This document shows, piece by piece, positions 1 to 64,000 of a DNA stretch of 64,000 nt. Each line of letters begins with the position of its first letter. The stretch's first letter is position 1. This DNA comes from Oscillospiraceae bacterium. GTDB lineage: Bacteria > Bacillota > Clostridia > Oscillospirales > CAG-272. The DNA lies in contig SVRE01000002.1 in NCBI GenBank assembly GCA_015065005.1, forward strand, positions 1 to 64,000, written 5' to 3'. The notes below the pieces were generated by a model. That model had not been told where the DNA came from, ran no database searches, and worked only from the letters and a program-made list of their open reading frames with translations. The position numbers and the translations under genes were made by a program.

Positions 1-171
1 GTCAACAGCAAAAACCTCTTCATTCTTGCCGCAGTAAGCCTTTTTTATAGGATGCACCTTTTTGTCAACGGTAACGCCCGCCCAGTTGCCGACCTTTTCA
101 CTACTGCCGGTCAACGCATTATACATGGTGGTCTTTCCGCTATTGGGGTTACCCGCTAATGCAATTCTCAT
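1..171 (-). CDS. feoB: Ferrous iron transport protein B, N-terminal part (cut by window edge)
   Basis: Reverse strand reads [38 protein letters not shown], the FeoB G-domain P-loop; feoA lies directly upstream. Confidence 0.92.
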
Positions 172-199
172 TTCTCTCCTCCTAAATTTTGCGAATAAG

Positions 200-218
200 T
201 TAGTTTGCACTAACCTAA
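200..218. promoter_or_regulatory. DtxR/IdeR-like operator between feoA and feoB
   Basis: TTAGTTTGCACTAACCTAA resembles the IdeR/DtxR consensus TTAGGTTAGSCTAACCTAA. Confidence 0.5.
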
Positions 219-246
219 CTGTAAAAAAATAATCTTTCGATTATTT

Positions 247-459
247 TTAAATTTCGATAGCCTCGCACAAATTTTTATCAAAATTGTATCTGCTATCCTT
301 TATGGAAACTGTGCATCCGCTTTTGCGGCGAGCAACAACCGTAATCGGCTCTCCACTATAACAACCGAGTGAAAACAAAAAAGAATTCAAATCTTCATCA
401 TCGGTGTTAATGCTTTTCACAATATACTCAACACCCTCTGTCGCCTCACGTAAGGTCAT
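247..459 (-). CDS. feoA: Ferrous iron transport protein A (FeoA, SH3-like)
   Basis: 70-aa ORF directly upstream of feoB; FeoA-like sequence (LGCYSGEPITVVARRKSGCTVSIKDSRYNFDKNLCEAI). Confidence 0.85.
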   Translation of the reverse strand: MTLREATEGVEYIVKSINTDDEDLNSFLFSLGCYSGEPITVVARRKSGCTVSIKDSRYNFDKNLCEAIEI

Positions 460-480
460 AGCCGTCTCCTTTCAAAGCAA

Positions 481-533
481 GTTAGCTTGGTCTAACCGAA
501 TACTATTTTAGCCTAATATCAATAATTTGTCAA
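481..533 (-). promoter_or_regulatory. feoA promoter with overlapping palindromic operator
   Basis: Minus strand TTGACA (528-533), 17-nt spacer, TAAAAT (505-510), followed by GTTAG-N6-CTAAC (481-496). Confidence 0.6.
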
Positions 534-652
534 GTAATTTTTTAAAGTTTTTTAAAAAATTTGAAAATTAGTGAAAAATAACCTTTTCCATCTTATCTTC
601 ACAATAGATTTTTATGCAAATTTACCCCTATAAATACCTTTAATACAATATG

Positions 653-690
653 AAAAGCGATTGCTCTCCTTACGGATAGCAATCGCTTTT
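653..690. terminator. Rho-independent terminator
   Basis: AAAAGCGATTGCT / AGCAATCGCTTTT 13-bp stem just past the end of the 703-4479 gene. Confidence 0.75.
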
Positions 691-702
691 AATGCTAAAT
701 GA

Positions 703-3700
703 TTAGTTGAGTCTTACATTATCAATAATTGCTGCTGTGTCATAAACGGAGTCACCTACGTCATAAACAACAAAACGAATTGTAATAATTTGATCCTGAA
801 GAGCAGAAATATCAAAGCTTACTGTTTTCCAGCCTGTGTGATAGCATGATTCATCTCCACCCTCAAAATTGATTCCTGTTATTGTATACCATGTGCTGGC
901 GTTGACAGATTCCTGTGCTATAAGTGTAACGTTACCATAAGCATCAATTATTTCAACATAGAATTTATCATCATATTGAGAGCCAACATATTCCATAGGC
1001 TCCTCTGATACAACATTGTAATCAAAAATAATCTTTGTCACACCCTCGGAAACATTGAAGCTTTGATACAATATGCTTCCCTGTGTTGCTTCGGTATAAT
1101 CTGTTGTGCCGGAGCCAATGCCTGTTGTCAAAATAGCCATTTGTGATTCATGTGTCGGTAATGCTGCGCCAAGTTTATTTATTACACGTACGTCACCCTC
1201 GCTATTCCAGCCTGCAAGATCAACCTCATCCTCAAAGCTTCCGTTTTCAAGGTCGCTATTGATAATAGTCATGCTCTCACCGTTGAACATAGGATATGCG
1301 GAAGGTCCAAACATCTCTCTTCCTTCAAAGTAATCATTTTCTCCACAAAGCTCCTTAGCTAATACAAATGCATCATATGAAGAGTAACCGTTTAAAAGTG
1401 CATTGACATATGCCTGCATAAACTCACGGCTATAGTCTGCCATTACAGAGTTGCAGAAGCCTATAACGCTCTCAGCTGATGTTGCCAAGATGGCATCAGA
1501 CATTGCTGTATCAACGCTACCGTCAACGCCCATAAATTCACAGCTTTCAGAGAATACGAATGAACCGTCAAGCGCACCGTCGCCATAGTAATATGTCCAG
1601 AAAGAAGGCAAAATAGCGTATGTAGCTGTATTGCCCACAAAAATCTTTGCTATACGATGCATCTTAAGATCATTTGCATACGCAAGATCCTTTGCCCAAG
1701 TAACCTTTTCTGACAATATAATGCTAGGTAGTTTTTCTGTTTTAGCTATACCTGTTTTATACTCATAATATGCACCATGAGCCGACAACATAATAATTTC
1801 ATACTGGCTGAGCTTCTTATAATCCGCGACGGTTACTTCCCAGTCAACCACCGTGTCAAGGCCCTTGCTTTCCCAAAGCTCTTCTAACTTCTGATAATAA
1901 GGAACACGGTATTCTTCAACATCCCATGCCTGGTTAAATGACCAATAAACAACCGCATCTATTTGATCAATGTTATCAATTACATCCCAATCAAAATCGC
2001 CAATAACAAAATCTTCCTCTTCTATTTGAGCCAAATCCTCTAAGGCTATAGCTCCAATTGCTCCTGAAGAGTACATAAATGTAAATGTCTTGCTACCGTC
2101 ATCATAAACGATTGAATCCGGTGCAACAAGCTCCATCTCAACAAGCTGATCAAGCTTTGTTTCTGCTATAACCTTTAGCTCTTCGACATCCTCAGCTTCT
2201 ACATCCTCAAAAATTTCAGAGATAATAATTTCGTCAGTCTCCGCCATTTTGTCAACATCCTCTTCGGACATAGCTGTTACAAGAGAAATTGTTATTTCAT
2301 TTGATTTAATTGTACCGCCTTCATGAGTACCAACCGCGTACAAGCCATAAACATCAGATGCTTCACTTAACGTAATTATACAAGTAAATACACCATCATT
2401 TGTAAACTCGTCGCCTGTTTCCGAATACAAACCGTTGTCATACATCACAGAAGCAACTTTTCCTGTAGTGTAGTATAATGTAACTGATGAAGGATTTACA
2501 TCGTTGTTAAGAAGCTCTGCATATACATAAAGTGGAGCAACTACACCGTTTTCGATAAGAACTGTGTTGTCAATTACATTTATCATCAAAACACTTTCGG
2601 GCTTTCCACAATATGTACATTTTCCGCTTTCATAAAGGTGACCTGTTGCTTCGATTGTCTGAGAGGAAAGCTCTTTTTCACAAATTAAGCAAATTTCCAT
2701 CTTTAAGCCTTCTTCTTCGCAAGTTGGCTCTTCCGTTGTAGCCCATTCGGGGTTGTGACCTGTTGCGTCAATTGCCTGTGAGGAAAGCTCTTTTTCACAA
2801 ATTGAGCAAATTTCCACCTTTAAGCCTTCTTCTTCACAAGTTGGCTCTTCCACTGTAACCCATTCAGTATCGTGACCTGTTGCAGGAAGCTCAACATAAC
2901 CGGAAAATTCACAATATTCGCAATATTCATAAGCATCCCAACCGGACTCTTCACAGGTTGGTGCTTGAGCATCTATGTTAACTAATGCTACATGCTCGGG
3001 ATAACGCAACAAGAACTTAAGCTCATGACAAGCACTACATTCGCTCGCATCCATGCCAAATACGTCACATGTTGGCTCAATCATATTGAACCATTCACCC
3101 CATTGGTGATTACATCCGTCTATTACACTTCCACAATCCACGACCTTACCGTTTGTCAATTCAATTATCAAGTGCTTGTTTTCATCTATGTATGCATTTT
3201 TAACATCTACACTATCGGCACCTGTTGCATTCTCACCGACAACCTTGCCAAGGTTAACACCAACGTTAGGATTATCAGTATAATAAATAATTAAATTTCC
3301 GTCATCGTCTATTTCTGTTTTTGCAATACCAACGCCGTCCTTACCGTCTTTGCCGTCAACTCCGTCTTTACCGTCTACACCGTCTTTTCCGTCTTTGCCG
3401 TCAACTCCGTCTTTACCATCAACGCCATCAGCTCCGTCAGCACCGTCAACGCCGTCTTTACCAACAACATTGCCAAGATTCTTAATTGTTCCGTCGGTTA
3501 ATTCGATAATTAAGTTGCCCTCTTCATCAATGGTAGCATTACTTATGCCAACGCCGTCAACACCATCTTTACCGTCTTCACCATCTTTGCCATCTTCGCC
3601 ATCCTCACCATCAGTTCCGTCAGCTCCAACCACCTTGCCAAGATCCTTGATTGTACCGTCAGTCAACTCAATAATAAGGTTACCGCTTTCGCTAATAGTT

Positions 3701-4479
3701 ACATTGCTAATGCCAACACCGTCAGTGCCATCAGCACCGTTTGCACCAACTACCTTGCCTAGGTTTTGAACTGTGCCGTCGGTCAATTCAATAACAAGAT
3801 TGCCGTCAGCATCGATTGTTGTTGTCTTTATGCCAACACCGTCAGCACCGTCATTGCCGTCAGAGCCAACTACCTTACCAAGGTTTTGGATTGTGCCGTC
3901 TGTTAACTCGATAATAAGGTTGCCGTCAGCATCAATAGTTGTTGTTTTAATGCCGATACCGGCGTCACCGTCATCACCCTTGTCGCCCTTGTCACCCTTG
4001 TTACCGTTGTTACCTTGTGAGCCGTTGTTTCCAACAACCTTGCCAAGGTTCTTAACAGTGCCGTCAGTTAACTCAATGATAAGGTGACCGTTTTCGTCAA
4101 TGTGTGCGGATTTAATGCCAACACCGTGATATCCGGAAACAGAGCCAAGGATTACAGGTGTTGTTGGGTCATCGCTGAAATATACTGTAAGATTTCCGTC
4201 AGGGTCTACAAACATTTCTTCAATGCCTCGTCCGTCCTTACCTCTGCAAAGAGCAAGGAATTCATCAAGGCTGCCGTCATAACCAAGATCTGTAGCCTTC
4301 TCGTAGGTCAACCTAATTGCCTCTGGGATTTCGTCACCGGGATCACCTGGGTCCTGTGTTCCGCCTTGGCTGCTCTCAGGATTAAACAAACCGTAATCCA
4401 AAATTTCACAAGAGCAAACGCACATTATGCATACTAACAACAGAGACATTATTAGTAGCAATTTTGATTTTTGAAACAT
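703..4479 (-). CDS. Secreted lipoprotein: collagen-like GXY repeats alternating with ~30-aa beta units, CxxC repeats, C-terminal CHAT/clan CD peptidase-like domain
   Basis: Lipobox LLVCIMCVCSC; GKDGVDGADGADGVDGKDG tracts; repeated IKTTTIDADGNLIIELTDGTIQNLGKVVG; repeated ATGH..W..EEPTCEEEGLK.EIC.ICEKELSSQ; putative His (IIMLSAHGAYY) and Cys (FVFSESCEFMG) with downstream AILATSAESVIGF. Confidence 0.7.
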   Translation of the reverse strand: MFQKSKLLLIMSLLLVCIMCVCSCEILDYGLFNPESSQGGTQDPGDPGDEIPEAIRLTYEKATDLGYDGSLDEFLALCRGKDGRGIEEMFVDPDGNLTVYFSDDPTTPVILGSVSGYHGVGIKSAHIDENGHLIIELTDGTVKNLGKVVGNNGSQGNNGNKGDKGDKGDDGDAGIGIKTTTIDADGNLIIELTDGTIQNLGKVVGSDGNDGADGVGIKTTTIDADGNLVIELTDGTVQNLGKVVGANGADGTDGVGISNVTISESGNLIIELTDGTIKDLGKVVGADGTDGEDGEDGKDGEDGKDGVDGVGISNATIDEEGNLIIELTDGTIKNLGNVVGKDGVDGADGADGVDGKDGVDGKDGKDGVDGKDGVDGKDGKDGVGIAKTEIDDDGNLIIYYTDNPNVGVNLGKVVGENATGADSVDVKNAYIDENKHLIIELTNGKVVDCGSVIDGCNHQWGEWFNMIEPTCDVFGMDASECSACHELKFLLRYPEHVALVNIDAQAPTCEESGWDAYEYCEYCEFSGYVELPATGHDTEWVTVEEPTCEEEGLKVEICSICEKELSSQAIDATGHNPEWATTEEPTCEEEGLKMEICLICEKELSSQTIEATGHLYESGKCTYCGKPESVLMINVIDNTVLIENGVVAPLYVYAELLNNDVNPSSVTLYYTTGKVASVMYDNGLYSETGDEFTNDGVFTCIITLSEASDVYGLYAVGTHEGGTIKSNEITISLVTAMSEEDVDKMAETDEIIISEIFEDVEAEDVEELKVIAETKLDQLVEMELVAPDSIVYDDGSKTFTFMYSSGAIGAIALEDLAQIEEEDFVIGDFDWDVIDNIDQIDAVVYWSFNQAWDVEEYRVPYYQKLEELWESKGLDTVVDWEVTVADYKKLSQYEIIMLSAHGAYYEYKTGIAKTEKLPSIILSEKVTWAKDLAYANDLKMHRIAKIFVGNTATYAILPSFWTYYYGDGALDGSFVFSESCEFMGVDGSVDTAMSDAILATSAESVIGFCNSVMADYSREFMQAYVNALLNGYSSYDAFVLAKELCGENDYFEGREMFGPSAYPMFNGESMTIINSDLENGSFEDEVDLAGWNSEGDVRVINKLGAALPTHESQMAILTTGIGSGTTDYTEATQGSILYQSFNVSEGVTKIIFDYNVVSEEPMEYVGSQYDDKFYVEIIDAYGNVTLIAQESVNASTWYTITGINFEGGDESCYHTGWKTVSFDISALQDQIITIRFVVYDVGDSVYDTAAIIDNVRLN

Positions 4480-4542
4480 AATTTTCTCCTCCTAAATAAA
4501 TGTTAGGTGCATCAAAATTAATAAATATAACACCACAATATT

Positions 4543-4571
4543 ATTATACTCCTAACAAGAGCAAATTTCAA
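4543..4571 (-). promoter_or_regulatory. Sigma-A-type promoter for the 703-4479 gene
   Basis: Minus strand TTGAAA (4566-4571), 17 nt, TATAAT (4543-4548). Confidence 0.6.
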
Positions 4572-5240
4572 CATATTTATTCATTTTTCTGGTTAATTAT
4601 TCCAAAAATAATATTGTGCAAATTTGCATTATTGTAAAATTTATCTTTAAAATTTTATGTAAAAGATGAAGTTTTTTCCATTTACGTACACGTGTAGGCT
4701 TTTTTATATTTTTGCCATTAACGTCTGTGCTGAATATTATGACAAAGTGTTCATCAAGCATTGTACAATATTCATAGTTTAAAGCAACTTTTTATACTAT
4801 GTTTTGCGAATTTTCACACAGGGTTAGGCGTTTTTTAAAAGCAATTTTTAGCAACAAACAATGTTAGACGTTTTATCAAATATTGCAAACATTCAAATAT
4901 AATTTATGTATTTTCTTTCATAAACTACACTACTATACTTTTGTTTTTTAAAATTATCTATTACTAATTGTCAGAACATTATACAGACTTTTCCCGGCAG
5001 TTTAATTAGCAAAGAGAATTTTTATTGGGCATGTAGATTAACAGAAATAATAACAATAATGTTAAATTACCCTTGAAAACTTATTTAATGTCTTCCTAAT
5101 TAAAGATTGCATCGCAATAATATGGTTTTCAAGGGTATATTTTTTATGATTTAATTCTTCAATAATATTATAATTTTTCAAAATAAATCCAAAAGTATAG
5201 CATTTTAAAAACAACTCAACATAGCAAAAGAAAAGGAAAA

Positions 5241-5266
5241 ACACCCCGTGGGAAACCACGGGGTGT
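5241..5266 (-). terminator. Rho-independent terminator of the coiled-coil lipoprotein gene
   Basis: ACACCCCGTGG-N4-CCACGGGGTGT 11-bp perfect stem followed on the minus strand by TTTTCCTTTT. Confidence 0.8.
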
Positions 5267-5314
5267 TTGGAGGGGTAATCTCGCACGGGTTAAGTGCGAA
5301 ACGCATTTAACTAA

Positions 5315-8300
5315 TTACGGATTTGCAGTAGCTGCATTGGAGATTTCCTTATCAACTGTTGACTTATCATTAATAATGAAGTTGTTAAGAGCTGTATATC
5401 TGTCGATACCAAACTCAGCAGCTTCTTCAATAGAACTATCAATAGCCTCAATAGAAACGTTGAAGGATTCAACAGCGTTCCATGTTGATGGCCATTCAGC
5501 CTTCTTGGATACCCAGTATTCAGCAACCTGAACCATACCGTCATACTTAGCAAGTGTGAAGAGGAGATCAGCGTCGATGTCGCCATCTTCCTGTGCCTTA
5601 TCACAGTAGCCATCTTCGAATGCAGCGATAGCAGCCTTAATTGCATCTACAGCATCTCTCTTTTCAACTGTGTTGTCAAGAGTGATTGTGTTGAGTGCAC
5701 CGAGAGCCTCAATAGCATCTTCGATTGCCTTAATCTGTGCAGCAGCTTCTTCTGCCATCTTCTTGCACTTAGCATACTCAACAGCGAATGTTTCATGAGC
5801 AGCATAGAGACCGAAGTCAGGATCTGTAGTATCATCAAATACAACATAGTATGTTGCAACAATTGTGTTGTATCTTTCTTCAATATTCTTGAAGTTGTTG
5901 CCAGCCTTATCCCAATCATGGAATGTGTAAGAACCACCGTTAACAATAGCGATAGCATCCTTAATCCACTGTTCAGCCAAGCCCTTAGCTGTAGCATATG
6001 TAGCATTAGCAGTCTTTGTGATTGTTTCAAGTTTAGCAAATGCCTCGCTTGTAAGGAATGCATATGTTGTACCCTTACCACCGATAATCTTAGTATCTGT
6101 AGTAGCAGCAACAGCAGCAGCAATAGCAGCCATAACTTCATCATCTGTAGCGCCAGCCTTAGCCAACATTTCGTCAGAGTAGAAGTAGTTGAGCCATTCA
6201 GCTTCAACCTTATCCATCAAAGCAACGATTTCGTTGTAGTAGTCAAGCTTGTTAGCATTATCGCCAACCTTAGCAACAAGTGTTTCGATAGCAGTCTTAA
6301 GTTCATCAGCCTTGGTCTCTGCCTCGAGAGCGAGAGCCTTGTACTCAGGAACGTACTTGTTGTTAATCTTTTCCTGGAGATCGTAGAAGTCAACCATTTC
6401 AAATGTGCCATCACCATCAACATCAACAGGGAATCTTGTTTCATATGTCATACCTGTGATTACAGTGGAGAGTGACTTAAGTGCAACGGATACTTCATAA
6501 ATTCTCTTACCATGGTTGAGCTTAACAGCACCAAGAGCCTCAAGTTCATCGATAAGTTCCTTAGCCTCGAGATACTTCTGAGCAGCAAACTCAGTATACT
6601 TATTGAATGATGCGATTGCACCGTTGAGTGCGTCTTCAGCAAGTGAAGATGTTACACTACCAGTAGCGATTACATATCCTTCAGTAGAATCAGCCTGTAC
6701 ATCAGCATAAACAGCATCAATACGTGTTCTAAATGCATCAAGTGTGTCAGCGGCGTTGATGTCAGTTACATTCCAAGCGCCATCCTTCCAGTAGAGGGCC
6801 TTAAGTTCAGTGATGATAGCAGCAAGCTTACCTTCAGCAGCCTTGATAACCGCGATTCTGTTTCTTGCAATATCGCCAATCATAGCCTTCTGGTTCAAAG
6901 CGGTAGCAACAGCATTGTTATTAGCAGCAGTCTTGATTGCAGCATCAAGAGCTGTGATAGCCTTTTCGCTATTGTCAACAGCTACAGAATCAACGTCAAG
7001 AACCATCTTACCGTCAACCTCAACACCGTTGATAGCAGCCTTAAGTACTACGATGAATGCTTCAACACCTACAGCCTCAACGTCAGCAAATTCATAGCTA
7101 TCGTAAACACTCTTCAAAGCTTCAACGTAGCCCTTAACGTTTGTGAGTTGTGCATAGTTTTTAATGGAACCCTTATATGTACCGAATACATAGTCACGGT
7201 TTGCATCTGTAATTGTGTCATCACAGAATGCGTATGCAGCAATGTAAGCCTCATTTGTGGACTGATACTTAGCATCAGCAACCCAAGCACCAACCTTAGC
7301 AACAGCATCAGCGGCAGTTGTGTCATTCCACAGCAAGCCGGTTGAATCCCAGTTGCCAATAATTGTAATAACCTCATTTACAAGGTCAGCAGCATCAGCA
7401 GCAGCCTGAAGCATATTTTCATATCTTTCAGCAACAGCCTCAGCAGCATCCTCATTGTAGAGAGATTCAGCCATAGCTCTTACATAAATTTCAAGCTTGC
7501 CAGCATCTGTTTCAGCAGCAGCAGCAGCTTCAGTAGCAATTTGAGCATTAGCAGAAGTCTCGAACTCAGCTACCTTTGTGTCAGCATCTGCGTTAGCAGC
7601 AGCTTCACCGTCAGCAGCAGCCTTTTCATCAACTGTAGCATATGTGCCAAGAACCTCAGCAGTAGCCTGTGTCAAAGCATCATTTTCAGCCAATGTGTCA
7701 TCAGCAGCCATCAATTCAGCCTTCTTAGCTTCGATAGCAGCGTTGATTGCTTCCTTAGCAGAAGCTACAAAGCCATCCTTAACGGAAGCGATGTATACGT
7801 TTCTGTAGTTTGCCTTATATGTTTCAAAGTTAGCAGCAGTCATTTCTGCAATATCTTCAGCAATAACCTCAGCCTTAACAGCCGCGATTACCTCTTCAGC
7901 AAGACCAGCCTCGTAGAGGTCACGGTGTGTGCTGTTTTCAATAGAAGTCTTAAGAGATGCGATAGCTGCCTGGTATTCATCAATGATATCTCCATCTGTG
8001 CTACCAAGCTTTACATCTCTGCCAAGAATCTTAGCAACGATATCGTCAATGTTCTTCTTAGCTATGTTCTTATAGCCTTCGTAAGAAACTGTTTCGTCCT
8101 TTGTTGTGCCGCCATTTAATTCAATGTAAGCATTCCAAATGTCGAGGTACTCATCCTTAAGAGTTGCATCCTCAAATGCAATTTCAAGAGCAACCATCTT
8201 TTCATAAATCTTATCAGCGTCCTTTACAGCCTGGATAGATTCAGCAGATATGCTGATAGAAGTGATAGCATCAACCTTAGCTCTCAAGGACTCTTCAAGT

Positions 8301-9958
8301 GTCTTCAAATTAGCCTTGATTTCAACGAGCTCGTTGTAGAGGTCAGCAAGGCCATCCTCAGTTACAGCTCTTGTTACTGTGAACAAAATGTCCTCAGCGC
8401 GGAGTCTAACAGCCTTAGCTTCGTCTGGATCATATGGACCTTCATCAATGTCGAGAACGATTGCAACAAACTTAGAGTAAGCATACTCATAGTCTTCTTG
8501 GAGAAGCTTTTCTGTCAATGCAACATAAGCATTCTTAAATGCGTCAACATCGATTGCCTCAAGAGCTTCTTCAAGAGCAGCAACTCTTGTAGCAAGGTTT
8601 GTAACCTCTGTCTTATCGCCAACGGAAAGCTTGAGGTTAGAAATTTCTGTCTTAAGAGCAGCGATTTCATCTGCGTTAGTCTTAATATCAGCAGCAAGCT
8701 TTGTTTCAAGATCAGTGATTTCCTTCTGGAGATCGCCCTTGAGAGTAGAAAGCTTATCATCAAGGTTAAGATCCTCAATAGCAGCTGTGATAGCGGCCTT
8801 AACCTCAGCCTCTGTCTGAGCAGCTTCTGCAATTTCTCTTACTTCTGCAAGCTCAGCATTTACGTTGTTGAGGTTTTCAACTGTAGCGAGTGTAGCGAGT
8901 GTATTGTTAATTGTTGTGATAGCAGATGTGTTAAGAGCGATATTAGCAGCATTACCATTAATGGAATCCTGCAAATTCTTCTTAGCAGCATTAAGTGCAT
9001 CGTTGAGTGTCTTCTCAGCAGCATCAAGAGCTGTCTGTGTAGCAGCAGCATCAGCTGTTGTCTTAACAGCAGCAAGGTCAGCGATAACCTTATTAAGGTT
9101 CTCAGCTGTAGCAGCAGCATCGGAAAGAGCCTCAAGATCAGCAACTACCTTGTCAAGAGCTGTCTGTGTAGCAGCAGCATCAGCTGTTGTCTTAACAGCA
9201 GCGAGGTCTGCGATAACCTTATTAAGGTTCTCAGCTGTAGCAGCAGCACCGGAAAGAGCCTCAAGATCAGCAACTACCTTGTCAAGAGCTGTCTGTGTAG
9301 CAGCAGCATCAGCTGTTGTCTTAACAGCAGCGAGGTCTGCGATAACCTTATTAAGGTTCTCAGCTGTAGCAGCAGCATCAGCTGTTGCCTTAACAGCAGC
9401 GATAGCAGCCTGGAGCTCAGTTACCTTATCGTTGATCAATGTTGTGTTGCCGGCGATCTTTGCGTCAAGCTCTTCCTGCAACTTTGTGTTTGCCTCGCCA
9501 GCAGCCTTTACAGCCTCTTCGAGAGCAGCCTTTGTAGCAGCAGCATCAGCTGTTGTCTTAACAGCATCGATAGCAGCGTTCAAAGCGGTCTTAGCCTCTT
9601 CAAGAGCGCTACTTGTAGCAGCCGCATTAGCTGTTGCTTCAACCTCTGTAAGTTTTGCAAGTGCTTCTTCAAGAGCAGCCTTTGTAGCAGCAGCATCAGC
9701 TGTGCCTGTTACTGTCTCGAGCTTTGCAGCAACTTCTTCGAGAGCAGCCTTTGTAGCAGCAGCGTCAGCTGTAGCCTTTACAGCATCCATTGCTTCATAC
9801 AAAGCTTTTTGTGCTTCTGTAAGATCTGTCTTAGCTGTGTTCTGAGCATTATTAACCTCTTCCTTTGTAGCAAGGTCATCATGACAGCTTGCAAAAGCAA
9901 ATAGGCATGTAAGAACGCATAATAAAGACACAATTCTTATAAGCATGTTCTTTTTCAT
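5315..9958 (-). CDS. Very large Ala-rich coiled-coil surface lipoprotein
   Basis: Signal and lipobox LFAFASC; repeated TADAAATKAALEEA-type units; low-complexity helical composition. Confidence 0.75.
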   Translation of the reverse strand: MKKNMLIRIVSLLCVLTCLFAFASCHDDLATKEEVNNAQNTAKTDLTEAQKALYEAMDAVKATADAAATKAALEEVAAKLETVTGTADAAATKAALEEALAKLTEVEATANAAATSSALEEAKTALNAAIDAVKTTADAAATKAALEEAVKAAGEANTKLQEELDAKIAGNTTLINDKVTELQAAIAAVKATADAAATAENLNKVIADLAAVKTTADAAATQTALDKVVADLEALSGAAATAENLNKVIADLAAVKTTADAAATQTALDKVVADLEALSDAAATAENLNKVIADLAAVKTTADAAATQTALDAAEKTLNDALNAAKKNLQDSINGNAANIALNTSAITTINNTLATLATVENLNNVNAELAEVREIAEAAQTEAEVKAAITAAIEDLNLDDKLSTLKGDLQKEITDLETKLAADIKTNADEIAALKTEISNLKLSVGDKTEVTNLATRVAALEEALEAIDVDAFKNAYVALTEKLLQEDYEYAYSKFVAIVLDIDEGPYDPDEAKAVRLRAEDILFTVTRAVTEDGLADLYNELVEIKANLKTLEESLRAKVDAITSISISAESIQAVKDADKIYEKMVALEIAFEDATLKDEYLDIWNAYIELNGGTTKDETVSYEGYKNIAKKNIDDIVAKILGRDVKLGSTDGDIIDEYQAAIASLKTSIENSTHRDLYEAGLAEEVIAAVKAEVIAEDIAEMTAANFETYKANYRNVYIASVKDGFVASAKEAINAAIEAKKAELMAADDTLAENDALTQATAEVLGTYATVDEKAAADGEAAANADADTKVAEFETSANAQIATEAAAAAETDAGKLEIYVRAMAESLYNEDAAEAVAERYENMLQAAADAADLVNEVITIIGNWDSTGLLWNDTTAADAVAKVGAWVADAKYQSTNEAYIAAYAFCDDTITDANRDYVFGTYKGSIKNYAQLTNVKGYVEALKSVYDSYEFADVEAVGVEAFIVVLKAAINGVEVDGKMVLDVDSVAVDNSEKAITALDAAIKTAANNNAVATALNQKAMIGDIARNRIAVIKAAEGKLAAIITELKALYWKDGAWNVTDINAADTLDAFRTRIDAVYADVQADSTEGYVIATGSVTSSLAEDALNGAIASFNKYTEFAAQKYLEAKELIDELEALGAVKLNHGKRIYEVSVALKSLSTVITGMTYETRFPVDVDGDGTFEMVDFYDLQEKINNKYVPEYKALALEAETKADELKTAIETLVAKVGDNANKLDYYNEIVALMDKVEAEWLNYFYSDEMLAKAGATDDEVMAAIAAAVAATTDTKIIGGKGTTYAFLTSEAFAKLETITKTANATYATAKGLAEQWIKDAIAIVNGGSYTFHDWDKAGNNFKNIEERYNTIVATYYVVFDDTTDPDFGLYAAHETFAVEYAKCKKMAEEAAAQIKAIEDAIEALGALNTITLDNTVEKRDAVDAIKAAIAAFEDGYCDKAQEDGDIDADLLFTLAKYDGMVQVAEYWVSKKAEWPSTWNAVESFNVSIEAIDSSIEEAAEFGIDRYTALNNFIINDKSTVDKEISNAATANP
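9031..9417 (-). repeat. Tandem 129-bp (43-aa) repeats inside the lipoprotein gene
   Basis: CTGTCTGTGTAGCAGCAGCATCAGCTGTTGTCTTAACAGCAG recurs at about 9031, 9160 and 9289; protein unit AAATAENLNKVIADLAAVKTTADAAATQTALDKVVADLEALSG. Confidence 0.85.
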
Positions 9959-10135
9959 GTTTGTTTTTCCTTTCGTATAATAAAATTTTAAACAATAGTG
10001 AATGATTTTCAGCAGACCTTAAATGCTATGCAGCCCCTGCCGAAACGGGCCGCGACCCCCCTAATACCTCCTTGTTGCTTAGTAAATAGGGACTATGCGA
10101 CGCCAAAAAATCGCAGAGATTCCCTGTTCGAGAGA

Positions 10136-10164
10136 ATTATATCATAGAAAATCTTGCTTGTCAA
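10136..10164 (-). promoter_or_regulatory. Consensus sigma-A promoter for the coiled-coil lipoprotein
   Basis: Minus strand TTGACA (10159-10164), 17 nt, TATAAT (10136-10141). Confidence 0.75.
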
Positions 10165-10836
10165 TACGTTTTTTAGAAAAAATCCATTATTCGCGTATAA
10201 TATTTCCTTTAAACACATAAATTATATATTTACTTTTTTCTTCTTACTTATTATCTGCCAATGATACCCATTACAGGTATCATATGCCATAAGGAGCGTA
10301 TTTGATAATTTTGGTCCCGAGATCGAGAGCTATGCAGCGCACATTTTGTACACATATGCAGCTTTCCAAAAATTTTGCGCTTTAAATTTCATTGCATGCG
10401 CTCACACATGCCCTACAAATATTTTTTACAAATTTGATATCTTAGCTTCTCTTTGTGAACAATATTTTACGTATGATTTCTTGAAAAAACAAAATAATTT
10501 GTACTTGGTGGCACTTTTTTGGCATATTTTGGGCGAATTATTGACACGTGGGTGGCAAAATTCATTTTTTTCGTTCCTCGTCCCCCACTTTTTAGTCAAA
10601 TGTCGATAATCCGCTTTTGTTTTTAGTATAGTTTTCATTTTCTCGTTTTCAGCAAGCCGCCATATTAATCACAGTGTATTAACGGTTATCGTTTTAAAAA
10701 TCTCCGATTTTTTCGGCTGTCTCTTTGTTATAATATTTTACATTTATATAATTAATGTAGATTTTTTCAATTTTTTCTCTATTTCGAGGAATTTTTTTAC
10801 TTTTTCAACAAATTGAACAAGTTTAAAGCTAAAAAC

Positions 10837-10853
10837 GGGAGCGAATCGCTCCC
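10837..10853 (-). terminator. Rho-independent terminator of the GH78 gene
   Basis: GGGAGCG-AAT-CGCTCCC with a minus-strand GTTTTTA tail. Confidence 0.75.
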
Positions 10854-10861
10854 ATTTTTAT

Positions 10862-13009
10862 TCAAAATGTATATGTGCCCTTCTCAACCAAATGCTTTTT
10901 GCCATTTATTATAATTGTGGCCTTTACAGGTGTTATGATTTTATAGCGCACCCTTTCTCCCTCGTGATACCAGCCCGAAATCACCGTGCCGTGGCGGGTT
11001 TTTATTCTCGCGCTCAGGCTATCAATTTTGTCTGTCGGAACAGGAGAAATCATTATTTCCTCGAAGCCCGGCTTTTCCTCAAGGGGGGTTATACCGCAGG
11101 CTACCTCGTAAACCCAATCGGCAACGCTACCGTAGGCATAATGATTAAAGGAATTCATATCCTTAGACCAGAATTCTCCCTTTTCATTTTTACCGTCCCA
11201 ATGCTCCCAAACAGTAGTAGCACCGCACTTGACGGAATATAGCCAGGACGGAAATTCATCCTGCAAAAGCAAATCGTAAGCAAGCTCACTGTAGCCGTTT
11301 TGCGACAAGGCGTGAAGCAAATAGGGTGTGCCAACGAAGCCTGTTTTCAGGCGCCTTCCGTTTTCGATTATCATATCGGCAAGCTGAGCGGCTACCTCTT
11401 TTTTGTTTTCCGCTATATCAAAGTACAGGGCAAGCACACACTCGGTCTGTGTTTTGTACTCCTTAAATGTTTTTCTTATTTTAGCCCTTATGTTATTGTA
11501 CAGTTTTTCGTATTTTTCCACATTTTTGCCAAGGATTTTGCCCACCTTGCAAACAATGCCCACAGAATGTGCGTAAAACACAGATGCAATAAAATCCTCA
11601 TTTGATGAGCCGCGATAGCTGCCCACCGGGGCATCAAGCCCAAGCCAATCGCCAAATTGGTCACAGCCTGTCCATAAATACTCGGTCTTTGTGCTTTTGG
11701 TTATGTAGCCTATGTATTTGCACATACAAGAATAATGCTTTTTCAAAATATCTTTGTTTCCGTAGGTTAGGTACATCTGATATGGAATGATTGTGGCAGA
11801 GTCCCCCCATACTGCGCCGCTTGTCTCAACAGTTGACCAATCCCAGCAAATAGTTTTAGGGATTATGTTCGGGATATATCCGCTCTTACCCTGGTCCAGG
11901 CGCATATCGGCAAGCCACTTTTCAAAGAACTGCTCCACATCATAATTGTAGGATGCGGTTTTGCAAAATACGGTTGCATCACCTGTCCAGCCCTGGCGCT
12001 CATCCCTTTGGGGACAATCCGTGGGCACATCAAGAAAATTCCCCCTCTGTCCCCATACAATATTACTGAACAGCTTATTCAGCATAGGATCGGAGCTTTC
12101 AAGATAGCCTGTCCTTTCCATATCGGAATGAACAACTATGGCACGGATGCTGTTTTCGTTTATTTCTGTTGGGAAGCTATCAACCCTTATGTACCTGAAG
12201 CCCCAGAAGGCAAGTCTTGGCTTGTATTTATTATAACCCTCTTGGCAAATATACTCAAAGCGCGCCTTGGCATCACGGTAGTTTTCGTTATAAAAGTTGC
12301 CATCCTTATCAAGCACCTCACAAACGGTAAATTCAACCCTGTCGCCTGCCTTTGCCATTACCTCAAATTCAAAATAGCCTGTTAAGTTCTGCCCAAAGTC
12401 CACAACGGTATCTCCGTTTGGCGCTTTGAATACAGAAATTGGCTTTACTGTTTCCTGCTCTTTTATGTAAACGCCCTGCTGCTTTACAATAAGCTTCTTA
12501 TCATGGTCAAGAGCTTGGGCGTGCCCCCCCTTATCGCTAAATGTCATGTCCACGATTTCGCCGTCATAAAGCTCAGCCATACGGAGCTTATCCTTTGTGG
12601 CAAGCCAGCTTTCGTTTGTTACAATTACCTCTTTTGTACCGTCCTTGTACCTTAAAACAAGCTCAGCAATCAAGGCTTTTTTCTTCTCCGGACCGCCCTC
12701 ATCAGTGCCGAAGTTAATCTTACCCTTGTACCATCCATCCGACACTAATATTTCAAGAGAGTTCTCATCTTTTATCATTTTTGTTACGTCATAGGTCTGG
12801 TATTGTACCCTTTTACGGGAGGTAAAGCCCGGGGGGAGAATAAAGTCTCCAACCCGCGCCCCGTTCAGCACAGGGTAATAGCAGCCAAGTGATGTTATGT
12901 TAAGGCTTGCACGTTTTATTGGCTTACGAACGGAAAAAGCCTTGGTAAATCGCACAGGCTCATATAGCTTGTTTTCCGGATGGATTATCCAGCTTGAATT
13001 TTCAAACAT
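10862..13009 (-). CDS. Glycoside hydrolase family 78, alpha-L-rhamnosidase
   Basis: Typical GH78 segments: TFCVRKPIKRA-like N-terminus, GDTVVDFGQNLTGYFEFEV, DCPQRDERQGWTGDATVF, ATTVWEHWDG. Confidence 0.9.
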   Translation of the reverse strand: MFENSSWIIHPENKLYEPVRFTKAFSVRKPIKRASLNITSLGCYYPVLNGARVGDFILPPGFTSRKRVQYQTYDVTKMIKDENSLEILVSDGWYKGKINFGTDEGGPEKKKALIAELVLRYKDGTKEVIVTNESWLATKDKLRMAELYDGEIVDMTFSDKGGHAQALDHDKKLIVKQQGVYIKEQETVKPISVFKAPNGDTVVDFGQNLTGYFEFEVMAKAGDRVEFTVCEVLDKDGNFYNENYRDAKARFEYICQEGYNKYKPRLAFWGFRYIRVDSFPTEINENSIRAIVVHSDMERTGYLESSDPMLNKLFSNIVWGQRGNFLDVPTDCPQRDERQGWTGDATVFCKTASYNYDVEQFFEKWLADMRLDQGKSGYIPNIIPKTICWDWSTVETSGAVWGDSATIIPYQMYLTYGNKDILKKHYSCMCKYIGYITKSTKTEYLWTGCDQFGDWLGLDAPVGSYRGSSNEDFIASVFYAHSVGIVCKVGKILGKNVEKYEKLYNNIRAKIRKTFKEYKTQTECVLALYFDIAENKKEVAAQLADMIIENGRRLKTGFVGTPYLLHALSQNGYSELAYDLLLQDEFPSWLYSVKCGATTVWEHWDGKNEKGEFWSKDMNSFNHYAYGSVADWVYEVACGITPLEEKPGFEEIMISPVPTDKIDSLSARIKTRHGTVISGWYHEGERVRYKIITPVKATIIINGKKHLVEKGTYTF

Positions 13010-13088
13010 CAGAATTCTATCTCTTTCATAAATTTAAACAAATTGGAATAAAGCCTTTTACCGCTTTTTCTTACAATTTCATACGGTC

Positions 13089-14963
13089 TTAAAATATAAC
13101 AACAATGCTCTCTTTTGCTTTTATGTGGATTTTTTTGAAATCGAGAAGCTCGGGATGTGGCTCATATCTGAACTTTAAAACGGAATAATCCGTGTCAACA
13201 TCACCCTTATTTGTTATTTCTACCTCGTTTTCGCTCATCCAATTCTCACAAACGTCACTGTATGTAAGACCGTAGCCGAATGGGTAAAGTGGCTCACCCT
13301 TGAAATACTTATATGTACGGTTTTCCATACTGTAGTCTCTGAACGGCGGCAAATCCTCTGTGGATTTATAGAAGGTAACGGGCAAGCGTCCGCTTGGAGA
13401 GTATTTACCCAAAAGCACGTCAGCCACTGCATTTCCGCCCTGTGCACCGGGGTAGAAGCATTGAAGAACCGCATCACATCTTTCGTTCTGGTCACAAAGA
13501 GCAACCGCGCTTCCGCTTACGTTTATAAAAATTGTTGGCTTACCAAGCTCCATAACCGCTTCGTAAAGCTTTTTCTGTGTATTTGGCAGCTCAAGGTCCT
13601 TCTTATCTCCTGCCGCATCCCCATTAAAGGTATCTCCCTCCTCGCCCTCAATAGACGGGTTAAGACCCATACAAAGTATTACAACGTCTGCCATTTTAGC
13701 CGCAACAACAGCTTCCTTCACAGGGAAACCGCTCCAGTTACCGTCATCGTGGGTGGCATGACAGCCCTTAGCATACATCACCTTGCCGTTGAAATTATCC
13801 TGAATACCATTCAGAATAGTTACGTATCTTGACGGAGTGCCGTTATAGTTTGCATGCAATACGGTTCTATCATCCGCATTAGGACCGATAAGTGCAATAG
13901 TTTTCACATCATCGGAGAGTGGCAAAATACCGTTGTTTTTTAAAAGCACTATGCTCTCTCTCGCCATTTGCCTATTAAGCTCCGTGTGCTTTTCACATTC
14001 CACAACGTCATATGGAATTTTGTCATATTCGCAATCCGAGTCAAACATACCGAGGCGGAAGCGTGCTTCAAACAACTTTTCCACCGCCTTGGTTATTGTT
14101 TCCTCATCTATTAAATCCATTTCGTAAGCTTCATAAAGAGCCAAGTACGCATCTCCGCAATTAAGCTGACAGCCGTTGTTTACCGCAAGGGCGGCACTTT
14201 CCGCCTCTGTGTCGGTTATATGGTGTCCCCTGTTAATATCCGCAATAGCACCGCAGTCAGAAACAACATATCCCTTAAAGCCAAATTCTCCGTACAAAAT
14301 ATCCTGTAGCAGGGTTTTAGAAGCGCAGCAAGCCTCACCATTTACCCTGTTGTAAGCACCCATAACCGCGCTTGGGTCAGCATGGTCGATACAATATTTA
14401 AAGGCGGAAAGATATGTTTCGTACAAATCCTTTTTATTAACCACCGCATCAAAGCCGTGGCGCTCATACTCAGGTCCGCTATGCACCGCATAGTGCTTTA
14501 TGGTTGCATCAAGCTTCCTGTACTTGCCCTCTCCCTGTAAGCCTTTGATGAATGCTGTGCCCATTTTTCCTGTAAGCAACGGGTCCTCGCCGTAGGTTTC
14601 ATGTCCTCTTCCCCAACGTGGGTCGCGGAAAATATTGATGTTTGGTGACCAATAGGTCAAGCCCTGATAAAGCTCTGTACAGCCAAACTTTTTAAATTCG
14701 TTATATTTTGCACGCGCTTCATCAGAAATGGCAGTTGCCACATCATACATAAGGTCTGTATTAAAGCTTGCCGCCATGCCGATAGCCTGTGGAAACACGG
14801 TTGCACAGCCCTGCCTTGCCACACCGTGCAGGCACTCATTCCACCAGTTATATGCAGGCACGTTAAGCCTTGGTATTGCAGGAGCGTCATATCTCATTTG
14901 CGCCATTTTTTCTTCAATTGTCATTTTGCTGACAAGTTCTTTTGCTCTTTCCAAAAAGGTCAT
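13089..14963 (-). CDS. Glycoside hydrolase family 3 (beta-glucosidase/xylosidase-like)
   Basis: NWWNECLHGVARQG, GRGHETYGEDPLL, TIKHYAVHSGPE, GYVVSDCGAI, ARESIVLLKNNGILPL. Confidence 0.92.
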   Translation of the reverse strand: MTFLERAKELVSKMTIEEKMAQMRYDAPAIPRLNVPAYNWWNECLHGVARQGCATVFPQAIGMAASFNTDLMYDVATAISDEARAKYNEFKKFGCTELYQGLTYWSPNINIFRDPRWGRGHETYGEDPLLTGKMGTAFIKGLQGEGKYRKLDATIKHYAVHSGPEYERHGFDAVVNKKDLYETYLSAFKYCIDHADPSAVMGAYNRVNGEACCASKTLLQDILYGEFGFKGYVVSDCGAIADINRGHHITDTEAESAALAVNNGCQLNCGDAYLALYEAYEMDLIDEETITKAVEKLFEARFRLGMFDSDCEYDKIPYDVVECEKHTELNRQMARESIVLLKNNGILPLSDDVKTIALIGPNADDRTVLHANYNGTPSRYVTILNGIQDNFNGKVMYAKGCHATHDDGNWSGFPVKEAVVAAKMADVVILCMGLNPSIEGEEGDTFNGDAAGDKKDLELPNTQKKLYEAVMELGKPTIFINVSGSAVALCDQNERCDAVLQCFYPGAQGGNAVADVLLGKYSPSGRLPVTFYKSTEDLPPFRDYSMENRTYKYFKGEPLYPFGYGLTYSDVCENWMSENEVEITNKGDVDTDYSVLKFRYEPHPELLDFKKIHIKAKESIVVIF

Positions 14964-15229
14964 ATCAAATCTCCTTTAATATTTTTCTTCTATGTTAAAT
15001 TATATCTCATTATTGTCTTATTTTCAATAGTTTTGTAATATATGAATACACAAAAGAAAAAACACGGAAAAGGATGTATACCGTAAAGCAGGCTTCACTA
15101 ACCGCAACACAACAAGAGGAGTACGGGCAATTTTGCCTATGCTCCTTTTTACACTCCTTGCCCTGCAAGGTATAGTGTGTTATGCATTTTGAACGTAATG
15201 TCGAGTGGTAAAACTTTTTAGTGATTTGC

Positions 15230-15390
15230 CTCGCACGGCTCGGCGTGATATTTTTGCTTCGCAAAAGTGATATTGCTCCCGTTAGTCGCAGTGATATTCT
15301 ATTCGCCTTTGTAATATCAAACGCGCGTAGTGCAATCACTGTCGCAGACAATATCACTCAGGTCGTGTATATCACTCGCCGCAGGCAAAT
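15230..15390. repeat. Hairpin array, copy A (partly inverted, degenerate)
   Basis: GTGATAT/ATATCAC linkers about 20-24 nt apart separating short stems such as TTTTGC-TTC-GCAAAA, TGTC-GCA-GACA, GCC-GCA-GGC. Confidence 0.65.
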
Positions 15391-15394
15391 AGAG

Positions 15395-15426
15395 TTGGCG
15401 CACCTGCTTTATCGCAGGTGCGCCAA
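15395..15426. terminator. Strong hairpin, possible terminator
   Basis: TTGGCGCACCTGC-TTTATC-GCAGGTGCGCCAA 13-bp perfect stem. Confidence 0.55.
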
Positions 15427-15441
15427 GTGCTTTTTGCTTTT

Positions 15442-18400
15442 TTAGTTTATTGAATTATAGTCCTCAACAAGCATAATGTTGTCAATGTAGAAAGGAACAT
15501 TTGCGTAGCTGTTATCATTAATGTCAAGGTACATATAGAAGCCTGTAACGAGAGTTTCAGGAGTTATTGCAGCGCCCTTTTCTGTTACCAGGAAGTCCTC
15601 AACCGCAAAGGCAAAGTAACCCTTCTTGCCGTTGATTCCGCCACCGTCCTTAACGCCGAAGCATCCGTCACCTCCGTGCTTGAATGACTGCCACTCTGTT
15701 TCTCCGTCTGCCAAATAGTAATACGGTGGAGTTGTACCGTCATCATTATCTGTCATATACGGAACGTTGCCGCCCTGGTATAAAAGACCTGTGCAAGCCT
15801 TTCTGAACTCCACATTTGTAAAGTCCATCCAAACAACGAGGTACTTATTCTCACCAAGCTTACCGATAACATCATCACTGAAGTAAATATAAAGCTCAGC
15901 ATTAGATGTCTGGCTTCTCAAAACCTCAATAGCGCTTGAGCCGTCAACACCCACGCCATCCTTAACCTCAAGAGTCAGCTGTCCGCTAATTCCACCGCCG
16001 CCAAGAGCTGCCACACCTGTTTGCGGGGATGTACCCTCAAAGCTTTCAAGTGTTACATTAGTTTCAAGGTCTTCATAATTATCGGGATTCAGCTTTTCGT
16101 TAATATAGGAAATACGTGTTACTATATTATCAATTGTAGCTAAATTAAGGTCGAAAATACGTGCGCCCTCGCGTGCCTCACTATGAGAATAGCCAAGCCT
16201 ACTGATTGTCGGAGCTGAGCAGAGCTTAACACCCATATAGTTGTACATATATGTGTTATTATGGTCGTGACCTGTTACAATCGCCTCTACATCACCGCGG
16301 GAAATAATTGTTTCAACTAAGGTTGTATCATAGCTGGATGGGCAAATTGCCTCGTACCGCTCACCGTCATACTCGTAAACTATTTCTGTGTTATCCCTGT
16401 TGTTATAAGCATACTGATTTTCAATTAAAGGAATGTGGAATGCCATCATACCCTTTACAATTTCACCGTCATTACACTTCTGTAAAAGCTCAGAGGTTTC
16501 CTTGTACCAAGCAATCTGGTCATCCTGGATGTAGTCGTAAGTATATGTGCTGTTGCTTGTTCCTGAATCAAGGAAGTAAATTACAGAGCCAAGGGAACCG
16601 TCTTGGTTATAAATACCGTGAACGTAGTTGCCCACGCCTGTAAGCTCCTCAACATCCTTTGAAATACAGTATTCATAGGATTCGTAAACCTTCTGCTGTG
16701 CATCCTTGGAGAGTGCGCCCTCCTGGTCATGGTTACCGTAAACGTGACACCAAGGAATCTGCTTTTCTTCAATATATCCAACAATATTATCAAGACAGGT
16801 TTTCAAAGCAGCCTCGGAGCTTGCTTTTATTGTGTTGTCACCGGTGAATACGATAAGGTCAGGATTTTCCTTATCAACAAGCATCTTGATTCTTTCCTTG
16901 ATTTGTGTTGTATCAGAACCGGACTGTACGTGAAGGTCAGCAAGAACCATTACCTTAAATGAACCGTCATCATTATAGTAAAGCTTATGCTTTGACTCAA
17001 GAAGCTCTTCCATCTTAATATAATCCTCGTTCAAGGACAGCTCAATTTCGTTAAAGCTTATAACATCAAGCTCCGGCTCGGTATATGTGATTTCTGCACC
17101 GTCATACACATAAAATTCCATTGCAAACTTTAGGTCCTTTGTTTCATCCTTAAAGTTGATAACCTTCAAGTCAACAATTTTAGCTGTTGTATCGGTACAT
17201 GAATATAAATATCCGTCTGTAATCGCAACCGCCCCGTTTTCAACTGAAACACTGACGTTGGTTCTGCCAACGAGAATGCCGTAGTCAAGTGTAGCACCCG
17301 GGTTTGTGCTCAAAAAGGCTTCCTTAGCCTCGTCGTTTATCTTTGTGCCAAGCACAACACTGTCGCCTGCCGCATTCAAAGCATAGCCCTGGTTTTCAAA
17401 AATAGGGTCAAAAGCATTGCCTGTTTCAAACAAATCCTTACAGAATAAGCAGGTCTGCTTTCCTAAGCCTATTTCAGTATATCCGTTATCGTAATAAACC
17501 ACTTCCTCGCCCAAATCGTGAGTTGCGGTTGTTGCCTCGCTTGCGGACTTATTGCTTTCATCAAAGCCGTTGTTGTAGTAATACATTGAGCCGTTTTCCA
17601 TACAGGTTGCCTGCTTTTCCACAATGTAAACACGGGCATTTCCCGCTCTGTCACCAGAAAACTTCTGCACGCCGCCAAAGGTTGCCTTCTGAAGGCTTGT
17701 AAACTCACAGTCATAAAGCTTGAGATTCTGCTTCGCTGTTTCTGTGTATAGCTTAATTGCGCCAAGGCTCTCGTCGTAGTTGTTGAACACACAACTTGTT
17801 ATTGGCAATGCCTTTTCAAAGGAAACCATCAAAAGAGGTTTTACTGATGCGTTATCAGGGTTATACCAGCAGTCATTTTTAACTTGGAAATCGTAGAATT
17901 TCACATTTGTAAACTTTGTGCCGGCAAGAACATTAAAGTTGTAGTCAGCGCCGAAAAATCCGCCGTACTCAACAGAGTTCTTCAACACTAAAATTCTGTT
18001 TTTAACATCGTTATTGTTAGCATTACCGCCCCTGTAGCAAACAGCAGAGGTGGTAGCACCCTCATTAACTCTTAAAACAGAGCCGTCAACAGTGACGGTT
18101 TGGTCAACGTTTGCCAAAAATGCGGAATAAATAACAAAGGTGTTGTTTGTTGCAAAAAGATAAGCATCCTTAACATTCAGCTTACCGTTAACAATACAAA
18201 GCAAATTGCCTGTACCAACCATATCAGCCTTAACTGTATCGGCATAGTGTGTGTATGCCTTATAGTCAGCCAATGGGTTGTTACCCTTCAAGCTCAATAC
18301 AGCGCCTACGTTATTGACTGAAATACCTGCTGTATTTGTGCTTGCACCGGCAGTACCGGTATAGTTAAGCTGATATCCGCCAAAGGTCAGGTTAACCATA

Positions 18401-18612
18401 ATCGCCTTGTCGATGGAGATTGTTTGGTCAAACTCAATATCAGCTGAAAGAGTGATGTTAAGTGTGTCACCATCACTTGCATTTGTGATTGCAGTTGTAA
18501 TATCGCTTAATTCATCCGCTTCAACAGACACAGGCTCACTTGCGAAAACGCTGAATGAAAGAGCCGCAATTAAAGCAAGAACAAATACGATAAATGAAAT
18601 TTGTTTTTTCAT
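15442..18612 (-). CDS. Secreted protein with calcineurin-like metallophosphoesterase domain
   Basis: MKKQISFIVFVLALIAALSFSVFA signal; DLHVQ, FTGDNT, YGNHDQE, GHDHNN motifs. Start placed at ATG 18612 behind GGAGG. Confidence 0.85.
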   Translation of the reverse strand: MKKQISFIVFVLALIAALSFSVFASEPVSVEADELSDITTAITNASDGDTLNITLSADIEFDQTISIDKAIMVNLTFGGYQLNYTGTAGASTNTAGISVNNVGAVLSLKGNNPLADYKAYTHYADTVKADMVGTGNLLCIVNGKLNVKDAYLFATNNTFVIYSAFLANVDQTVTVDGSVLRVNEGATTSAVCYRGGNANNNDVKNRILVLKNSVEYGGFFGADYNFNVLAGTKFTNVKFYDFQVKNDCWYNPDNASVKPLLMVSFEKALPITSCVFNNYDESLGAIKLYTETAKQNLKLYDCEFTSLQKATFGGVQKFSGDRAGNARVYIVEKQATCMENGSMYYYNNGFDESNKSASEATTATHDLGEEVVYYDNGYTEIGLGKQTCLFCKDLFETGNAFDPIFENQGYALNAAGDSVVLGTKINDEAKEAFLSTNPGATLDYGILVGRTNVSVSVENGAVAITDGYLYSCTDTTAKIVDLKVINFKDETKDLKFAMEFYVYDGAEITYTEPELDVISFNEIELSLNEDYIKMEELLESKHKLYYNDDGSFKVMVLADLHVQSGSDTTQIKERIKMLVDKENPDLIVFTGDNTIKASSEAALKTCLDNIVGYIEEKQIPWCHVYGNHDQEGALSKDAQQKVYESYEYCISKDVEELTGVGNYVHGIYNQDGSLGSVIYFLDSGTSNSTYTYDYIQDDQIAWYKETSELLQKCNDGEIVKGMMAFHIPLIENQYAYNNRDNTEIVYEYDGERYEAICPSSYDTTLVETIISRGDVEAIVTGHDHNNTYMYNYMGVKLCSAPTISRLGYSHSEAREGARIFDLNLATIDNIVTRISYINEKLNPDNYEDLETNVTLESFEGTSPQTGVAALGGGGISGQLTLEVKDGVGVDGSSAIEVLRSQTSNAELYIYFSDDVIGKLGENKYLVVWMDFTNVEFRKACTGLLYQGGNVPYMTDNDDGTTPPYYYLADGETEWQSFKHGGDGCFGVKDGGGINGKKGYFAFAVEDFLVTEKGAAITPETLVTGFYMYLDINDNSYANVPFYIDNIMLVEDYNSIN

Positions 18613-18752
18613 AATGTCCTCCATTATTTTTTATCATTTTACCATATTTTCTAATTAAAATCAAGAATTCACAGTTTATCTGAATTATTTTGTGCGAATA
18701 AACAAAAAGCACCTTGAAATTATAAAATCCCAGTGTGCTTTTTTGGTTAAAA

Positions 18753-19970
18753 TTACCTTATTCCGTACTTTTCAATAATATAGTCCATATCCTTGTCGCC
18801 TCTGCCCGACAAGCAAATAAGGACAGAGCCCTTGCCCATTTTCTTTGCAAGCTTTATTCCATATGCAACTGCGTGGGCGCTTTCAATTGCAGGGATAATA
18901 CCCTCTAAGCGGGAAAGCTCAAAGAATGCATCAATTGTTTCTTCATCGTCAACAACATCATATTTTACGCGACCCAGTGTGTGTAAAAATGCATGCTCAG
19001 GGCCAGAGGACGGGTAGTCAAGTCCGCTTGCAACAGAGTAAACAGGAGCAGGGTCACCGTTTTCATCCTTAAGCATAATACTGTTAAAGCCGTGCATAAC
19101 GCCCTCTTCTCCATACTGGAGTGTGGCTGCGTGGTCACCAAGCTTTGGTCCTCTGCCAAGAGGCTCAACACCGTAAATATCAACAGGGTCGTTCAAAAAT
19201 CCGGAGAACATACCCATAGAGTTAGAGCCACCGCCAACGCAGGCAACAACAGCATCCGGCAGCTCACCTGTCATTTCAACAAACTGCTCCCTTGCCTCAA
19301 AGCCTACAATGCTTTGGAACTCTCTTACCATCATTGGAAATGGGTGCGGTCCAACAACAGAGCCGATACAGTACATACTGTTCTCGTAATCCTTAGCGTA
19401 AGCTTCAAATGCGGCATCCACCGCTTCCTTGAGTGTGGCAAGACCGTGGGTTACCTCTATTACGTTTGCACCGAGAATTTTCATCCTTGCAACATTGGGC
19501 GCTTGCTTTTTAATATCAACGCTACCCATATAAATATCACATTCAAGTCCAAAGTATGCCGCTGCAGTTGCCATAGCAACACCGTGCTGACCGGCACCGG
19601 TTTCGGCAATTACCTTTTTCTTGCCCATATATTTTGCAAGCAAAACCTCACCCATACAGTGGTTAAGCTTGTGTGCGCCTGTATGGTTTAAGTCCTCGCG
19701 CTTTACGTAAAGCTGTACGTTACCGTATTTGTTTGAAAGGCGCTCAAGGTGAGAAATAGGTGTTGGTCTGCCCTGAAAATCCTTTCTTATTCTGCGAAGC
19801 TCGCTGATAAACTTAGCGCTTTTGCAAATTGTAAAATACGCCTCGTTTATTTGGTCCATTGCCCTTTTTAACTCAGGGGAAACATAAGCTCCTCCGAACT
19901 TGCCAAAATATCCTTCCTCATTTGGATAATTCTTTAAATAAGTGTCAAAATTTACTCCGTTAAATATCAT
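18753..19970 (-). CDS. trpB: Tryptophan synthase beta chain
   Basis: [47 protein letters not shown]. Confidence 0.95.
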
Positions 19971-19992
19971 AATAATTACCTCTCATTTCTAT

Positions 19993-20101
19993 ATTATCAC
20001 TTTTGCGTAAGCAAAATATCACTCGCATAAGCGAATATCACGTTACATAGCAACATATCACTTGATATCTGCATCAAATATCACTGCAAGGCTTGCCTTG
20101 C
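19993..20101. repeat. Hairpin array, copy B, inside the trpB leader
   Basis: TTTTGC-GTAA-GCAAAA / TCGC-ATAA-GCGA / GTTACATAGCAAC / TTGAT-ATCTGC-ATCAA / GCAAGGC-TT-GCCTTGC separated by (A)TATCAC at 19995, 20017, 20036, 20056, 20079. Confidence 0.8.
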
Positions 20102-20203
20102 TTCCGCCATCGTCTGTATAACATATTTTTCTCCTTGAATACCTTTTATTATCCACCGTGAATTTCATCACCTTTTTGCCTCCATATGATAAAGGGGCTT
20201 TTA

Positions 20204-20485
20204 GAAAAATAAAAATAGCCTCGACAGAAATCTCCAAATCTCTGCCAAGGACGAATAAATATCCGCGGTGCCACCTTGATTTACGCTGAAATGCGTACAC
20301 TTTTAAGGGTACTACCATACCCCGCGCCACTAACGTAGGCAAAACGTCATAGAATACTCGGCAAAAATGCCTTTGACCATGCCCTCAGCGGTCCATTTGC
20401 CAAACAGTGCTCTGACCCAGCTCTCAGCAACGTGGGCTCTCTGTACAGTCTTAAATGGCTTTATCTCCGCTTCAACGGTTTTATA
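20204..20485 (-). ncRNA. T-box leader with Trp specifier upstream of trpB
   Basis: Minus strand AAGGTGGCACCGCGG; stem I base AGCGG/CCGCT and CCATTT/AAATGG with TGG specifier (20393-20395) followed by ACC; terminator hairpin plus T run at 20204-20250. Confidence 0.92.
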
Positions 20486-20490
20486 TTAGT

Positions 20491-20519
20491 ATATTAGCAC
20501 GCTAAAATCAATTTGTCAA
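20491..20519 (-). promoter_or_regulatory. Promoter of the T-box/trpB transcript
   Basis: Minus strand TTGACA (20514-20519), 17 nt, TAATAT (20491-20496). Confidence 0.7.
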
Positions 20520-20573
20520 TACCAAATTTAAAAAACCAAGATTTTTAAAATAAAAATGGGCCATCCCAAATGT

Positions 20574-20638
20574 TAAACGCAAAGTTGACACACTATCTCG
20601 CAGGGGAGAGAATTGCCCCCTAAACGCAAAATTGACAC
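20574..20638 (+). repeat. Direct repeat TAAACGCAAARTTGACAC, 47-bp period
   Basis: taaacgcaaagttgacac at 20574 and taaacgcaaaattgacac at 20621. Confidence 0.6.
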
Positions 20639-20837
20639 CGCAGGCGTCATCTTGGGTAAAGCATAGCGTAGCCGAAAGATCCATGTGCTTTAGCTATCTT
20701 GTTGTCCTCCGGGGCACTCGTGCCCGAAGGTTCTCCTTTGATTACGTACAAACAAACAGGATTGTAAGGGACGGCGTCCTCAACGTCCCGCACGCGCCAA
20801 CCGTACGCGAAAAGGGAGGGCTGACCCCTCCCCTACA

Positions 20838-20950
20838 ATATTCACTTTTGCACAAGCAAAAATATCACTCGGCAACGCCGAATATCACGTTGCGTTAGCA
20901 ACATATCACTTGCCACCTGTGGCAAATATCACTGCAAGGCGCCTTTGGGG
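20838..20950. repeat. Hairpin array, copy C
   Basis: TTTTGC-ACAA-GCAAAA / TCGGC-AAC-GCCGA / GTTGC-GTTA-GCAAC / TTGCCAC-CT-GTGGCAA / AAGGCGCCTT separated by ATATCAC. Confidence 0.8.
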
Positions 20951-20990
20951 TCCCCGCTTCGCTCTTTAGTAGAAGTGGGGGTTAGCCTTG

Positions 20991-23900
20991 CTATACTAAT
21001 GCAGGTTCTTTCTCTTCCTGATTTTGCTCGGGAATGGTGGTTGCTTCGAAACTTTCCTTTGCCTCAAGGTTTTTCTTTGCGGAGTTGAGCATCAGCTTAA
21101 TTCTGTTAAGCTGGTTAACCTCGGAAGCGCCCGGATCGTAGTCAACGGCTACCACATTAGATTCGGGGAAGGTTTTACGAAGGAGCTTAATAACTCCCTT
21201 GCCCACAACGTGGTTAGGCAGGCATGCAAATGGCTGTATGCACACGATATTCGGTGCGCCGCTTTCAATAAGCTCTACCATTTCTCCTGTTAAGAACCAG
21301 CCCTCTCCGTATTGGTTGCCAATGGACAAAAACGGCTTTGCCAGCTTCGCCACTTGGCTGATTTTAATAGGTGTATCAAATCTCTTTGAGTTCTTAAGCG
21401 CCTTAATTGCGGGCATTCTCACCATTTCAATAGCCTTGATTCCCAGCTTGGATTTAATTGCAGAGCCCCACTTGATTCCCAAAAATCTGTGCTTATAAAC
21501 TGTATTATACATACAATAATTAAGGAAGTCGATAAGGTCGGGCACTACCGCCTCTGCCCCCTCGCTTTCAAGCAGGTCAACCAAATGGTTATTTGCAAGC
21601 GGCATATACTTAACAAGAATTTCGCCAACAACACCCACACGTGGCTTTTTCATATCCTCGTGGATTGGCAGATTGTCAAACTCCTTAACAATATCCGCAC
21701 AAACCTCTTTATACTTGTACTTGGTTTTATCGTTTGTGAGCAAATCTATTACAATATCGTTCCACTTTTTGTGAAGAGCGTTTGCAGAGCCCACCTCAAC
21801 CTCGTAAGGACGGGTCCTGTATAAGCAACGCATTAACAAATCACCCAGGATAACACCCTTCAAGGCGGAAATTATCATAGGAATTTTCAGCTTAAAGCCC
21901 GCATTTTTCTCAATACCGATAGCATTCAAGGAAATAACGGGGATATAAGACATACCAACCTTATCAAGAGCGCGCCTTATAAAGCCAACATAGTTGCTGG
22001 CACGGCAGCAGCCGCCTGTTTGGGTCATAATAATAGCGAGCCTATTCGTGTCATACTTGCCCGACATTACCGCATCCATAACCTGGCCCACAACGGTGAT
22101 TGACGGGAAACAGGCATCATTGTTTACATACCTTAAGCCTGTGTCGATTGCACTGCGGTTGTCATTACCCAAAACCTCAACATTAAAGCCGTATTTTGCA
22201 AACAGCGGCTCAATAATATCAAAGTGAATCGGTGACATTTGAGGTGCTAAAATTGTATATTTTTCCTCGTACATTCTCTTTGTGAATTCAGTACGTGTAT
22301 ATTTTACAGGCTGAACGTTTGGCACAATTCCCTTTTCTCGCCTCATATTCATTGCGGAAATTAAGCTTCTTATTCTTATTCTTACCGCACCTAAGTTATT
22401 AACCTCATCAATTTTTAAAACGGTATATAATCTGCCTGAGCCCTCCATAATCTCGCAAACCTGGTCTGTTGTTACCGCATCAAGTCCGCAGCCGAAGGAG
22501 TTAAGCTGAATAAGCTCCAAATTCTCGTTACGTCTTACAAAGGTTGCCGCATTGTAAAGACGGGAGTGGTAAACCCACTGGTCATTTACACGCAGGCTTT
22601 CAATCTCGTTAAACACCTCCGGCAAGGAGTCCTCAGTGAACACATTAAAGCCGTAGGATGCAATAAGCTCAGGGATACCGTGGTTAATTTCCGGGTCGAT
22701 ATGGTAAGGTCTGCCAGCTAACACAATACCCCTTTGCTCAGGGCTTTGCGCCATTTGTTCAAGCAGTTCTTGACCCTTTTTACGTATATCCGCCTTGGCT
22801 TTTTCCTGCTCTACCCAAGCCTTATGAACAGCGTTCTTTATCTCATTTGGCTCAATGTCGTAGCCCTTTTCGTTAACAAAGAAGCCAAGCAGCCTTACAT
22901 AGGCGGTTTTTTCATCAGTAAAGGCGATAAACGGGCGCAAATATTTAACCTCGCCATCAACGATTTCATCCACGTTATTCTTCAGGTTTTCGGAATAGGA
23001 AACAACTATTGGGCAGTTAAAATGGTTTTGTGCGCTTTCCTTTTCCTGCTTTTCATAGAATACGCAGGGGTAGAAAATGGTTTTAACGCCCTCGTTTATA
23101 AGCCATTTAATATGGCCGTGGGATATTTTTGCAGGATAACATTCACTCTCGGAGGGGATTGTATCCATACCAAGCTCGTAAAGCTTTCTTGTGGATTTCG
23201 GTGACAGAATTACTCTGAAGCCAAGCTCCTTGAAGAAGGTAGCCCAGAAGGGATAGTTTTCATACATATTAAGCACACGTGGAATGCCGATTTCGCCCCT
23301 TGGTGCTTCGTATATGGGAAGCGGCTCATAATCAAAGAGCCTTTGCAGCTTATATTCGGGCATATTAAAGCCCTTTTCCTTGCCCTTTTCCTCACCTAAG
23401 CCCTTTTCACATCTGTTACCTGTTATGTGTCGTCTGCCACCGGGGAAGGTGTTTATGGTGAGCAAGCATTTATTGTTACAGCCCTGGCACCTTACAGTTT
23501 TTGTATCATATGTAAGCTTTAAAATTTCTTCAATTGGCAAGGTTGTGGTTTCTTGACCCTTATGCCTTTCCTTGGCAATTAAGGCAGCACCGAAGGCGCC
23601 CATAATTCCTGAAATATCCGGGCAGGTCGCATTTACGCCTGACACCTTTTCAAAGGCACGTAAAACCGCCTTGTTATAAAACGTACCGCCCTGTACAACA
23701 ACATGTGAGCCCAAATCCTCAGCACAGTTAAGCTTTATAACCTTAAAGAGCGCATTTTTAATTACGGAGTAAGCAAGACCTGCGGAAATATCGTTAACCG
23801 TTGCGCCTTCCTTTTGGGCTTGCTTTACATTTGAGTTCATAAATACTGTACAGCGTGTACCCAAATCTATTGGATTTTTAGCAAATAACGCTTCCTTTGA

Positions 23901-25298
23901 AAACTCCTCAGCGGTATAGCCAAGAGAATTTGCAAAGTTTTCAATAAACGAACCGCAGCCCGAGGAGCAAGCCTCATTCAAAAGAATATTGTCAACGCTA
24001 CCGTTTTTGATTTTAACGCATTTCATATCCTGTCCGCCAATATCAAGGACGCAGTCAACCTGCGGGTCAAAGAAGGAAGCGGCGGTACAGTGCGCAATTG
24101 TTTCAACCTCGCCCTGGTCCAGATTAAATGCAGACTTTAACAGATTTTCACCGTAGCCTGTGGAGCAGGAATATGCAATACGGGCGGTCTTGGGAAGCCT
24201 TTTGCCAACCTCCTCCATTGCGCGTATGGCGGTTTTGATAGGTGAGCCTTGGTTGTTTGAATAGAATGAGTACAAAAGCTCTCCATCCTTGCCAATCAAT
24301 GCAAGCTTAGTTGTGGTGGAGCCCGCATCTATTCCAAGGTAGCAATCTCCAACGTAAGTGGAGATGTCGCCCTTTTTAACCTGAGATTTTGCGTGACGAG
24401 TGGTGAATTTGTCAAAATCCCCCTGATTTTCAAAAAGCGGTTCAAGCCTTTTAAGCTCGAATTTCATTTCAATTCCGCTGTTTAACCTGTCAATCATTTT
24501 CTGTAATGAAACAGCCTCACAGTCCTTTGCCTCAAGGGCGGCGCCAAGAGCAGCAAAAAGGTGTGAATTTTCCGGGTCAACGGTTGTTTCCGGTGTCAGC
24601 TTCAATGTTCTTATAAATGCCTTTTTCAACTCAGGCAAAAAGTGGAGCGGACCACCAAGAAAGGCAACACAGCCGCGGATAGGCTTACCGCAGGCAAGAC
24701 CCGAAACCGTTTGGTTTACAACGGATTGGAAGATTGATGCGGACAAGTCCGCCTTGGTTGCACCCTCGTTAATAAGGGGCTGTATGTCGGTTTTCGCAAA
24801 CACGCCGCAACGTGCCGCAATTGGATATATTTGCTTATAATTTTCAGCCTCAGCGTTGAGTCCGCTAGCGTCAGTTTGCAAAATTGCCGCCATCTGGTCG
24901 ATAAATGAGCCTGTACCGCCTGCGCAAATACCGTTCATCCTCTCCTCAACATTATTTCCGTCAAAATATATAATTTTGGCATCCTCACCGCCAAGCTCAA
25001 TAGCAACATCTGTTTGTGGAGCCACAAATTTAAGTGCTGTTGCAACTGCGGCAACCTCCTGCACAAAGCCAATGCCCATTGCCTTACCAAGATTGATAGA
25101 GCCAGAGCCTGTGATTTTTACCTTTAATTCGCAATCACCAAGCTGTGCCTTAGCCTCACCAAGAAGGGCGCACAGTGTTTCCTGTGTGTGGGCGCAATGT
25201 CGCCTGTATTCCCCATAAAGTATATTTCCATCTATATCTGTAACAACAAGCTTAACCGTAGTTGAGCCTATATCAATACCTGCAAAATATGTATTCAT
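20991..25298 (-). CDS. 2-hydroxyacyl-CoA dehydratase activase-type ATPase (BadF/BcrD-like, duplicated ASKHA domain plus DUF2229-like region)
   Basis: FAGIDIGSTTVKLVV and YLGIDAGSTTTKLALIG; GGEDAKIIYF, GGQDMKCVKI, NEACSSGCGSFIENFA. Start placed at ATG 25298. Confidence 0.88.
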   Translation of the reverse strand: MNTYFAGIDIGSTTVKLVVTDIDGNILYGEYRRHCAHTQETLCALLGEAKAQLGDCELKVKITGSGSINLGKAMGIGFVQEVAAVATALKFVAPQTDVAIELGGEDAKIIYFDGNNVEERMNGICAGGTGSFIDQMAAILQTDASGLNAEAENYKQIYPIAARCGVFAKTDIQPLINEGATKADLSASIFQSVVNQTVSGLACGKPIRGCVAFLGGPLHFLPELKKAFIRTLKLTPETTVDPENSHLFAALGAALEAKDCEAVSLQKMIDRLNSGIEMKFELKRLEPLFENQGDFDKFTTRHAKSQVKKGDISTYVGDCYLGIDAGSTTTKLALIGKDGELLYSFYSNNQGSPIKTAIRAMEEVGKRLPKTARIAYSCSTGYGENLLKSAFNLDQGEVETIAHCTAASFFDPQVDCVLDIGGQDMKCVKIKNGSVDNILLNEACSSGCGSFIENFANSLGYTAEEFSKEALFAKNPIDLGTRCTVFMNSNVKQAQKEGATVNDISAGLAYSVIKNALFKVIKLNCAEDLGSHVVVQGGTFYNKAVLRAFEKVSGVNATCPDISGIMGAFGAALIAKERHKGQETTTLPIEEILKLTYDTKTVRCQGCNNKCLLTINTFPGGRRHITGNRCEKGLGEEKGKEKGFNMPEYKLQRLFDYEPLPIYEAPRGEIGIPRVLNMYENYPFWATFFKELGFRVILSPKSTRKLYELGMDTIPSESECYPAKISHGHIKWLINEGVKTIFYPCVFYEKQEKESAQNHFNCPIVVSYSENLKNNVDEIVDGEVKYLRPFIAFTDEKTAYVRLLGFFVNEKGYDIEPNEIKNAVHKAWVEQEKAKADIRKKGQELLEQMAQSPEQRGIVLAGRPYHIDPEINHGIPELIASYGFNVFTEDSLPEVFNEIESLRVNDQWVYHSRLYNAATFVRRNENLELIQLNSFGCGLDAVTTDQVCEIMEGSGRLYTVLKIDEVNNLGAVRIRIRSLISAMNMRREKGIVPNVQPVKYTRTEFTKRMYEEKYTILAPQMSPIHFDIIEPLFAKYGFNVEVLGNDNRSAIDTGLRYVNNDACFPSITVVGQVMDAVMSGKYDTNRLAIIMTQTGGCCRASNYVGFIRRALDKVGMSYIPVISLNAIGIEKNAGFKLKIPMIISALKGVILGDLLMRCLYRTRPYEVEVGSANALHKKWNDIVIDLLTNDKTKYKYKEVCADIVKEFDNLPIHEDMKKPRVGVVGEILVKYMPLANNHLVDLLESEGAEAVVPDLIDFLNYCMYNTVYKHRFLGIKWGSAIKSKLGIKAIEMVRMPAIKALKNSKRFDTPIKISQVAKLAKPFLSIGNQYGEGWFLTGEMVELIESGAPNIVCIQPFACLPNHVVGKGVIKLLRKTFPESNVVAVDYDPGASEVNQLNRIKLMLNSAKKNLEAKESFEATTIPEQNQEEKEPALV

Positions 25299-25475
25299 TT
25301 TCTGCTCCTTTCTAAAGCATAACAGCTCTAAGCCGTAATATGTATATGTGAGATAATTTCGCATTAAACCAAGGTAAAATTTAAGGCTTGCCCCTTGAAA
25401 CACTACCCCATTATAATCATTATTATATAATATAAATGTTACAGAAATTTGAACAAGTCAAAAATTTACAAAAAA

Positions 25476-25494
25476 GGAGGAGCAACGCTCCTCC
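25476..25494 (-). terminator. Rho-independent terminator downstream of cysK
   Basis: GGAGGAGC-AAC-GCTCCTCC with A run before it (T run on minus strand). Confidence 0.75.
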
Positions 25495-25575
25495 GATATT
25501 AATTTGCATAAGTAACTATAACCGCCTGTAGCCCTACCACTGCGTTAGCCAAAAAGTACCCATTCAAACGAAATC

Positions 25576-26493
25576 TTACCAAATGTTATTGGACAGATAG
25601 CGCATACCTGTGTCGGGCAAGAGTACAACAATATTTTTCCCCTCTTCTTTTTTGGCAAGAGCGATTGCGGCGCAAAGAGCAGCGCCCGAGGAAATTCCTG
25701 CCAAAATCCCCTCTGTTTTGCTGATTTGGGCGGTGTATTTGTACGCATCCTCATCACTTACCGTTATGATTTCATCATACACAGTTGTATCAAGTGTGCT
25801 TGGCACGAAATTTGCACCTATGCCCTGTATTTTGTGTGGACCGCTTACACCCTTGCTTAAAAGGGGACTGCTTTGCGGCTCAACCGCCACGATTTTTATC
25901 TGCGGATTTTTCTCCTTTAGGTATTTGCCAACGCCGCTTAAGGTGCCGCCTGTGCCAACCGCACAAACGAAAATATCCACACGTCCTTCCATGTTTTCGT
26001 AAATTTCCGGCCCTGTGGTTTCATAATGCGCCTTTGGATTTGCCCCATTTTCAAACTGTGAGGCAACAAAAGAATTTGGCGTTTCCGTGGCGATTTTCTG
26101 CGCAAGCTCATTTGCGCCCTTCATACCCAAATTTCCGTCACTCAAAACAACCTTAGCCCCATAGGCTTCCATTATTTGTATTCTTTCCCTTGACATAGTG
26201 TCAGGCATAACAATAATAACCTTGTAGCCGCGGCACACCCCCACCATAGCAAGGCCGATACCGGTGTTTCCGGAGGTTGACTCTATTATGGTGCCACCTG
26301 CCTTTAGCTTACCCTGCTTTTCCGCTTCGTCAATAATGCTCACGGCAATTCTGTCCTTTGCTGAGCCTGCGGGATTAAACATCTCCAGCTTAGCATAAAG
26401 CTTGCTTTTAAGACCGTATTCCTTTTCTGTTTTTGCAAGCTCCACAATAGGCGTTTTTCCTATCAGCTCTTCAATTGATTTATATATTTTCAT
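25576..26493 (-). CDS. cysK: Cysteine synthase A (O-acetylserine sulfhydrylase)
   Basis: KLEMFNPAGSAKDRIAVSI, ESTSGNTGIGLAM, VGTGGTLSGVGKYLKE, GISSGAA. Confidence 0.95.
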   Translation of the reverse strand: MKIYKSIEELIGKTPIVELAKTEKEYGLKSKLYAKLEMFNPAGSAKDRIAVSIIDEAEKQGKLKAGGTIIESTSGNTGIGLAMVGVCRGYKVIIVMPDTMSRERIQIMEAYGAKVVLSDGNLGMKGANELAQKIATETPNSFVASQFENGANPKAHYETTGPEIYENMEGRVDIFVCAVGTGGTLSGVGKYLKEKNPQIKIVAVEPQSSPLLSKGVSGPHKIQGIGANFVPSTLDTTVYDEIITVSDEDAYKYTAQISKTEGILAGISSGAALCAAIALAKKEEGKNIVVLLPDTGMRYLSNNIW

Positions 26494-26623
26494 ACCAATA
26501 CCTCGCTTTTCTTTATTTTAACATATTACCGATATGTAGTCAACGGAGAAATTATGCAAAAGGTCTTTATTTTTTTGTAAATTTGTGATAGAATATATAA
26601 AATTACGTAGCAAGGAGGAAAAA

Positions 26624-27391
26624 ATGGCATACGGAATTATTTTTGATTTAGACGGCACCCTTGCCGACACAGTTGACGACCTAAGAACCGCCGTTAACTC
26701 CACCTTAGCCATTTTGGGATACGAGCCACGTTCCAAATTTGAAATTATCAGCTATTTAAACAACGGCTCCCGTGAGCTTGTGCGCCGTGCCCTGCCAACC
26801 GCAGTTCAAGGCGAAGAATTTATTATACAAAGCGCGCTTAACATATATGGGCAAGAGTACGAAAAGTGCTTTTGCAACAAAACACGCGCTTACACGGGAA
26901 TTTATGAGGTGCTGAAGGATTTAAAGAAAAGCAAGTTCAAGTTAGGCGTTCTTTCCAATAAGCCACACCGCTTTGTAGCTGAAATTATATCAAAGCTTTT
27001 CGGCGACAATACATTTGATTTTGTAATGGGTCAAAGCGATTTGCCGCGCAAGCCCGACCCAACAGCAGCGCTCTTGGTGGCTAAGGAAATCGGCGTTAAG
27101 GCTAACAAGTGCATTTTCGTTGGTGACTCTGACGTGGATATGAAAACTGCGGAAAATGCGGATATGCGCTCAATCGGCGTTAGCTGGGGCTACAGAAAGG
27201 TAAATCTTTTGGTTAGCAGCGGCGCCAATTACATAGCTGAAAGCCCTGCCCAAATTTTAGAGCACGCAAACGAGTGTGTACGTATTATCAAGCTGGAAAG
27301 AAAGCAAAGCAGAGTGAAAACACCTGAACCTGTGGCTGAAAAGCCCCACCAACTCACGTTAAATGACACACGCAGAAAAGCCTCAAGATAG
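26624..27391 (+). CDS. HAD hydrolase, phosphoglycolate phosphatase-like
   Basis: IIFDLDGTLADT, LGVLSNKPH, GDSDVDMKTA; AAGGAGG upstream of ATG 26624. Confidence 0.88.
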   Translation: MAYGIIFDLDGTLADTVDDLRTAVNSTLAILGYEPRSKFEIISYLNNGSRELVRRALPTAVQGEEFIIQSALNIYGQEYEKCFCNKTRAYTGIYEVLKDLKKSKFKLGVLSNKPHRFVAEIISKLFGDNTFDFVMGQSDLPRKPDPTAALLVAKEIGVKANKCIFVGDSDVDMKTAENADMRSIGVSWGYRKVNLLVSSGANYIAESPAQILEHANECVRIIKLERKQSRVKTPEPVAEKPHQLTLNDTRRKASR

Positions 27392-27604
27392 TGTATCATA
27401 CAACTAACTTTTTATGAACAGTTCAAATCTATTTTATAAAAGAACCATTGGCGAGAGGCAGCCTTGCCTCTCGTTTTACATGGTACCTGTTTTATACCGC
27501 AAGAGAGTATAAGCTTTAGTCTTTTGCCATAATTTTAATAAATTCAAAAAAACACTTGACTTTTTGAATTTAATGTGTTATCATATTTAACGCTAACAGC
27601 AATT

Positions 27605-27680
27605 GCGCCCTTAGCTCAGCGGATAGAGTGCCCGGCTACGAACCGGTAGGTCGAGAGTTCGAATCTCCCAGGGCGCGCCA
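27605..27680 (+). tRNA. tRNA-Arg (anticodon ACG), CCA encoded
   Basis: GCGCCCTTAGCTCAGCGGATAGAGTGCCCGGCTACGAACCGGTAGGTCGAGAGTTCGAATCTCCCAGGGCGCGCCA; cloverleaf with acceptor GCGCCCT/AGGGCGC. Confidence 0.95.
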
Positions 27681-27685
27681 AGAGA

Positions 27686-27723
27686 GACTCAGTTGAACCC
27701 CTGTGGTTATGCTGAGTCTTTTT
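27686..27723 (+). terminator. tRNA terminator
   Basis: GACTCAG...CTGAGTC followed by TTTTTA. Confidence 0.7.
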
Positions 27724-27739
27724 ATTTTCATAAGTATTT

Positions 27740-27786
27740 AAAAACTCGGTTATGTGTGGATAAAACCACAAATAACCGAGTTTTTT
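27740..27786 (+). terminator. Long hairpin/terminator left of the Thoeris-like cassette
   Basis: AAAAACTCGGTTAT-G-TGTGG ... CCACA-A-ATAACCGAGTTTTTT. Confidence 0.7.
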
Positions 27787-27814
27787 GTCGTGGTGCTCAG
27801 AAAATTTTACTTCA

Positions 27815-27843
27815 AATAACTAACAATTATTTGGAGTGAAAAT
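27815..27843 (+). repeat. Left arm of perfect 29-bp inverted repeat
   Basis: AATAACTAACAATTATTTGGAGTGAAAAT; reverse complement occurs at 30064-30092. Confidence 0.97.
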
Positions 27844-27875
27844 TTAAGAAACATACAAATTATCGGAGAAAATTT

Positions 27876-29354
27876 ATGAAAGTAAACAACCAGAAGTTAG
27901 TATCATACTCTACAATTCCACGTTTTATTGAACATTTCACACGAAAAATGAAAATTAAAAAAGCATCTTTATTTTTTGGTGCTGGGATAAGCAAGGATTC
28001 CGGTTTCCCGTGTTGGGATGAAGTATTGAAACCTTATAGTGAAAGTTTAAATTTAAATTGGCAGTTTGAAAAAAATGATCTTCCTCTAATTGCACAATTT
28101 GCATATGATTCGGAACCAATGCATTTTAATGATAATACGCAAAGAATATTCTCAAAACCATCAAAGGAAAACAAAATTATTGATTCATTTATTTCATTGC
28201 CTGTCGACAATATATGGACAACTAATTTTGAAACTTCAATAGAAAATTCTTGTGAACGAAAAATTAGAGAAAAAACTTTAAAAAGTTACCATGTTTTTGG
28301 ACTTGATGAAGACAATACAACTCTCAACACTTTTGAAAAAAATATATACAAAATAAATGGAACAATTGCAAACAATGCTTCAAATTATATTTTTGTTAAA
28401 GAGGATTTTTATCGGCATCGAAATAAACAGAATAAATATCTTTCTTTACTACAAAAAAAGCTACAAGAAAACAGTTTTCTATTTTACGGATACAGCTTTT
28501 CAGATGATATAGTATTAAATGAAATATCGAAATTAAAATATCAGTTGGAAATTCCAACTGATAAGTTACCGATTCACTACAGATTCGTTGCTGCCAAAAA
28601 TATTGAAAGCAACGAAGAAATTTCACACATTAATTACTATTCTGAGTATCTTAATAAGTATTACAATATAAAAACCATAATAATTCCGTCTTATGATGTT
28701 ATGCCTAATATATTATCAAATTTGCTGAAACTGTTTTACATAGATAATATATACATTTCAGGTGCTATTTCAAATTTTGATCAATTATCTGAAAAAACCG
28801 TTCAAGAATTCACAAGCACGTTAAGCAAGAAACTAATAGCTAATAACTATAAAATATATTCTGGCTACGGACGAGGTGTAGGAAGTGCTCTGCTAAAAGG
28901 CGCTATTGACCATGTTTCTTTAGATTTTTATGATAGATTGTCGGAAGTAATCTCGTTAAATCCTTTTCCATATGAATTTCAAGATTTTTCTGATAAAGAT
29001 AAAAATCAATATCGTTATTTTATTCAAAAACAATGTGGTGTATCAATATTTATTTTTGGAAATAAAATTGAAAAAGAAGGCTATTTGACAGGGATGATAG
29101 AAGAATTAAAAATAGCATCTAATTTAAACCACTTCGTTATACCGATTCCCCAAACTGGGTTTACATCGAAATTTTTATATGACAAAATTTTTCAGCAAGA
29201 CACCGAGTTTGCAAACATACCTTTTCAACACATGGCTTCATTTAAAACAAATAACAATTTGAGTGAAAATACAGATGAGATAATTGACGATTTAATAATG
29301 GTTCTTCAAAAAATTAGGCGAAATTTAATTAACTTTAGTTTTGATGAGATTTAA
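27876..29354 (+). CDS. thsA: ThsA-like Thoeris effector: SIR2-like domain plus C-terminal SLOG domain
   Basis: SIR2: LFFGAGISKDSGFPCW, IWTTNFETSIE, FLFYGYSFSDD; SLOG: YISGAISNFD...LIANNYKIYSGYGRGVGSALLKGAIDH, GVSIFIFGNKI. Confidence 0.85.
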   Translation: MKVNNQKLVSYSTIPRFIEHFTRKMKIKKASLFFGAGISKDSGFPCWDEVLKPYSESLNLNWQFEKNDLPLIAQFAYDSEPMHFNDNTQRIFSKPSKENKIIDSFISLPVDNIWTTNFETSIENSCERKIREKTLKSYHVFGLDEDNTTLNTFEKNIYKINGTIANNASNYIFVKEDFYRHRNKQNKYLSLLQKKLQENSFLFYGYSFSDDIVLNEISKLKYQLEIPTDKLPIHYRFVAAKNIESNEEISHINYYSEYLNKYYNIKTIIIPSYDVMPNILSNLLKLFYIDNIYISGAISNFDQLSEKTVQEFTSTLSKKLIANNYKIYSGYGRGVGSALLKGAIDHVSLDFYDRLSEVISLNPFPYEFQDFSDKDKNQYRYFIQKQCGVSIFIFGNKIEKEGYLTGMIEELKIASNLNHFVIPIPQTGFTSKFLYDKIFQQDTEFANIPFQHMASFKTNNNLSENTDEIIDDLIMVLQKIRRNLINFSFDEI

Positions 29355-30065
29355 TATTAATACAAGCGAATTTTCTATAATTAGCATCTGATCGTCGGTA
29401 ATGCTATTTTGGTTTTTTGTATATTGAAATAGTTGCTCAACGATGTTAAAATAGTAATCTATCACCGGATTTGTTAAATAAAAAGTCTTCAAATATTTAA
29501 GTGTGATTTTTATATTTAGATACTTTTCTAAATGATTTTTCAAGTATTGAATATCTTTTAATAAAGAATGTAAAAAAGTATCTTTTTTATAATTTTCTGT
29601 AATTTTTTCTAAAGTATTTGCTTTGAAATGTTGTAATTGGTCATAGATAATGCTAGATACTATTCTTTCAGCATATCTTGCAATCGGCTTTTGATTATCA
29701 AATCGCTCATATGCTATATCTTTAAGTTCTGGGAAAAATTTTTCCACATCATTAGTGTTTATATCATAATAAATCGGAAATATTTTGCGTATTTCTGAAT
29801 TAGTGCTTTTGTGATGATATATTTTTAACGCAGTTTTCAATTCTTCTTTTGGCCACTCTTTAGATAAAAAATCTTTGGATATAACAACAACAAAATATTT
29901 TGACTGCATTATGCCATTATGTATCGTTTGAAAAATATCTTCGCCCATAAATATATTAAATTTGTCAAACCACGTTTCCATGTTTAAAGATTTTAATTCA
30001 AATAAAAGAGGTTTGACGAATGTTTCTTTTTGCTCTTTACTGTGGCTAATAAATATTTTATTCAT
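29325..30065 (-). CDS. thsB: ThsB-like TIR-domain protein
   Basis: MNKIFISHSKEQKETFVKPLLFELKSLNMETWFDKFNIFMGEDI, FVVVISKDFLSKEWPKEEL (TIR, catalytic Glu region). ATG 30065 preceded by GGAGTGAAA. Confidence 0.82.
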   Translation of the reverse strand: MNKIFISHSKEQKETFVKPLLFELKSLNMETWFDKFNIFMGEDIFQTIHNGIMQSKYFVVVISKDFLSKEWPKEELKTALKIYHHKSTNSEIRKIFPIYYDINTNDVEKFFPELKDIAYERFDNQKPIARYAERIVSSIIYDQLQHFKANTLEKITENYKKDTFLHSLLKDIQYLKNHLEKYLNIKITLKYLKTFYLTNPVIDYYFNIVEQLFQYTKNQNSITDDQMLIIENSLVLILNLIKTKVN

Positions 30066-30092
30066 TTTCACTCCAAATAATTGTTAGTTATT
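30064..30092 (-). repeat. Right arm of perfect 29-bp inverted repeat
   Basis: ATTTTCACTCCAAATAATTGTTAGTTATT, exact reverse complement of 27815-27843. Confidence 0.97.
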
Positions 30093-30100
30093 GCAATTAA

Positions 30101-30132
30101 ATTATATCACGATATGATATAATTTTCAATGA
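30101..30132 (-). promoter_or_regulatory. thsB promoter overlapping a perfect palindrome
   Basis: Minus strand TTGAAA, 17 nt, TATAAT; ATTATATCA-CGATA-TGATATAAT (30101-30123). Confidence 0.65.
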
Positions 30133-30158
30133 ATTTCAACAAATATTGGGAGGCTTTT

Positions 30159-31049
30159 ATGGAAAACTACATTTTTCAATTTTTAAATCATTTACAGGTA
30201 ACAAAGAACCTATCGTCAAAAACAATTTTAGCATACAAAGGTGATTTGCTTCAATTCTTATCATCAGAAAAATCTCCGTTAAATCCTAATATTTATGGTT
30301 ATATTACATATTTAACGGATGAGTTAAAATTAAAAGATTCATCCATTAGAAGAAAGATAGTGACTATCAAGAATTTTTATGAATATTTAGAATTTCAAGA
30401 AGTAATTGATGTTTCTCCTTTTTCTAAGCTAAAATTCAAATTTAGACAAGAAAAAAGGTTGCCAAAAACGCTTCCTGTTAAAGAAATAGTTTCTTTATTA
30501 AATTGTTTTGATATGTGTCCTGATACACTCTCTGATTTCAAAAAGCTCTTATACATCAGAGATGCCGCATTGTTAGATTTGCTTATCAGCACCGGCATTA
30601 GAATTGGCGAAGCTGCTTCTATAACCCTTAATGATATAATCTATAGTGAAAGAACAATACTTATCCACGGAAAAGGCAGAAAACAACGATTAATTTACAT
30701 ATCATCACCAGTTACTTGGGAAAGGCTTGGCTCACTAATCAAGTGTAGAAAAAAAGTAAGAAATAATAATTACCTTTTTACAAATTCCAAAGGTAAACCT
30801 CTAACTATTTACGGTATAGAAAGCATATACAAGAAATATGTAAAAAAAGCAAATATTACTAAAAGCTCCACACCACATTATCTAAGACACACCTTCGCCA
30901 CAAATCTCTTAGCTAATGGTGCAGATTTGCGCTCTGTACAAGAAATTTTAGGACATTCAAGTGTTTCTACAACACAAATATACACCGAAGTTACAACTAA
31001 CCGAAAAAAGCAAGTGTTAAAAAAATATAATTTTAGAAACAAACTTTAA
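30159..31049 (+). CDS. Tyrosine recombinase, XerC/XerD-like
   Basis: ISTGIRIGEAASI, STPHYLRHTFATNLLANGADLRSVQEILGHSSVSTTQIYTEV; GGGAGG upstream of ATG 30159. Confidence 0.92.
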   Translation: MENYIFQFLNHLQVTKNLSSKTILAYKGDLLQFLSSEKSPLNPNIYGYITYLTDELKLKDSSIRRKIVTIKNFYEYLEFQEVIDVSPFSKLKFKFRQEKRLPKTLPVKEIVSLLNCFDMCPDTLSDFKKLLYIRDAALLDLLISTGIRIGEAASITLNDIIYSERTILIHGKGRKQRLIYISSPVTWERLGSLIKCRKKVRNNNYLFTNSKGKPLTIYGIESIYKKYVKKANITKSSTPHYLRHTFATNLLANGADLRSVQEILGHSSVSTTQIYTEVTTNRKKQVLKKYNFRNKL

Positions 31050-31058
31050 ATATAATTC

Positions 31059-31103
31059 AAACTCGGTAAAGTAACAAAAATCTTACTTTACCGAGTTTTT
31101 CTT
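31059..31103 (+). terminator. Terminator after the tyrosine recombinase
   Basis: AAACTCGGTAAAGTAA...TTACTTTACCGAGTTTTTC, 16-bp stem. Confidence 0.85.
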
Positions 31104-31106
31104 TTA

Positions 31107-31337
31107 TTAAAATGACACTAAGTCCTCCACAACATCTTTAAAATGAATTTCTTCTAAGCCGAGCTTGTTACAATTATCAATTAGATTTTCGACAGAGGCT
31201 TTATCCTGTGTCAAATCATTAAAAGCCTTTATTAATTCATATGAATTGCTATCATCCTGTTCAATAAGTGCAATACCATAAAAATCAAGCTCTTTTTCTG
31301 TATGATATGTCGTAGTTGTAAGTATGTACTTTTTCAT
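31107..31337 (-). CDS. Small DUF6514-like protein (copy 1)
   Basis: MKKYILTTTTYHTEKELDFYGIALI...; paralogue at 34896-35123. Confidence 0.6.
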   Translation of the reverse strand: MKKYILTTTTYHTEKELDFYGIALIEQDDSNSYELIKAFNDLTQDKASVENLIDNCNKLGLEEIHFKDVVEDLVSF

Positions 31338-31347
31338 TTTTCTCTCC

Positions 31348-31581
31348 TTATACTAATGATAAATCTTTTCCGTAAACGCATATGCTTAAATCACCGACAT
31401 TAATATATAATGCTTTAAATATCCGTTTTAGTGTTGACCATTTTGGATCTACATCACCAAGCTCAATGTTTTCTAGTCCTGTTATACTTGTATCACTTGA
31501 CTCGGCAAGCTCCGCAACTGTCAAATGCTTATACTCTCTTTTATCACGTATAAATCGGCCAATGTCACGATAAACTGTCAT
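31348..31581 (-). CDS. XRE-family HTH regulator (copy 1)
   Basis: IGRFIRDKREYKHLTVAELAESSDTSITGLENIELGDVDPKWSTLKRI; paralogue at 35134-35376. Confidence 0.8.
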   Translation of the reverse strand: MTVYRDIGRFIRDKREYKHLTVAELAESSDTSITGLENIELGDVDPKWSTLKRIFKALYINVGDLSICVYGKDLSLV

Positions 31582-32154
31582 TTTACCACCTCCAATCTCA
31601 ATGATTTTAAGAGGTGTTAAAACTATTTAAAATCTACTGCACTTGATAATTATGACCGAATTATTAAATCTTAACTTCCTCTACAAAGATAATTAAAATC
31701 CAACAAAAATAGGTCATATTTTTATAAATTTTCTACTTAATTTCAATTAATACTTTCCCTTACTGCTTCTGCATTTCACTATGGCAAATCGCATTCTTTA
31801 AGAGTGGGTTCAAAAGCCTTTGTCCTGTTCGTTTTGTTGCACTCCTTTTCTTAACGATAGCTTTTTGAAGAATCACAATTATCTTTTTCCCGATTCCCCC
31901 TACTTTTACCCTTTTGCGTTTCCGTTTTACCACAGACCTCGTGTTTGTAAATACGCTTCTTTCCAAAAAATTTTTCTCTTTTAAGTCAAGTATTCGTTAC
32001 TTGGCTTTTTTCTTTTTAGAAAATTTTTTTGGTGTCCTTCACAAAAAATATTTGCGTATTGACAAACACCTGAGAACAAAAAGGTGTAGGCATATAACCG
32101 GTCAGTGGTGTCAGCACTTCGTGCCAAAAGGCTAAAAATAGGAGGAAAGAAAAA

Positions 32155-32481
32155 ATGAAAAAGGTGATTTATTCTATCAAAAATCTATCTAAAAAGGAGA
32201 GCGACAATCTCACCGGAGTCGGCTTTATCACAGAGAGCGATTTGCTCATAGCTCGTTTGAGCAGAAAGGGTTCAGCATATATTAAGAATTTTGTTGATTG
32301 CATTAAGCATTGTTTCCCTGTTATGAACAAAACTGATGAATTTAAAGGAGCTTATTCAGAATTCGTTAAATTTGATGTTCCTATAAAGGATGAAAGACAA
32401 AGAAATCCGGAAATCATCAGCTATGAAACAATCGAAACACAAGTTCACTACACCATTTGGTTCAAGATAATAGAAGATTAA
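32155..32481 (+). CDS. Hypothetical protein
   Basis: 108-aa ORF with AGGAGG upstream, start of a co-directional small-gene run. Confidence 0.55.
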   Translation: MKKVIYSIKNLSKKESDNLTGVGFITESDLLIARLSRKGSAYIKNFVDCIKHCFPVMNKTDEFKGAYSEFVKFDVPIKDERQRNPEIISYETIETQVHYTIWFKIIED

Positions 32482-32493
32482 GGAGGTGAAAAT

Positions 32494-32721
32494 ATGATTA
32501 CTACTAATCAAAAATTTTATGATTTTCATAATGGATATAACTTCGTAACATTCGGCTTAATTGAGCTGGATGTTGCGAATGAAAAAGTAATTGTTGCAAT
32601 AAGTGATTTAGGCAAAATTATTGTAACTGACTATTACCTACTTGAAGATAAAAATGGAGATTTGTATTTTGAGTATGGTGTAGATTACGAAAAAATTTAT
32701 ATTAAAGATTTTGAAAATTGA
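32494..32721 (+). CDS. Hypothetical protein
   Basis: 75-aa ORF, AAGGAGGTG upstream. Confidence 0.55.
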   Translation: MITTNQKFYDFHNGYNFVTFGLIELDVANEKVIVAISDLGKIIVTDYYLLEDKNGDLYFEYGVDYEKIYIKDFEN

Positions 32722-32731
32722 GGTGATTAAA

Positions 32732-33034
32732 ATGATTTTTATTAAAAATTTAAGAAATGAAAAGCCAAATAATCCATATGATTTTAAGGTTGATAGAACA
32801 AGCGTTTTAGGCAATCCATATTATATGTTCGACGAATGTATGAGGGATGAAGTTTGTAATAAATACGAAATGTACTTTTACAAAAAACTTAAAACTGATG
32901 CTGCTTTTAAATCAGAGCTTGTTAAAATTTTAAGAGCATATAAGCAATATGGTAAAGTTAATTTATTCTGTTGGTGCTATCCAAAAAGATGCCATGCAGA
33001 AACAATTAAAAAATGGTTAGAAAAGGAAATATAA
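32732..33034 (+). CDS. DUF4326-like phage-associated protein
   Basis: VDRTSVLGNPYYM...NLFCWCYPKRCHAETIKKWL. Confidence 0.8.
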   Translation: MIFIKNLRNEKPNNPYDFKVDRTSVLGNPYYMFDECMRDEVCNKYEMYFYKKLKTDAAFKSELVKILRAYKQYGKVNLFCWCYPKRCHAETIKKWLEKEI

Positions 33035-33047
33035 AGGAGGTGATTAT

Positions 33048-33278
33048 ATGCGAATATACAAAGGAAATAAAGAAGAAAAAAGGGCTTTCGTAAAGGAAGT
33101 CCTTTCTGATTTATTAGTAATGTCTAACTCAGGTTGGTATGGAGTTGAATATGAATACATACCAAATCAAGGCGAATACATTTTTCTTTTAGACAAAGAC
33201 GGTGTAAGATGCAAAAAAATCGACGTTACAGCAGACAGTATAACTGCTATTATTCACGATGTATTTAAGAAAATTTAA
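33048..33278 (+). CDS. Hypothetical protein
   Basis: 76-aa ORF, AAAGGAGGTG upstream. Confidence 0.5.
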   Translation: MRIYKGNKEEKRAFVKEVLSDLLVMSNSGWYGVEYEYIPNQGEYIFLLDKDGVRCKKIDVTADSITAIIHDVFKKI

Positions 33279-33290
33279 GGAGAAATTAAA

Positions 33291-33707
33291 ATGAAGTACG
33301 CAACATTAGAAGAAAGAAAAGAATTTGCAATCGAGCTTATGAAAAAGCTTGATATTTACAAGCCTTACATAAAGGGCTTCAAGGAAGAAAACAACGTTTG
33401 CTTCTTTGAAAATTTTGGTGGATTTTGGGTTTATCAAGAACCGGAAATTGAAGCCAAAATGAAGAAACTTGAAGAAGAATTTGACATTACCATTTATGCT
33501 ATCACTCACGAAATGACATCATTTGGTGAATGTTACTCCTTCCTCTATGTAAACAAGTACAAGGATGAATGGAGCTTCACACTCGACTCAATAAGTAATA
33601 AACACTATGCTTTCGCTTATGTTTGGAACAAAAGTTATGATGACGATAGCGAACTTGGAACTGTATTTGTACAAAGCTTCGGCGGCGGAATTAGAAGAAT
33701 AGGATAA
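33291..33707 (+). CDS. Hypothetical protein
   Basis: 138-aa ORF, AAGGAG upstream. Confidence 0.55.
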   Translation: MKYATLEERKEFAIELMKKLDIYKPYIKGFKEENNVCFFENFGGFWVYQEPEIEAKMKKLEEEFDITIYAITHEMTSFGECYSFLYVNKYKDEWSFTLDSISNKHYAFAYVWNKSYDDDSELGTVFVQSFGGGIRRIG

Positions 33708-33723
33708 TTAGGAGGAAATAAAA

Positions 33724-34173
33724 ATGGGACAATACTATAGACCTGTATTAAAAATAAACAATGGAATTGAAATTCTAAATAGAAACTTAATCATTGACGG
33801 ACAAGAAGAATACATGATGGCTAAATTAACCGAACATTCTTGGATCGGTAATTGGCTTATGGAAACTGTTTGCGACAAAATTTACATTTCAGATAAGCCT
33901 GTAAGACTTATTTGGATGGGTGATTATGCAGACGATTTTGCAAATGACCTTGAAAATACTTTTAACGGTTTAACTAAAAAACAAATTATAAATTATCGTA
34001 ATGCTGCTTGGGGAGAGCCTGATAGAAGTAAGGCTGTTGAACGAGCAGTTTTTGATTTTGAAGGGAAATACATAGTAAATCACACCAAAAAAGAATATGT
34101 TGACTTCTCCCTCTATTCGTTTTTCTCTTGTCTTTTTTCTAATACAAAATTTTCTCTTATTACTCTTTTTTGA
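33724..34173 (+). CDS. Hypothetical phage-type protein (MGQYYRPV...), possibly truncated at the C-terminus
   Basis: RBS AGGAGG; the last ~25 aa (FSLYSFFSCLFSNTKFSLITLF) change character abruptly. Confidence 0.5.
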   Translation: MGQYYRPVLKINNGIEILNRNLIIDGQEEYMMAKLTEHSWIGNWLMETVCDKIYISDKPVRLIWMGDYADDFANDLENTFNGLTKKQIINYRNAAWGEPDRSKAVERAVFDFEGKYIVNHTKKEYVDFSLYSFFSCLFSNTKFSLITLF

Positions 34174-34336
34174 ACTTGCTCATTCAAAAAACTTTTAGTT
34201 AATAGCATTGAAGTCCTCCGTTTTTGGTTGTTATTTTTCAAAAATTCTCATATAATTACATATTTCGACATATAATTGAAAAAATATTACAACATAAGTT
34301 AATTTGCAATATTTGTTTTATTAAACTTGTCCTTTA

Positions 34337-34483
34337 TTAATCCGTGATAACTTTAATTATTTTATATTCATTATTAGCATCAATTTGATTAAATTTTTCT
34401 ATCGCTTGAAAATAGTTGTCTGCTTCTATCACAATTTCATACAAGCATGAATATCTTGCTTTTTTAGGTTGATATATATTCAT
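34337..34483 (-). CDS. Small hypothetical protein (not in ORF track)
   Basis: MNIYQPKKARYSCLYEIVIEADNYFQAIEKFNQIDANNEYKIIKVITD with AAGGAGAGG upstream. Confidence 0.55.
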   Translation of the reverse strand: MNIYQPKKARYSCLYEIVIEADNYFQAIEKFNQIDANNEYKIIKVITD

Positions 34484-34895
34484 AATATCCTCTCCTTAAG
34501 TGGCGCAATACGCTTTATGTTGCTTGAATTCGATTCGTGAAACATCTCATCTAACGCAATTCTTACTTTCAGTTCGTTAGGCTTGAACATTTTAACATCT
34601 AACAAATCTTTTGCAGAAAATATTTAAATCCCCATAGTTGTACCTCCTTTGTAATTTATTCTTTATAATTAAAAAGTAAATTTTTGTCAATATCCTTCAA
34701 ATTTTATCAGAAAATATTGAGAGTTTACATTTTATTAACATTTATCTATAATTTGACTACAAAGTAAAAATACATTGGAGTTTATTTCTCAATCTATTGC
34801 TACTTGAACGAAAAAAGCCCATTGGAGACATTTAATGACTCACCAATGGGATTTTGAGATAAATTACGTTAAAAGCATTTAGTAGTTGCAAGTAC

Positions 34896-35123
34896 TTATT
34901 CTGCAATTAAGTCTTGTATTACATTTTCGAAATGGATACTATTTAAATTGTTTTCGTTGCAAAGATTGACTAATTTTTGCATCTTGGCTTTGTTGTCTGT
35001 TAAATCATTAAATGAATCTATCAATTCGTGGAGTTTCCCGTCTGTGTTGATTAGTGCGATACCGTAAAAGGTAATATCATTGTCTATATGATATGTTGTG
35101 CTTGTTAATATGTATTTTTTCAT
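34896..35123 (-). CDS. Small DUF6514-like protein (copy 2)
   Basis: MKKYILTSTTYHIDNDITFYGIALI...; paralogue of 31107-31337. Confidence 0.6.
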   Translation of the reverse strand: MKKYILTSTTYHIDNDITFYGIALINTDGKLHELIDSFNDLTDNKAKMQKLVNLCNENNLNSIHFENVIQDLIAE

Positions 35124-35133
35124 TTTTCTCTCC

Positions 35134-35367
35134 TTATACTAATGTTAAATCTTTTCCATAAACGCAAATATTCAGCTCGCCAACATCGACAGATAGCGTG
35201 CTACATATCCGTTTGACCGTCGACCATTTTGGGTCAGCATCACCAAGCTCGATGTTTTCAAGTGCTGTTACACTCATTTTGCTTAGCTCTGCTAATTCAG
35301 CCACAGTCCAATGCATATGCTCTCTTTTTTCTCGAATAAAACGACCAATATCGCGGTAAACCGTCAT
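35134..35367 (-). CDS. XRE-family HTH regulator (copy 2)
   Basis: MTVYRDIGRFIREKREHMHWTVAELAELSKMSVTALENIELGDADPKWSTVKRI. Confidence 0.8.
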   Translation of the reverse strand: MTVYRDIGRFIREKREHMHWTVAELAELSKMSVTALENIELGDADPKWSTVKRICSTLSVDVGELNICVYGKDLTLV

Positions 35368-35685
35368 TTTCAACACCTCCTATCCAAATGATTTTAAGAG
35401 GTGTTAAATTGTTTTAAAATCTACTACACTTGAGATTTGTGACTAAGTTGTTAAATGTTAACATCCCACAGTTAAAAAGAACAAAAGCATAAAAATGCCT
35501 TCACTTTTTAAAAAATGTGATTTTAATTGAACAAAACGAAAAAGCCCATTGGCATTCTGCAAAAAAACAGCACCAATGGGCTTTTTTATTAATAATAATT
35601 TTTAACTATAAGAACTAATTCGGAGAGGATGGTAAAGAGCAAGCATTGGGAAGCTCAAGACACACCACCGTCCCCTGTCTTCCCA

Positions 35686-36432
35686 TTATTCTAATTCTAC
35701 TATATCTACTTTCAAATCAATTTCACCGTTAATAGGTAAATTACTTGGTAATTCATCCTTGGGAATTAACAAATATATCGTTTCGCGAATTTCCGCAGGA
35801 ATTTCGATTCGATGCAATTCTACCGTTGGCAATTCTATTTCATTTCCGTTTGAGTCAATGATACCATCCGGACCTCCACCCCATATCCATCGTTCTCTTA
35901 TCTTTAAATTATTAGAGCTTGCGTCAAATCCAAAATTCATATATTCCCCTTTTCCGTCTAAATTAGAGTAGTAAATATATTGATTTTTGTATGTGTGTAG
36001 AACTAAAACAAAACAGTCTTCAAACGTTGACTTATCAACTATATGACCCCATTGAGTAAGCTCCGAAAAATCCTCGTAGTTATCAATTGCCCGATAATAT
36101 GAGCCATAATAATTCACATTATCAAAATCGTTACCATAATATTTTCCCGCTGCAATAATATCATAGCCAGTTCTTTCTACTACAATGTTATCAAACGGAA
36201 AATCTTTATCATTTGGAACAAGAGTGTCAAGTATATCTTGATTATCTAAGTCTTTGTCATCGTTTGGAACAAGTAGGTCAGATGATTTTTCGGTATTTGT
36301 ACCACTTTCGTTTAGATTTGAATTTGTACTGCTATTTGAACCTGCACTTGAACCTATATTGCTTGAATCATTGCAAGACATAAAAACTAAAAACAACAAT
36401 ATTAATGGAATTAATATAAAAAATTTTTTCAT
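35686..36432 (-). CDS. Lipoprotein of unknown function
   Basis: MKKFFILIPLILLFLVFMSCNDSS lipobox, Ser/Asn-rich linker. Confidence 0.65.
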   Translation of the reverse strand: MKKFFILIPLILLFLVFMSCNDSSNIGSSAGSNSSTNSNLNESGTNTEKSSDLLVPNDDKDLDNQDILDTLVPNDKDFPFDNIVVERTGYDIIAAGKYYGNDFDNVNYYGSYYRAIDNYEDFSELTQWGHIVDKSTFEDCFVLVLHTYKNQYIYYSNLDGKGEYMNFGFDASSNNLKIRERWIWGGGPDGIIDSNGNEIELPTVELHRIEIPAEIRETIYLLIPKDELPSNLPINGEIDLKVDIVELE

Positions 36433-36445
36433 AAGCCACCACCTT

Positions 36446-39400
36446 TTACGAATTAGAATTTAGAATTGCTGCAATTGTGTATATAAATGTATTTATTCTT
36501 GTTGCCTTATTGAAATCATCCGTCGTATCTTCATCTGTATCGTTAAATCCGGTTGTATGAATTCCCTGTACTACATAGTTTCCATCACATACAAATACTG
36601 GTGATCCACTATTTCTTTCATATGTGTCAGCATCATACCAAAAAGTATAATCATATACTCTAACAACCGTTCCATCGCTGCGATACATTCGATAATCTAA
36701 ATCAGCAGGGTATCCAATAATTGATATACTATCATCAATAATAGTTTCTGGAGTTAAAGACATTTCTAACCAACCAGTTTTTTCTCCAATATTATCTTCT
36801 AAAACACATATTCCCCAGTCATAATCAATTTCTATTGACTCATAAAATTCTTTTTGAATATAACAACTTTCCACTTTAGTATATCCGTATGGTGCCACTA
36901 CATTATTTGACGTGATTAAAGAAGCTCCCGGATATATTATAATTTCATCTGGGAAACTAGGATTATCTATATTGTCCTCAAACTCATCTTTTGTTATATC
37001 ACCATATAAATTGTGTCCAGCTGTCATTAACAAGTTTGGTCCTACTAAGAAGCCTGTTCCCTTTCTTACTAAATTTTGAGGTTTTTCTCCAGGTATAATC
37101 ACATTGTAATAATAAGCTTTAATATAGCAAACCATTTTATAGGGCTCTTGTGAGGTATTGTATATAGGTTGTCTGTTATCTTCTCCAATAACATCCATCG
37201 GCATTACAGCACTATCTTCATTCAATACAAAGTCTTCCACAATCCCATCTGCATTAATTGTAATGTTTGATGTAGTATTAGTGCTAAAACTATTTAAATC
37301 ACTAATGCTTACAAACTCTTCCTGTGCAGTATTCATGCCATAATGAACAATGCTAGCCACATTTCCAGCAACATCCAATTCTTTGTTTATATTACTACTA
37401 TATGAAACTGTGTAATACACTTCATCCGGTAGTATATCATTATTGTAAGTCCAAGAATTGATTATTGTAAAAGTACTACTGTTTCCTTCACTCTTACTTA
37501 ATGTGATTTTTCTACCTTTTTCATCAAATATATATTTTTCTCTAACATTATCTGCATTTGAAGATAAATTAGCACCTAAATCAGTACAAACTGTATTATC
37601 TGAATTATATGCTATATTATGTTGAAATTGTAGAATACTATTATCATTATATACTTGAACCGAAGAAACCGATCCGTCTTCATTGAAAGTATACTGTATG
37701 TGTTTTGATTCTAAATCATCTGTTATTTTTTCAATCTTTGTAGAATTTTCAAAATAATTAATGTTTATTGTATTGTCCTTTGTATTGTCTGTGTCATCAT
37801 ACTCTATCGCTGATAAAACATTATTATCCCAAGTTAAAGACACTTCTAAATTCGTTACAAAGTTATGCACAGTTAACAATTCATCGTCTGTATTGTATGT
37901 AAATTCAGCTTGTGGAATTTGAATATTATCCACAGTAACATAGTCAATACAAGAAAGATTTCCATCTTCATATGACAAGAACAAAACATTTCCTTGAGCA
38001 TCACATATTTTCAATAAATTTCCACTGCTATCAAAATATTTTTGTGTTCCATCATAATTTTTCAGTATAAAATCACCGCTTGTTGTTTTTTCAAGCACAT
38101 AATCAATCTCATCTTCTGGATAAAACACAGTTGGGTTGGTAACCGCTTGAAGGACTCCTGAGGGTGTCTCTTCATAAGGCACATACATTCCCCAATAATT
38201 CTTTTGAAGATACGGAGAAAACGAATGAGCTGTACCATCCGCATCCGTCCAAACGCAAATATCATCTACTGCACTTGTGTCAGGGTCATTCGCCTTATTA
38301 AAATCAAGTATGGTAATTTTTTCGTGGAAGCTCGGTGTCCACTTGTTTTCAATTGAATTATACACCATATTAATATCATATGTCAACCCCTGACTAATGG
38401 TTGTTAAATTAGCCACATATGTTAGACTTCCGTTTTGTAAATTAACATAGCTCGTTCCTTGAGTACCCAAGGAGTTTGTGGCATAAGCATAATAATCTTC
38501 AATTCCGGTACTGCTAACATATGTTAACTCCATTCGAGTAGCATACCAATTACTGGTGTTTTCAATAGTACTTATACGAGCTGTCGCTTCGACAGTTTGT
38601 GGCAAATTGACCGCTTTCACACATATTCCATGATTTTCAGTTCCACTTTGCCACTCATTATACAGTGATGTAATGTTCCATTCATATGTGCCATCAGATA
38701 TAATTTGCACACTACTTATTGGTGTGCTTTCATAGAATTGGCTTGATGTTGCATACGAAAAATCCTCGCTACTTACCCAATCATCTGTCGCCTTATATAC
38801 ACCGATATAAAAGTCCGTATTATTAGGGTTTTCTACCGTGCTGATAAACATTGATATTTTCGCATTTACTAATAAATCGCCATCATCCATTTCAATAAAA
38901 TCATTAAAATCATTGAATTTAACAAATCCTGGGTTATCTAAAAATTCACCCATAAAATTACCAATGATCATTACTCCCATTCCCCAATAGTTTCCATTAT
39001 CACTCATAACAAAGGTGTCGGTGTCTACCTCTTCCGAAACGAGCGTTGGGTCAATAGTGACAGGAAATTCTCTTTCCTCTGCGTTTATCCACTCTGCATT
39101 TGCTGTTACGGTTAGGGTGTATTTCCACTTGCTGTTTTGAACAAGAGAATATTCGACGCTATTACTGTATTCATTGTTTGCATCAAGCATATATGGCGCG
39201 GGGATTTCGTAGACTTGCTCGTCACTATCGTAGTCGGACAGGATGATAGCTCCGTTTACAAGCTCTGCGCTTAGGTTATTTAGCTTAAGCTCGAAGGTAT
39301 ATGTATAAGAGTCTTGCTTTTCTTTGACAATAATATTTTCTTTAATATTATTACCCACCAAGACATATTCAATATCTATTCCGTCATAGATATTTGTATA

Positions 39401-39964
39401 AATAGCCTTTGAAACGAGGTTGTTAAGAACAGACAAGTCCTCGAATTTTCGACTATTATTGCTTTGTGGATTTTCAATTACCACGCTTACTTTATTTGTG
39501 TTTGACGGAGTAAAGTCTATTTTATATTTTCCGTCCTTTATACTAACAAGCCCCGAGGAGCCTGACTTATTTGCGAATTTAATTTCTGATTTGTTATTTG
39601 TGGAATATTCACTGCCATTAAGTGTTAAGGCATTATCAATGTCTATCCACTTGCCGTTAGAATCCTTGTAATGTACCGGTTGTGTATATACAACTGCTTT
39701 TGTAGTACCATCAGACAGTTTAAAATGCTTGATGTTTTCTTCCCTTAATGCTTCGTCCTCTTCTAAGACTATTACATCTTTCGGTTTTTGTTCTGATTGT
39801 ATATCAGCATTTTCACTTGTATTTTCTGTACTTGTATCGTTTGTATCGCCTGTGCCATTGTAAATGGCACTTGCAATAGACGATACAGGCAAGGATGCAA
39901 TGAGAATTAATACTGACATAACGAAAGCCAACATTTTTACGGTTAATCTAATTCTGTTCTTCAT
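36446..39964 (-). CDS. Large secreted protein: DNRLRE/RHS-like scaffold with C-terminal V8/trypsin-like serine protease domain
   Basis: Signal peptide; RHS-like segments (YDGTQKYFDSSGNLLKICDAQGNVLFLSYEDGNLSCIDY); candidate triad LLMTAGHNLYG / IDYDWGICVL / RNSGSPVFVCDGNYVVQGIHTTG. Confidence 0.72.
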   Translation of the reverse strand: MKNRIRLTVKMLAFVMSVLILIASLPVSSIASAIYNGTGDTNDTSTENTSENADIQSEQKPKDVIVLEEDEALREENIKHFKLSDGTTKAVVYTQPVHYKDSNGKWIDIDNALTLNGSEYSTNNKSEIKFANKSGSSGLVSIKDGKYKIDFTPSNTNKVSVVIENPQSNNSRKFEDLSVLNNLVSKAIYTNIYDGIDIEYVLVGNNIKENIIVKEKQDSYTYTFELKLNNLSAELVNGAIILSDYDSDEQVYEIPAPYMLDANNEYSNSVEYSLVQNSKWKYTLTVTANAEWINAEEREFPVTIDPTLVSEEVDTDTFVMSDNGNYWGMGVMIIGNFMGEFLDNPGFVKFNDFNDFIEMDDGDLLVNAKISMFISTVENPNNTDFYIGVYKATDDWVSSEDFSYATSSQFYESTPISSVQIISDGTYEWNITSLYNEWQSGTENHGICVKAVNLPQTVEATARISTIENTSNWYATRMELTYVSSTGIEDYYAYATNSLGTQGTSYVNLQNGSLTYVANLTTISQGLTYDINMVYNSIENKWTPSFHEKITILDFNKANDPDTSAVDDICVWTDADGTAHSFSPYLQKNYWGMYVPYEETPSGVLQAVTNPTVFYPEDEIDYVLEKTTSGDFILKNYDGTQKYFDSSGNLLKICDAQGNVLFLSYEDGNLSCIDYVTVDNIQIPQAEFTYNTDDELLTVHNFVTNLEVSLTWDNNVLSAIEYDDTDNTKDNTININYFENSTKIEKITDDLESKHIQYTFNEDGSVSSVQVYNDNSILQFQHNIAYNSDNTVCTDLGANLSSNADNVREKYIFDEKGRKITLSKSEGNSSTFTIINSWTYNNDILPDEVYYTVSYSSNINKELDVAGNVASIVHYGMNTAQEEFVSISDLNSFSTNTTSNITINADGIVEDFVLNEDSAVMPMDVIGEDNRQPIYNTSQEPYKMVCYIKAYYYNVIIPGEKPQNLVRKGTGFLVGPNLLMTAGHNLYGDITKDEFEDNIDNPSFPDEIIIYPGASLITSNNVVAPYGYTKVESCYIQKEFYESIEIDYDWGICVLEDNIGEKTGWLEMSLTPETIIDDSISIIGYPADLDYRMYRSDGTVVRVYDYTFWYDADTYERNSGSPVFVCDGNYVVQGIHTTGFNDTDEDTTDDFNKATRINTFIYTIAAILNSNS

Positions 39965-40035
39965 AATAATTCTCCTTTATTTTCTTTTTGAGGGTGGCAT
40001 TTGGCTACTAATTCAGTAGCCAAATGCTTTAGTTT

Positions 40036-40461
40036 TTAATAGGTTTTTTCGATTTCTCTTGTGATAACATCTGTTGCTCCACCACTGCCGGCTACTGTAT
40101 AGGTTATAACTGTCTTATATGTACCACGAGCTGGTAATTGGATAGAATGCTCATTAGCACAATAATATAAGGTTGAAGTATCAGTCCAAGAAGCACCCTC
40201 CACCTGTACCCAGGAGGAGCCTGACAGTCTTTCAATTCTTGTTTCTACTGTAATGCTTGTGGTTATTCCTCTGTAGCCTCTACAGGTAAATGTAACCCTG
40301 CCTACTCCATTTTCGTCTATTGTAAAAATTGTTTCTACTGTGGCTATGTTATTAAAATACGGAGTTATTTCATTTCCTGTTGCAGCAAATGTAGGTACAA
40401 CCATAATAGCCATAAGTATGGCAAGCATAACAAATGAAAGTATTTTGTTTCCTAATTTCAT
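40036..40461 (-). CDS. Small secreted protein of unknown function
   Basis: MKLGNKILSFVMLAILMAIMVVPTFAA signal; RBS upstream. Confidence 0.6.
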   Translation of the reverse strand: MKLGNKILSFVMLAILMAIMVVPTFAATGNEITPYFNNIATVETIFTIDENGVGRVTFTCRGYRGITTSITVETRIERLSGSSWVQVEGASWTDTSTLYYCANEHSIQLPARGTYKTVITYTVAGSGGATDVITREIEKTY

Positions 40462-40635
40462 ATTTTCACCTCCCTTCTTTTACCATTATCTACAATTAAA
40501 AAGGAGATTTTTTATAAATATCATTCAAGTTTTTATAAATTTTTTCTCAATTTACAATTAGTTAACATTCTCGTTTTTTGTTGACTTTGCGAATTTTGTA
40601 TGATATACTGTGAAAAAAATTCTAAAGGTGTAAAT

Positions 40636-41177
40636 ATGCTAACATTTTATTTGTCTCTAATTACCAACGAAGAGGATAAGGCAACTATTACGAAAATTTA
40701 TGATACTTACCTTAGTTGGATGTTAAAAATAGCCTTTCACTACTTAAAAAACATGCGGATGCTGAGGACGCAGTAAACGATGTGTTTTTAAGCATTATAG
40801 GTGGAAACTGTACTGTGCCAACAAATAACGAAAACGAAACTAAGTCGTATCTCTTTATATGCATAAGGAATTCAGCCCTGAATCTTAAAAAATTAAACAG
40901 CAAGCATAAAACTGTTAATTTTGATGAATTCTTTAATTTGCCGACTGTATATAATTTAGAGGAGGATGTTCTTAAAAAGGATAGCTATTATGAGTTGTTA
41001 GCTTTTGTTAATACCATGCCGTCAATATACAATGATGTATTAACCCTGTATATCTCTTTTGAAAAAACATTAAAGGAAATATCTGTACTGTTGAATTTAC
41101 CATTCAAAACTGTTGAAACAAGATTTAGGCGTGGTAAGAAAATTTTAAAAAATAAATTTGGAGATTTAGATATATGA
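40636..41177 (+). CDS. ECF-type RNA polymerase sigma factor requiring a -1 frameshift
   Basis: Frame 1 MLTFYLSLITNEEDKATITKIYDTYLSWMLKIAFHYLKN; after A AAA AAC (40746-40752) the -1 frame gives HADAEDAVNDVFLSIIGG...KEISVLLNLPFKTVETRFRRGKKIL. Confidence 0.72.
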
Positions 41178-41902
41178 GTACTATTAATAACGCTATGCTT
41201 AAAAGCTGTCTGATTGAAAGCACCTTGGCAGAAATTAAAGAAATTGAAACATTGGATTATTCTGATATAACAGTATCCGAAAGCTTTAAGGAAAGAATAA
41301 GGAAAACTATAACATCACAACAACCAGTAAGGCATACCTTCAATCCAAAAAGAGTTGTCGTTGCGATAGTTGCTGCGATTTTAGTTAGTATATGTGTAAT
41401 GTTTACAGTATCGGCTGAAATAAGAAATGCTGTTGCTGACTTTTTTGTTAAGGCATATGAAACCTTTACTCAGCTTATCATTGTGGAAAACAACGAAGGC
41501 GATAAGGACGTGACAAACACAACGCCTACACAACCCGAGGTGGTTTATCCTACCTCAATTGAGACGGAATATACACTATCTTACATTGCTGATAACAACT
41601 ATATAGAGCTTGATAAAATTGTAAATGATGGTAGAGTGTTTACTGTTTGGACAGACAATACTTGCATAATTGATTTAACTCAAAGTATTGTTGATGAAAA
41701 TGACATTTTATTGGATAACGAAACCTCATTGATGCAATCCAAGCTTATTGGTGATAAAGAGATTTTTTACTCGTTGAAAAACGGTGTTTATTTTGTTTCC
41801 TGGTTAGAGCATGGCTATTATTTCAGCCTAAGCTGTGATGAAGCATTAGGGTGGGCAGAAATAGAAAAAATTGTATTAAGCTTAAACGAAATTAATAAAT
41901 AG
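41174..41902 (+). CDS. Putative membrane-anchored anti-sigma factor
   Basis: ATGA overlap with the sigma gene; single TM segment VVVAIVAAILVSICVMFTVSA. Confidence 0.65.
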   Translation: MSTINNAMLKSCLIESTLAEIKEIETLDYSDITVSESFKERIRKTITSQQPVRHTFNPKRVVVAIVAAILVSICVMFTVSAEIRNAVADFFVKAYETFTQLIIVENNEGDKDVTNTTPTQPEVVYPTSIETEYTLSYIADNNYIELDKIVNDGRVFTVWTDNTCIIDLTQSIVDENDILLDNETSLMQSKLIGDKEIFYSLKNGVYFVSWLEHGYYFSLSCDEALGWAEIEKIVLSLNEINK

Positions 41903-42191
41903 TTACGCTTTTAAGAAACTCACTAATGTTATCATTGGTGAGTTTTTCTGTTTTACCTCTTGCAATTTCTATGTCAATCAACATATTTATGCTATTTTCA
42001 ATATCTAATATAGTTAAATCGGTATTTTTGAAAGTATAATCTTTGTGAAAATCTATTAATATTTGTTTCGCTTTTGAGTATGCTTTTTTATACATATTAG
42101 AGGTTTGATAAATACTATCTTTTCTCAAATTCTTGTATATTTTCCAAGCTTGTCGCTTTTTCTCCACTCGCATTTCATAACTATCTAACAT
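41892..42191 (-). CDS. Hypothetical protein
   Basis: 99-aa ORF. Confidence 0.4.
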   Translation of the reverse strand: MLDSYEMRVEKKRQAWKIYKNLRKDSIYQTSNMYKKAYSKAKQILIDFHKDYTFKNTDLTILDIENSINMLIDIEIARGKTEKLTNDNISEFLKSVTIY

Positions 42192-42373
42192 ATTTTCTCC
42201 TTATATCTCTCTGTACACAATATTACCTTTAGGAGTACATTTAACTGTATATTGTATGTATCAATTTAGAAAAACTTGTACGCATATTTTCGATTGATAT
42301 GTACTTTTGAGATAGAGTTTTATGTGTTTGTTGACTTTTTATTTACAATATGATAGAATTTTATTGTAAAATA

Positions 42374-42433
42374 GTACATCTATTATACAGATAGATGTAC
42401 ACATTTCGGTAGCTTTAATAGGCTACCTTTTTT
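42374..42433 (+). terminator. Hairpin GTACATCTAT/ATAGATGTAC followed by terminator GGTAGC/GCTACC-T6
   Basis: Two consecutive stems with a T run after the second. Confidence 0.5.
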
Positions 42434-42436
42434 GCT

Positions 42437-43348
42437 TTAATCAAGCAGTTTGCCTATTTTATTCATCATATCTGCTCGGTGTTCTATCATAGAATGAGCA
42501 TATCGCTTTAATGTGATTGTTGGATTTTTATGACCTAATGTAACAGAAAGTGTTTTTACATCCATTCCACACTCTAATGCTCTTGTTGCAAAGGTGTGTC
42601 TTAATGAGTGAAAGCCTTTATGTTCAATGCCAAGTTTCTTTAATATTCTTTCAAAGGTTCGTTGATAAGATCGCACCTCTGCGCCATACTTTGTATTGCC
42701 GTCAACTACATATCCACTTTTGTTATTCTGTTTCATTACTTTTAATATTGGTAATAGTTGCTTAGGAAAAACAACTATTCTTTCAGAGGTTTCTGTTTTG
42801 GTAGTGTCTATTACCTTTACATATTCCTTATTTATCCAAGAGTCTCTGCAGGTTTTAGATATATTAATAATTCGCTTTTGCAGGTCTATATCACTCCACT
42901 TTAACGATAATAGTTCTCCAATTCTCAAGCCTGTGTATAGGCAGAGAATTATTCCATAAAGCTTAGGAATATTCTTTTCCTTGATATAGGTTTCTATTTG
43001 CTTTTGCTCTTGCTTCCTAAAGCTCTCAACCGGTTTTTCCCTTACTTTAGGTCTTTGAATTAAATCAGAGAATTGCTTTGTTGCTTTACCTACTGATACA
43101 GCTAAATGTAATGAATTTTTCAGAATGTTTATAATCCCATTTACGGTATTAGTAGATAGTCCTGCCTCTGATAAATTTACTACAAATTTCTGTAGCTCCA
43201 ATGCAGATAAATCTTCTATTTCATAATCGCCAAGCTTTACTGCAATGTGCTTATCAATTTGATGCTTGTAATTTGTATAAGTCCTATATTTAGCTCTTGG
43301 CTTAACATAATATTCAAGCCATTCGGATAGCCAATCCTTAAATTTCAT
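42437..43348 (-). CDS. Site-specific tyrosine integrase (Tn916/phage type)
   Basis: CLYTGLRIGELLSLKWSDID, GFHSLRHTFATRALECGMDVKTLSVTLGHKNPTITLKRYAHS. Confidence 0.93.
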   Translation of the reverse strand: MKFKDWLSEWLEYYVKPRAKYRTYTNYKHQIDKHIAVKLGDYEIEDLSALELQKFVVNLSEAGLSTNTVNGIINILKNSLHLAVSVGKATKQFSDLIQRPKVREKPVESFRKQEQKQIETYIKEKNIPKLYGIILCLYTGLRIGELLSLKWSDIDLQKRIINISKTCRDSWINKEYVKVIDTTKTETSERIVVFPKQLLPILKVMKQNNKSGYVVDGNTKYGAEVRSYQRTFERILKKLGIEHKGFHSLRHTFATRALECGMDVKTLSVTLGHKNPTITLKRYAHSMIEHRADMMNKIGKLLD

Positions 43349-43482
43349 AATTTTAATCTCCTTTTCTATAGTATTTTGTACGCATATTTGTACTTTTATT
43401 GTGTATTAAAAAATATTGGTTTTGTAAAATTTTTGTCAAAGTTTGAAAGCATTAACTAAATGTTTGAAAAGGTCATGTAAAC

Positions 43483-43587
43483 AGGGCGTGTGCTTGTCTT
43501 GAACAAGTGGCGTGCTGCCATTCCCCAAAGCTCGCTACGCTCGCTTCAGGGACCCCTCTGGCGCCTCGCCAGACAAGCACACGCCCT
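43483..43587. repeat. 17-bp perfect inverted repeat enclosing ~71 nt, next to rep
   Basis: AGGGCGTGTGCTTGTCT (43483-43499) / AGACAAGCACACGCCCT (43571-43587). Confidence 0.85.
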
Positions 43588-43622
43588 CACTAAACCAACA
43601 AACAAAATCCATTTGAACGAAA

Positions 43623-43682
43623 GCCGAGGGGTTGCGGGTTTGGCGCTGAGCCGCTTGCCAAAACTCCGCAATCACCCTCGGC
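43623..43682. repeat. Long imperfect hairpin downstream of rep
   Basis: GCCGAGGG-TTGCGG-TTTGGC ... GCCAAA-CCGCAA-CCCTCGGC. Confidence 0.75.
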
Positions 43683-43726
43683 GGCTTTTTCGTTATTCAA
43701 TGTAGGATTTTTTGTTTTAGTATAGG

Positions 43727-44767
43727 TTATACGTTAGAGGTCGGCATTTGCTTTATTACTTCTGGCGATACCGTTCCCACATATTCGCCCTCTTTCCAAC
43801 AAGTAAAGTCGTCAAAAAGCAGTAGCTTTCTGTCCTCTAAGCCAATATTACACACTACATCTTCCTCTAATATGTCAGAAACGAAGTATTGTGGTAAGCC
43901 TTTAGAATACACTATTTTTTCGCCTGTCTTTTCAATGTATTTCATCATATATGCTAAGGACTCTCCAATGTTCTCATTTTCATTCAATGGTTCAAAGTCT
44001 GTCCTTCCAAACAGTTCATTAAAATAGTCAGATTGCCACGTTTCTTGCATCCTTTTCTTTTTGGTGTTAAAATCACGAACCTTAATTAAATATCCCGGTA
44101 ATGTTTTATCGGGAATATAAAAAATGCCGTGAAAATGTAATCTTTGGTTTTTGGGAGATCTCTCCCATACTCCTATATACTTCCATCCCTTACGGTTTGC
44201 AAACGAGCCCAGCCTATTTCTTAACTTTTTTCTAAAAGAATCCTCTGTATGCTTCTTATCGTCATAAGTGAATGTGCAGAAATAATTGAATTTTTGAAGG
44301 TTTGCTTTCCTTGTCATTCGTATTCTGCGACAGATAAGGTTTCGTTGCTTTCTTTCGAGCTGCTGATCTACATATTCTTCCGTTTTTTCAAGAGAATAGA
44401 AGTACGGTCGTAGCTTTTGTATCATAAATTCTCGCCTTTTATCCTTCTTCATTTTAAGAGTTTCCCTATACATTTCTTCAAACAACTCTTTACGGGTTGT
44501 TTTTCTTGTTTTGGGCTTGTTCTGAACCTCTTTTTCAACGTTTTCTTGCTCATTCAAGTCTATGCTTGACTGAGAAAAATCCTCTGAATTTTCGGCTATT
44601 TCAAGGTCAAAAGGCGGTGCTTTTTCGTCTGTGTTTTCGGAGTCATTAACAGGAACTTCTATGATTTCCTCAAGGCGTGATGCCGTTCTTTTTGTAGGCT
44701 TTTCTGTATGCAGAATACCAATATAATGGCTTCCATCAAAATATACCTTTGTTTGATAGTACGGCAT
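43727..44767 (-). CDS. HUH-type replication initiator (rolling-circle Rep-like)
   Basis: FTYDDKKHTEDSFRKKLRNRLGSFANRKGWKYIGVWERSPKNQRLHFHGIFYIP (HxH) and YMMKYIEKTGEK tyrosine region. Confidence 0.75.
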   Translation of the reverse strand: MPYYQTKVYFDGSHYIGILHTEKPTKRTASRLEEIIEVPVNDSENTDEKAPPFDLEIAENSEDFSQSSIDLNEQENVEKEVQNKPKTRKTTRKELFEEMYRETLKMKKDKRREFMIQKLRPYFYSLEKTEEYVDQQLERKQRNLICRRIRMTRKANLQKFNYFCTFTYDDKKHTEDSFRKKLRNRLGSFANRKGWKYIGVWERSPKNQRLHFHGIFYIPDKTLPGYLIKVRDFNTKKKRMQETWQSDYFNELFGRTDFEPLNENENIGESLAYMMKYIEKTGEKIVYSKGLPQYFVSDILEEDVVCNIGLEDRKLLLFDDFTCWKEGEYVGTVSPEVIKQMPTSNV

Positions 44768-44935
44768 CCGATTCCTCCTTTCCCACAGGCTTTAAATTTT
44801 ACTATGAGATAGTAGAGCCTGTGTTTGAATATAATGCGTCAATAAAATAACTATTTTGCATTCTAAGTTCATCAACAGTAGCTCTTTCGGTTGCGTATTC
44901 AATATAATCGTCAAGTCCAATATTTGTATTTCTTG

Positions 44936-45433
44936 CTATATAGGATGATACGTTATCCCCATTAGCTTTTTATATACCTTGAGGGGAACAGTATCACGAT
45001 TATGCTTTGTGTTGCATTTGCTATACATTGCCTTAATAATCAACCACAGTATTAAACCAACCGGTATTATGATAACTAACGATTTCGCAAAATTACCCAA
45101 CCCTGTGGCTATATTTGACATATACAGATTGAAATTTTCTCCTGTTGCAAACAGACTGAAATATGCCTTTGCTTTAATACCAAAGTTATCAAAGCTTTCC
45201 GGTAATATGTTTTTCCAATGTAAAACCTTAGAATAGTCTATTACTGTCGGTTGAGCCTCAATGTCAAGCATAAATACCTCTTTACCAAAAAATTTAAGGC
45301 TATTCCAGAGGTCTTTAAGCGATTCCCAAACACGAAGATATGAGTCTTTATACACGAATATCGCAAGTGCTACAAACCCACCGAATATTAGTATAGTTAG
45401 TATAATGTTAATTGCTCTTAATCTTCTATTCAT
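44936..45433 (-). CDS. Membrane protein with two TM segments, probably truncated or frameshifted
   Basis: IILTILIFGGFVALAIFVY and LVIIIPVGLILWLIIKAMY; a second frame stays coding-like from about 44948 down to about 44807. Confidence 0.55.
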   Translation of the reverse strand: MNRRLRAINIILTILIFGGFVALAIFVYKDSYLRVWESLKDLWNSLKFFGKEVFMLDIEAQPTVIDYSKVLHWKNILPESFDNFGIKAKAYFSLFATGENFNLYMSNIATGLGNFAKSLVIIIPVGLILWLIIKAMYSKCNTKHNRDTVPLKVYKKLMGITYHPI

Positions 45434-45777
45434 ACTAACTCACCCCCCAATACTACACGAAGCTGCATATCAAATAGTCCTTCGGGAACTGTTACAAAAT
45501 AATATGGTGTTTCACCATCCAAATAAGTTATAACTCCATCCTCAAAATTGTCGAAAATTAAGGGTTTTCCCACACCCTGTGTGTAAAATTTAGCCTCTAA
45601 TGTGTCTGTAATCTCTAAAAAATACTCTTTGTTGTGATACTGATAAAATGTTCCTTTTAGTGCCTCCTCATTACTTTCATTTGAAAATAATCGGCTACCT
45701 GTCATACACAAATAGCCGATTATCCATATTACCAGCAACAAGGATACAATCGCTATTATCCTTTTTACTGTTTTCAT
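45430..45777 (-). CDS. Small membrane-anchored protein
   Basis: N-terminal TM; ATGA-type overlap with the next gene. Confidence 0.55.
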   Translation of the reverse strand: MKTVKRIIAIVSLLLVIWIIGYLCMTGSRLFSNESNEEALKGTFYQYHNKEYFLEITDTLEAKFYTQGVGKPLIFDNFEDGVITYLDGETPYYFVTVPEGLFDMQLRVVLGGELV

Positions 45778-45786
45778 AATTTCCTC

Positions 45787-46053
45787 CTAACCTAAAGGAA
45801 ATAAATGCTTATTAACGAAGTCGAGAACCTTATTTGATGCCTCTTTGTGAGCAGCCTTCTTTTCCTCGCTCGTTAATACGCGCTTTAAGCTCTTTTGTGC
45901 ATTATACACCTTTGAGTGATATTCTTCATTTATCCAATTTTCTGGTGTAGGAACACCTGCATCAAAATTGATTTTACATAAAGTTTCCATTTGCTTTTTA
46001 TGGTGCTTTTGGCTTTCCTTAAATTCCTTACGTTTTCTGAACCATCCTACCAT
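45787..46053 (-). CDS. Hypothetical protein
   Basis: 88-aa ORF, start overlaps the upstream small gene. Confidence 0.55.
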   Translation of the reverse strand: MVGWFRKRKEFKESQKHHKKQMETLCKINFDAGVPTPENWINEEYHSKVYNAQKSLKRVLTSEEKKAAHKEASNKVLDFVNKHLFPLG

Positions 46054-46211
46054 ACTAAGTGTTTCTCCTTTACATAGTTATTTTTATAGGCAATAGCATC
46101 TATCAAATCTTCTGCCTCAAAGTCGTGTAAAGACTGTCTACCCCTTAAATTGAATGTTTCAACCGCTACAAAATATCTGTATTCGGCTCTTACTATATGA
46201 AATGTTTTCAT
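46047..46211 (-). CDS. Small hypothetical protein (not in ORF track)
   Basis: MKTFHIVRAEYRYFVAVETFNLRGRQSLHDFEAEDLIDAIAYKNNYVKEKHLVW. Confidence 0.55.
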   Translation of the reverse strand: MKTFHIVRAEYRYFVAVETFNLRGRQSLHDFEAEDLIDAIAYKNNYVKEKHLVW

Positions 46212-46540
46212 GAAATTTTCTCCTTTATTTTCTTATTTTCTATTTCCCATTTACGTATGGTTTCCGTTGATATGAAGGCGTTATCTCTTAAAAACTCTAC
46301 ACATCTTTCAAATGATTTACTCGTAGTGTGGACGATACAGCCCATCTTGTTTAGACACAAAATCACTCTAAACCGGTTATTCGTGAGATAAACAATCTGG
46401 GCAAAATTATCGTCTTTTTCATTTCTTAAGAAAAGCCTACCATCAAGGTATAATGATAAATTATCGTATGTTACTTCATACCCAAGCACCTCTGCTATGT
46501 AGTCGAAGTGTTTCGTAAAATCATATGCCTTGAAAGCCAT
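46208..46540 (-). CDS. Hypothetical protein
   Basis: 110-aa ORF in the same operon. Confidence 0.5.
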   Translation of the reverse strand: MAFKAYDFTKHFDYIAEVLGYEVTYDNLSLYLDGRLFLRNEKDDNFAQIVYLTNNRFRVILCLNKMGCIVHTTSKSFERCVEFLRDNAFISTETIRKWEIENKKIKEKIS

Positions 46541-46550
46541 GGTTTACCTC

Positions 46551-46865
46551 TTACTTTTCTTTAGAAATTTTCTTTAAGTATTTAGCGTTCCTATGTGCCT
46601 CTCTAAGACCGTTTCTGTAACCAACTGTAGCCATAAATTTGCTACCAAATCTGGATGCTACATGCTCATAGTCATTAACACCTGAGTTAAAGCCAATGTT
46701 ATATGATGCCTTCCAATCTGTTTTGGTTTCACCATAAGTTTTCTTGCCCTTTTCCCAAGCCTTCTTAGTTCCTTCCTTGGTTTTCTCCCAAGCTACCTTA
46801 CCAGTTTCTTTGGCTTTACCCCAAGTTTCTCCTGCCTTTTGCTTAAATGTTGCGTTTTCAGCCAT
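46551..46865 (-). CDS. LEA-like amphipathic-repeat protein
   Basis: AGETWGKAKETGKVAWEKTKEGTKKAWEKGKKTYGETKTDWKASY 11-mer-type repeats. Confidence 0.55.
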   Translation of the reverse strand: MAENATFKQKAGETWGKAKETGKVAWEKTKEGTKKAWEKGKKTYGETKTDWKASYNIGFNSGVNDYEHVASRFGSKFMATVGYRNGLREAHRNAKYLKKISKEK

Positions 46866-46867
46866 AA

Positions 46868-48505
46868 TTACACCTCCTGTATATTGTCATCAACGTCTGG
46901 CACTATGTTATCTTCTTCCTCTACTACTGGAAGAAATTCTGGTTGCTCTACGGCTTCACCTTGAATATCAAACACTAATGCCACATTTGCAAATTCGTTT
47001 GTTGGATTACACATACCATAGCCAATGTCTTGTGGCTTTGTATATGTTGCTTCGTAAATGCTCATTTCACCTGCCTTAGCAGTTACTTTACACTCTGGAA
47101 GAATATATCCTGCAAGTCCGGCGCTGTGGTGTCCTGTACCAATACCTGCTGCGTTAATACCGCCTTGTGCATTGATTTCAGTTTCTTCACCGATAATTTC
47201 AATGTAGCAAACACCATAATTTGACTGACAATAGCAATCATAACCTGAGCCTATACCTGCTCCGTACTGACCGCCTGTTACATTGATTTTAGAATTATCA
47301 ATGAAAATCTTTACATACTGGTCTTTGCTTACATTCTTGTAAACTCGGCTACCACCAATACCTGCTGATGCTGTACCTCCTGTAATTTGGTCTAAGTCGC
47401 AGTTTTGGATGGTTATATCTACCGCAGTCCAATAAAGAGCTCCAATAGCTGCTGACTTAGAGCCACCGTCTGCTTTCTTTACTGTTACATTCTTTAATTT
47501 AAGAATGCCTGAGTCATAGTCCCCGTCTACACCACAACCTACACCGATAGCACAACCACCTTCTGCTTCTTGCTTGCCATAACTAAGGTCGCCTGCAATA
47601 AATGTATCTTGTGCAAAACCACCCTTTGCGTACTCAATAACAGTATTTTCAATGGTTACAACAGATTTATCGCCACCACCAATACCAAAAGCCTTATTAC
47701 CATAGCCCTTAGCTGTGAGTGAAGCCATATCTTTAATGGTTAGTGAACCTATGTTCTGGACTGCATTTCCTATGCCACTACCCCTCTTATTTAGATATGT
47801 TTCATCATCTGTGTTACCGTAGCCATCAATGGCAAGATATTCAAGTCCGTTATTTCCTACTGCTACAAGACTATCTCCTGTAAGTAAAAGCTTTGTTCCG
47901 TAAGGTACTTCAATACCATCACCGTCTTTTGCTCCGGTAAGTGATACATTACCTACGATTTTTACAGTAATATCTGCACCATCAAGAAGTGCTAATCCAC
48001 TATCTCCTTCGGTTGTTGCTAAAGACATTACGTTTTCAAGAATGAGTGTGCCTTTACCCCCTATATCAATTCCGTTGAAATGACCGTTCATAATGGTTAC
48101 TTTACCTTCCTCAAGTTCTACACTAACTGTTTTGTCATAATCCTCGGAAAAGATAAATGTTACTTCCTTATTGCCTACATTAAGAGGCTCAGCTATCTCG
48201 ATAGTTGATGGAATTTCAATAGTTGCTCCGTTTTCAATGCTTGCAAGAGCTGTTGTAAGCTCTTCTACATCCTCAACTAAAATAATTGGTGGCTTTTGTG
48301 GTCCAATACCATCATCATTATCGTTACCATTGTCGGTATCAATATCAGTATCGGTATCTGGTTTCAAATCACTGCCTATATCAATGCTTGAGTCTGTTGA
48401 AGGTGTTTCATCAACTGGCTTGTCTGGAACTACTAAAACAGCTATAGCACCAATAGCAGCGATTGCTAAAAATATTGCTAATATAATCATTAGAATTTTC
48501 TTCAT
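46868..48505 (-). CDS. Secreted/surface protein with right-handed beta-helix-like repeats
   Basis: Signal/TM MKKILMIILAIFLAIAAIGAIAVLVV, D/N-rich linker, repeated AGIGSG/AIGVGCG/GIGGG turns. Confidence 0.65.
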   Translation of the reverse strand: MKKILMIILAIFLAIAAIGAIAVLVVPDKPVDETPSTDSSIDIGSDLKPDTDTDIDTDNGNDNDDGIGPQKPPIILVEDVEELTTALASIENGATIEIPSTIEIAEPLNVGNKEVTFIFSEDYDKTVSVELEEGKVTIMNGHFNGIDIGGKGTLILENVMSLATTEGDSGLALLDGADITVKIVGNVSLTGAKDGDGIEVPYGTKLLLTGDSLVAVGNNGLEYLAIDGYGNTDDETYLNKRGSGIGNAVQNIGSLTIKDMASLTAKGYGNKAFGIGGGDKSVVTIENTVIEYAKGGFAQDTFIAGDLSYGKQEAEGGCAIGVGCGVDGDYDSGILKLKNVTVKKADGGSKSAAIGALYWTAVDITIQNCDLDQITGGTASAGIGGSRVYKNVSKDQYVKIFIDNSKINVTGGQYGAGIGSGYDCYCQSNYGVCYIEIIGEETEINAQGGINAAGIGTGHHSAGLAGYILPECKVTAKAGEMSIYEATYTKPQDIGYGMCNPTNEFANVALVFDIQGEAVEQPEFLPVVEEEDNIVPDVDDNIQEV

Positions 48506-48559
48506 AAATCTCCTTTCTGCGCAAATGGGATTGTTAGTCCCATCTACGACTAAAAAATT

Positions 48560-49357
48560 TTATTGTGTGTTATTATTTGGTTCTTCTGGTTCTTTAGACT
48601 TGTCCCGATTCTTTTTGAACGCTTTTCCTATCATCTTGAATGGGAAAATAATTATTTTAATTAGCCATCTAAATCCAGCAATAATAAGCTTTATCAGAAA
48701 AGGTATTGCCGGATAGATAAGATAGATAACAAGAATAAGGATTAAAAGAGCCACTACAATTTTCCACCACTCAAATTCTGCTGGTGGAGGTGTAAATCCG
48801 TTTACAATATCCATTGGACTTGAAACAACAGGAATAACGTGATAAACACCGTCTTTATTAAAGGTTAGCTCGATAATATCAAAATCAAAGAAAACAGTTT
48901 GTTGAGCTGCGTATGTATGCTTATCATTAACATTAGAAATATCGGACGTCCAAGCTTCTTGACAATAATAATCTGTGTTAGCAAAACGGAAAAGAACTAC
49001 TCTTTCATTGTTTTCTACAGCATTGTCATAAAATTCCTTTAAGTCGTCAATATCATCCTCATTTACAAGCAAATTAGCCGCATCAGTGCTATCTGTTCCT
49101 GTAAAATCGCTTCCCTTTAACTCATAAATTGGTGGTACGTTACCCTTTTCATCCTTAATTTCATAAGGCTTGAGGACAAGCTCACATGCCATAGCATCGT
49201 TAAATACGATGTCAAGAACTACGTAACCGCCGTTATCAGGTGGAACTACGCCAATCTTTACATCACGTCCTCTGATATTGCCCTTGATAAAGTAACTAAA
49301 ATAGGTGTTACCATCTTTCTCGAAAGTTTCTCTTTCTACAAAAATCTGTTTGTTCAT
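48560..49357 (-). CDS. C-terminally membrane-anchored protein of the integrated element
   Basis: WWKIVVALLILILVIYLIYPAIPFLIKLIIAGF near the C-terminus. Confidence 0.5.
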   Translation of the reverse strand: MNKQIFVERETFEKDGNTYFSYFIKGNIRGRDVKIGVVPPDNGGYVVLDIVFNDAMACELVLKPYEIKDEKGNVPPIYELKGSDFTGTDSTDAANLLVNEDDIDDLKEFYDNAVENNERVVLFRFANTDYYCQEAWTSDISNVNDKHTYAAQQTVFFDFDIIELTFNKDGVYHVIPVVSSPMDIVNGFTPPPAEFEWWKIVVALLILILVIYLIYPAIPFLIKLIIAGFRWLIKIIIFPFKMIGKAFKKNRDKSKEPEEPNNNTQ

Positions 49358-49379
49358 TTTTAAATCCTCCTAAATTTGA

Positions 49380-49703
49380 TTATTTCTTGTTTTTCTTTTG
49401 ATTCTGCTTGGAGTACTCCATAGCCTGTTCCTTAGTCATGCCAAGTTTTTCTTGTGCATAATAGTACTTGTAAACACCTGCGTGGTCGTGTTGACATTGG
49501 AGATAACCTAAACGAACACCCTGCTCGATTTCAGTGAGCTGTTCGCCCTCCTTATCACCCCACATATGAACACGCTTTCTGTTTTCTTGTGCATAACCCT
49601 TCGCTCTTGTATGAGGGTAAGCCCAACGACCTTTGTCGTACTTCTTCTTTTCTACCGGAGCAGCTTGTGCCGCTTCTGGCTTCTTTGACTTTGAATTAGC
49701 CAT
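49380..49703 (-). CDS. Small basic hypothetical protein, first gene of the element operon
   Basis: 107-aa Lys-rich ORF. Confidence 0.5.
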   Translation of the reverse strand: MANSKSKKPEAAQAAPVEKKKYDKGRWAYPHTRAKGYAQENRKRVHMWGDKEGEQLTEIEQGVRLGYLQCQHDHAGVYKYYYAQEKLGMTKEQAMEYSKQNQKKNKK

Positions 49704-50199
49704 CTTAAAATTTTCCTTTCGTATCTATAACATAATAGTAATGGTTCGGCTCTTCGCCTATATTCAATTTTCAATTTGTAATCAGAGCTTATTTTAAACA
49801 TTTTGTTCGTGCGATCTGTTTTGGTCGGTGGCCACCGTTATCTACCTCGTAGTACCGCAACAACCAATCGTTTTTCTTTCACTCTTACGTGATTACGATA
49901 ACAGTATAGCTTAGAAAAAAGGTGTTTTCCACTAACTGACTCGCCCAAATTCAATTACTTTTCATCCACTTTCTTGTCACACTTTTTACTCAAATATTTA
50001 TTCGTTTTTACTAACCCTCACTAAACCTTGACTAACTCTACATATGAAAAAAGGACAAGGCTTTTGTTGCCCTGTCCCAATTTATCAATCTGCAATTGTA
50101 CGATTTTCAATTTTGCTTTGAAAACATTTTAATATTATTGTAAAAAACTCTTGTAAAATCGTTAGAAAAAGTATATAATATTTCTAACGAGGTGATGGC

Positions 50200-50808
50200 A
50201 TGGATAAAACAATTAACTTGCAACTTGTAAGAGATAGGATTAATGCATCTGAAATTGGTACAGTGTTTGTAGCAATGGACTTTGTTGATATCTCAGACAA
50301 GACGAATATAAATGCTTATTTGGCCCGTCTGGTTGATGAGGGGCTTGTTCGTCGTATTCTGCGTGGAGTTTACGACAAGCCTGAATTTAATGAATTTTTA
50401 GGCGAATTTGTAGCACCGGCACCAGACAAGGTGGCAAATGCACTTGCACGTAATTTCGGCTGGACTATTGTTCCTTGTGGAGACACTGCATTAAATTTAC
50501 TTGGCTTATCCACACAGGTTCCTGCAACTTGGGTTTATGTAAGTGATGGCACATATAAGGAATACACCTACGATAATACCACCATTCAGTTTAAAAGAAC
50601 AACCAATAAAGAGGTTTCCAAACTGTCATATAAAACAGCACTTGTAATTCAAGCATTAAAGGCTCTCGGCAAGGACAAAATAGATGATACCGTTATTAGT
50701 CGTTTAAGAAAACTTTTGACAGACGAAGAAAAGAAAAATATGCTTGATGAAGCAAAGGCAGCAACCTCTTGGATTTACGAATATATCAAACTAATTTGTA
50801 GGAGCTGA
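50200..50808 (+). CDS. abiEi: AbiEi-like antitoxin (DUF6088 type)
   Basis: Winged-helix N-terminus YLARLVDEGLVRRILRGVYDKP; APAPDKVANALARNFGWTIVPCGDTALNLLGLS. Confidence 0.85.
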   Translation: MDKTINLQLVRDRINASEIGTVFVAMDFVDISDKTNINAYLARLVDEGLVRRILRGVYDKPEFNEFLGEFVAPAPDKVANALARNFGWTIVPCGDTALNLLGLSTQVPATWVYVSDGTYKEYTYDNTTIQFKRTTNKEVSKLSYKTALVIQALKALGKDKIDDTVISRLRKLLTDEEKKNMLDEAKAATSWIYEYIKLICRS

Positions 50809-50812
50809 CAAT

Positions 50813-51817
50813 ATGCGTAACATTGCAAAGATTAATGAAAATGATAGAAAGGCGCTCTTTCATAATACTGCTGCAAAGATGGGTATGACGGATGCGATTA
50901 TAGAAAAGGATTTTTGGGTGTGCTATATGCTTGATTATCTTTTTAACCGTTCTGCTTGGAAAAATAATATTGCATTTAAAGGCGGAACAAGTCTGTCAAA
51001 AGCATACGGACTAATTGAACGCTTTTCCGAGGATATTGATTTGATTCTTGATTGGCGTGTGCTTGGCTATGGACTGAACGAGCCTTGGGAAGCGCGTAGT
51101 AACTCAAAACAGGATGCTTTCAATAAGGAAGCTAACACAAAAGCTGAGGATTTTTTGCGTGATACCTTTCTCCCTTCAATAGTTGCAGATTTAACAGATG
51201 AGCTTGGTGAAAATATCAAGTGCTTTATTGATGAGGATGACCCTCAAACTGTAAAAATTGCATATCCAAATAGCTTTTCAGACGTGTCAATTTTGCAAGA
51301 AATACGCCTTGAAATTGGTGCTCTCGCTGCTTGGACTCCTGTAAAATTAGCAAAAATAACACCTTATGCTGCTGAACAATACGGCAGATTATTCAAGCAA
51401 CCGTCAACCGAGATTTTAACGGTTTTACCAGAACGTACTTTTTGGGAAAAGGTTACGATTTTACATAGAGAAGCCTTTAGAGCTGAGGATAGACCATTTC
51501 CATCAAGATATTCAAGACACTATTATGACCTATACCGTATGATGAAAACACAGGTTAAAGATAACGCCTTGGCAGATAACGACTTGCTTACCCGTGTTGT
51601 AGATTTTAAGGACAAGTTCTATCGCTGTCCTTGGGCAAGATATGACCTTGCAAAGCGTGGCACAATGAAGTTAATGCCACCCGAATACAATGTGGATAAG
51701 CTTCGTGAAGACTATGAGCATATGCAGAATATGCTATTTGGCGAAAAGCCAAGTTTTGAAGAAATTCTGCAAAGTATTGAAGAATTAGAGAAAAATATAA
51801 ATGAAAAAGGTGCCTAA
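50813..51817 (+). CDS. abiEii: AbiEii nucleotidyltransferase toxin
   Basis: IEKDFWVCYMLDYLF, IAFKGGTSLSKAYGLIERFSEDIDLIL (GS-x-D motif region). Confidence 0.92.
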   Translation: MRNIAKINENDRKALFHNTAAKMGMTDAIIEKDFWVCYMLDYLFNRSAWKNNIAFKGGTSLSKAYGLIERFSEDIDLILDWRVLGYGLNEPWEARSNSKQDAFNKEANTKAEDFLRDTFLPSIVADLTDELGENIKCFIDEDDPQTVKIAYPNSFSDVSILQEIRLEIGALAAWTPVKLAKITPYAAEQYGRLFKQPSTEILTVLPERTFWEKVTILHREAFRAEDRPFPSRYSRHYYDLYRMMKTQVKDNALADNDLLTRVVDFKDKFYRCPWARYDLAKRGTMKLMPPEYNVDKLREDYEHMQNMLFGEKPSFEEILQSIEELEKNINEKGA

Positions 51818-51889
51818 ACAACTTTAAAAGCAAAAATCTAAAGAATTTAGTGTTTGGCATAATAGAAACAATAAAGGATTTTAAACAAT

Positions 51890-53278
51890 ATGGATTTAAG
51901 TAAATGTCAAATATTTACTCCGCCACACATTGTAAAATATATGCTTGATAAAATTGATTATACAAGCAAAATTTTCAACAAAAAAATCATTGACAATGCG
52001 TGTGGTACAGGAAATATATTGGTTGAAGTGGTTGAAAGGTTTATTGCAGATGCAAAAAAATCAAAGAAGACCAATGCAGTTATAAAAAAGGGATTAGAAT
52101 CATGTATATATGGATATGATATTGATTCTAAAATGGTAGAAGCCTGCATTAATAATTTAAACGAAGTTGCAGGGCGTTTTAAAATTAGAGATGTTAAATG
52201 GAACATATATAATCAAGATGGTCTTTATATTGAAGACTCATTTGACTATGTTGTTGGCAATCCGCCATATATTTCGTATTTAGATCTTGAAAAAGATACA
52301 AGAGCTAAAACTAAGGAAAAATTCAGCTCTTGTTCCGTGGGTAAATTTGATTATTCATACGCATTTATAGAAAAGGGATTGCAAATTCTAAAATTAAACG
52401 GAAAAATGGCTATGATAAGTCCAGCAAACATGTTTAAAACGGTATTTGCGGATAAATTAAGAGAGATAATAAAACAAGAGTTAACACATATCGTTGATTG
52501 CTCGACAATTAAAATATTTGCAGGGGTGTTAACCACATCAGCAATTACCATATACGAAAAAGGATGCAAATCAAACGTTTTGGTTTACCAAGAATTTGCT
52601 GATGCAGAAAAGAAAGAACAAATTATCAAAAAAGACACGCTAGTTGGGAAATGGAATTTTACTAATTATATCGAATCGGGAAATAGACGCTTTGGAGATT
52701 ATTTTAAAGCTTCAAATTGTATAGCAACTTTAGCAAATAAAGTTTTTATACATAAAATCGATGAACAAGGAAATTTAGCGATTGATGTAGAACCAGAAGC
52801 AGTCAAGGTGGCAATAAGCCCCAAATCTGAGCAATTTGGAATAAAACAGAAGATAATATTTCCATATTATTATGAAAACGGTAAACTTAAAAATTATACT
52901 GAGAAAGAAATAAATTTAAAGTTTCCTAAGTTAATGAAATATTTAACTTCCAAAAGAGTCGAACTAATATCGCGAGACTCGGATAAAAGTGCTAAATGGT
53001 ATGAATATGGTCGCTCACAGGCATTGAGTAGCATGAACCAAGAAAAACTGCTCATTTCAACCATAATAACCAAGGTTGTAAAACTATACAAATTAGATAA
53101 CAATACAATTCCTTATTCTGGAATTTATATTGTTCCTCGTGGAAATGCTTCTTTGGATGATGCAAAACTGATATTACAAACAGAAAGATTTTATAACTAC
53201 TTACATACTAAAGGAGTAAATGTTAGTGGTGAATCAATAAGAATTTCTTCAAGAGATGTTGAAGAATACAGATATTAA
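51890..53278 (+). CDS. N6-adenine DNA methyltransferase (Eco57I/type I HsdM-like)
   Basis: FTPPHIVKYMLDKI, IDNACGTGNILVEV, FDYVVGNPPYISYL. Confidence 0.9.
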   Translation: MDLSKCQIFTPPHIVKYMLDKIDYTSKIFNKKIIDNACGTGNILVEVVERFIADAKKSKKTNAVIKKGLESCIYGYDIDSKMVEACINNLNEVAGRFKIRDVKWNIYNQDGLYIEDSFDYVVGNPPYISYLDLEKDTRAKTKEKFSSCSVGKFDYSYAFIEKGLQILKLNGKMAMISPANMFKTVFADKLREIIKQELTHIVDCSTIKIFAGVLTTSAITIYEKGCKSNVLVYQEFADAEKKEQIIKKDTLVGKWNFTNYIESGNRRFGDYFKASNCIATLANKVFIHKIDEQGNLAIDVEPEAVKVAISPKSEQFGIKQKIIFPYYYENGKLKNYTEKEINLKFPKLMKYLTSKRVELISRDSDKSAKWYEYGRSQALSSMNQEKLLISTIITKVVKLYKLDNNTIPYSGIYIVPRGNASLDDAKLILQTERFYNYLHTKGVNVSGESIRISSRDVEEYRY

Positions 53279-53290
53279 GGAGGGTTTCAA

Positions 53291-55543
53291 ATGGCGAAGA
53301 TACCTTTTAATGTAGATGCAAATACAGCTAGATTAATAGGCCGAGAAAATGTTTCCAAGTTGGACGGAGCTATTATAGAAATAATAAAAAATGCGTATGA
53401 TGCAGATGCAACTATTTGTGCTTTATATTTCGATGAAAGCAACAATAAGTTGTGGATTATTGACAATGGTTGTGGAATGGACGAAGAAATTGTGAAAAAG
53501 CATTGGATGTCAATAGGATATTCTGACAAAGATGTTGAACTTCGTTCTAACAAAGGTAGGATTAAAACAGGAGCAAAAGGAATAGGACGATTTGCATTAG
53601 ATAGGTTGGGTGCTCATTGTACTATGTATACATATAATGGCGGAAATCACATTGTTTGGACTGTAAATTGGGAAGAGTTCATCAGAGGCGTAAATATCAA
53701 TGAGGTGTATGCCGATTTGGAAAATAGCAATTTCATGGAGAGTGGGTTGCTTGATAAGATACAGAATCTTGATGCGAAAAAATTAGCAACTGAAAATTTC
53801 AATACGGGTACAATTTTTGAGATAAACGAGTTAAGAGATGCATGGGACGAAAAATTTTTTGATAGATTGAAAAATAATTTAACTTCTTTGATTCCACCAA
53901 GTTTAGGAAATTCGTTTAAGGTATATTTGTTTGATAACAAGACAACAACAAACGATGCGCAAATCGTATCGGAACTTCTTACATCATATGACTATGCTGT
54001 GGATTTTTCGGTCTCTAATAATGGTGAGGTTAATATAAGTGTTATTAGAAATGAATTTGAATTTGGATCGAAAAATGACTATATTTTAAGTGAAGCAGAC
54101 TTTAACGACAGAGATAAAGAATATTTTAATGGTAAACCGATTGTATTCAATAAGAATGTTAAAGATTTCCATATAGGTATTACCGATGAATCACCGTATT
54201 GTTTGGGAGCCTTTTCTGGAAAAATGTGTTTTTATAAGATAGTTTCACAAGAAAAGAATGAACAGAAATTTTACTATAAACCTTTTGAACACAGAAAATC
54301 TCTTATCAAAAAATATGGCGGAATAAAAATTTACAGAGATGGATTTAGAGTTAGACCCTATGGAGAGAGTGGAACGCCACAGTTTGACTGGTTGCTATTA
54401 TCAAGTCGTCACTATAATTCCGCATATCCAATTAGTTCAAAGTTAGGCAAATGGACAGTAGATTCCTCACAGGTAATAGGGGAAATTAACATTTCAAGGC
54501 TTAATGAAACGCTTAACGATCAAGCCAATAGAGAAGGAATCTTTGAAAACAACGATTTTGAAATATTCAAAAAAATAATAATAGAAATACTTTCGTTTTT
54601 AGAAGATGACCGTCAACAGGTAATTCGAAAATTGAATGATTTGTGGGAAAAAGAAAATCAATCACAAAAAGCAGAAGATGAAATTGAAGATAAATACGAA
54701 AGATATCAAAAAAACAAAAAAGAAAATAATAATTCGAAATCAGAGGATTTTAAGAATGATGAGTACGTACATGTAGAAGATGCGAAAAAGGCGATTGATG
54801 GCAAAACTGCTCAAATCAACGATTTAGAAGATGAAAACAGGCTTTTGCGTTCATTGGCTACAACAGGAATAGCTATAAATACTTATATGCATGAAATGAG
54901 AGCGTTGATTCATGATCTTAAGATGAATGCTAAAAGAGCTAGTGAAGCATATCGAATTAGAAAAGATATAGATGAAGCAATAGCTGCTATAAATAAGGTT
55001 AGAGATGTTACTAAGGATTTTGAGTCTTGGTTTCAAGTCACTATAGGAAGTACTCGTGCAGATAAACGAACACGCCAAAAGGTAAATGTGAAAGAGCTAA
55101 TATTTGAATGTATTGAGTCTTGGGAAAAATCTTTAGGTGATGATATTGAATTCGAGACTAATTTCAGCGAAGAAGAAATTTGGCTTGTTTGCTTTCCGTA
55201 TGAAATCGAGTCAATATTCCATAATTTAATCTCCAATTCTTTTAAGTCTTTTAAAAGAGGAAAAATAGCTAACAAAAAAATATCAGTATCGGTAGTTGCA
55301 AATGAAGATAAAATTATTATAAGCTATAATGATAACGGGGAAGGCTTATTGCCTGAGTTTAAAGTTAATCCGGACATTATATTAAAACAGATGGTTACTG
55401 GAGATATTGTAAACGGTCAAAAGCAAGGTACAGGCTTAGGAATGTGGATAGTTAATAACATAATTTCTGATTATAAGGGAAGAATAGATTTATCTAAAAA
55501 TATAAAATCTGAAAATGGTTTTTACATTGACATAATAATATAG
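53291..55543 (+). CDS. Two-ATPase protein: N-terminal MORC-like GHKL ATPase and C-terminal histidine-kinase DHp-HATPase core
   Basis: N-term: LDGAIIEIIKNAYDADA, LWIIDNGCGMDE, RIKTGAKGIGRFALDRLG. C-term: ATTGIAINTYMHEMRALIHDL (H-box-like), IFHNLISNSFKSF, ISYNDNGEGL, GTGLGMWIV. Confidence 0.82.
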   Translation: MAKIPFNVDANTARLIGRENVSKLDGAIIEIIKNAYDADATICALYFDESNNKLWIIDNGCGMDEEIVKKHWMSIGYSDKDVELRSNKGRIKTGAKGIGRFALDRLGAHCTMYTYNGGNHIVWTVNWEEFIRGVNINEVYADLENSNFMESGLLDKIQNLDAKKLATENFNTGTIFEINELRDAWDEKFFDRLKNNLTSLIPPSLGNSFKVYLFDNKTTTNDAQIVSELLTSYDYAVDFSVSNNGEVNISVIRNEFEFGSKNDYILSEADFNDRDKEYFNGKPIVFNKNVKDFHIGITDESPYCLGAFSGKMCFYKIVSQEKNEQKFYYKPFEHRKSLIKKYGGIKIYRDGFRVRPYGESGTPQFDWLLLSSRHYNSAYPISSKLGKWTVDSSQVIGEINISRLNETLNDQANREGIFENNDFEIFKKIIIEILSFLEDDRQQVIRKLNDLWEKENQSQKAEDEIEDKYERYQKNKKENNNSKSEDFKNDEYVHVEDAKKAIDGKTAQINDLEDENRLLRSLATTGIAINTYMHEMRALIHDLKMNAKRASEAYRIRKDIDEAIAAINKVRDVTKDFESWFQVTIGSTRADKRTRQKVNVKELIFECIESWEKSLGDDIEFETNFSEEEIWLVCFPYEIESIFHNLISNSFKSFKRGKIANKKISVSVVANEDKIIISYNDNGEGLLPEFKVNPDIILKQMVTGDIVNGQKQGTGLGMWIVNNIISDYKGRIDLSKNIKSENGFYIDIII

Positions 55544-55552
55544 AGGTGAATT

Positions 55553-56185
55553 ATGTACAGGATAGGTTATTTGGATGATGAAAATCGAGAATATGAGAAT
55601 TATAAGGTGGATTTCGCGTTTCATGAAATCGATTTAATTAAAATTACAGGAATAGAAACAAAAGCACAACTTAGAGACTATATTCTTGGAGAAAAATTAG
55701 ATGCGATAATTATTGATTATGATTTATCCAAAAATCACAATGAAGAGTTGATAGATGGGAATTCTTTAGTTAGATATTTAAATATTGAAATACCCGATTT
55801 TCCATCTGTTATTCTAACAAGCTTTGCAGCAGATAGCAGAAATGACAATACTGTTATGCATGCCTTGATATTGGATAGAAACATAATGACAAATGATGTT
55901 GATGGCCCCGAATATTCTAACTTTATTAAGACCATTGAGAATTTGATTACAGTTTTCAAAAAAAGAATGGAACTAAATGTTCAAGAATACCAAACTTTAA
56001 TATTAAGACGAAAAAACTATAATGATTTAACACCCGTTGAAGAGCAAAGACTAATTAGTTTGTATAAACTTCTTTATTCATATGATCTTATTGATGAAAT
56101 AAACCCATCATTGCTAACACCTGCCTTGAGTGAAAAGTTAGATAAAGTATTAAATAGCATCAAAAAACTAACCGAGGGAAAATAA
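55553..56185 (+). CDS. Receiver-like (REC) protein with C-terminal helical extension
   Basis: RIGYLDDENRE, LDAIIIDYDLSKN (candidate phospho-Asp), PSVILTSFA. Confidence 0.65.
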   Translation: MYRIGYLDDENREYENYKVDFAFHEIDLIKITGIETKAQLRDYILGEKLDAIIIDYDLSKNHNEELIDGNSLVRYLNIEIPDFPSVILTSFAADSRNDNTVMHALILDRNIMTNDVDGPEYSNFIKTIENLITVFKKRMELNVQEYQTLILRRKNYNDLTPVEEQRLISLYKLLYSYDLIDEINPSLLTPALSEKLDKVLNSIKKLTEGK

Positions 56186-56189
56186 GAAG

Positions 56190-56771
56190 ATGAGAATACA
56201 CGGGAAGTTTAAAATTAAACGAAGAGAAATTGAAATATCGCATTGGGAAAAACATAAAACACAAGTTGAGGAAGATTTTTTTGGAATATGTGGATACTGT
56301 GGCAACCATTTAAAGGCAACATATTGTCAAAGCCAAATAGATCACTTTGTTCCACAGAAAAAATATCCCGAATATAAGAACAAATATAGTAATTTGGTTT
56401 TTTCATGTAAGGTATGCAATAACAAAAAACGAGATGATTGGCCCAGTGGTGATCCAAGTAAAAATATCACAGATGATGGAAAAAAGGGATATATTGATCC
56501 TGCATCTGATGAATATGACGCTAATTTGGAACGATGCAATGATGGCAATATTGTTGGAATAAGCTCGGTTGGAAAATACATGTCAAATCGTTTAGGCTTT
56601 AATTATCGACCAATTAGCGAAATTCATAAAATTGGGGAATTATATGAAGCAATTCAAAATCTTAGAACAAAAAGAGAACAGGGAGATTTGGATTATGACC
56701 CTGAGCTTTTAAACGAGTTATTTTTAACTTGTGAGGATTTGAGAAATCAAATACATATGCAGAAAGAATAG
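56190..56771 (+). CDS. HNH endonuclease
   Basis: GICGYCGNHLKATYCQSQIDHFVPQKKYPEYKNKYSNLVFSCKVCNNKKRDDWP. Confidence 0.88.
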   Translation: MRIHGKFKIKRREIEISHWEKHKTQVEEDFFGICGYCGNHLKATYCQSQIDHFVPQKKYPEYKNKYSNLVFSCKVCNNKKRDDWPSGDPSKNITDDGKKGYIDPASDEYDANLERCNDGNIVGISSVGKYMSNRLGFNYRPISEIHKIGELYEAIQNLRTKREQGDLDYDPELLNELFLTCEDLRNQIHMQKE

Positions 56772-56832
56772 AACACAGAATTTGTGTTGCTACAAATTAG
56801 CTTTTTATAGTTATCATCTATACAAAACTGAA

Positions 56833-56869
56833 AATCAAGGATTTGCAAAACGAAATCCTTGATTTTTTT
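56833..56869 (+). terminator. Terminator at the end of the methylase/ATPase/HNH operon
   Basis: AATCAAGGATTT-GCAAAACG-AAATCCTTGATT-TTTTT, 12-bp stem. Confidence 0.85.
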
Positions 56870-57200
56870 GTATATATCACATGTTTATTTTACTAAACTA
56901 AATATTATTCTCTTTCTAAATTGAAAATAAAATATTTAACACTTATTTATAATTGTAAAGTCAAATTATTATGTCATAAAGATCGAATTTTTTATCTCCA
57001 GCTATGCCACGATTAATAAATCTTATATGCGATTCGAATGAAAAGAAAATTTAAAGTTATTAACTATATATGCTCAGTTTGCAGATTCAATTATTCATAA
57101 TCGGCGGAGAAAATATTGATATTTTTTGTTTAACTATATTCCTTAGTTCTATAGACATTGGTGGCATTTATCATAAAGTCAGGTGTGTAATTTCCGCACA

Positions 57201-57512
57201 TCATACCTTTTCCTCCTTATTTATTTCATCAAAGAAAAATTTCATTAATTGTTTATTCAATCTCCAAATATAGTTAGGCGAATAACACATAATATCCGCA
57301 GTTGCTTCCTGTGTGTTACTGCTAACATACAAATGATAGTATAACTCATAAAGCTTTGCTGGTGCTTTACATATCAGTGCGTTGTACCTTTCTACCTTTT
57401 TAACTATATCGCACATTCCATAAACGTCGCATACCTTTTGAAACAGTTCTTGCTTGCCATAAAAATATTTGATTTCTGCTAAATCAGCCTTAATTTCCTT
57501 CATTGTTATCAT
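57201..57512 (-). CDS. Phage-type hypothetical protein (possible HTH)
   Basis: 103-aa ORF; TADIMCYSPNYIWRLNKQLMKFF resembles an HTH segment. Confidence 0.5.
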   Translation of the reverse strand: MITMKEIKADLAEIKYFYGKQELFQKVCDVYGMCDIVKKVERYNALICKAPAKLYELYYHLYVSSNTQEATADIMCYSPNYIWRLNKQLMKFFFDEINKEEKV

Positions 57513-57686
57513 TTTTTATCTCCTTTTAATTATATAAAAACTAAAAAATCCTCCACGCACAAAAAACCCTTATTAGAGCTTTCTGTTCGTAGAGGATACT
57601 ATGCCTTGACACGAACCTTATTTATCAAGTAGTGAGTGGGAATTACGTGATCCTGCCACAACCCAGCTTTGCTTGTAAACGCTTCA

Positions 57687-57860
57687 TTATTTAATTTTTT
57701 TGAATTGATTTATAACTCTTATTACCAATTCGTTAATTGTTCGTTGCTCTACTATCAATGAATTACAGTTTTTACATACGCCACTGCTTTTTTCTTGATT
57801 GATAGTTAATTTCATAGGACTACTACAATTAGGACAACGTGTTTGTTTAACAGCCTGCAC
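57687..57860 (-). CDS. Small zinc-ribbon protein (Com-like; GTG start, not in ORF track)
   Basis: VQAVKQTRCPNCSSPMKLTINQEKSSGVCKNCNSLIVEQRTINELVIRVINQFKKIK; AGGAGGTG upstream. Confidence 0.6.
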   Translation of the reverse strand: MQAVKQTRCPNCSSPMKLTINQEKSSGVCKNCNSLIVEQRTINELVIRVINQFKKIK

Positions 57861-58019
57861 TATTTTACACCTCCTATTTTCCCTCTTGATATTAAAAACA
57901 GGAGAATTAATTTACTTTGTAACGGTCGGGATTTCCTTTTACCGAGTAAATTCATTTTTAATATCCGACTATTTAATTTGTATATATAATCATAGCAATA
58001 AAAACGGGTAAGTTATTGC

Positions 58020-58676
58020 TTAATTATCTCTTACATCCTTTTCGGTACTGTGTATTACATATTTTACTACACCTATAATCTCCCATTGACCTTCTGGATG
58101 GATATCCTTATATATCCTTTCCCCATTTTCGTCAAGAGAATCGTTTGCTGCTTCTAAATAATATGTACCTTTTTCTTTTCTTAAAATCTTTGCTGTTGCT
58201 TCCTCTTGGTTTACTCTTGCTATAACTACATCGCCGGGTTTTGCAGATAGTGAGGTGTTGACTATCATATAGTCTCCGTTATATATTCCTCTGTTTATCA
58301 TACTTAACCCTTTTGCAGTTAATATAATATGCTCACCCTCGCCAAATATCTCTACAGGCAGTGGAATTGTAGCTTCGATATTCTCAACGGCAAGTATGGG
58401 TTGACCACAAGAGCATTCTCCAACCATGGCTGCATTAGAAATTTCACCTATACTCAAATTACTTGGTACGGAAATAAACTTTCTTTTTCCAATTCTTTCA
58501 GTTGAAATAATCTTTCGTTTTTCAAGCTCTGTAACCATGTTTTGAACTGTACTTTTTGAGCTTATGTTGCACTCTTCACAAATTTCTCTTAATGAAGGAG
58601 CTTCGCCAAAGCTTCTTATGTGTGAAATTATGAAGTCTGCAACTTTTTTTAAATTTTCTTCGTTGAAGGTTTTCAT
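58020..58676 (-). CDS. lexA: LexA/S24-type repressor
   Basis: APSLREICEECNISSKSTVQNMVTELEKRKII wHTH; autocleavage-like segment MVGECSCGQPILA; LTAKGLSMINRGIYNGDYMIV; GDVVIARV..EATAKIL. Confidence 0.85.
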   Translation of the reverse strand: MKTFNEENLKKVADFIISHIRSFGEAPSLREICEECNISSKSTVQNMVTELEKRKIISTERIGKRKFISVPSNLSIGEISNAAMVGECSCGQPILAVENIEATIPLPVEIFGEGEHIILTAKGLSMINRGIYNGDYMIVNTSLSAKPGDVVIARVNQEEATAKILRKEKGTYYLEAANDSLDENGERIYKDIHPEGQWEIIGVVKYVIHSTEKDVRDN

Positions 58677-58698
58677 AACCTCACCCCTTTTGCAATAT

Positions 58699-58748
58699 CG
58701 TACTTATAGTTCGTTTATGATTATACTACAATAAGGTTCGTTTGTCAA
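58699..58748 (-). promoter_or_regulatory. Consensus promoter with AACGAAC half-sites upstream of the LexA-like gene
   Basis: Minus strand TTGACA (58743-58748), 17 nt, TATAAT (58720-58725); AACGAAC within the spacer and again just downstream. Confidence 0.6.
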
Positions 58749-58782
58749 GATAAAATTTGAAGATATAAAGAAATTTTCATCT

Positions 58783-58962
58783 TCATTTTTTCTTTGTATA
58801 TTTTTTTCGTTTTTGATAATTTTCAAAGTGATTTGATACCGCTATTTCCAAGCTTACTATTAACGGAGTTAGCTCTTCATTAGGTATGTTTTCAATTTTA
58901 GGTATACCGTTTACATACACCCTTAAGCCTGCCTCGTTGCCCTTGACAATTATCTCTTCCAA
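58783..58962 (-). CDS. Small hypothetical protein (TTG start, not in ORF track)
   Basis: LEEIIVKGNEAGLRVYVNGIPKIENIPNEELTPLIVSLEIAVSNHFENYQKRKKYTKKK; AGGAGGG upstream. Confidence 0.5.
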   Translation of the reverse strand: MEEIIVKGNEAGLRVYVNGIPKIENIPNEELTPLIVSLEIAVSNHFENYQKRKKYTKKK

Positions 58963-59446
58963 TCATATATCCCTCCTTTTTTGCTTGTACCTATACTTTA
59001 TCAAATTTTAAGTGTATTTTCCACTAACTTACTTTGCTAATTTCCTCTTTTTATTCACACAGTTTGTTGTCAAACTCTTACTGAATATTGCATTATCCTT
59101 TACAAAGTTTCACTTTTCCTTTGGTTTTGGAGTATAGCAGAAAAAGTCAGTGCTGAAAAGGGGGAACGAAAATGCGTTGGTATCTTAATTGTTGCTTACA
59201 AGCATTTTAGTTCTGGCAAGCCCTTGTCAGCCCTGCCTTTTCCCGCTGAGGAGAAGTTGTGTTTGAATGAGTTAAATAGTCAGTAAATATAGGTTTTTAT
59301 CATAGTTTGTTTGAATTGTGGTTGATTTATAGATTGAAATTGGCTTATTACGAAAGGAAAGTGGGTGAGTGAGATAGTAAAAAAACGAAAATTTTTAGTT
59401 TATGATTGTATCAATACAACAAATTTTAAAGAAAAGGAGATTCAAA

Positions 59447-60961
59447 ATGAAAACAGCAGTAGTTTATGCTCGATATTCGAGTGAAAGACAAACTGAGCAA
59501 TCCATAGAGGGACAACTAAGAGAGTGCAACGAATACGCAATGCGAAATGATATTGTTATTGTTGACACATACATTGACCGAGCTATGACGGGAACTAACG
59601 ATAATAGAACAGATTTTCAACGATTATTAAAGGATTGCTCAAAGAACGCTTGGGATTATGTACTTGTATACAAGCTTGATAGATTTTCAAGAAACAAATA
59701 CGAAATGGCTATGCACAAAAAGACCTTACGTGATAATGGCATTAAGCTTATATCCGTAAAAGAAAACATTCCGGACTCCCCGGAGGGCATTATTCTTGAG
59801 TCCTTACTTGAAGGTATGGCAGAATATTATTCGGCGGAATTATCACAAAAAGTTAAGCGTGGAATGCGTGAGGGAAGAATTAAAGGACACTTTGCCGGTG
59901 GAGCTGTGTTGTTTGGCTACAAGGTAATAAACAAGAAAATATATATTGATGAAAATACCTCTAAAATTGTTATCCGAATATTCCAAGAGTTTGCAGCAGG
60001 CAAATTTGTTAAAGATATTATTGCCGACCTTACAAATGAAGGAATATATCATAACGGAAAGCCGTTAGGTAGAAATACAGTATATAAGCTTCTGAGAAAC
60101 GAAAAATATATTGGTATAGTACGATACGGCAATGAAGAATTTACTAATATTTATCCTCAAATTGTACCAAATACGTTGTTTGAGGTTGTTCAAACAAAGA
60201 TTGATGGCAACCGTTACGGCAAACACGATTCCGATGCAATTTATATTCTTAAAGGCAAAATGAAATGTGGTTACTGTGGCAAAACTATCACATCAGAGAG
60301 CGGCACAGGCAAAAGCGGAAAGGTTAAGCGTTACTATAAATGCTTTGGTAGAAAAAATGCGGTAAACGGTTGTAAGAAAGATACTATTAGAAAGGAAACT
60401 ATTGAAGGCTTGATTGTTGACTCAATTCTTAAATTTTTTGAGGACAGGCAAAATTTATCTTTTATTGCAGATAAGATAGTGGAGCTTCATCAACAAAGAG
60501 TTGCCGATACATCCGTTCTCAATATTTTATTAGAAGAAAAGGCTGCTCTTACAAAATCTATTGATAATATTTTGGATGCAATAGCAGAGGGCTACCGTTC
60601 TTCTAAAACAAAAGAAAAACTTGAAGAATTTGAAGCAAAGCTTGATATTGTAGAGGGCAAAATTTTAATTGAAAAGGCTAAAGAAAAATCGGCTATTACG
60701 AAGGAAGATATTATTAAGTTCATATCTAAATGTATCAAAAAAGAACCTTTGCAAATGATTAAACTTTTGGTAAAGGAAATCATACTATTTGACGACAAGG
60801 TTGAAATTTACTACAATTACATAGACAAGAAAAGTCCTGATGAATTTGAACATCAGGCTTTTTTGTTTTATGAGGAAAATGTTGATTTATATTTAAAGGA
60901 TGATTACAAATTAAAGGAGCGGGATTACATCTTAAACGTACTTGTTCAGATGTATATTTGA
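59447..60961 (+). CDS. Large serine recombinase (resolvase/invertase plus zinc-ribbon and recombinase domain)
   Basis: VVYARYSSERQTEQSIEGQL, YKLDRFSRNKYE, GRNTVYKLLRNEKYIGIVRYG, KMKCGYCGKTITSESG. Confidence 0.95.
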   Translation: MKTAVVYARYSSERQTEQSIEGQLRECNEYAMRNDIVIVDTYIDRAMTGTNDNRTDFQRLLKDCSKNAWDYVLVYKLDRFSRNKYEMAMHKKTLRDNGIKLISVKENIPDSPEGIILESLLEGMAEYYSAELSQKVKRGMREGRIKGHFAGGAVLFGYKVINKKIYIDENTSKIVIRIFQEFAAGKFVKDIIADLTNEGIYHNGKPLGRNTVYKLLRNEKYIGIVRYGNEEFTNIYPQIVPNTLFEVVQTKIDGNRYGKHDSDAIYILKGKMKCGYCGKTITSESGTGKSGKVKRYYKCFGRKNAVNGCKKDTIRKETIEGLIVDSILKFFEDRQNLSFIADKIVELHQQRVADTSVLNILLEEKAALTKSIDNILDAIAEGYRSSKTKEKLEEFEAKLDIVEGKILIEKAKEKSAITKEDIIKFISKCIKKEPLQMIKLLVKEIILFDDKVEIYYNYIDKKSPDEFEHQAFLFYEENVDLYLKDDYKLKERDYILNVLVQMYI

Positions 60962-61498
60962 ATTGTTTTTTCAAAAAATACCATTTATTTGCTCTGTTTT
61001 TAGTGTCCCAAATTACAAAATCTACACAATTTTGATTTTAATAAAAACGCCGTATTCCCTTATACCACAAGGCTTTATTGCACTTTTTCGTGGGTGTTTT
61101 GAATTAGATGTCGCCACTTCGACCATCTATGTAGTATGAAACAGACTACATTACACCAAAAGCCCTTGAGAATCAAGAACTTTCCTATTTAGGAAAACAA
61201 TTTTCATTTATACAAAGCCCGAATCATCGCCGATTGGCATTTTAATTATTTGCACTTTATGGATATAACATAGTATTACTCTAATATGCAAAATTCGCTA
61301 ACCATATAAATAGAAACCTTGAAAAATAATATAAATTGTGTTATAATGAATAAGAAGGCTGCGGAAACAGTGAACATTCAAGCGAGTTGGCAATTAACAT
61401 TTACGAATATATAAATAACTATTTCTGTGATTTGAATTAGCATATTAGTTAAAAAGTAGAAGTGACTAGAAAATTTAATTTAAAAGAAGGAGAAACAA

Positions 61499-61915
61499 AT
61501 GGTTACTATTAGTTTGAATTTTGATGGATATTGGAGAGAAGCAAACAAAAAAGGTATCCCCGACAAATCAGGAATTTATTGTGTCTATACTTGTACATAC
61601 AACCATGATACAAAAAAAGTAACAATCCACAAATTGTTGTATATTGGCGAATCGAATAACGTAAATGATAGAATTAATAACCATGAAAGATTGAGTGATT
61701 GGAAAAATGCTTTAGAAAAAAATCAGACATTGTGTTATTCGTTTGCTCCTGCTATTAATCCTGATAGAGAACGTGCGGAAGCAGCTCTTATATATAAGCA
61801 TAAGCCTCCTATGAATGATGAGTATGTAAATAGTTTTACATACAATGATACAAGCATTATTTTGTCTGGAAATACGAGTAAATTAGTAGAGTCATTTGTA
61901 ATTTACAATGATTGA
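61499..61915 (+). CDS. GIY-YIG nuclease-like protein
   Basis: SGIYCVYTCTYNHDTKKVTIHKLLYIGESNNVNDRINNHE. Confidence 0.75.
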   Translation: MVTISLNFDGYWREANKKGIPDKSGIYCVYTCTYNHDTKKVTIHKLLYIGESNNVNDRINNHERLSDWKNALEKNQTLCYSFAPAINPDRERAEAALIYKHKPPMNDEYVNSFTYNDTSIILSGNTSKLVESFVIYND

Positions 61916-61990
61916 AATTATAGATCATTTACAATCAATGCGTTGAGCAAATCTAATTTTCTAAAAGGAATTCAGATTTTATTAGACAAA

Positions 61991-62028
61991 CTCCTTTTTA
62001 GCAATATCGCTTAAAAGGAGCTTTTTGT
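61991..62028 (+). terminator. Rho-independent terminator
   Basis: CTCCTTTT...AAAAGGAG followed by CTTTTTGTTT. Confidence 0.65.
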
Positions 62029-62059
62029 TTAATACGATTAACTTGAAAAGGAGGACGAT

Positions 62060-63571
62060 ATGTTCAAAAAAAATAAAATGAAGAAAATATTAAAGGAGCT
62101 TACACAATACACTTTTTTTGAAAAGATGTTGGTTGCTCAAACCTCTGCACAAAAGTTAATGCATTTTGATCATTTGGAACTGTTTCCAAATGAAACCAGT
62201 AATACTGTCATGCCTTGGGAAATTGAGGCATTTGCCGAGTTATCTATTCTTTCAACTGGCACTCATCCGACTAAATCATTTAAGACGCACAACAGTAAAG
62301 CCTTTTGCAAAATCATTACAACTATTAGAAATTTTTTACCGCCCAAGCTTAAAGAAGAGATAGACACCCCGAAATTCGCAAATGATTTCTTCATGGCTTG
62401 TGGTATGGTACAATTTAAGCCTCAAAAATATGCGTTAAATCGATTGTATCGTTATGATTATTTTTGGTCATTCAAAAATAATAAGATAGACATGCCAAAA
62501 ATATTTTCAGAAAACTTCAATGGACTATCCTATAAATATTTCATTGAACTTGCAGTTTTAACATATTTTGCTGCCAGCATGGATGGAAATTCATCAAATG
62601 CTTTTCGATACATCAGTACAACCCACATTGACGCTATAAAATTACTGTGCATAACTCGGGACGAATATATCGAAAGGCAGAACGAAAAGAATTTGGGCGA
62701 TGTAAATAACGTGGTTTACGGTTTTAATTATCTTTATCCATACCCTTATATAGAATTTAACTCTAATATCTATCTTCCTGTTCCATATTTAATTATCGAT
62801 GCTGTATGCGAATCGTTGGTAACAAGAGTTACAAATGATAATGGTCGAATTCGAGAAAATATTGGAAAGTATGTAGCGCAATCATATATTGAGTATATTC
62901 TAAAAGATGGACATGTTTATGAAGAAGTTGTTCCTGAAATACCATATGTGGTAGGACGACAAACCGTTGATGCTCCAGACGTTATGATCAAAGACGGCAA
63001 TAGATTTTGCTTTATCGATTCTAAACTGTCTACACCAAAGCTTTCGCTCCGTCATTTCAATGAAACAGATATAGAAAACAATATAAAACAATATGCAAAA
63101 AATGTTAAGCAGATATATAATAGAATTGTTGATTTCTTGGATTCTAAGTATTATCCATTCACTTCTTCATCTAACATAGACAAAGCCAATGTTTTTGGAT
63201 TGGTTGTTGTTTTTGAAAATGCTTTTATTTTCAAGTCAAGAATTTTGACTGAAGTATTCAATGACTTGAATGTCGATAGCGAATCAGCAGAAGCAGAATT
63301 TATCAAATCTAACATATACATAACAGATTTAAGCGATATAGAATCTTTTGCTTCCAGTTCATACAATATATTTACAGCATTGGAATCGAAAAGAGATAAT
63401 AATAAGCGATGGGGGGATATGGGACTTTATAGCAATGAGTTATACAGGGACGAACCAAAAAAGAGTCAATCTTTACTCTCTTTTGAAAGTAAAATTAGAA
63501 ATATACTAAAAGAACATTTGGCAAAAATGATGGCGCTTGGATTGATACCTACACCAACAGAAGCATCATAG
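62060..63571 (+). CDS. Putative PD-(D/E)XK nuclease-like protein of unknown family
   Basis: APDVMIKDGNRFCFIDSKLSTPK fits PD-x(n)-(D/E)xK; AAGGAGGA upstream. Confidence 0.5.
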   Translation: MFKKNKMKKILKELTQYTFFEKMLVAQTSAQKLMHFDHLELFPNETSNTVMPWEIEAFAELSILSTGTHPTKSFKTHNSKAFCKIITTIRNFLPPKLKEEIDTPKFANDFFMACGMVQFKPQKYALNRLYRYDYFWSFKNNKIDMPKIFSENFNGLSYKYFIELAVLTYFAASMDGNSSNAFRYISTTHIDAIKLLCITRDEYIERQNEKNLGDVNNVVYGFNYLYPYPYIEFNSNIYLPVPYLIIDAVCESLVTRVTNDNGRIRENIGKYVAQSYIEYILKDGHVYEEVVPEIPYVVGRQTVDAPDVMIKDGNRFCFIDSKLSTPKLSLRHFNETDIENNIKQYAKNVKQIYNRIVDFLDSKYYPFTSSSNIDKANVFGLVVVFENAFIFKSRILTEVFNDLNVDSESAEAEFIKSNIYITDLSDIESFASSSYNIFTALESKRDNNKRWGDMGLYSNELYRDEPKKSQSLLSFESKIRNILKEHLAKMMALGLIPTPTEAS

Positions 63572-63742
63572 GGCTGATTTATTCTTTGCTTGTTACAACT
63601 CGTTTTTTATAAAAAAGCTTTAAACTATATTTCTATTATGCGTACCATAATTGCAATAATATTCCTTAATTGGCTACAAACCTTTTATACATAGACGATA
63701 CAATGACCATGTAAATAAAATTTAAAATTATTAACAAACGGC

Positions 63743-64000
63743 TTATTCAATAGAGTGAACTTCAATAATATTTTGTATTCCTTGTATATATGTCTTGCCT
63801 TCGTTAATTTTATTTTTAACATACTCTAGATCGCCTCTACTACAGAATATTTTGATTTTGTTTTCGACAGCAACTATGTCAAAATCTGTATCCAAAAAGT
63901 GATGTTCAGGTAAATAACTTTTTGATAAATTTATTTGCTTTGGACGTCCCCACAATTGTAACAGATCACAAAGTGCCCCATAAAATGCGAATGGATTAAT
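63743..64000 (-). CDS. Hypothetical protein, N-terminus beyond window edge
   Basis: Frame stays open to the window end: INPFAFYGALCDLLQLWGRPKQINLSKSYLPEHHFLDTDFDIVAVENKIKIF... Confidence 0.55.
   Translation of the reverse strand: MNPFAFYGALCDLLQLWGRPKQINLSKSYLPEHHFLDTDFDIVAVENKIKIFCSRGDLEYVKNKINEGKTYIQGIQNIIEVHSIE

Follow-up and report, generated by a model that had tools for sequence, protein, structure and literature searches.

We identified an operon of four genes which we interpret, with moderate confidence, as a self-contained restriction-modification (R-M)-type system, probably directed against phages, with an internal two-component phosphorelay that governs DNA cutting. The interpretation builds on the folds of the encoded proteins, on conserved catalytic residues, on strict gene linkage, on the co-divergence of three of the genes, on exchange of the methyltransferase and on replacement in the nuclease slot. 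The linkage of the four genes suggests a DNA cutter that is switched on by a relay and does not simply patrol for unmarked DNA.

Organization of the locus

The window analyzed here is a stretch of 64,000 nt from Oscillospiraceae bacterium (assembly GCA_015065005.1, contig SVRE01000002.1, positions 1-64,000). The operon (51890-56771) consists of four ORFs, all on the forward strand. The first codes for an N6-adenine DNA methyltransferase (MTase; 51890..53278, 462 aa). It is followed by a gene for a MORC-like GHKL-S5 ATPase which is fused to a histidine-kinase core consisting of DHp and CA domains (HK; 53291..55543, 750 aa). The third gene codes for a receiver protein with a helical C-terminal extension (RR; 55553..56185, 210 aa) and the last one for the predicted effector, a PtuB-like HNH (His-Me finger) nuclease with a Cys4 zinc site (HNH; 56190..56771, 193 aa). 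A preliminary description of this DNA had reported four co-directional genes with gaps of 12, 9 and 4 bp and a closing terminator. The ORFs match exactly, and an intrinsic-terminator-like hairpin (15 paired positions in the stem, followed by a T run) is located at 56830..56867 on the same strand. It stems from a consensus scan only, which found three such structures in comparison to 3.5 expected in shuffled sequences, and is thus supportive but not proof.

The operon sits in a tRNA-Arg-linked, low-GC region with defence genes. An AbiEi/AbiEii pair (50200-51817) is encoded 72 bp upstream and could share a transcript with the operon. AbiE was rejected as a part of the four-gene system, being absent from the recurrent neighbours in relatives.

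The MORC-kinase protein and its receiver

HK was predicted to have two ATP-binding folds, a MORC-like one at the N-terminus and that of a histidine kinase at the C-terminus. Pfam (HATPase_c_3, 1.4e-18, residues 24-131; HATPase_c, 3.3e-14, residues 639-737), Foldseek and conserved residues agree on this. For the AlphaFold2 model (pLDDT 85.3), the top Foldseek matches are MORC3 (5ix1), SMCHD1 and MORC2, which resemble the N-terminal region, and then HK853-RR468 complexes, with HK853 resembling the C-terminal region. Structure-model alignments were built without plasmid-derived rows. As in MORC and paraMORC proteins, an N-terminal GHKL domain with intact ATP motifs precedes an S5 domain. The motif residues E30, K33, N34, D58, G60 and G62 are retained in 82-83 of 85 sequences and K96-A102 in all 85, while each column of the GAKGIGRFA block is conserved in 82-85 of them. 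In the kinase core, H534 (codon at 54890..54892, forward strand) is the predicted phospho-acceptor. It aligns with the H-box of HK853 (ISHEL), whose His is the phosphoacceptor H260, and it is invariant (85/85), so that the H-box had been proposed correctly. N645/N649 are also retained, as are G713/G715/G717 (85/85).

RR had been called a receiver-like protein without a recognizable output domain. The single sequence matches Pfam Response_reg at 0.038 only, and a scan of genome contigs with it returned no relatives. Because RR diverges too fast, the HK alignment was used to find relatives. The assignment as a receiver is confirmed by the RR family profile, which matches PDB receivers with E = 8.1e-7, and by the structure model (pLDDT 91.2), which has a (beta-alpha)5 fold and for which the Foldseek matches are receivers (probability 1.00). 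The fold is followed by helices (residues 119-156, 161-176 and 190-208) and by nothing else, and Pfam has no match in RR beyond Response_reg. It is tempting to guess that these helices are an HNH-binding element. The predicted phospho-acceptor, D55 (codon at 55715..55717, forward strand), is invariant (82/82), and D8 (80/82), T89 (80/82) and K/R109 (79/82) are nearly so. The window protein has Arg at position 109, where Lys is usual, as do 19 of the 82 sequences. Taken as a pair, HK and RR have the features of a two-component system, these being the H-box His and the N, G1 and G2 boxes in the kinase and the DD/D/T/K set in the receiver.

The nuclease and the effector slot

The assignment of the last gene as an HNH nuclease holds (Pfam HNH, 6e-9), with the catalytic residues conserved throughout: H52, N68, N77, K80, C34 and C73 are found in 79/79 sequences, and C37 and C76 in 68/79. 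The similarity to PtuB is weak (PADLOC PtuB, 1e-15; NCBIfam PtuB, 39.1 bits). In three loci (L136, L138 and L139), an MBL-fold protein (HTDSDHVGG) occupies the slot after RR and replaces HNH. HK and MTase are homologous in these loci, and the receiver matches the RR profile in both loci tested.

Distribution and co-divergence

The preliminary description had made its proposal depend on co-occurrence of the genes in other genomes. All four are present in 59 of the 60 related loci with enough flank, which greatly exceeds chance, and the module spans at least seven phyla. The genes mostly overlap or lie within a few bp of each other, in the orders MT-HK-RR-HNH (24 loci) and HK-RR-HNH-MT (51 loci). 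When viral contigs were searched in reverse with HNH alone, RR adjoined eight of the nine matches and HK adjoined seven; in one of these loci (L106), the missing HK lies beyond the contig end. A fifth recurrent gene was sought but not found: among 109 immediate neighbours, each family is represented four times at most. The distribution of the system is rare and sporadic; none of 28 other genomes of the same genus has it. In the flanks of relatives there are integrases, resolvases and further R-M genes, a few each, as raw counts for which no enrichment is claimed.

Among 67 systems, HK, RR and HNH co-diverge (HK-RR, r = 0.893; HK-HNH, 0.810; RR-HNH, 0.810; permutation maximum about 0.13), which is also expected of any stably linked cassette. 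The partial correlations are 0.69 for HK-RR given HNH and 0.33 for HNH-RR given HK. In an MI/APC covariation analysis of HK and RR, the top pairs fall into the DHp helix at twice the expectation, but they are equally enriched against HNH, so that phylogenetic noise is possible.

Exchange of the methyltransferase

MTase matches Eco57I (2.7e-20) and N6_Mtase (7.2e-18) in Pfam and contains an NPPY motif (VVGNPPYIS), which is found in 65 of 67 related systems. It is an exchangeable module (family F2 in the present scheme), with at least 16 switches of MTase family on the HK tree. Two loci (L013 and L014) illustrate this, with identities of 70% for HK, 66% for RR and 68% for HNH but only 19% for MTase. 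HNH and MTase show no residual covariation given HK (partial r = -0.018, p = 0.78); a correlation (r = 0.24, p = 0.007) is seen within MTase family F1 only. As in classical type II R-M systems, an MTase and a nuclease are encoded together (in the 59 loci mentioned above), but the co-divergence of the two that comes with a shared recognition site is absent. The proposed methylation-protected system, if understood as classical type II protection, is questionable, given that the MTase swaps repeatedly without a matching change of the nuclease.

Proposed mechanism and alternatives

We propose that MTase places an m6A mark on host DNA. The MORC-like GHKL-S5 module of HK may serve as an ATP-gated clamp, sensing DNA that is foreign or unmodified or else the state of MTase on it. 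A long coiled coil (residues 421-555) would transmit clamp closure to the kinase core (DHp/CA), and this core would autophosphorylate at H534 and pass the phosphate to D55 of the receiver. Phosphorylated RR, via its helical extension, may then bind or assemble HNH and turn the nuclease on, or release an inhibited complex. The receiver could also act in the opposite direction, inhibiting instead of activating, or HK, RR and HNH may stay together as one fixed complex. We infer gating of HNH by the phosphorelay, an idea that is favoured by residue conservation, structure prediction and co-divergence.

It is conceivable, and we suggest this tentatively, that the system belongs to an immune class of "phospho-gated restriction". 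A fixed MORC-kinase/receiver chassis would detect unmarked or invading DNA and respond by phosphate signalling, and it would accept both MTases (m6A of at least six families; m5C in sister clades) and nucleases (HNH, MBL-fold, Vsr) as plug-in parts. With recognition and cleavage uncoupled, a change of MTase would not require the nuclease to evolve anew, which would set the class apart from known R-M types. If the phosphorelay reading is true, it would explain how methylation specificity changes freely, since nuclease and MTase need not recognize one common site. The operon would also be the first R-M-type system, as far as known, with a cutter commanded by His-Asp phosphotransfer, and would give bacterial MORC-family ATPases a role that can be tested. 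Their eukaryotic relatives silence chromatin, and the clamp mechanism is still debated.

Alternatively, HK, RR and HNH might assemble into a single ATP-driven DNA-scanning complex, a MORC clamp joined with a nuclease and resembling Septu PtuAB or GHKL-Shedu, with the kinase and receiver residues only timing ATP turnover or assembly and no phosphate freely passed. Structurally, HK is matched best by a MORC-type ATPase, HNH is distantly PtuB-like, and the three proteins co-diverge as a block. Also, one Shedu protein requires a GHKL ATPase domain alongside its nuclease domain (PMC12137116). We nevertheless consider such a restriction machine unlikely, as the full His-to-Asp chemistry, from H534 and the N, G1 and G2 boxes to D55, D8, T89 and K/R109, is under selection. 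The operon might also be an addiction or abortive module, in which the kinase senses loss or inhibition of MTase, or phage takeover, and HNH degrades host and phage DNA so that the cell dies. Exchangeable MTases would fit a kinase that reads methylation in general and not one cognate site, and a toxin-antitoxin pair, AbiE, adjoins the operon in the window. This option, which we rate as rather unlikely, overlaps with the phosphorelay reading and differs mainly in whose DNA is cut. It is improbable that the pair regulates R-M gene expression, with HNH as a type II restriction enzyme of the ordinary kind: transcription is the usual target of two-component systems, and an R-M-controlling signalling cascade was proposed for HEF_HK/Response_reg_2 (PMC8011034), but RR has no DNA-binding output domain, with only helices following the receiver fold, and the HNH-MTase covariation expected of a type II pair with one target site is absent (partial r = -0.02, p = 0.78).

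Comparison with known systems

Septu (PtuAB) and the retron HNH effector PtuB share with the window system the HNH family resemblance and an ATPase beside HNH; the window system additionally has MTase, HK and RR. Septu was rejected because the PtuB score (39.1 bits) is far below the cut-off (150 bits) and a PtuA-type ABC ATPase neighbour is missing. MADS was also rejected (NCBIfam MAD2 at 29.9 bits against a cut-off of 720 bits, with further mad genes absent from the neighbours tested), as was BREX, on cut-offs and missing genes. Detocs is a two-component-like phage defence in which a kinase-to-receiver relay controls an effector enzyme; it is not known to use HNH nuclease effectors or to include an MTase or a MORC module. 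The solved structures nearest to MTase are 7lni/8cxz (E = 1.7e-17, residues 9-226), which are C. difficile CamA, an orphan MTase, whereas the MTase of the window belongs to an operon of the restriction type.

ParaMORC and MORC ATPases with an N-terminal GHKL and S5 module were described in R-M systems, and the paraMORC1 family is reported to co-occur with HNH genes (PMC2292703; Iyer, Abhiman, Aravind 2008). A search of that text turned up neither a receiver nor a two-component partner; in the window protein, the MORC module is joined to a histidine-kinase core. Closest is a paraMORC-derived HK and RR pair predicted in m5C R-M loci (HEF_HK/Response_reg_2; PF19191/PF19192), with HNH_2 neighbours named in some genomes but no fixed four-gene module (PMC8011034; Bellieny-Rabelo et al. 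2021). In both cases, a kinase with HATPase_c_3, H-box and HATPase_c adjoins a receiver-like gene, a DNA MTase and a nuclease, and the kinases are homologous over their length (profile-profile probability 100, E = 5e-56). Filing under this pair was rejected since both Pfam models are unmatched. PF19191 has no match at E<=0.1 for the window HK or at E<=1 for two relatives, while true members match. PF19192 has none in the window RR or two relatives (profile-profile probability 0.2). The MTase is of the N6-adenine type here and of the C5 type there, RR has 210 aa as compared to about 550-640 aa with no detectable similarity, and the nuclease is HNH instead of Vsr or another type, in a four-gene set that is almost invariant here.

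The operon had not been recognized as a named defence system. This stands for the MTase/HK/RR/HNH set, of which we found no description in the literature searched, but the kinase/receiver half had already been predicted (PMC8011034). The window system is a variant of an already predicted, still uncharacterized kind, and what is new is the fixed four-gene set with its differing receiver, MTase and nuclease.

Operon and domain assignments

The operon at 51890-56771 (forward strand) codes for an N6-adenine DNA methyltransferase (MTase, 51890-53278), a MORC-like ATPase with a histidine kinase (HK, 53291-55543), a receiver protein (RR, 55553-56185) and an HNH nuclease (HNH, 56190-56771). A re-check of ORFs and terminator returned the genes, their spacings (12, 9 and 4 bp) and the terminator (56830-56867) as in the preliminary description. 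Its domain reading is borne out by Pfam (Eco57I/N6_Mtase; HATPase_c_3 and HATPase_c; HNH), with Response_reg matching RR below threshold. In PADLOC-DB (version 2023), the MTase and HNH matched solely generic MTase_II and PtuB-like HNH models, the GHKL region of HK weakly matched a REase_II model (9.5e-6), and no model matched RR. For NCBIfam, a BbrUII/HgiDII restriction-enzyme family partially matches the HK N-terminus (64 bits versus a cut-off of 550), and many histidine-kinase models match its C-terminus. HK is present in one copy in the 2.06-Mb source assembly and was not found in 28 other genomes of the genus.

The RR model (pLDDT 91.2) is a (beta-alpha)5 fold with three helices C-terminal to it, of which the first is long (119-156). 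Foldseek matches it to receivers at a probability of 1.00, in agreement with the initial receiver-like call. RR is devoid of a DNA-binding output, which argues against plain transcriptional control. In the HK model (pLDDT 85.3), with domains named from secondary structure, GHKL and S5 are followed by a coiled coil (421-555), a second DHp helix (560-586) and CA (596-749). Its best Foldseek matches are MORC3, SMCHD1 and MORC2, with HK853-RR468 complexes next, which agrees with the proposed combination of a MORC-like part and a histidine kinase.

The proposed H-box is likewise consistent with HK853, with whose H-box H534 lines up. This residue is invariant among 85 HKs (E535 in 78). Each column of the MORC block GAKGIGRFA is conserved in 82-85 of these HKs, and N645, N649, D681, G683 and G713-G717 in 84-85 (T714 in 82). 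Among 82 RRs, D55 is invariant, D8 and T89 are each found in 80, and 79 have K or R at the beta-5 Lys position. That His and Asp are so strictly conserved speaks against a purely structural role. H52, N68, N77 and K80 are invariant in 79 HNH proteins.

Conservation and co-divergence

Full-length HK relatives were found on plasmids by tblastn. HK is annotated with exactly RR, HNH and an N-6 MTase as its neighbours in Bacteroides finegoldii and Salipiger; in an Ensifer record without annotation, an HMM scan placed these three beside HK. A profile search of genome contigs with a 4-row HK alignment gave at least 497 relatives, the best 80 of which were kept (L009-L088). All four genes, whose co-occurrence in other genomes had been named beforehand as one of the points on which the proposal could fail, were detected by local HMM scans in 59 of the 60 loci with room on both sides (the window and three plasmid loci counted), a fraction that describes the clade of the window HK, not every paraMORC kinase, because the 80 were picked by similarity to it. 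The order is MTase-HK-RR-HNH in 24 and HK-RR-HNH-MTase in 51, and borders overlap or almost touch (median 1.5 bp for HK-RR, -1 bp for RR-HNH). The best 80 of at least 497 include Bacteroidota (27), Bacillota (25), Pseudomonadota (7), Melainabacteria (4), Campylobacterota (2), Deferribacterota (1), Kiritimatiellota (1) and 6 without phylum. In a reverse search of viral contigs with HNH only, RR adjoins 8 of 9 matches and HK 7; the RR-bearing locus without HK starts at a contig end. There is no recurrent fifth gene, each family occurring at most 4 times among 109 immediate neighbours, and the four genes therefore look like the complete set.

Across 67 non-redundant systems, distance correlations are 0.893 (HK-RR), 0.810 (HK-HNH) and 0.810 (RR-HNH), while MTase distances correlate with any other component at only 0.33-0.42. 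Partial correlations are 0.69 for HK-RR given HNH and 0.33 for HNH-RR given HK; between HNH and MTase none remains once HK is controlled for (r = -0.018, p = 0.78), and within MTase family F1 alone (18 systems) the residual is 0.24 (p = 0.007). Such partial values favour HK because its distance is longest and least noisy. On an HK tree built by a quick method, the MTase switches among six families at least 16 times, and the genes are reordered at least 6 times. Examples are four pairs of loci (L013/L014, L050/L075, L011/L020 and L066/L080) with related HK, RR and HNH, and MTases that are only 15-19% identical. Given the missing residual correlation and the repeated MTase exchange, changes in the nuclease do not follow those in the MTase, unlike in an ordinary type II pair.

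Related loci and proposed mechanism

The kinases of a sister pair in R-M loci (HEF_HK/Response_reg_2) are homologous to the window HK along the full length. These loci code for a C5-MTase, a ~1000-aa HK and a 546-617-aa RR, and Vsr adjoins two of them. Campylobacter plasmids and many prophage-like contigs carry a C5-MTase and HK, often with Vsr. The related loci L124-L134 mostly contain HK, RR and HNH; another N6-type MTase is upstream in five that were examined, and blast adds further cases. In three viral-collection contigs, an N6-MTase, HK and a 227-228-aa RR are followed, in the HNH position, by a ~335-aa MBL-fold protein with the motif HTDSDHVGG (L136:8724-9725, L138:5731-6738, L139:8731-9753), which we read as ComEC-like. 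This suggests that effectors occupy the position behind the receiver. In Taibaiella, genome G490 combines the four-gene module described here (L046) with a HEF_HK/Response_reg_2 system (L102, C32:222000-237000; AAA ATPase and Vsr come next), and a single cell would thus hold both sister relays.

The observations cover the folds and catalytic residues, the linkage and co-divergence of the genes, the exchange of the MTase and the replacement of the effector. They bear out what the preliminary description saw and support its interpretation in part. As to mechanism, the MORC clamp may detect DNA, or the MTase on DNA, phosphate would pass from H534 of the kinase to D55 of RR, and HNH would be licensed by phosphorylated RR.

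Genomic surroundings

Directly after tRNA-Arg (27605-27680), GC drops from ~0.43 to 0.27-0.36. The region 27605-64000 is a mobile island bearing defence genes, with two tyrosine integrases (30129-31049, 42437-43348), a Rep-like gene (43727-44767) and a serine recombinase (59402-60961). Directly beside the tRNA, a SIR2-like and STALD (SLOG) protein faces a TIR-domain protein (27876-30071); the convergent genes look like an NAD-linked defence pair. A 300-nt direct repeat (31264-31563 and 35050-35349, 77% identical) flanks ~3.5 kb and extends ~100 nt more at 81%. The 1172-aa protein at 36446-39964, with a C-terminal trypsin-like domain (969-1130) as its sole recognised domain, is possibly a protease-type defence protein. 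An AbiEi-like (DUF6088) and AbiEii pair (50200-51817) ends 72 bp upstream of the MTase and may share a transcript with the four-gene operon. Beside a GIY-YIG protein (61499-61915), a 503-aa protein (62060-63571) has no Pfam, PADLOC or NCBIfam match.

Comparison with known systems

Searches of open-access full texts turned up no account of the four-gene module; one in a subscription journal or preprint is possible. The sister HK/RR pair has been predicted, with a proposed tie to R-M (PMC8011034); paraMORCs have been located in R-M loci, and HNH neighbours of paraMORC1 recorded (PMC2292703). The module would be a further form of this already predicted kinase/receiver kind of R-M system.
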